A stretch of DNA of 26,347 nucleotides, taken from a virus. The notes below the pieces were generated by a model. The model saw only the letters and a program-made list of their open reading frames with translations, was not told the origin of the DNA and ran no database searches. Made by a program: the position numbers and the translations under genes. The stretch spans positions 1 through 26,347 of the IMG/VR virus record IMGVR_UViG_3300007765_000043; one strand, written 5' to 3'. Below, piece by piece: positions 1 to 26,347 of the stretch; position 1 is the stretch's first letter; each line of letters starts with the position of its first letter.

Positions 1-522
1 ACTGGCTGTGTTGTAAACGCCTGTGGTGTTGTAGTATAAACTATACAGACCATTAGCTGTGTTGTTAGAGCCTGTGGTGTTGGAGCATAAACTATAATAA
101 CCAGTAGCTGTGTTGCTAAAACCTTCAGTGTTAGCAGTCAGCGCATTATCACCAACACCTACATTATAGTCACCAGTAGTAATACTATCTACAGCACCTG
201 TGCCTAGTCCTATGTTAGATGTGGCTGTTGTGTTAATGAAAAGAGTTCCATTATTATAAATTGCACCAGTATAGTTAAGATTACCTGCAATATCTAAGGG
301 ATAGGCAGCTGTTCCTGATGTACCTACTAAAACATTACCATTAAACTCAATGGCTCCTGAAGTTCCTGATGCTGTCCATAATCCAGTATTATCGGTTGCC
401 CACCCTAGAACTCCTGTACCATCTGTTTTTAAATATTGTCCGGCAGTTCCACCTGTAGCAGGAATAGTATAAGCCTGCCCGCCTGTTCCGTTTTGGATTT
501 GCGTTACTATAATTTTACTCAT
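1..522 (-). CDS. Tail fibre-like protein with NTA-G-Y-SL repeats, 3' end off the window
   Basis: An open frame starts at the ATG at 522-520 and continues through the left edge without a stop, giving 174 residues. The ribosome binding site AAGGAG overlaps the stop codon (TAA) of the gene before, which supports this start. The N-terminus begins MSKIIVTQIQNGTGGQAYTI. A beta-rich segment follows, then from about residue 117 come repeats of 17 residues of the form NTAxGxYSLxxNTTGxx. These resemble the YadA-head-like left-handed beta-roll repeats of trimeric adhesins and phage fibres. The DNA of the last two visible repeats is nearly duplicated with a 51-bp period. By position and repeat type this is probably a receptor-binding or distal fibre component; the actual receptor and the C-terminal domain cannot be seen. 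It is paralogous in repeat type to the 404-residue protein upstream, but its repeats are less AT-rich and less diverged. Confidence 0.75.
   Translation of the reverse strand, partial: MSKIIVTQIQNGTGGQAYTIPATGGTAGQYLKTDGTGVLGWATDNTGLWTASGTSGAIEFNGNVLVGTSGTAAYPLDIAGNLNYTGAIYNNGTLFINTTATSNIGLGTGAVDSITTGDYNVGVGDNALTANTEGFSNTATGYYSLCSNTTGSNNTANGLYSLYYNTTGVYNTAS
6..107. repeat. 51-bp tandem repeat in fibre gene
   Basis: Two adjacent 51-bp units (6-56 and 57-107) differ at about nine positions by eye, and a third, diverged unit starts at 108. The period equals 17 codons and encodes the repeat unit of the fibre protein. The array probably continues to the left of the window. Confidence 0.8.
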
Positions 523-531
523 TTCTACTCC

Positions 532-1746
532 TTAATAATCCATAATTTTTAATGTGCCGGCACCTGTTAGTGTCCATGTTTTTCCTGCATCAACCTCAAT
601 TGGGCCATACAACCAAGCTCTTTCATTAGCATTAATATTAAAAACAGCGTTATCACTAACATTAGTCCAATGCTTGAATACATTACCTACTGTTTCGATC
701 GAGCCAATAGTACCAGTAAGTGTATTTTCATTAACAGCAGTACCTGATGTTCCACCGGTACCACCTACATATAAGTCTCCAACTAGATATATATTTTTAC
801 TAGAATCGCCATATAACCATTGATCTGTTCCTGAGGTGCCATTAGCAATAACTAAAGTATTAGAGTTGCTTTCCTCATATCCAGCTCTATATCCTATAAA
901 TATATTTCCAGTACCTGCAGTTCCTGCAGATAAACCTGCTTCGTATCCTAATGCGGTATTATTAGAACCTACAGTATTACTATATAATGCTTTATATCCA
1001 ACTACATTATTTCCAGTACCTGTAGTATTAGAAGCTAAAGATAGATATCCTACAGCTACTACGCCAGTTTGATTATAGGAATTAATTGCTGCTCCTGCAC
1101 CAATTGCTACAGACTCTCCAACAGTTCCAGCAGTACTACTTCTTAGAGCAGTACTACCAATTGCCGTATTTTCTAACCCGCTTAAATATTTTGCAGCTGA
1201 TAGACCTACAGCAGTATTATTTCTTATAAAATCGGTATTTTCAGATAGAGCATCACTACCAATAGCTACATTATATTGTCCAGCAGTAGAATTAGTTAAA
1301 GTTCTTGTACCTATAGCAACATTATTATTATTGTTATCTACTAAAGAGAATAAAGATCTATTACCTATTGCAATATTATTATATCCGGAGGTTCCTGCTG
1401 ACATAGCTTCGAAACCTACAGCTACATTATAATTTCCTGTAACATTACTATAAGCCGCTTTATATCCTATTGCTACATTAGATATTCCATCAGTTAAAGA
1501 AGTAAGTGCTTCATAACCTACGGCAGTATTTTTTAAACCTAAAGCAGTATTAGAGGCGAGGGCATTATAACCTAAAGCAGTAATATATGGTGCAGTATTT
1601 GGAGATGTTATTATATCTGCTAATTTAGAAGTAGCTATTCCTGCTGTACCATTTACATGGGCATTAGTAATAACACCATCTGCAATTTCAATATCTCTAA
1701 TTACATCAGGTGCTCCACTATATCCTAAATAAGTTAAATAAGCCAT
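532..1746 (-). CDS. Tail fibre-like protein with YadA-head-like repeats
   Basis: The product has 404 residues. Residues 1-55 form a small N-terminal domain (GAPDVIRDIEIADGVITNA), probably for attachment to another virion part. Residues about 57-300 hold more than ten degenerate repeats built on NxAxGYxAL and N(T/V)(A/V)(V/I)G, the pattern of left-handed beta-roll heads in trimeric adhesins. The last 70 residues contain NERAWLYGPIEVDAGKTW, a C-terminal domain I have seen described on marine phage fibres, ending KIMDY. No enzymatic motif is visible. It lies between a small beta-sandwich protein and a second repeat fibre, in a run of tightly packed genes; the ATG follows the stop of the previous gene by one base, with a weak AGAGA ribosome binding site. 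The fibre role is firm by repeat type and context; which receptor it binds is unknown. Confidence 0.75.
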   Translation of the reverse strand: MAYLTYLGYSGAPDVIRDIEIADGVITNAHVNGTAGIATSKLADIITSPNTAPYITALGYNALASNTALGLKNTAVGYEALTSLTDGISNVAIGYKAAYSNVTGNYNVAVGFEAMSAGTSGYNNIAIGNRSLFSLVDNNNNNVAIGTRTLTNSTAGQYNVAIGSDALSENTDFIRNNTAVGLSAAKYLSGLENTAIGSTALRSSTAGTVGESVAIGAGAAINSYNQTGVVAVGYLSLASNTTGTGNNVVGYKALYSNTVGSNNTALGYEAGLSAGTAGTGNIFIGYRAGYEESNSNTLVIANGTSGTDQWLYGDSSKNIYLVGDLYVGGTGGTSGTAVNENTLTGTIGSIETVGNVFKHWTNVSDNAVFNINANERAWLYGPIEVDAGKTWTLTGAGTLKIMDY

Positions 1747-1747
1747 A

Positions 1748-2098
1748 CTATGTAATCTCTAAAATACTTGCGAAAGCTTCTACACTATTATTAGTACTAG
1801 CTTTGATTTTTAATTCATCTGATGCTGCTAAATTAATAGGTTTATCTAAAATTAAAGTTCCTTTATATGGAACTTCTACATCATTTGCAATATATACTGG
1901 ATCTGCAGCACTTCCTCCTGTCGGAGCATTAGCACCAGTTACAGTTACGTCAACATTAACACTAGTACCTGTAGTACCAGTATTACTAATATAAACGGCA
2001 TGAATAACAGAACCTACAGTACCACTAGTAGAGCATTGATATAATCTAGTACTAGTGGAACTAACCGCTACGGATGCATTAGTAAATGTATTTGCCAT
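1748..2098 (-). CDS. Small beta-sandwich virion protein
   Basis: This 116-residue protein starts MANTFTNASVAVSSTSTRLY and ends NSVEAFASILEIT. It is almost entirely predicted beta strand with short Gly/Thr/Ser loops, and it carries two copies of the GTxG loop motif (STSGTVGS and NTGTTGTSV). The layout (SVAV, VIHAVYISN, SVNVDVTVTG, KGTLILDKPINLAASDELKI) matches a small protein that I recognise from fibre modules of marine phages, where no function is assigned. The ribosome binding site is a perfect AGGAGG, formed by the last codons of the upstream gene (Leu-Gly-Gly-stop). Its place among fibre genes suggests a structural adaptor or decoration of the tail tip. Function is otherwise unknown. Confidence 0.65.
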   Translation of the reverse strand: MANTFTNASVAVSSTSTRLYQCSTSGTVGSVIHAVYISNTGTTGTSVNVDVTVTGANAPTGGSAADPVYIANDVEVPYKGTLILDKPINLAASDELKIKASTNNSVEAFASILEIT

Positions 2099-2099
2099 T

Positions 2100-2432
2100 T
2101 TAACCTCCTAAAGCTATAGCCATTGCTATAGATTGATCATCCACCCATGTAGCATTGGTGCCGTCATTTGATAAAAGTTTTCCAGTAGATGCTGTATTAA
2201 TTGTAGGTAGTGTCCCTGCTGCTGCAGAAACATCTATTACAGTATCGAACCAACTACCGCCTCCAGCTGTACAAGCTGATGCTGTCGTATATGATGCATT
2301 AGTACAATAAGCTCTACGAGCATATAGTACACCATCACCCGTATTAAAAGCTAACTCACCTAAGTCTAGATTCCCTGTTGTAGGAGTTCTACCTTGTATT
2401 GCGCTTCTTTTTAAAGTAATACTTTGAGCCAT
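2100..2432 (-). CDS. Short fibre or adaptor protein with GELA N-terminal domain and Cys loop
   Basis: The product has 110 residues. Its N-terminus (ITLKRSAIQG, then GNLDLGELAFNTGDGVLYAR) is the same type of domain as the start of the 894-residue fibre encoded just upstream (IQIKRSSGNNAPSTLSRGELAY), a domain related to the N-terminal module of phage tropism and fibre proteins. Immediately after it comes a paired-Cys module (CTNASYTTASACTAGGGSW, residues about 43-61) that also occurs in the head-tail connector of this phage. The tail (STGKLLSNDGTNATWVDD) resembles the linkers that precede repeats in longer fibres, so the protein looks like a fibre reduced to its attachment domain. The start has a TAGGAT ribosome binding site. 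It may be an adaptor or a remnant of a longer fibre. Confidence 0.65.
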   Translation of the reverse strand: MAQSITLKRSAIQGRTPTTGNLDLGELAFNTGDGVLYARRAYCTNASYTTASACTAGGGSWFDTVIDVSAAAGTLPTINTASTGKLLSNDGTNATWVDDQSIAMAIALGG

Positions 2433-2449
2433 ATTGTAATCCTATAAAT

Positions 2450-2479
2450 ATAGCTGGGTAGACTTATCTACCCAGCTAT
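2450..2479 (-). terminator. Strong hairpin between fibre genes, possible terminator or processing site
   Basis: A perfect inverted repeat (TAGCTGGGTAGA and its complement, 2451-2462 with 2467-2478, extendable by one A-T pair) encloses a four-base loop. It lies in the 55-bp gap after the 894-residue fibre gene. On the minus strand it is followed by TATTTATAG, a poor U-tract. On the plus strand it is followed by TTCTTTTATTT, a better one. It may be a leaky terminator, a transcript-end stabiliser, or a barrier to antisense transcription. Confidence 0.6.
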
Positions 2480-2487
2480 TCTTTTAT

Positions 2488-5172
2488 TTAATAATAACCA
2501 CCATCAATACTATTAGTCCAAGTAGGTACTCCAGAAGAATTCACTGAAAGAATTTCTCCCATACCGTTAGTACCTGAAGTACCATGTGTAGACCCATCCC
2601 ATTGACCTGCTGCTGTAATACCTAAAGGATCAGTTCCATTTCCATATACTAAACCATTAGTACCTACAGAACCTACTCCCATACCACCACTTGCTACTCC
2701 CATTGGAGTATTAGTAGATATAGCCCCTACATGAACAGTTCCCGAAGTACCTGTACCTATAGTTAAGGTATTATTACCTACTGTATCAAATAAGGTTACA
2801 TTACCTGCTACATGAACATCGAAATCATTGGCATATAATCCATTAGCTACCATATCAGCTAATGCAAATCCACTAGTTCCGCCTGTAGTAGTATCTACTG
2901 TAGAAGCAGTATTTAGATCTTCCTGTGTATCTTTAAATAGATGGAATTTATTATCACTAGCATCTCTAATTAAACCAGCCCACATTGTAGAGGTACCTGC
3001 AGTACCTGCTGATCCATATCTACCTACAAAACCAATATCTAAAGTATCTGTAGTATTATTGCCCTTTGCTAGTTGTAATAAAGTGTCTTCTACTTGGATT
3101 TGACTAGTACTTACTGTAGTAGTATCTCCATTGATAGTAAGATCTCCTGTTACTACGAGATCATTACCCATTGTAACTGTAGAGGCTACATTACCAATAT
3201 TAATATCAATGCCGGTAGTACCAGTAGTACCAATATTAATAGATCTACCACCAGTGGAAGCATTATCTACTTGAATATCTAAAGCAATAGCTGAAGAACC
3301 GTTTGAACCTGATACAGAGAAATTAGAATCTGTAGCAGCATCTAAAGAGATTCCTCCTTGGGAATCTAGTGCCATGCCGTTGGTTCCGGCATCTATATCT
3401 ACTGAAGTACCATCTAAATCTAATAATGTAGTAGCATTTAAACCTACTGTGGCTGAAGTACCATATAGTTTATTGGCTTGAGAAATCTCAAGAATACCAT
3501 TAGTACCTTTAATTTGTCCAGAAGTTCCTGCCCAATTAATGGTTTCCCCATTAGTTAAAATAATATCGCCTTCAATATCTAAATTATTAGATACATTTAA
3601 GGTATTAGCAGTTATTCCTACTGTACCTGAAGTACTATTTGTAGAGATATTAATATCAGAAGGTGTAGAAACAGTTAAATCTCCGCCTCCTGCTGTACCT
3701 GCTTTAATATATTGATTAGAATTTGTCCAGTAAATATATTTCTGCTCGGCCATGAAGACGTCACCTTCGACGTCTAAATTACCACTAATATCTACTTCAT
3801 TTGCTGTAATATTTACTGTGCCCCCTGAAGAAGCATTTAAGTTAATAGCTTCATCAGCATTAACATTTACAGTATCTTCACCATCAATAGTTAGAGAAGT
3901 AGCATTACCTACGATACTAGAAGTGCCCGCGGTACCTCCTGCTCCATCATAGTTCCAGGAAACGGTTTTATTTACCGATAACTTAACATCGCCTTCTACA
4001 TCAATATCACCAGCAATAGCTGCAGTACCATTAGCACCTGTAATATTTACAATGCGAGCATCATTTGCTCCAGTACCTGTACCAATATTAATTTGAGCAT
4101 CCCCAGCCCCACTATTACTGGCTTCAACATCTATAGTTACTCCAGTAGCAGCCGCAGCTGTAACTGTTAAATTACTAGAATTTGCCGCATCTAATGATAA
4201 AGAATTTACAGTATCTATATCTAATCCATTACTTCCAAAACCTATAGTACCTTTAGTGCCTTGTATAAGTAATCCATCGCGTACAATTAATCCACCTGTT
4301 CCAGTTGTTGCATGTAAATTTAAATTACCTGCAGAAGAGTCTAGTGCGATATCTCCTGTTGCATCTACATCTAAAGAACTAAGATCCAAATCTGCGGTAC
4401 TGGCAGCTATATGAATTGGCATTGAATTTGTATCAATACCTACTGATCCACCTGTACTAGATAGCGAGAGTTGAATGGAATTTTGGGCGCCGATTGTTAC
4501 TTTACCTGTTGTACCACTAATAAAGTCTCCGGAATTACTCCACTGTACCTTTTTTCCATCAGCTACTTTAATGTAATCTGATATAGTATAGTTACCCGTT
4601 TGGTTTACATTTCCAGTATGAGTAATATTACCAGCAATTCCAACACTACCAGTTACATCTAGAGCAGTACCGTCGGCTCCAGAGGAATTACCTACAATTA
4701 CTAATTTACCGGCATCAGCGTCCCATTGAACGAAATCTACAAATGCTCCGGTAGTACCACCCCAAGCTTTGAAATCGTATACTGCTCCAGCAGTACCTGT
4801 TTCACCTAAAGTAATAGACTGTAAGAAATGAGAGGGTTGTTTATATACAATCCTTTCATTTGAGTTAGTAGTATCAAAATATAAATATTGATTTCCAGCA
4901 TTTGTACCACTACCTTCTCTAAATTCAAAGGCAGTTTGTAAATTATCTGGGAAATATATCTTATTCTGATCACTTAAGCCATTGAACTCGATCTTATTTG
5001 CTGTACCAAATTGGGTAGCAGCATTAGTTAAAATTGCAGTTACTGCAGCAGTTCCACTTCCTTTTCCTAGAAATAAACTATCAGAACCTTCTGCATACGC
5101 CAATTCGCCCCTAGATAATGTACTAGGTGCGTTATTACCTGAACTTCTTTTAATTTGAATAGTATTAGCCAT
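2488..5172 (-). CDS. Long tail fibre with GELAY N-terminal domain
   Basis: The product has 894 residues. Residues 1-45 (IKRSSGNNAPSTLSRGELAY, then DSLFLGKG) form the N-terminal domain common to marine myovirus and siphovirus fibres. Most of the rest is a long beta-rich shaft with repeated phrases such as GNLDVEGDV, NNLDIEGDI and GDIDVEGDV, as in parallel beta-helix or trimeric fibre shafts. Around residues 675-780 comes the segment GDLTINGDTTTVSTSQIQVE, then WAGLIRDASDNKFHLF, a module known from T4-like cyanophage fibres. The C-terminus (MGEILSVNSSGVPTWTNS, then IDGGYY) is also typical of that group. At least ten GTxG loop motifs are scattered through it. The ATG has an AAGGAAA site. This is most likely the main side or tip fibre; no depolymerase motif is visible. 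Confidence 0.8.
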   Translation of the reverse strand: MANTIQIKRSSGNNAPSTLSRGELAYAEGSDSLFLGKGSGTAAVTAILTNAATQFGTANKIEFNGLSDQNKIYFPDNLQTAFEFREGSGTNAGNQYLYFDTTNSNERIVYKQPSHFLQSITLGETGTAGAVYDFKAWGGTTGAFVDFVQWDADAGKLVIVGNSSGADGTALDVTGSVGIAGNITHTGNVNQTGNYTISDYIKVADGKKVQWSNSGDFISGTTGKVTIGAQNSIQLSLSSTGGSVGIDTNSMPIHIAASTADLDLSSLDVDATGDIALDSSAGNLNLHATTGTGGLIVRDGLLIQGTKGTIGFGSNGLDIDTVNSLSLDAANSSNLTVTAAAATGVTIDVEASNSGAGDAQINIGTGTGANDARIVNITGANGTAAIAGDIDVEGDVKLSVNKTVSWNYDGAGGTAGTSSIVGNATSLTIDGEDTVNVNADEAINLNASSGGTVNITANEVDISGNLDVEGDVFMAEQKYIYWTNSNQYIKAGTAGGGDLTVSTPSDINISTNSTSGTVGITANTLNVSNNLDIEGDIILTNGETINWAGTSGQIKGTNGILEISQANKLYGTSATVGLNATTLLDLDGTSVDIDAGTNGMALDSQGGISLDAATDSNFSVSGSNGSSAIALDIQVDNASTGGRSINIGTTGTTGIDINIGNVASTVTMGNDLVVTGDLTINGDTTTVSTSQIQVEDTLLQLAKGNNTTDTLDIGFVGRYGSAGTAGTSTMWAGLIRDASDNKFHLFKDTQEDLNTASTVDTTTGGTSGFALADMVANGLYANDFDVHVAGNVTLFDTVGNNTLTIGTGTSGTVHVGAISTNTPMGVASGGMGVGSVGTNGLVYGNGTDPLGITAAGQWDGSTHGTSGTNGMGEILSVNSSGVPTWTNSIDGGYY

Positions 5173-5189
5173 AATATTTTCCTTACTAA

Positions 5190-5236
5190 TACTTAATCTT
5201 ATTTAAGATTTATATAATAATCAGTAATAACTGATT
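5190..5236 (-). other. Two small inverted repeats in leader of long fibre gene
   Basis: The 64-bp gap upstream of the 894-residue fibre gene contains two 6-bp stems: AATCTT/AAGATT with a 4-base loop and AATCAG/CTGATT with a 6-base loop. They are AT-rich and lack a convincing U-tract, so they may be weak leader structures. I see no good promoter here. Confidence 0.3.
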
Positions 5237-5686
5237 TTACCAGAAGCCACCATCTAATATTAGATCGCCATATTCGCCTACGACTCCGGCTGTTGTTCCT
5301 TCCCCTATTTGATTAGCTAAAATTAATTCTTCCCAGCCTGCCGTACCTGAAGTACTAGTTATGGGGGATGTTCCTGATGTACCTGTAGTAGTTACTAAAG
5401 TACTATCTCTGTATACCATTATTCTATTATTAGTAGTATCGTACCATAGATCTCCTTCATCTAATCCGGCGGTACCGGCGGAAGGAGCTGTATCTTGCTG
5501 CCAATAATTATCTACAAGTTCTTCTAAAGCTCCTTGTAAATTTGTACTTGTTAAATATTTATAAGGAGTAAAGCCTACTGCTCTCGCAAAGCCTACTCCC
5601 GCTGTAGTCATTACTGTAGTTTCACTACCATCATTTTCTGAAACTGTTACAGTAATATAAGGTTCTGTTACTATAGTTACTGGCAT
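5237..5686 (-). CDS. Tail tip or fibre adaptor protein
   Basis: The product has 149 residues. The middle (STNLQGALEELVDNYWQQD, then LDEGDLWYDTTNNRIMVYRD) matches a motif seen in fibre and neck proteins of marine phages, in which a TNLQ-AL-EL helix precedes a GDLWYDT-N--L-VY strand pair. The N-terminus is beta-rich (VTIVTEPYITVTVS). The C-terminus DLILDGGFW resembles the IDGGYY end of the long fibre encoded downstream, suggesting a shared docking or trimer-closing tail. The Gly-Thr loop motif occurs twice close together (TTTGTSGTS and STSGTAGW). Its start overlaps the previous stop by one base (TAATG), so translation is probably coupled. A structural adaptor between tail tip and fibres is the best guess; no enzymatic motif is seen. 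Confidence 0.6.
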   Translation of the reverse strand: MPVTIVTEPYITVTVSENDGSETTVMTTAGVGFARAVGFTPYKYLTSTNLQGALEELVDNYWQQDTAPSAGTAGLDEGDLWYDTTNNRIMVYRDSTLVTTTGTSGTSPITSTSGTAGWEELILANQIGEGTTAGVVGEYGDLILDGGFW

Positions 5687-6039
5687 TACCTAGTTACCTC
5701 TGAGGATACCTTTACGGTTCCTTGTAATAATCTAAGGGTTGAATTACTTGTACCAGAAGTGCCATTAGTTAGCTCTACATCATATACATAAGTATATGCT
5801 GGATCTAAAGAACTAGTTTGAGTTTTTGTTAAGCCCATATTGAAAAGACCTGCTGTTGCACTAGTGATAGTACATGTAAAAGTTGCTGCAGGGCTGGAAT
5901 CATAATAAGATTTACGGATTTGAGACTCTACTGTCCAATTTGTTAAATCTAAATCTGTACCAACAGGTTGATCTACTTGACACTGTAAATCATAGTCTAC
6001 ACCTTGCTCAATAGTTAAGTTATGAATTCCTGCTGCCAT
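5686..6039 (-). CDS. Beta-sandwich tail protein, first gene of the fibre transcript
   Basis: The product is 117 residues when started at the ATG at 6039-6037. A frame can be read from a TTG at 6051, but that TTG-GAG is itself the GGAG ribosome binding site, so the ATG is the real start. The sequence pattern LTIEQGVDYDLQCQV, then LDLTNWTVESQIRKSYYD, YVYDVELTNGTSGTSN and LLQGTVKVSSEVTR belongs to a small beta-sandwich family that I know from marine phage tail-tip clusters. Its exact role is not established. GTSGTSNST lies where other members would have a short turn, so the Gly-Thr motif occupies a surface hairpin. The gene is the first downstream of a near-consensus promoter and is translationally coupled to the next gene by TAATG. 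Confidence 0.65.
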   Translation of the reverse strand: MAAGIHNLTIEQGVDYDLQCQVDQPVGTDLDLTNWTVESQIRKSYYDSSPAATFTCTITSATAGLFNMGLTKTQTSSLDPAYTYVYDVELTNGTSGTSNSTLRLLQGTVKVSSEVTR

Positions 6040-6060
6040 TTTATTCTCCAATTATATTAC

Positions 6061-6078
6061 TTGGAAAAATTTTTCCAA
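6061..6078. promoter_or_regulatory. Perfect 18-bp palindrome in the fibre leader
   Basis: TTGGAAAAA followed directly by TTTTTCCAA forms a perfect two-fold symmetric site in the leader, about 50-65 bases downstream of the predicted transcription start and 22 bp before the first ATG. It lacks a loop of normal size and a following U-tract, so it looks more like a binding site for a dimeric protein than a terminator. A short RNA stem is the alternative. Confidence 0.55.
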
Positions 6079-6133
6079 AGTTGTAGTACCATTCTTTTAG
6101 AAAACTATCTTAAAAATTCCTATTTATTCAGTA

Positions 6134-6162
6134 ATTATACCAAGATAGATTAAAAAAGTCAA
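6134..6162 (-). promoter_or_regulatory. Sigma70-type promoter of the fibre module
   Basis: On the minus strand, a -35 box TTGACT (6162-6157) and a -10 box TATAAT (6139-6134) are separated by exactly 17 bases. A TG one base before the -10 box gives an extended -10. Transcription would start near 6127, leaving a leader of about 90 bases before the first fibre-module ATG. This lies in one of the few intergenic gaps above 100 bp (6052-6182). Confidence 0.8.
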
Positions 6163-6182
6163 GGGTTATTTTTTTGATGGTC

Positions 6183-9100
6183 CTAATCTAAATTTCCTAA
6201 TTTTACTCTAATATTAGAACCTTCGTAAACACTAATAGTATCATCATTTATTTCTAGTCTAGAACCAGAAGTTGCACTTTTAATAGTAACTTTTCCTGTT
6301 TTAGATACTTGGAAAGGAGCACTAGTACTAGTACTATGTCCTACCCAAATTCTATTAGTAGAGTCTGAACCACTCAACTTCACTATATTATTACCTCCTC
6401 CAATAGTAATTTCTGAAGTTGCTGTAATTCTACTACCTAATAAAGTACCAGTAGCTATCATATCACCATCTATATAAAGAGTAGAAGTTACCCAACTAGA
6501 ACCATTATATCGTTTAGTAGTAGAGACTGAAACATCTGAAGTTTTATAAATAGTTACTACATCATCTTGTACTGCGGAACTACTAGGAGTAGCTCCATGT
6601 GCCGTTGAATCGGACCAAGCTCCTGTAGAAGTTCCTACTCTGTAAAAACCGGGGCCTCTTCCTCCTGAACTACCTGAGGAGCCTGAACTACCTGAGGAGC
6701 CTGAACTACCTGAGGAGCCTGAACTACCTGAGGAACCTGAACTACCTGAGGAGCCTGGAGTTCCTGAAGATCCAGAAGATCCAGAAGATCCTGTAGACCC
6801 ACTCATATTGATAAACCAATCAATACTAGAAATAGTACCACCGGCTCCAGTTACTACTTCTGCAAATACTGCATCATATTCTGTATCTTCTGAAAATGCT
6901 CCAGTGCCTGTTTTACTAAATTGTCCACTACCTAAATAAGTAGCAGCATAAGCTTTACTAACATTAGCATCAAAGTATACTACGGAAGTTCCTGCATTAG
7001 AAAAAGTTATATTACTTTGAGAAATGATAGAAGTCTGATAACCTCTGGGATGAATATAAGTGAAACTAGTAGGATTAAATATAATAGTATTTCCACTATA
7101 ACTTACATTAGAATTAGTTACTGAACCTCCAGAAGCTATAGATGTATCACTATAAAAAGGTACTGATTGGACATTAGAACCTCCGCTTAATTGAACTGCT
7201 CCCGATATATTTAAAGAAGAACCATCCCACTTAATGTAGTTAGAATTATCTCCAATATGTAATTTGAAAGGCTGACCTACCTGTTGCCCCATCCATATAC
7301 CATTGGCACCATGTCCATAGGAACCTTTAGCTCCTGTTCGGAAATACTGTGCAGAAGTTCCGGTAGTGCCATTTACATAAGATAAATTATAATTAGCTGC
7401 AGCAATAGTACCTGATACTATTGCTCCACTTGCTGTAAGAGTACCGGCGGTATCCCAAACTAAACCATTACTACCACTATTAGATCCTAAGTAACCACTT
7501 CCATCTGTTTTTATCCATAAAGTCTGTCCAGATACTCCTTTTGTAAAAGATTTAAATCCTGTAGAGTCCATTACTACACGACCACCTGTAGCTCCTGTAG
7601 AAGCTGTTTGGAAAGTAAGGCCTGTTATTAATCCTGAAGTTAGTTCTCCTACATTTGCAGTAATAGCAGATAATTCATTAGTATTAATTTGATCCGCTTC
7701 TACGGTTCCTGCATATACAACTCCTGCTCCTAAAGTTCCTGCAGTTACTAGACCTGCATCTAGGTTTCCTGCAATAGAACTATTAGTAATAAGAGCTCCT
7801 CTAGCTCCGTAGGAATTACCAGAAGATACTAAAGTATGTACAAAAGGATACCCATTGCCCCAAGTTCCCGTACTTCCATTAGTGCCATTCCACCAATTTT
7901 GTCCTGGAGTTCCTGTTATAGTATCTGTACCAGATTTGCCCGTAACTGTTATAGCACTAGAAAAAGTATTATCATCAGTTAAGGCTTTAATTGTAGCTCC
8001 TACAGGGATTAAATTAAAATCAATAGGATTAACATGAAATGAAGTACCAGTAGCATCATTAAAACTGGCAATATTAGACATTCCATATTCATATCCTATA
8101 CCTGCAGTTGATACACCACTTGAGTTTAATTTTAAACCGGAAGAAATGGAACTATTTCCATCTACATCATACCAGACTAATTTACCATAGTAAATAGAAC
8201 CGTCTATATCTATATCATGAATAGCTAAAGTAGTTCCTCTACTATAAGAACCTACCTTATTTGATACACTAGGTGTAAAATCATATCCGTTAGTACCTCC
8301 AGTATGTGAAGCTCCTATATTTCCTTTATGTATATGTAAATCTACTTTTACTAAATCTGGATCTGAAGGGTTCTCCCATTCGGCTATTACTTTATTAATA
8401 CCACCTTTAATGGCTCCATTACTACCGGAATTAGGCCCTACAGTATCACCAACTACAGCGGCTGCTAAATGTCTCCCATAGGAATACTGTGCACCCCAAG
8501 AATTAGCTCTAATTCTTGTAGTATATTCTGAGCCTGTCTGAACTGATGTAAGAGTTACTATAGAAGTACCTGAAGTTCCTTCATTATTTGGTATAGTTAT
8601 TACATTCCAGTCTATGTTCTTAAGAACTACTGAATGTGAAGAAGCCCAGATATTAACTAACTGTCTATCTATTTCTACTTGATTAGAACCTAACTTTGAA
8701 TTTACAAATACAGTTTCATTAACTGAAGAATTATGTATTTGGGAACCTACTTGAGTATTAGAATAAAAAGATACAGGTAAAGTAACTATACTAGCACCTG
8801 CAGTACTACTTGAGGATAAAGTTCCTGTATCCGCAGTACCATATGTACCTGTATTAGCGTATTTAACTAAGAAATCTCTACAGGCGGGTCCAGAAGCTTT
8901 ATCCCACTCCCATCCTACATTTAAATTATATTGATTATACAATCCAGTACTTTGAACTGTAGTATTATGTGTTATATTTGTTACGGGGGAAGGTTTTATA
9001 CTACTTTCACTAACTGTAATAGTATAATATCCTGCGGTTCCTGCAGTAGCAGCATTTCTCCAAATTTCCCAGTCAGAAACTTCTTTATTACCATCTCTTA

Positions 9101-9734
9101 AAAATACTTCACCCCTTACTCGAACAAAGTATGTACCATTTGGAAGACCAAATACAGGAATAGTACTATTAAATGTAGTATGCTGATTCTTAATTACAGT
9201 AGAAAATCCATTATCTACTGCAAACTCTGTTTCTAAATAAGTAGCATCGCCATTTAAATTTAGATTTAAATAAGTATAAGATATACCATAAGGTTCATTA
9301 TAATATAGAGATTCTACACCATTATCAGTAGCTCCAATATTAATATGAGGAGGAGTTTTCATACTTACAGATTGGCCTGAAGTACCTCCTCCAATATTTA
9401 AATCTAAACCTATCTTTCTAATACTATCGTCGCCAAACTCATCTAATCCTGCCCATTTAATATAGAATGAAGTTCCTGCTGTTCCTGCAGTAGTAACTAT
9501 ACCTCCATAAGTACCTGATAATTTGGTTACTCCGTCACCTAAATTAGTATCTATTAAATATTTACCAGAAGAACCTGCAGAAGCAACATTAGTAATAGCT
9601 GATGAGTCTATCCAAGCAATTAAGCCATAAGGATCATAATCATTTAAAACATCATGCCATAGAGTTATGGAACTATATCCTGCATCAAATTCATTAATAT
9701 TTACCGAAGAAGGTGCTGTATTTTTTATACTCAT
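6183..9734 (-). CDS. Tail tip or central fibre protein with collagen-like Gly-X-Y tract
   Basis: The product has 1183 residues. The first 600 residues are beta-rich with fibronectin-like segments, for example ITHNTTVQSTGLYNQYNLNV and later KVIAEWENPSDPDLVKVDLH. Residues about 660-720 (AGTLGAGVVYAGTVEADQIN, TANVGELTSG) resemble the shaft region of lambda J-like proteins, where interwoven trimers form. Residues about 980-1027 are a collagen-like tract of GSS triplets with one GTP. The C-terminal 150 residues (GPGFYRVGTSTG, then RITATSEITIGGGNNIVKLS, ending SNIRVKLGNLD) look like a distal trimeric domain. The ATG overlaps the stop of the hub gene (ATGA), so the two are probably made together. 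It may form the central tip fibre extending from the hub; receptor binding is inferred. Confidence 0.7.
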   Translation of the reverse strand: MSIKNTAPSSVNINEFDAGYSSITLWHDVLNDYDPYGLIAWIDSSAITNVASAGSSGKYLIDTNLGDGVTKLSGTYGGIVTTAGTAGTSFYIKWAGLDEFGDDSIRKIGLDLNIGGGTSGQSVSMKTPPHINIGATDNGVESLYYNEPYGISYTYLNLNLNGDATYLETEFAVDNGFSTVIKNQHTTFNSTIPVFGLPNGTYFVRVRGEVFLRDGNKEVSDWEIWRNAATAGTAGYYTITVSESSIKPSPVTNITHNTTVQSTGLYNQYNLNVGWEWDKASGPACRDFLVKYANTGTYGTADTGTLSSSSTAGASIVTLPVSFYSNTQVGSQIHNSSVNETVFVNSKLGSNQVEIDRQLVNIWASSHSVVLKNIDWNVITIPNNEGTSGTSIVTLTSVQTGSEYTTRIRANSWGAQYSYGRHLAAAVVGDTVGPNSGSNGAIKGGINKVIAEWENPSDPDLVKVDLHIHKGNIGASHTGGTNGYDFTPSVSNKVGSYSRGTTLAIHDIDIDGSIYYGKLVWYDVDGNSSISSGLKLNSSGVSTAGIGYEYGMSNIASFNDATGTSFHVNPIDFNLIPVGATIKALTDDNTFSSAITVTGKSGTDTITGTPGQNWWNGTNGSTGTWGNGYPFVHTLVSSGNSYGARGALITNSSIAGNLDAGLVTAGTLGAGVVYAGTVEADQINTNELSAITANVGELTSGLITGLTFQTASTGATGGRVVMDSTGFKSFTKGVSGQTLWIKTDGSGYLGSNSGSNGLVWDTAGTLTASGAIVSGTIAAANYNLSYVNGTTGTSAQYFRTGAKGSYGHGANGIWMGQQVGQPFKLHIGDNSNYIKWDGSSLNISGAVQLSGGSNVQSVPFYSDTSIASGGSVTNSNVSYSGNTIIFNPTSFTYIHPRGYQTSIISQSNITFSNAGTSVVYFDANVSKAYAATYLGSGQFSKTGTGAFSEDTEYDAVFAEVVTGAGGTISSIDWFINMSGSTGSSGSSGSSGTPGSSGSSGSSGSSGSSGSSGSSGSSGSSGSSGGRGPGFYRVGTSTGAWSDSTAHGATPSSSAVQDDVVTIYKTSDVSVSTTKRYNGSSWVTSTLYIDGDMIATGTLLGSRITATSEITIGGGNNIVKLSGSDSTNRIWVGHSTSTSAPFQVSKTGKVTIKSATSGSRLEINDDTISVYEGSNIRVKLGNLD
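6666..6755. repeat. 18-bp tandem repeat, five copies, encoding Gly-Ser-Ser triplets
   Basis: Five head-to-tail copies of an 18-bp unit (plus strand TGAACTACCTGAGGAGCC, one copy with a single G-to-A change) encode GSSGSS units. A second short run, with GATCCAGAA in place of this unit, follows at about 6770-6792. Near-identity between copies implies recent expansion or ongoing slippage. Confidence 0.9.
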
Positions 9735-12700
9735 AGTTCTGCATAACTCCCGGATATTTGACTTGCTGGTCCTTGTGCCCAGACTCTAAATATGATATTA
9801 TTTCTATAAGCTCCTGTTGCTCCTGAATTAGCAGAAGCATAAGCCGTTTTATTATCCGCTAAAGGATAAGTAAACTTAATATTATTTCTCCCTGAGGTTC
9901 CTCCAGCCGCTCTATTAGTATAGTTTTGTGTAATTCCTCCAGGAGTTATTACTTGTACTTTATATCCAATACAATAAGCTTCAGGAGCTTTATCCCAAGT
10001 AATTATTGGATCACTACCTAAAAATTCTGAATTATCTCCTGATGCAGGATTTAATAGCTTTAAATTCTGCACTGTTGCCATTGCTGTAGCAGGATTTATT
10101 GTAGTAGATATGGTTACTTCATTACTAGTTAACCCAGCACTATTAACTGCTCTTACTCCAAATATATAAGAACCGGAGGGCAGATCTCTTACTTCATGAT
10201 ATAAAGTATCAACTGTTATATATCCATATACAGAGGGAGTAGACTCACCACTTTTAGTACCTACCCAAGTTATAGTATAATAGGATATATCAGAAGAACC
10301 TGAAGCATTCCAAGATAGAATACCTTGAATACCTACATATCCATCCCAAGTTTCTGCAGAAGCCCAAGCTCCTGTTTCATTATTAATAAAAGAGCCAGAA
10401 ATATCAAAAGTAGTAGAACTAGGAATATTTAGTATTTGTTTATTGTCTCCATTATAATTAGTACTACCTGTTATATTGATTTTCGATCCTACAATTCTAT
10501 TGTGGTTAGTAGAAGTTGTAACTCTTATTCTACCTCCTCCAGCATCAGCTATTGCAGATATTTGTCCCGATTGCTCACATAAAGTGCTTTGAGTATACTC
10601 TGTCTTTGCTGCCCAAAATCCTGAAGTAGCTGCTGTTCCTGACCAAGTTTTTGTTATATCAAAACCTCTAGTACCATTAATGGCATCTATTCCATAAGTA
10701 CCATTATAAGCAGATACAGAACTATTTGTAATAACAATATTCTGTCCAGAAATCCTATTATGATTATTAGCAGTAGTTACTGCGATTCGTCCAGAAACAC
10801 CAGAAGAAGCATAAGAACTAATAGTACCTGCTACAGAATCACAAGAACATATTCCTCCTCCTGATACAGCATTATATACTAAACTTGAAGGAGCTAGAGG
10901 GGCTGTACTATTGCCAGAACCTGTAGTAGAAGCAGTTGGATAACCACTAGAACCTGAAGTAGATATTCTATACATATCATCTGTATGCTCGGATGCAGTA
11001 ATATCTATAGTACAATCAGGATTTACAACTAATTGAGTAACTCTGAATAGCTTAGAACTCCAATCAAAAGAATCATAAGTAATATCAATAACTTCACCTA
11101 CCTGAGTATCTAAAGCTTGAGGAGTTGCTTTAAAATTAATTTGTACAGGATATCTAGATTTCTTTAACTCTTGTTCAATTCTGCCTCTGGCAGTATAATA
11201 ATTAGTTACCCCTGTTAGGCTAACTCTACCTATTTTCTGTTTATTATTGTCAGCAACTTTATAATCACTATTATAAAAAGTTATAGCTTTACCAGACCAT
11301 TTATTGGCTGGGTCAGATAAAGAAGTAGATATTGTATTCCATTTATCTTTATTACCTTGTTCTTTAACATTAATAGCTCCTATAATATTATCTATATTAA
11401 AGGAAAAGGTAGATCCTTCTTGAGTAGCAAGTTTTAAACTATACTGTCCTCCAGAAAATCTTAATATCCCATTAAATTGTTTTAATATACCATTAATATT
11501 TTCAAATAAGGACTTATCTGTTTCAATTGGCATATTAGTTTGATGCATATACCTATAGTTATTATTTTGGGAAGGCCATCCTAACCATTTCCAATAAGGT
11601 AACCAATTAGAATCATATGTATTATCTATAGTTTCGACTAGATTAGCTACGCCACCACAGTTTCCTGCCGTTCCTCCTGATCCACATGTACCTACAAAAC
11701 TACTAGCATCTATATTACCTATTTCAATATTTCTGCCATACCGTTTGCTTCTCATATAGTCAAGTAACTGTAAGGAAGGATTAATAGAAAATTCTCTAGT
11801 ATTATAAGCTCCTGTAGTTCCTGTACCCAAATAATTATAGGTTTGAACCTGCATTCCTTTAACTACAAAAGATAAGTCTGGAATATTATCATAACCACCT
11901 GCAGCGGAACCTATCTTAAATCTACATACAGCATAAGCTGTATCTAACATTTTAAACTCTGGACCCCAGTAGTCTCCTGCACAAGGTTGATTTCCACCTG
12001 TACCACAAGTACTACCATAACCTGCTTGATTTGTAAAACCCTGATATTCTTGAGTAACAAACCCAGGACTTATAGCAGTAGCGTATAAATCAGAAGAATA
12101 ACCTTGAGTTCCAGAAATTCCAGAACTAGAACTAGGACCATATCCTGTAAAGAATGTTAAATCAATTTTACCATCTAGTAAACTTACATGATCTTGATGT
12201 CCTAAATCTAAAGTACTTCCACTATCTGCTCTTCCTACACAACCTCCATCCTCTCCTCTGGCTTCTGCATCTGATTCATTTAAACAAATCATAGGCTGAC
12301 CATCTATATAAACATCTAATAAAGAGTGCACAGGGCCTTCACAAATTGCATATACTACCCATACATATGAACATCTATTATCTAGCTGTTCATTAAATAA
12401 TGCTACCGCACCTTGGTAAGATGCATCACCTATTGACCCACTAGGATAAGAGGCTCGTTCTGGGGCTACGGAGGAAGCATCCGCTTTTTGTAAATCAGCA
12501 AATACAGGAATACCTTCTACCTTCCTTACTCCGTATATTACAGGTAAGGACTTAGCAAAAGTATTCATATTGAGATCTACTGTATCATTTACCCATACAG
12601 TATAGTTAGATACTTTAGTTCTAAAACCAAACCAAGAAGACTTAACTCTTACTCGTTCTTCAGGTCTTTTAAACTGAGCTTCAAAATTAATAGCTCTATT

Positions 12701-13288
12701 AGCCCATTTAAAACCTTTATCATAGTAATAATCTGCATATAAACAGTTAGCTAATTCTGGGGATCCTGAAGTTCCAAACCCTCTATGTATCTCATCATCC
12801 GTTAAACGACCTGTTACCCTTTCAAAATCTGCCCAATGACTACTAATAGTCCAGGTTACTTTACTAGCTTTATAAGGGTCTTCAGATACTTTCGAAGCAG
12901 TAATTAAGCCTCTAAATAACTCGAATGGATTATCAGTAGACGAGACAATACTACCCGTAGAATCTATAAAAACTTTATAAATAGTTACTTCTCTATTTAT
13001 AAAGTTATTATCTAAAGGCCCTATATTTAAAGGTCTGCGTACTTCGTCTATTATTTCGCCAGGTAAGGCTATAGATATGGTATGAGCTGCGGCTTTACTA
13101 GTCTCGGTGATTTGAGATACGCTTAGTAATTTGCCTGCTACATATGTGTTACTACTCCACATAATATCGTGGGCAGCATCTGTCCAATAAAGAAAAGCTC
13201 CAGTTGGTAACTCGAATTTTACTAAATGAGCATATATAAGATTTCTATTTCCTAAATGTGATTTTAGTGCTGTGGATAGTCTTCCCAT
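9731..13288 (-). CDS. Tail hub and tip attachment protein, J-like
   Basis: The product has 1185 residues. The N-terminal part (NRNLIYAHLVKFELPTGAFL, FELFRGLITASKVSED) resembles the baseplate-hub domain found in lambda-like and gene-transfer-agent tails. The middle (QEGSTFSFNIDNIIGAINVK, ARGRIEQELKKSRYPVQINF, GEVIDITYDSFDWSSKLFRV) matches the pattern of phage tip attachment proteins. Residues about 819-982 hold two copies of a beta module with the signature NHNRIxGxxIxIT followed by YNG. Two fibronectin type III-like domains follow (ISYYTITWVG and VRAVNSAGLTSNE; then IITWDKAPEAYCIGYKVQVI). Several Cys pairs occur in insertions, for example near residues 540-555. The ATG has an AAGGCAG site. 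It lies after the distal-tail candidate, as expected for the hub. Confidence 0.8.
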   Translation of the reverse strand: MGRLSTALKSHLGNRNLIYAHLVKFELPTGAFLYWTDAAHDIMWSSNTYVAGKLLSVSQITETSKAAAHTISIALPGEIIDEVRRPLNIGPLDNNFINREVTIYKVFIDSTGSIVSSTDNPFELFRGLITASKVSEDPYKASKVTWTISSHWADFERVTGRLTDDEIHRGFGTSGSPELANCLYADYYYDKGFKWANRAINFEAQFKRPEERVRVKSSWFGFRTKVSNYTVWVNDTVDLNMNTFAKSLPVIYGVRKVEGIPVFADLQKADASSVAPERASYPSGSIGDASYQGAVALFNEQLDNRCSYVWVVYAICEGPVHSLLDVYIDGQPMICLNESDAEARGEDGGCVGRADSGSTLDLGHQDHVSLLDGKIDLTFFTGYGPSSSSGISGTQGYSSDLYATAISPGFVTQEYQGFTNQAGYGSTCGTGGNQPCAGDYWGPEFKMLDTAYAVCRFKIGSAAGGYDNIPDLSFVVKGMQVQTYNYLGTGTTGAYNTREFSINPSLQLLDYMRSKRYGRNIEIGNIDASSFVGTCGSGGTAGNCGGVANLVETIDNTYDSNWLPYWKWLGWPSQNNNYRYMHQTNMPIETDKSLFENINGILKQFNGILRFSGGQYSLKLATQEGSTFSFNIDNIIGAINVKEQGNKDKWNTISTSLSDPANKWSGKAITFYNSDYKVADNNKQKIGRVSLTGVTNYYTARGRIEQELKKSRYPVQINFKATPQALDTQVGEVIDITYDSFDWSSKLFRVTQLVVNPDCTIDITASEHTDDMYRISTSGSSGYPTASTTGSGNSTAPLAPSSLVYNAVSGGGICSCDSVAGTISSYASSGVSGRIAVTTANNHNRISGQNIVITNSSVSAYNGTYGIDAINGTRGFDITKTWSGTAATSGFWAAKTEYTQSTLCEQSGQISAIADAGGGRIRVTTSTNHNRIVGSKINITGSTNYNGDNKQILNIPSSTTFDISGSFINNETGAWASAETWDGYVGIQGILSWNASGSSDISYYTITWVGTKSGESTPSVYGYITVDTLYHEVRDLPSGSYIFGVRAVNSAGLTSNEVTISTTINPATAMATVQNLKLLNPASGDNSEFLGSDPIITWDKAPEAYCIGYKVQVITPGGITQNYTNRAAGGTSGRNNIKFTYPLADNKTAYASANSGATGAYRNNIIFRVWAQGPASQISGSYAEL
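10343..10830. repeat. Duplicated YNG beta module within the tail hub gene
   Basis: Two adjacent segments of about 230 bp each encode related modules. The first runs from GTISSYASSGVSGRIAVTT to SGFWAA. The second runs from SGQISAIADAGGGRIRVTT to the TWDGYVG region. They share I-S, G-RI-VTT, NHNRI-G, I-IT-S, YNG and FDI in the same order. The DNA has diverged, so the duplication is old. Boundaries are approximate. Confidence 0.7.
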
Positions 13289-13297
13289 TATTCTGCC

Positions 13298-13954
13298 TTA
13301 TACATAATCGCCGGTTTCTTCTAAATCTAAAGAAATAGAATATAAATTATTAATTCCTAATGCGTACTCCTGTATATCATTTTTTAAAGTTACATAAAAA
13401 GGTACTTCGTAAGTATATAAATACTTATTAGCTGCAACTGTTTTAGTTAAAGGCGGAAATAATGTTAGCTGTCTAAAACTACCGGTGTCTGACATACTTG
13501 TAATGATATGAACTTTCTTATTATCTTGAAAAGCTACTACATCACCTGCTACTAACTCATTACCAGAAAAAGATGCACTATTCCAATTCTTTGTAGAAAT
13601 TGTAGAGACTCCTGCAGTTCCTGAAGTAGCTACTTGAATAAGTGCATTTCCGTTAGTTCCTGCAGAGGAATGTAAGCTACCATTTTGAGGTTCTCTATAT
13701 TGGGGAAGTACTACTTTGATTTCATTTAAACGACCTCGTAATTTTAATAACTGTAAATAAACATTCTGAAATTGAGATTTAGTTACTTCTGGATACCTAA
13801 TAGAAAATGCCCATTTTTGTCCTGCTACTTGTCTAGTATGTATTTTTCCACTCATAGCGGTGTTACTCATAGTAGGGCTATTTGAAGTTAGATCTACTGA
13901 TATAAAACCAGGTCCTTGTGGAGTAGTATATGGATCATATAATCTTTCTGTCAT
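13298..13954 (-). CDS. Distal tail protein candidate
   Basis: The product has 218 residues. It sits between the tape measure and the hub gene, the usual place of a distal tail (Dit-like) or lambda M-like protein, which forms the ring joining tube and hub. The start (DPYTTPQGPGFISVDLTSNS, HTRQVAGQKWAFSIRYPEVT) looks like a beta-sandwich that contacts the tube. The middle has an insertion rich in Gly, Ser and Thr (SAGTNGNALIQVATSGTAGV). The C-terminus (YEVPFYVTLKNDIQEYALG, YSISLDLEE) is again beta-rich. An AGAGGA site sits at the end of the tape measure gene, directly before this ATG. The assignment rests mainly on position and size, with weak sequence support. Confidence 0.55.
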   Translation of the reverse strand: MTERLYDPYTTPQGPGFISVDLTSNSPTMSNTAMSGKIHTRQVAGQKWAFSIRYPEVTKSQFQNVYLQLLKLRGRLNEIKVVLPQYREPQNGSLHSSAGTNGNALIQVATSGTAGVSTISTKNWNSASFSGNELVAGDVVAFQDNKKVHIITSMSDTGSFRQLTLFPPLTKTVAANKYLYTYEVPFYVTLKNDIQEYALGINNLYSISLDLEETGDYV

Positions 13955-13957
13955 TTT

Positions 13958-16900
13958 TTAATCCTCTAAAAATCTCTGTCCTTGGGACCAGGCTGCTTCT
14001 CTAATTAGACCTACAATATGGCCTCTCTGATTAGTAAGTAGATCTTCTACTCCACTAGCATCTACAGTTGAGATACTAAAATTAACATTTACAGGTTGTC
14101 CATTAGATATATTTTGATTAGACTTAATATTGCCAGAAGTATCGGGTACAAACAGCTCGGGACCGTGTTCACCTACTAAATATCCGGCACCTTCTTGGGC
14201 ATCACCACCATAAGCACGTCCTCTTATACTATCTAATTCAGCGGCAGTAGCACCACCAGATACATCTACACCAGTATCTCGTTTACCTAAAGTAATAGCA
14301 GTAGCAGGAGCTGCTGTAGTATCTAAAGCTGCGATTTTTGCGGAAGTAGCTTTTTTAACGGCAGCCATTTGTTTAGCACCGAACGCAATAACTATACCTG
14401 CGGCTAATGCAGCGGCAGGTGGGAATGCAGCAAAAGTAGAATATGCTTTCATTGCTGCAGATGCAGTACTAATAGCAATCTGGGCCATAGCCATAGATTG
14501 TTGCTCTTTTAACATTTTAATTTTAAGAGCTTTAATTTTACCTAAACTTTCTTCTGATTTACCATCTCTCTTTTGCTCTAATTCAATTTCGGCATTATAC
14601 ATCATATGATTAGCCTGCATTACTGAATTAAGAGCTCCCAATACGCCTTGAGCCGCATTAGCTGCTGCAGATGCCCAACCCTTCCAACTAGCTTCACTAT
14701 CATTTAATACATCATTTAAAGATTTGAGGTTATCAAACATAGTAAGGAATTCACCCATTCCATCGGTTTTTCCAGCTATACTAGTCATAGTTTTTTCAAA
14801 CTGTGCTTGTTCTGCAATTTTATATTTAATTCTAGCTATTTCTTCTTCTTTTTTTCTTTGCTTTTCAAGCTCAGCTGTTAGTTCTCTAGCTAATTCTGCA
14901 CTAATTAATCCATCATTTAATAAAGAGTCTACTAAAGTTTGTTGCGATATATACTTTTGATTTACTAAATCAATATTAGTTATATACTCCTTATCTAACT
15001 CTTGTTGTAATTGTTTTACTTTTAGTATATGTTCATTTTCTAATTTTAATTGTTTAGTTTTTTGTATATCTTCTATTTTCCCGATTTTTGCTCCTAGTTC
15101 ATCAAATCTAGGAGAGCCTTTTTTACCTTCTATTAACATTAAAGCTTGCTCAGCTCTTAAGGCATTTAATTCAGCACTATAATTAGTGGCTCCTTTTAAT
15201 CCGGCGGCTCCAATAACTGCTCCTATTCTATCTAGTGCTACTTCCTTTTGAGCTTTTACTAAATCATCATAAGCAGATGCTAAATTTTCAATAGCTGCGG
15301 ATAGTTTATTAATTCTATCTTCTGCAGAATCTGTACCTTCTAATATTTCTTCAGTATTAATACCATAGCTTTTTGCAAATTCTTCCAAATTTTTAGCATG
15401 AGCTTTAAATCCGGCATCTTTATCTTCGTTACCCAATTTTGTTACTTTATCTACATATTCGTTACTTAATCTTATAATATTATGAAATTCATCTTGTACT
15501 TTTTGTGCGCTTGTTTTTGTTTCTTTCCAATATTCTGAATGTTTCTTACTTAAAGCTTCTACAGAATTTTTATACGCAATATAGGCTGCTCCTACTTCTA
15601 ATAAAGGTTTTACGGAGGTTTTCATAATTTTTTGAAGTTCAGTTACTGCCGTAATAGCCTTTCCTTCACCGATTTTTTCCATTACTTCTTGGAACCATTC
15701 AAAATTATCTGTATTTAGAGCATTAGCAAGATTTTCGAGAGGTTCTCCCATATTTTCAGCTATACGTGTCTTAATACCTGAAAATACAGGGGAAGCTCCA
15801 AACTCTTTAAAATGTCTTTTTAATAGATTAAAAGTATTACGTAAACTACCTGTAGAAATAAGGGCTTCAGGGGCTATATCACCTTTTTCGGAAGAAAATG
15901 TTTCCTCTATTATTTCAGTCATTTTAGCTTTAGCGACTTCATTCATTTGAGTAAATCTGTCTAAATCATTTAAAGATTTTTCTAACCTATATTTAAATAA
16001 TTTTACCCAGTCATCTCCTTTCATCACTGGGGAATCTATACCCGCTTCTGCTTTTTCTCTACTCCAATGAAAAGAATTTTTTAATCGTTTCCACCAACTA
16101 TCTCCTGGTACTCCTTTCTTTTTCTCAGCTTGCATTAATAATGCAGTATTCTCTGCTACATCATTAGCGGCATCAGCAATTTCTTCTGCAAAAGGGTCTA
16201 TATCTGTATAAGCAGCCTTTCTAGCTTCTTTTAATTCTTGTAATTTTTCTATTTCAGTATCATATTGTCCTATAATAGTATTAGAAACATTAATAATAGT
16301 TTGATAATAATCTGCAGTATTAATCATACCAGATATATTTTCTTCCTGTACATTATTAAGAATCTTAAAAGTTTTACCTAATCTAGTTAAAACTTTTACA
16401 GATTCTTTTACAGAATTATTATAATCCTCTTGAGCCTGTTCTAAAGCTTTTAATTGAGGAGTTTTCATAGTATCTCTTATATAAGAGATAGCAGTAGTTA
16501 AAAGGATTATTGGACCCAATAATCTCATTAAGCCTCCTATAGCTTTAGAAGCGAAAGCTGTAGCAACTCCTACAGCTCGGAAAGATGCTGCTAATATACC
16601 ATTTGAAGCTGCTGTCATTTTTATGTATCTAATAGATACTTGTAAACTTCTTACAAAACCTTTTCTTTCTATTAAATTACCTACTTGAGATGAAGTTTGA
16701 GCCATCATCATAAAAGCACCAGTAGTTCTAGCTATACTACCCGAAACTGCAGCAGCACCTCTAGCTGTAACTAAAGATATTCTATTCCACATATTCTTGG
16801 AAGTTACAACTACACCTTTTGCTACTTTGTCATTAACTTTCTTTAAAGCTATAAATTCATCTCTAGTACCTTTAAAGGCTCCTTTAGTGGCTTTCCCAAA

Positions 16901-18061
16901 TTTATCAAACTCAGGGCGCATACCTCTTAATGTTTTTTGTGCTGCTCTTGCTAATTCTTCCCCTCCTTTTCCTGCTTCTATAGCCATTCTGAAGGGAGAT
17001 TTTTTACCTAATTTAGAAATATCTATATTTCTTTTAAGAGCTACCGCATGGGAATCCATAGCCTCTGCTGCTTTATTAGCTTGTCTAGTAGCTACTGAAA
17101 AACCTTTATTAGCTAAACTGCCCATACCTACAGCCAAATTATGAGCGCCAGTACCTAACGAAGCAAATCTGAGGCCTATAGCATCTAAAGCTGGGGCGGC
17201 TTGCCTAGTAATAGTTATTGCCATATAAGCGAAAATACCTACTAAAGCCTCATTATTTCTAGAAAAGAAACTGGCTATAGGTTTTAATACGTTATTTAGT
17301 AAAGCTAGAGCATCTTGTATTAGTGTAGACCATACTGCATGTAATCTAGTAAAATCATTTATGGTTTGCTCTTCTAATAATGTTTTAAACTTTCGTTCGC
17401 CTTGAGTTAATACCTCATTGAGGATAGCTTGTTGTTTTTCAAAAGTAGATAGTTCTTCTGCGGTTTTATTTAAAGATCTAGCATATTTATCCGATGCAGG
17501 TTTAAGTCTTAAAATAATACCTAATTCGTCGAGCAATTCAGGTTCTGCTTTTACAACACCACGAATAAGTCTATCCATGGAATCCGTCATATTTCTACCT
17601 AAAGCAACTGATGCTGCTTTGGCAACTTTACCTAGTCTTTCTAGCTGTGGAGCATTAAAACCTGCTTGTGCCCATATTGCTGAAGCTCTGGAGGCCTCAG
17701 CAAAGCTTAACATTCCATTAGTAGCTTCTTGAAGAGATATAACCATACCTTGTAAATTAGCACCGGTTTGGATTGTCATAATCTCTAAACCTTTACGCAT
17801 ATTTTCAATATCTGCAGCTCTTGATAGAGCTCCAAATGCTGCTGTTAATGCAAAGATATTAGCAGCTAAAGTAGCGTATGCAGGTACAAGTACTCCTCTC
17901 AAGCCTTGTGACATTTTTGAGAAGTTTTTTGAAGCTCCAGAAGAAGCATTTGCTACGCCTTTTATATTTCTATCAGCTTGGGCTGCTGCTCTAGAAGTTC
18001 TTTTTAAGCTGCCTTTATCATCAACTTCTACTCTTACCTGTTTTACTACTGTATCTGCCAT
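13958..18061 (-). CDS. Tape measure protein
   Basis: The product has 1367 residues and is by far the most helical and lysine-, glutamate- and alanine-rich in the window. That composition and its place directly after the chaperone pair identify it as the tape measure, which sets tail length and crosses the host envelope. At about 1.5 angstrom per residue it predicts a tail of roughly 200 nm. Hydrophobic segments lie at about residues 56-79, 505-525 and 1195-1240, the likely membrane-interacting parts. A charged coiled coil lies near 1055-1095 (ELEKQRKKEEEIARIKYKIA). The C-terminus AAWSQGQRFLED is compact. No lytic transglycosylase or peptidase motif was recognised. Unlike its neighbours it has no Gly-Thr-x-Gly-Thr motif. 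A GGA lies six to seven bases before the ATG. Confidence 0.9.
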   Translation of the reverse strand: MADTVVKQVRVEVDDKGSLKRTSRAAAQADRNIKGVANASSGASKNFSKMSQGLRGVLVPAYATLAANIFALTAAFGALSRAADIENMRKGLEIMTIQTGANLQGMVISLQEATNGMLSFAEASRASAIWAQAGFNAPQLERLGKVAKAASVALGRNMTDSMDRLIRGVVKAEPELLDELGIILRLKPASDKYARSLNKTAEELSTFEKQQAILNEVLTQGERKFKTLLEEQTINDFTRLHAVWSTLIQDALALLNNVLKPIASFFSRNNEALVGIFAYMAITITRQAAPALDAIGLRFASLGTGAHNLAVGMGSLANKGFSVATRQANKAAEAMDSHAVALKRNIDISKLGKKSPFRMAIEAGKGGEELARAAQKTLRGMRPEFDKFGKATKGAFKGTRDEFIALKKVNDKVAKGVVVTSKNMWNRISLVTARGAAAVSGSIARTTGAFMMMAQTSSQVGNLIERKGFVRSLQVSIRYIKMTAASNGILAASFRAVGVATAFASKAIGGLMRLLGPIILLTTAISYIRDTMKTPQLKALEQAQEDYNNSVKESVKVLTRLGKTFKILNNVQEENISGMINTADYYQTIINVSNTIIGQYDTEIEKLQELKEARKAAYTDIDPFAEEIADAANDVAENTALLMQAEKKKGVPGDSWWKRLKNSFHWSREKAEAGIDSPVMKGDDWVKLFKYRLEKSLNDLDRFTQMNEVAKAKMTEIIEETFSSEKGDIAPEALISTGSLRNTFNLLKRHFKEFGASPVFSGIKTRIAENMGEPLENLANALNTDNFEWFQEVMEKIGEGKAITAVTELQKIMKTSVKPLLEVGAAYIAYKNSVEALSKKHSEYWKETKTSAQKVQDEFHNIIRLSNEYVDKVTKLGNEDKDAGFKAHAKNLEEFAKSYGINTEEILEGTDSAEDRINKLSAAIENLASAYDDLVKAQKEVALDRIGAVIGAAGLKGATNYSAELNALRAEQALMLIEGKKGSPRFDELGAKIGKIEDIQKTKQLKLENEHILKVKQLQQELDKEYITNIDLVNQKYISQQTLVDSLLNDGLISAELARELTAELEKQRKKEEEIARIKYKIAEQAQFEKTMTSIAGKTDGMGEFLTMFDNLKSLNDVLNDSEASWKGWASAAANAAQGVLGALNSVMQANHMMYNAEIELEQKRDGKSEESLGKIKALKIKMLKEQQSMAMAQIAISTASAAMKAYSTFAAFPPAAALAAGIVIAFGAKQMAAVKKATSAKIAALDTTAAPATAITLGKRDTGVDVSGGATAAELDSIRGRAYGGDAQEGAGYLVGEHGPELFVPDTSGNIKSNQNISNGQPVNVNFSISTVDASGVEDLLTNQRGHIVGLIREAAWSQGQRFLED

Positions 18062-18075
18062 TATAAATTCCGGAA

Positions 18076-18387
18076 CTACTTCTTTCTTGCTCTTTCCATT
18101 GCTTCTCGAGATTTCTTCTTTGCTTTATTATCGAGTATGGAAATAAGTTCAAGTACTAGAAGTCTTTGATGCTTATCTACATCAAGTATATTCATCAGGT
18201 CTAGCACGCCTGACATTTGCTTTCCTGTATATCCTACATCTGCTACTATATTATCTGTTAATAGATTAAATATTGCTATAGCTTTTGGGACTATTTCTGG
18301 AAAATCAGATTCATCTCTAGGTATTTCTTCTGGAATGGGTTCTTTACCCAGTTGTTCCATCATATCTAAATACTGGTCTTTTGACAT
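18076..18387 (-). CDS. Tail assembly chaperone, T-like part of a probable frameshift product
   Basis: From the first ATG the frame gives 103 acidic, helical residues (MSKDQYLDMMEQLGKEPIPE, ending REAMERARKK). The position between the G-like chaperone and the tape measure is that of lambda T, normally made only as a fusion to G. Here the same frame stays open upstream to 18462, and the added residues (from about LSFAQEQVQELRDNFNNWLS) look like real protein. The ATG at 18387 lacks a usable ribosome binding site, since only GGA directly touches it. The T-like part is therefore probably made by +1 frameshifting from the gene before, giving a fusion of about 257 residues. An independent start at 18387 remains possible. 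Confidence 0.7.
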   Translation of the reverse strand: MSKDQYLDMMEQLGKEPIPEEIPRDESDFPEIVPKAIAIFNLLTDNIVADVGYTGKQMSGVLDLMNILDVDKHQRLLVLELISILDNKAKKKSREAMERARKK

Positions 18388-18427
18388 TCCAATTTCGGAA
18401 TTACTTAACCAATTATTAAAGTTATCT

Positions 18428-18850
18428 CTAAGTTCCTGAACTTGCTCTTGAGCGAAACTCAGCTAGGTCAAAGACCACCTCATTAATCCAAGTATCAAAT
18501 TCTGTAGAATTTTGCATTAAAATAAGTGCATTATCTTGTGAGTATTCTAACTCTGCTTCTTCATCTTTAACATTAGTAAGATCAACTAAAATGAAATTTT
18601 CTAAATAAGAATATTTAAAGCCATCCCAACCTCTAACTACAGCTTTTGTAAATTCTTTTGCGAATAAATCTTCGTCTAATTCTTCTACAGGTTGTCTTGT
18701 TTTTCTATCAAATTTAGTATGTACACAACGTTTACGTAGTTTAACTAATTCGTCTCGAGAAAGATGAGCTACTTTAAAAATCAAACCTGGATTACCAGGA
18801 TACTCCATGTCTACTACTTTCTCATTTACTAAAAGATTTTTTAAATCCAT
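18428..18850 (-). CDS. Tail assembly chaperone, G-like
   Basis: The product has 140 residues: MDLKNLLVNEKVVDMEYPGN, a segment KVAHLSRDELVKLRKRCVHT, a conserved-looking TKAVVRGWDGFKY, and an acidic helical end (DTWINEVVFDLAEF). Gene order (tail tube, this gene, short partner frame, tape measure) and the GWDGF-type motif fit the G-like chaperones that coat the tape measure during tail assembly in long-tailed phages. The last nine codons overlap the extended frame of the T-like partner, and a TTT-C sequence in the overlap offers a +1 slip. The ATG has GGAG eleven bases upstream, within a stretch (AATTGGAGAATAA) repeated before the gene at 5686-6039. Confidence 0.8.
   Translation of the reverse strand: MDLKNLLVNEKVVDMEYPGNPGLIFKVAHLSRDELVKLRKRCVHTKFDRKTRQPVEELDEDLFAKEFTKAVVRGWDGFKYSYLENFILVDLTNVKDEEAELEYSQDNALILMQNSTEFDTWINEVVFDLAEFRSRASSGT
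18451..18462 (-). promoter_or_regulatory. Putative +1 translational frameshift site
   Basis: In the overlap of the G-like and T-like frames the zero frame reads GAG TTT CGC TCA. A phenylalanine tRNA on TTT (18457-18455) can slip forward one base to TTC and continue GCT CAA GAG in the T frame. CGC, an arginine codon rare in this AT-rich gene set, would sit in the A site and favour a pause. The T frame is closed by a TAG at 18465-18463 and the G frame by a TAG at 18430-18428, so the shift must occur between them. Confidence 0.55.
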
Positions 18851-18867
18851 GTTATATTATTCTCCAA

Positions 18868-19758
18868 TTATGGGTAAGTTATAAAATCGCCCGCAGTTCC
18901 TGTAGTTCCTACATATCTAAAATCGTAGGCTCCTGTGTATATATCTGCAGGTTCAACTCTTGTAGTATAAATACAAGAGTTTAATGTAATTGTAGCCTTT
19001 TTAGGTTCTCCTATTTCAAAGACTATAGGTTTAGTATTGGTACTTAGAATACTATCGGAATTATCACTAGTTACATAGTGATTTATAGTACCTGATATAT
19101 TTCTTTTTGTTAATCTATGTATAGATGGGTAATATATAGATGTGTCTTGTATACTTTCTTGATCAAGCCAATCTATTTCATTAGTGAATTGAAGATTAGC
19201 TCCAGTAAAATTAGAAACTACATTACCGTCTACTTTTGGATTAATTATTCCTATAAATTCTGAGGTAGAACCACTATTTTGAGTAGTAAGAGCTGCAAGT
19301 GTAGTATCCGCAGTATCTCTAGATACTCTTTGAAGTTTACCTCCTTGGCCTGTTACATTTATGAACATAGCTTCATCTTTCTTTAAATCAAAAGTTATAG
19401 AATCTAAGATTGAATCAGTAATGTAGTAAGCGCTTTCATTTGATAAAAAGTATATAGTACATGTATTTAATTTTCTAGAACCTTCTAAATCTGGACCGCT
19501 CATATTAAAAAACAGGTCATAAAGCACCTGTTCTCTATTTTCAGAAGTTAAATGAACTTCAAAAGAGAAATCAGCAGGATTTGCTTTTGTGACCTGTCCG
19601 GCATCCGACAAAGCGGTATTATGTAGTGTTCTAACTGAATAACTTTCTTCTTGTAAAGTTTGAGAAAATTTAAAGGTGCGGGAAGCACCTAAGTTGTACT
19701 TCCCGCTACCATATACTATATAAATTTCTCCACCTCTAAGAAAATTATATGTAGCCAT
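18868..19758 (-). CDS. Second tail-tube-like protein
   Basis: The product has 296 residues and resembles the larger tail-tube protein encoded directly upstream. Both begin with a short RG or RN segment and then YI, FSQ, EES or QEI, and a SFEV/SFTT strand after a Pro-Ala (NPADFSFEVHLTSEN here, LAPAEFSFTTYVRPY there). Later parts (FINVTGQGGKLQR, GANLQFTNEIDWLDQESIQD, ISGTINHYVTSD) also parallel the tube protein. It probably forms part of the tube, for example a tube-tip or tube-end ring, or a minor second subunit. The GTTGTAG motif appears just before the C-terminus. It is followed by the chaperone pair. The ATG follows TAAGAG. Confidence 0.65.
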   Translation of the reverse strand: MATYNFLRGGEIYIVYGSGKYNLGASRTFKFSQTLQEESYSVRTLHNTALSDAGQVTKANPADFSFEVHLTSENREQVLYDLFFNMSGPDLEGSRKLNTCTIYFLSNESAYYITDSILDSITFDLKKDEAMFINVTGQGGKLQRVSRDTADTTLAALTTQNSGSTSEFIGIINPKVDGNVVSNFTGANLQFTNEIDWLDQESIQDTSIYYPSIHRLTKRNISGTINHYVTSDNSDSILSTNTKPIVFEIGEPKKATITLNSCIYTTRVEPADIYTGAYDFRYVGTTGTAGDFITYP

Positions 19759-19770
19759 TTCTCTTACCTA

Positions 19771-21186
19771 CTAGGAAGCGCAACCAGCTGATCCCGCAGT
19801 AGATGTTGTCTGTGCAACATATCGTACAGATAACTCTCGTGGATCACTGACATCAGTAATAGCTTTACCATATCCAGCGGTTCCACCTACATAACCCTGA
19901 GCTTTAAAGTCAATAGATACACCGACTACATCACTAATTTCAGTAGTAGGAATATTTAATTGAGCGTTTGTTACAGCAAAAGCAACATAAGGAGCTGTTG
20001 TACCACCCATATTTAAGTTCATACCAAAATGATTAGAAATATCTGTAGAAGCACCTGCTAAATCTGCTAATAGTTGCTCGGATCCATCAGTACCTGAATT
20101 AAGGTATGCTGTTAAGTTTCCTGTAATAGAACGAGAACCGGTAAAGGAACCGATAGGTGAATCAACTGTTGCTAAGTTATCTGGAGTGATATAAGTAATA
20201 TTATTATTATAAGTAATAGTACCACCTGTAATAGCTAAAGTATAATCTTTATCCGTTTCTGTGAAGGAATTAGGTGCAGTAGATACACCGGCGGTTGATC
20301 CATTAGTACCTCCTTGAGCTCTACCCCAAGCACGTAAATTAAGAGTACTTAACTTATTACGAATATAATCAGCTGCTGCGGGTACTTCACGAGCTCCGCA
20401 GTTACCTTGAACACCCCAAGTACCTCCACCAAGTAAACCAGTAGTTCCACCTGCAGTACCACAAGTACCAGAAGTAAGACTAGTACGTACTGGAATTGGG
20501 CAACCTCCTAGAGTTCCATCAATAAAGGTTCTTCCGAATCCAGACCATGTAATTTGAGCAATACCATCGATACTAAAGTCAACTTCTGCCTGGTTAATCT
20601 GACAGCCTGTCATCTTATATGTAACATCTCCAATTACGAAGTACATATTTAATTTAATTAATTCGTGCGCATTACTTACACCTGCACATACACACATACC
20701 CTCAGATCCTAAAGCACCTGCTTGATCTGATCCAGTACAAGTACCTGAATAACGAATAGCAGCAGTACCAGAAGTACCACGCCAAATACAAGTCTGTCTA
20801 GCGGATACTGCATTAGAGGCGGTTAAAGAAGCCCATAAAACTTTATCTACAGAATCATATACATTATCTCCAAAAGCACGTCCACCACCTGCACCAACAC
20901 TAACTCCTGAAGTACCACCAGTTGCTGCGGTTCCTACATTTGTTTGATAATAAGGGCGAACATAAGTAGTAAATGAAAACTCTGCCGGAGCTAAAGAGGT
21001 ATTATAAACGACGGATCCACGTTGTGGAGTTGCTCCTGATTCATTCAAAGTAATTTCTTGAGTTTCATTACCTTGTGAAAATGAGAAGCCATCTTGAATG
21101 GGGATTTCCCATGTATTATTAATACTATGATCACTTTCTACAGTACTAATATATAATCGAGCATTTCTCGAAAGTTGAAAAGCCAT
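19771..21186 (-). CDS. Major tail tube protein
   Basis: The product has 471 residues when started at the ATG at 21186-21184, which follows GGAG by six bases. The frame also runs back to a TTG at 21198, but that TTG lies on the ribosome binding site itself. The N-terminal strands (FQLSRNARLYISTV, GFSFSQGNETQEITLNESG) and the later parts (CQINQAEVDFSIDGIAQITW, NITYITPDNLATVDSPIGSF, GVSIDFKAQGYVG) fit a tube fold made of beta barrels. It is longer than most tube proteins because of loops rich in Gly, Thr and paired Cys (SGTCTGSDQAG, MCVCAG, SGTCGTAGG, GNCGAR). Codon use leans to CGT and other codons of highly expressed genes, as in the capsid half of the fusion, consistent with a major virion subunit. 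Confidence 0.8.
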   Translation of the reverse strand: MAFQLSRNARLYISTVESDHSINNTWEIPIQDGFSFSQGNETQEITLNESGATPQRGSVVYNTSLAPAEFSFTTYVRPYYQTNVGTAATGGTSGVSVGAGGGRAFGDNVYDSVDKVLWASLTASNAVSARQTCIWRGTSGTAAIRYSGTCTGSDQAGALGSEGMCVCAGVSNAHELIKLNMYFVIGDVTYKMTGCQINQAEVDFSIDGIAQITWSGFGRTFIDGTLGGCPIPVRTSLTSGTCGTAGGTTGLLGGGTWGVQGNCGAREVPAAADYIRNKLSTLNLRAWGRAQGGTNGSTAGVSTAPNSFTETDKDYTLAITGGTITYNNNITYITPDNLATVDSPIGSFTGSRSITGNLTAYLNSGTDGSEQLLADLAGASTDISNHFGMNLNMGGTTAPYVAFAVTNAQLNIPTTEISDVVGVSIDFKAQGYVGGTAGYGKAITDVSDPRELSVRYVAQTTSTAGSAGCAS

Positions 21187-21208
21187 ATTTTTCTCCAAAA
21201 ATATACTT

Positions 21209-21233
21209 AGTCTTATAATCTATATATACGACT
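21209..21233 (-). other. Inverted repeat in leader of tail tube gene
   Basis: A 9-bp stem with one mismatch (AGTCTTATA against TATACGACT) lies in the 70-bp leader before the tail tube ATG. It is AT-rich and could be a leader hairpin. I could not identify a convincing -35 box for a promoter here. Confidence 0.35.
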
Positions 21234-21256
21234 ATTGTCTGATATGATTATTTAGA

Positions 21257-21712
21257 CTAGCTATTGGTGACCTGATAACGAACTTCTATTGTCATTTCGC
21301 CCACCCCATAAGGAGCTAAAAGCCCCTCATCTGTATTAATGGAAAGTAAACTTATTTGTTCAGTACGCTTACTCCCATCATAAACTAATTCATTATTTAA
21401 ATCAAGTAGAGTTTCAATATTAGTCATTACACCTTCTAATTCTGTTACAGGATTTTCATTCATCACATAAATACGAATTATAATATTAAGATAACCCCAT
21501 TTAAAATCGCCTGGGTGATACTCTCTACTCTCACTACCTGCTACAACGCTAACGAAAGGGAAGTCATTAACTTCATCCCAGAAAACTAATTTATTAGTTA
21601 CATTATTTGATAAATTAACATCCCAACTAGTAACTCCATCATTTGTAGCATCAATATCTTTTAATTTTTCTACTAGAGCATCTACAATTGCTCCTCTGGA
21701 CTTACCACTCAT
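21257..21712 (-). CDS. Tail terminator protein
   Basis: The product has 151 residues. The pattern FPFVSVVAGSESREYHPG, then KWGYLNIIIRIYVMNEN and GEMTIEVRYQVTNS, is that of small tail-terminator or lambda U-like proteins: an alpha/beta fold with an input strand, a central long beta pair and a final ME-EVRY strand. Its position just before the tail tube genes is the standard one. This protein would cap the tube at the head-proximal end and join it to the neck. It contains no Gly-Thr loop motif. The ATG has a GAGGAT site. I am confident of the family type but not of the precise homologue. Confidence 0.75.
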   Translation of the reverse strand: MSGKSRGAIVDALVEKLKDIDATNDGVTSWDVNLSNNVTNKLVFWDEVNDFPFVSVVAGSESREYHPGDFKWGYLNIIIRIYVMNENPVTELEGVMTNIETLLDLNNELVYDGSKRTEQISLLSINTDEGLLAPYGVGEMTIEVRYQVTNS

Positions 21713-21724
21713 ATAATATCCTCG

Positions 21725-22915
21725 CTAAGCTCTTGATCTGTAAGTCTTTATATCAAATCTATCTCCAAATAATTCAGAAGCGATTTCTCTAATAGATTTA
21801 CTTATTAAACGTCTAGGATCTCTACTAAATGATCCTTGGGCAAATCCTCTCTCAAATGTTTGATAAGGATTTTTCATATAATTATAAAATGCTGTAATTC
21901 TACCCCCTCTTGTAAGGGTAACTCTTTGAACTTCTACTGAATTAGAAAATCTGCCTGTTCTATAATTTAGTGCTGGGTCTCCCATATTATGAACTACTCT
22001 GGCGCTAATATTTGCATTGAGTATATTCTGAACAGTAATAGGAGATATATCTCTACCACTAATATTTTTTGGAATAGGTTGTTTTCTAGTTTTAGGTATA
22101 GGTCTACCTAATTTTGCAGAGTCTTTTTTAGACATTTTTCTGCGCTTTGTAATCGATTTTTTCTTTTTATTTTTTCCTATAACTTTACCATTTAAAGAGT
22201 AATTAAGTACTGAATCTATAGAACTTTCTAAATCTGGATTCATTAAATTATTCCAGATTGTTTCCATAACTTCACTGGAACTAATATATTGTTCGAATTT
22301 TTTACCTATTAATTCTCTGTATTGTCTCTCTTCTTGCTTGGTGATATTTTCTTTAGGAATCTGAGAAGTAATTACAGCATATTCATGTCTTTCCGTTAAT
22401 CCTGTTATTGCATTAACTTTTCTTAATAAATCAGCAGATATAGTTACTTCTGTTTTTTCTACAAATTCTTTATATTGCTTATCTATAAAATCTGTAATAT
22501 TAGAAGGAACATCTAGTTTTTCTGCAGTATATCTAGTAGCATGGTATGCTTCTGCAAAATCGCTTTCAACAACTGAAACTACATGTCCTCTACGTCTTTC
22601 TCCTGTTTTTCTACTAATATCAATTTGTAGTTCTTTGAATATAGTCTCTGTAGGTCTCCAAGACCCTACTAACATAACTTTATGTTTTTCGATCCAATGC
22701 CAATTTTTTCTACTTGGTTTAGCGGCAAGAGTGGGAGCTAATTGGTGTATATTTCTAATTTCTTCAGTATTATGTTCTCCTAAATTTCTAAGAGTATTAG
22801 TGCTTAAATCTACTATAGTCCACCTACGGTTCATAACATTAGTACGAAACTTATTCTTTTCTGGGCGCATAAATCTATGCCATTCCTTTAAAAAATCATA
22901 AGCAGTTTTTGACAT
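21725..22915 (-). CDS. Putative tail completion or neck protein
   Basis: The product has 396 residues. The last 110 residues (NYRTGRFSNSVEVQRVTLTR, FYNYMKNPYQTFERGF, DPRRLISKSIREIASELFGD) resemble the RTGRL--S pattern of HK97 gp10-like tail completion proteins, and the position between connector and terminator agrees. The N-terminal 280 residues are charged and helical with a very basic stretch near residues 250-275 (GKNKKKKSITKRRKMSKKDS) and have no counterpart I recognise. The length is about three times that of a typical gp10-like protein, so an extra domain has been added at the N-terminus. The ATG overlaps the connector stop by one base (TAATG), so the two are coupled. It has no Gly-Thr motif. 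Confidence 0.5.
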   Translation of the reverse strand: MSKTAYDFLKEWHRFMRPEKNKFRTNVMNRRWTIVDLSTNTLRNLGEHNTEEIRNIHQLAPTLAAKPSRKNWHWIEKHKVMLVGSWRPTETIFKELQIDISRKTGERRRGHVVSVVESDFAEAYHATRYTAEKLDVPSNITDFIDKQYKEFVEKTEVTISADLLRKVNAITGLTERHEYAVITSQIPKENITKQEERQYRELIGKKFEQYISSSEVMETIWNNLMNPDLESSIDSVLNYSLNGKVIGKNKKKKSITKRRKMSKKDSAKLGRPIPKTRKQPIPKNISGRDISPITVQNILNANISARVVHNMGDPALNYRTGRFSNSVEVQRVTLTRGGRITAFYNYMKNPYQTFERGFAQGSFSRDPRRLISKSIREIASELFGDRFDIKTYRSRA

Positions 22916-23970
22916 TATAAAGCGTTCCTATATAAATCTAAAATTCTCTTAATATGAGGAGGGAAGTCTGCTGGAAGATTAGCTCCAGCATGTGTAACGG
23001 AACCCATACCAGATGCACTTGTAATTTTTCGAGGAATTGATTCCTTCTTTCTATAATAAGTAACTAAATCAAATGCTGCTAGTTTTAAATCATTTGGTGT
23101 TTCTGAATATCCGCCTCTGTAAGTTACTTTGATGGCATCGGGCCCTGATGGGAATGCTTTGGATTTTCCAGTATCTGGAGCTATACGATGAACTCTGTCA
23201 TTTTCACTATCTAAAACATACTCTCTATCCACTGTCCAAAAATAACCTGCACTTTGACAATCAGTTTGTGTTTTATAAGTACTGTTGCTACAAGCTCCAG
23301 TCCATTTATTAGCTGTGAAATCCCAATAATCACCTACCAGTAAACCGCTTGCTGCTGAGAAGGTGACTTTTACGTCATGCTCTAACTCAGTTGCAGTAGT
23401 AGAACAAGCTACTCCAGTTTTGAAGAAGTTAGCTCCACCATCTCTAGACCACTTAAATGTTGCTCCTCCTGTTTCTATTTGAACTCGATATTGTCTACCG
23501 ACCTCTCCTAGTAAAGAATCTGCATCAAAAGTTTGGATAGTTAGAGTATCTCCTGAAGTACCTCCAGTACCGTTGGAAGCTACAGAGCCTGTAATATAAG
23601 CACATGTTGCTTCTGTAGATAAAGAACTGTCAGAACATTGAGCTGTTGCAGAATTTAATAAATAATAATTACTTGAATCTGCAAAGTTATTTTCTACTGT
23701 TTCTTTATCTGTTCTGGTATCTAAACGTTCCCATACTTGAGATATATCTCGTATAGGAGTTTCTTGTAAGTAAATCCAGGAACTACCGTCACCATCAAAG
23801 TATTCTATTTTCTCTGTAGAATAATTATCAATAAAATTACGTCCACAGTATGTTTTTATAAGCGCACTGACATTATTAATCAACGTCTGAATCTTTGAAT
23901 CCTTCAGAGCGTCTGCACTAGTAATATCTGCATAAGTTTTATATTCACTTAGATTTATTAGATTTGCCAT
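22915..23970 (-). CDS. Head-tail connector protein, gp6-like, with large insertion
   Basis: The product has 351 residues. The beginning (NLSEYKTYADITSADALKDS, NNVSALIKTYCGRNF) and the end (AIKVTYRGGYSETPNDLKLA, PPHIKRILDLYRN) are those of HK97 gp6-like connector proteins that form a ring under the portal. Such proteins usually have about 100-180 residues. The extra length is a middle insertion of roughly 130 residues between NYYLLNS and DREYVLDSENDRVHRI. It contains Cys-pair modules (CSDSSLSTEATC, CSNSTYKTQTDCQSAGYFW), a Gly-Thr motif (NGTGGTSGD) and a beta-rich segment (FKWSRDGGANFFKTGVACS). No clear ribosome binding site precedes the ATG, which follows a terminator hairpin, so its expression is likely low. 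Confidence 0.75.
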   Translation of the reverse strand: MANLINLSEYKTYADITSADALKDSKIQTLINNVSALIKTYCGRNFIDNYSTEKIEYFDGDGSSWIYLQETPIRDISQVWERLDTRTDKETVENNFADSSNYYLLNSATAQCSDSSLSTEATCAYITGSVASNGTGGTSGDTLTIQTFDADSLLGEVGRQYRVQIETGGATFKWSRDGGANFFKTGVACSTTATELEHDVKVTFSAASGLLVGDYWDFTANKWTGACSNSTYKTQTDCQSAGYFWTVDREYVLDSENDRVHRIAPDTGKSKAFPSGPDAIKVTYRGGYSETPNDLKLAAFDLVTYYRKKESIPRKITSASGMGSVTHAGANLPADFPPHIKRILDLYRNAL

Positions 23971-23990
23971 AGTTATATATCAATACACTT

Positions 23991-24020
23991 ATAAAAACAG
24001 GCTGGACCGAAGTCCAGCCA
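23991..24020 (-). terminator. Rho-independent terminator with UUCG loop after the capsid gene
   Basis: On the minus strand, an 8-bp perfect stem (GGCTGGAC pairing with GTCCAGCC, 24019-24000) encloses the ultra-stable loop TTCG closed by C-G, followed by TGTTTTTAT. It begins 23 bases after the capsid stop codon. It fits partial termination after the most abundant gene, with read-through to the connector. Confidence 0.85.
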
Positions 24021-24042
24021 GTTTCTAAATTAAAAATACTTA

Positions 24043-26010
24043 TTAATAAGTACCTAATTTAACACCGCCGCTATATACTTCCTTGAGACCAAGGCGAGTA
24101 GTAGCTACGATAGTACGACGCTGACGTTCAACACTGTACTCACTATCTACCTTCATGCCACGTTGCATTGGCTTCAAGAAGTCACGAGTATTGAGTGCGA
24201 AGCCCCAAGCGTTACCTGCAGCATGTGCTGACTTAAATGCCTTACTAACTACGACCTTAGAACCATAAATGGAACCAACTTCACCTGTTAGTTTAGTTGC
24301 ATTAGATGCAGTAACTAAATTAGCATCCTGCCACTCTGGATCAGCCAGTAAATCATACCATGCATCCTTAGAAACAATATAGATAAGATCACTTGGATTC
24401 AGACCACGAACGCCCATTGCAGAACGCATAGCTAATAAGTTACCAGAACCAACAGTACCTGTAGTACCTACACTTGCTCCAGTAACACCGGTTCCTGCTT
24501 TACGGAACAGATCGTCAAAGTTAGTAGTAGGACCGCCATGAGTTGCAGTATCTGCACCACTAAATGCATATTCAATAGAATTACCTAAAGAACGGACCAG
24601 ATTAGCACGGATGATTGGAAGAATTGGAAGGATTGCATCTTCCTCAGCTTCATCATTCAAGTATGCCTTACCTGCCAACTTATAGGTGCGCAGAGTAGTA
24701 GAAGTAAGTTGAGTACTTTGCTCACTACCGGTAGAAGTAAGTGCACCACCAGCACCATTAGTAGCACCAAGGCGAGTTGAGGAATCTACCCAAGTAGCAT
24801 ACCCACCCTCAGGAACCTTAGGAATTACCATAGTCTGAGCATTCAGCTGAATCTCAGGAATAAGATTAGCAATTACTAACTCCTCTTGTACATCACGATA
24901 CAGATTAGTCTGTACCTGAGTTTCATACTCTGTAGTACTTGCAGAAGTTGGAATAAGAGCTCCATCTTGATTCTTCTCTAAGAGTAATGCCTTGCCGAAA
25001 TCAGTATCATCGATACGACGAGATAAAGCCTTAGATAAGAAGTATGCCTTCTCATAATCATCATAAGCAAGCTTTTCTTCACGATCACTACGATCAGCAA
25101 AAGTCATCTTGCTAGTACGCATAGCTTCGATCTCTTCGGCCTTAGCTTTTAATTCATCTTGTAAAGAACCAATAACAGTAGTCATATCTTCTTGCTTATC
25201 AAGAATACGCTTCTCTACATCTTGTACGAGCTTCTCAGCTCCTGTTAAACCTGCTTCAATAATAGCTTGCTTTTCAGCTTCTGAAGCAGCTGACTTCTCA
25301 GCAACATCCTTAGCAGCCTTTTCTTTAGCAGCTTCGGCTTCAGCAGTTTTCATAGCAATGCTAGTAGCAGTCTTTTCTGCGACTGAAGCCGCAAACTTTT
25401 GTAAATCTTCTGGTGTCATATTTAACTCCGTCTCTATTTCATCCTTATCGGATTCCATTACTTTTTCTTCCAATACTTCAGTAGCGTCTGCTTCTTTAGT
25501 ATCTTCAGTAGTAAATTCTTTTTTAAATTTCTCGTATTCTATGGTATCTTCAAAAGACTTAGCTATAGAAAATAGAGAATCCTGATTAGCCGGAACTGAA
25601 ACTACTGAAATTTCGTGTAGTTCTAAATCCGAAATTTTGAAGACATCAGATGCTGTATCATAATCTGCGTCTTTAACTTGAAAACCCACTGAGAATGCTC
25701 TCAGAATGCCTTCTTTAACCATATCATATACTTTACCAGCTGCTTTAGTAACAGTTGCATATACTTTTAGTCCATTTGCATCTACCGTTGTTTCTGTTAC
25801 TTTACCTATTGGTTGGCTATAATCATGGTTGAACAGGACAATAGGGTTCTTTAGATAATTATTTAATCCGCCTTTTGTCCATGCTTCTTCTGTGATAACA
25901 TCACCCACTCTATCTACAGAAGTAGTATTAGCGTAACCAGAAATCTTAATCCCAGTTTCATCTTCTTCTATAGATTTAATGCTTGATGTTATATGAAAAA
26001 GTTTATTCAT
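24043..26010 (-). CDS. Fused prohead protease, scaffold and HK97-type major capsid protein
   Basis: The product has 655 residues in one frame. Residues 1-150 are an HK97-family prohead protease: NPIVLFNHD with His62, LRAFSVGF with Ser107 and LELHEISVVSVP with Glu133 are the expected catalytic positions. Residues about 200-300 are a charged, alanine-rich coiled coil like the HK97 delta (scaffold) domain. From about residue 300 the HK97 capsid fold follows (DGALIPTSASTTEYETQVQ, MVIPKVPEGGYATWVDSS, AMGVRGLNPSDLIYIVSKDA). The start at 26010 has AGGAG overlapping the stop of the gene before. Arg codons change from AGA-rich in the protease to CGT/CGC in the capsid part. The capsid may also be started separately at Met198 (458 residues). 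In many phages these are two genes. Confidence 0.9.
   Translation of the reverse strand: MNKLFHITSSIKSIEEDETGIKISGYANTTSVDRVGDVITEEAWTKGGLNNYLKNPIVLFNHDYSQPIGKVTETTVDANGLKVYATVTKAAGKVYDMVKEGILRAFSVGFQVKDADYDTASDVFKISDLELHEISVVSVPANQDSLFSIAKSFEDTIEYEKFKKEFTTEDTKEADATEVLEEKVMESDKDEIETELNMTPEDLQKFAASVAEKTATSIAMKTAEAEAAKEKAAKDVAEKSAASEAEKQAIIEAGLTGAEKLVQDVEKRILDKQEDMTTVIGSLQDELKAKAEEIEAMRTSKMTFADRSDREEKLAYDDYEKAYFLSKALSRRIDDTDFGKALLLEKNQDGALIPTSASTTEYETQVQTNLYRDVQEELVIANLIPEIQLNAQTMVIPKVPEGGYATWVDSSTRLGATNGAGGALTSTGSEQSTQLTSTTLRTYKLAGKAYLNDEAEEDAILPILPIIRANLVRSLGNSIEYAFSGADTATHGGPTTNFDDLFRKAGTGVTGASVGTTGTVGSGNLLAMRSAMGVRGLNPSDLIYIVSKDAWYDLLADPEWQDANLVTASNATKLTGEVGSIYGSKVVVSKAFKSAHAAGNAWGFALNTRDFLKPMQRGMKVDSEYSVERQRRTIVATTRLGLKEVYSGGVKLGTY
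25417..25430 (-). promoter_or_regulatory. Internal ribosome binding site and ATG for separate capsid synthesis
   Basis: Within the fusion frame, GACGGAG is followed after TTAAAT by an in-frame ATG (25419-25417, Met198), a better spaced start signal than at many of the genes here. It lies between the protease and the coiled-coil scaffold. The same GACGGAG occurs before the first gene of the window at 26325. Confidence 0.6.
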
Positions 26011-26019
26011 TATAATCTC

Positions 26020-26325
26020 CTACAGTAAAGCATCTTCATCGGCTTTTGCTGCATCTGCCATCGCTTGCGCAAGTTTAGATTTTGCTGGAGCCTTTTTTGC
26101 TTCTGCTTTTACTTCGACAGCCTCCTTAATGGAAGGATTATTATCAAAAGATAATTTTCCTTTCATATAATTTGCCATTATATTATAGTTTCCGAACCAC
26201 TTTCTAATAGAATCTAATCTTACAGGAGCATTACGTCCTTCTAATTTATATTCATCTATACTAAGGATTCGTCCTTTTGCTTTAAAAAATCTTATTAAAA
26301 ACTTTATAGTTTGTGATCTACCCAT
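26020..26325 (-). CDS. Small protein with a repeat like those of HNH homing endonucleases
   Basis: The product has 101 residues. Residues 17-55 (KGRILSIDEYKLEG, then APVRLDSIRKWFGNYNIMAN) fit the pattern of the homing-endonuclease-associated DNA-binding repeat: G-R-x-S-x-x-E-Y, then a short stretch ending P-x-R-x-x-x-I-x-x-x-F-G-x-[YW]-N. A catalytic nuclease domain is absent. The C-terminal 40 residues are a Lys/Ala/Glu-rich tail. It lies directly upstream of the protease-capsid fusion, where the portal would normally be close. It could be a DNA-binding head or packaging accessory factor or a remnant of a mobile nuclease. The ATG has GACGGAG upstream, and an in-frame TGA three bases before it fixes the start. 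Function is not established. Confidence 0.45.
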   Translation of the reverse strand: MGRSQTIKFLIRFFKAKGRILSIDEYKLEGRNAPVRLDSIRKWFGNYNIMANYMKGKLSFDNNPSIKEAVEVKAEAKKAPAKSKLAQAMADAAKADEDALL

Positions 26326-26347
26326 TATTCATTATCTCCGTCATTAT

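Follow-up and report, generated by a model that had tools for sequence, protein, structure and literature searches.

It is known only in part how phages load each prohead with the proper number of maturation proteases, and one viral locus raises this question within a single gene. The stretch analysed, positions 1–26 347 of IMG/VR record IMGVR_UViG_3300007765_000043 (hereafter the window), carries an open frame of 655 residues in which protease and capsid domains form one chain. Does such a gene yield one product or two? Judging from comparative sequence analysis, we give a probability of roughly 0.83 to a nested two-product head gene, encoding a protease–delta–capsid fusion and a plain delta–capsid precursor. 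The features on which the argument turns are as follows.

26017–26020, minus strand: Shine–Dalgarno (SD) sequence GGAG of the fusion start, read from the sequence.
26008–26010, minus strand: ATG at which the fusion begins (upstream start), with GGAG 6 nt before it.
24043–26010, minus strand: protease–delta–capsid fusion frame, 655 aa (open frame and domains; L001, another IMG/VR contig, carries identical DNA).
25552–25974, minus strand: S78 prohead protease domain, residues 13–153 (PF04586; His62, Ser107 and Glu130 identical in all aligned family members).
25420–25551, minus strand: variable linker, residues 154–197, stop-free and in frame in 41 of 41 clusters.
25426–25429, minus strand: internal SD GGAG, 6 nt before Met198 (sequence and conservation).
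25417–25419, minus strand: predicted internal start codon ATG (Met198), at the alignment position where separate T5-like capsid genes begin.
24043–25419, minus strand: internal frame, a 458-aa capsid precursor homologous to the T5 pb8 precursor (PDB chains 8ho3, 8zvi and 5tjt, E 3e-98 to 3e-82).
24979–25419, minus strand: delta (scaffold) coiled-coil region, residues 198 to approximately 344 (T5 alignment; helices in a low-confidence model).
24046–24978, minus strand: mature HK97-fold capsid protein, residues approximately 345–655 (PF05065, matches to solved chains, T5 alignment).
24000–24019, minus strand: terminator-like hairpin with a T run, 3' of the capsid stop, from a pattern match.

The initial annotation had described the frame as prohead protease, scaffold and HK97 capsid, and this composition was confirmed. 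Indeed, profile searches placed Peptidase_S78 (PF04586) at residues 13–153 (E = 4e-22) and Phage_capsid (PF05065) at residues 364–654, and the capsid part matches solved chains of the T5/DT57C type (best E 3e-98). In the protease domain, His62 and Ser107, which we take to be the catalytic residues of the S78 prohead protease, are invariant across an alignment of 14 diverse members. An AlphaFold2 model of the fusion, built from 14 sequences, was poor (mean pLDDT 53) and displayed helices in the delta region. The GGAG reported six bases before an in-frame ATG at the domain border is likewise in place, the strand reading GGAG-TTAAAT-ATG from 25429 to 25417 up to and including the Met198 codon. 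The upstream start, which had been overlooked, has an identical layout of GGAG, 6 nt and ATG. Directly 3' of the capsid stop codon, the gene strand carries the hairpin GGCTGGACTTCGGTCCAGCC followed by TGTTTTT (24000–24019); an Rfam search gave no match.

A sequencing or assembly error was considered as the cause of the fusion and is ruled out by the second contig, identical to the window over 4517 bases, and by more than 100 other distinct fused sequences. A profile search of IMG/VR with the capsid part as sole query retrieved approximately 50 environmental loci with protease and capsid in one frame; every ‘separate’ case was T5-like, and outside the T5-like clade all loci that extended far enough upstream were fused. 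A wider search yielded at least 586 relatives, although its query, the full fusion, favours fused loci, and a GTDB search added contigs from metagenome-assembled genomes (MAGs), several of them from marine Gammaproteobacteria. The resulting fused set comprises at least 143 loci and at least 121 distinct proteins from metaviromes and MAGs, falling into at least 41 junction clusters. Among the matches listed, no complete locus outside the T5 clade has a stop or frameshift between the two domains. The lone environmental member that appeared split (L177) proved to be an artefact of a run of Ns in its capsid part. As a separate observation, one subclade (L015–L031) opens the fusion with GTG or TTG, its internal start remaining ATG.

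The nearest named phages are T5-likes, whose proteases are 43–47% and capsids 32–33% identical to those of the window. In the five T5-like phages examined, protease and capsid are two genes, 2–17 nt apart and always in different frames, and Met198 aligns with the start methionine of the separate capsid gene. The internal frame of 458 aa has exactly the length of the T5 pb8 precursor, of which the first 160 residues are cleaved (PMC11313276), so that both head modules include a pb8-homologous precursor with an N-terminal scaffold of approximately 160 aa. Residue 160 of the T5-like protein, the mature N terminus in T5, maps to approximately residue 345 of the window protein; accordingly, the delta region would be expected to be removed by the protease through a cut near this position. 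In T5, prohead I is built from 775 copies of pb8, the scaffold domain is cut by the protease pb11, and this protease is a protein with a gene of its own (PMC5292684). The gene order protease–capsid–head completion–tail completion–tail terminator is also common to T5 and the window. The difference lies at the border, where T5-likes (Demerecviridae) have a stop between the genes, whereas the window has one frame with the capsid start inside it. In a tree of capsid sequences, the T5-likes whose genes are separate group together with full support, adjoining the fused lineages, and under midpoint rooting this clade falls inside the fused diversity. Depending on the root, either the T5 line split the gene or the lineages outside it fused two genes.

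An in-frame ATG at the border with GGAG, GAGG or AGGA 6–8 nt upstream was found in all 41 junction clusters among the matches listed: GGAG with a spacing of precisely 6 nt in 33 clusters, and AGGA with a spacing of 7–8 nt in eight. Related phages without a border SD and ATG, which the initial annotation had named as counter-evidence, were thus not encountered among these clusters. By comparison, 2.5% of equal-sized stretches elsewhere in the same genes carry a start with SD, as do 27 of the 563 other in-frame methionine codons. Since picking the most favourable ATG around the border biases the count upwards, the scan was repeated over every alignment column, and the 41 clusters again fell on a single column (with a tolerance of six columns). 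The bases upstream are constrained beyond the protein that they encode: the third base of codon −4 is G in 32 of 32 testable cases (8.6 expected, p ≈ 1e-20) and codon −3 is GAG in 33 of 41 clusters (10.7 expected, p ≈ 5e-13), p-values that overstate the independence of related lineages, though too little to alter the conclusion. The residue at codon −4 differs by lineage (T, Q, K, M, E or R) and all of its codons end in G, which indicates that selection acts on the RNA. RNA structure is also slightly weaker at the internal start than elsewhere (p = 0.008). This conserved ribosome-binding site almost certainly lets ribosomes make the capsid alone besides the fusion.

Codon use changes along the same frame. 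Arginine codons of the AGR and CGN types number 0 and 20 in the capsid part, against 2 and 0 in the protease part. The usual arginine codons of this phage are AGA and AGG (AGR : CGN of 49 : 10 in the tape measure gene, 38 : 6 and 18 : 4 in other tail genes), and the sole other clearly CGN-rich gene of some length is that of the major tail protein (19771–21198; 4 : 13). The capsid and the major tail protein, presumably the most abundant proteins of the virion, thus have special codons, and for the capsid the change occurs inside one open frame. Lysine and isoleucine carry the shift as much as arginine does: AAA : AAG passes from 15 : 4 in the protease part to 6 : 26 in the capsid part, and ATA from 6 of 14 isoleucine codons to 0 of 21. 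The change in codon use that had been proposed at the border is therefore real as a shift (G = 98.6, versus a maximum of 82.1 in 1000 synonymous shuffles), and reaches z > 2 at the border in 17 of the 19 lineages tested. It is not sharp at Met198: the break is broad, from approximately codon 198 to codon 300, with the best split at codon 259 and codon 198 nearly equal, and the ‘AGA-rich’ protease part amounts to two arginine codons. The internal capsid start that the initial annotation had proposed is strongly supported by the start and SD in 41 of 41 clusters, the homology to the T5 capsid start, the 458-aa length, the synonymous constraint and the codons of the capsid part.

Is the fusion itself retained, or is it a by-product of the missing stop codon? 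As no stop lies at the border, a ribosome making the protease continues into the capsid, and each protease is expected as a fusion. Linker length takes 19 values in the 38 members measured and preserves the frame every time, and a stop is a single change away for approximately 12 of the last 30 linker codons. Both observations indicate that the fusion product is kept too, since a useless read-through would be expected to gain a stop in some lineage; something thus seems to hold the join open. The ratio of the two products is less directly accessible. Predicted SD energies in the window are −7.3 kcal/mol upstream and −6.1 kcal/mol at the internal start, and the family is mixed: in many members the upstream SD equals or exceeds the internal one in strength, with no systematic difference between the two starts. 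SD strength was consequently dropped as a proof of ‘few fusions’, and it gives no grounds for expecting plain capsid in excess. The part of the initial annotation that predicted few fusions among many capsids receives only indirect support, from codon use and T5 stoichiometry, and finds no difference in SD strength to build on.

A coherent scheme can be proposed from these elements. Ribosomes starting at 26010 would make the protease–delta–capsid fusion, and those starting at 25419 the plain 458-aa delta–capsid precursor, equivalent to T5 pb8. The plain precursor, presumably in excess, would form most of the prohead shell, and the fusion would co-assemble into the same shell through its capsid and delta parts, bringing the protease inside. 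The enclosed protease would then trim the delta domains near residue 345 and probably cut its own linker as well, releasing itself. Loading of the protease into the prohead would thus be covalent. In a fused gene with two starts, translation would determine the dose of protease and the enzyme would be anchored in the shell, an arrangement reminiscent of retroviruses, in which a few Gag-Pol accompany many Gag.

Other accounts of the locus have to be weighed against this scheme. One holds that translation yields nothing but the full-length fusion, from which the protease frees the capsid through cuts at the border and between delta and capsid, and that the internal GGAG-ATG arose incidentally from a linker rich in charged residues. 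The frame is indeed open throughout, its upstream start has a good SD and the protease sits in the same chain. However, glutamate, lysine and glutamine can be encoded without the G that is invariably found at codon −4, and GAG at codon −3 is also far above expectation; in the Circum-type fusions described below, the residue at the site may be Met, Val or Leu, encoded by ATG, GTG or TTG; the two parts differ in codon use; and one protease per capsid subunit would be required. We therefore regard a fusion-only gene as very unlikely. Still less credible, in our opinion, is that the loss of a stop codon fused two genes and left the old capsid start behind as a relic, functional or not. The site does occupy the position at which the separate capsid gene begins in T5-likes, the nearest named phages, but a relic would be expected to decay, yet 41 clusters, many of them on long branches, keep both the ATG and the SD spacing, and the tree does not establish that separate genes came first.

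Two further accounts accept the internal start and differ on its context. Control could be exerted at the RNA level, if a capsid-only mRNA arose from a promoter, or through processing, within the protease part. A promoter-like pattern is present there on the gene strand (25684–25657), but such patterns number 15 against 10.6 in shuffled sequence (s.d. 3.0), and a capsid-only mRNA would still require the internal start and its SD, adding to internal initiation rather than replacing it; we consider this route quite unlikely. Alternatively, the internal start may be the only important source of capsid, with the fusion merely tolerated and the protease either released by itself at once or supplied by another gene. 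The separate T5 protease speaks for this account and, the window being a fragment, a separate protease gene may lie elsewhere in the genome. The absence of any stop or frameshift outside the T5 clade, the 19 linker lengths and the many near-stop codons speak against it, and we hold tolerated read-through to be unlikely, although less so than RNA-level control.

The two-product reading has precedents for each of its halves. Phage lambda C/Nu3 has an in-frame internal start in its head protease gene, giving a shorter C-terminal product (Shaw & Murialdo 1980, as cited in PMC8508860). The window resembles a C/Nu3-type nested pair in its conserved in-frame SD and start at a domain border, and differs in that its inner frame encodes scaffold and capsid rather than scaffold alone. 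In lambda, the inner frame supplies only scaffold, the capsid comes from another gene and the protease belongs to a different family from that of the window. Fused head genes are also on record. The Gifsy-2 capsid gene is, like the gene in the window, tripartite, with protease, scaffold and capsid in one frame by description (Effantin et al. 2010, as cited in PMC3121763). MD8-like phages have one gene with three domains, for which the passages of PMC8508860 examined mention no internal start; their protease is of the ClpP type (CLP_protease domain) instead of Peptidase_S78. HK97 gp4/gp5 is similar in that a delta domain is joined to the capsid, with an S78 protease directly upstream, but there protease and capsid are two unfused genes (PMC8508860). 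Genes for a ‘major capsid and protease fusion’ are described in Arthrobacter phages of clusters AM, AU and AN and in Rhodococcus phage RRH1 (PMC5513430). Like the window, these join an S78-type protease to an HK97-type capsid; they differ in showing no close sequence kinship to it, in having Gram-positive hosts and in being annotated as one product. The predicted nested head gene would join the two known arrangements, a fused head gene and an internal start in a protease gene, and its layout is maintained throughout a large clade of environmental, uncultured T5 relatives. A search of the open-access literature, a weak one as subscription papers lie mostly outside it, found no paper on an internal capsid start in a protease–capsid fusion.

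Four unrelated kinds of protease–capsid fusion also have a start with SD at the border. In the Circum-type group, start and SD fall on one column in nine of nine members (next best column, three of nine), and the start codon is ATG, GTG or TTG, which fits a start codon rather than a required residue; this is a strong pointer to internal initiation in that group. The site lies at residue 242 in Circum and on the same column in L189–L195 and L202, with GTG in Curtobacterium phage Pippin15 and TTG in Lactococcus phage 1706. The smaller groups give results that are suggestive of the same: one column holds the start and SD in four of six Decurro-type members (next best column, one) and in three of three ClpP-type members (next best column, two), and in PAJU2, whose record notes protease, scaffold and capsid genes in one frame, Met197 is preceded by AGGAGG. 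Individually, the border SD and ATG are found at codon 197 in PAJU2, 220 in MD8, 188 in mEp213 and 214 in RcBaka, the last two being relatives of MD8. We lean towards the view that protease–capsid fusions of tailed phages are generally nested two-product genes, making plain capsid and a set dose of protease-tagged capsid; this rule would probably extend to S78-type T5 relatives, Circum-type, Decurro-type, PAJU2 and ClpP-type MD8 phages. If so, hundreds of phage records, in which such a gene has a ‘major capsid and protease fusion protein’ as its sole product, would be wrong about the main product. The question is directly testable in cultured phages of the same layout, namely Arthrobacter Circum, Lactococcus 1706 and Pseudomonas PAJU2 and MD8.

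Two minor observations concern other reading frames of the window. An open frame of 158 aa (25109–25585) runs antisense to the delta region and is likely a by-product of codon use. The tail and fibre proteins (1–13288) are rich in repeats resembling GTSGTSG and TAGTSG, with a long SSGSSG run in 6183–9734.
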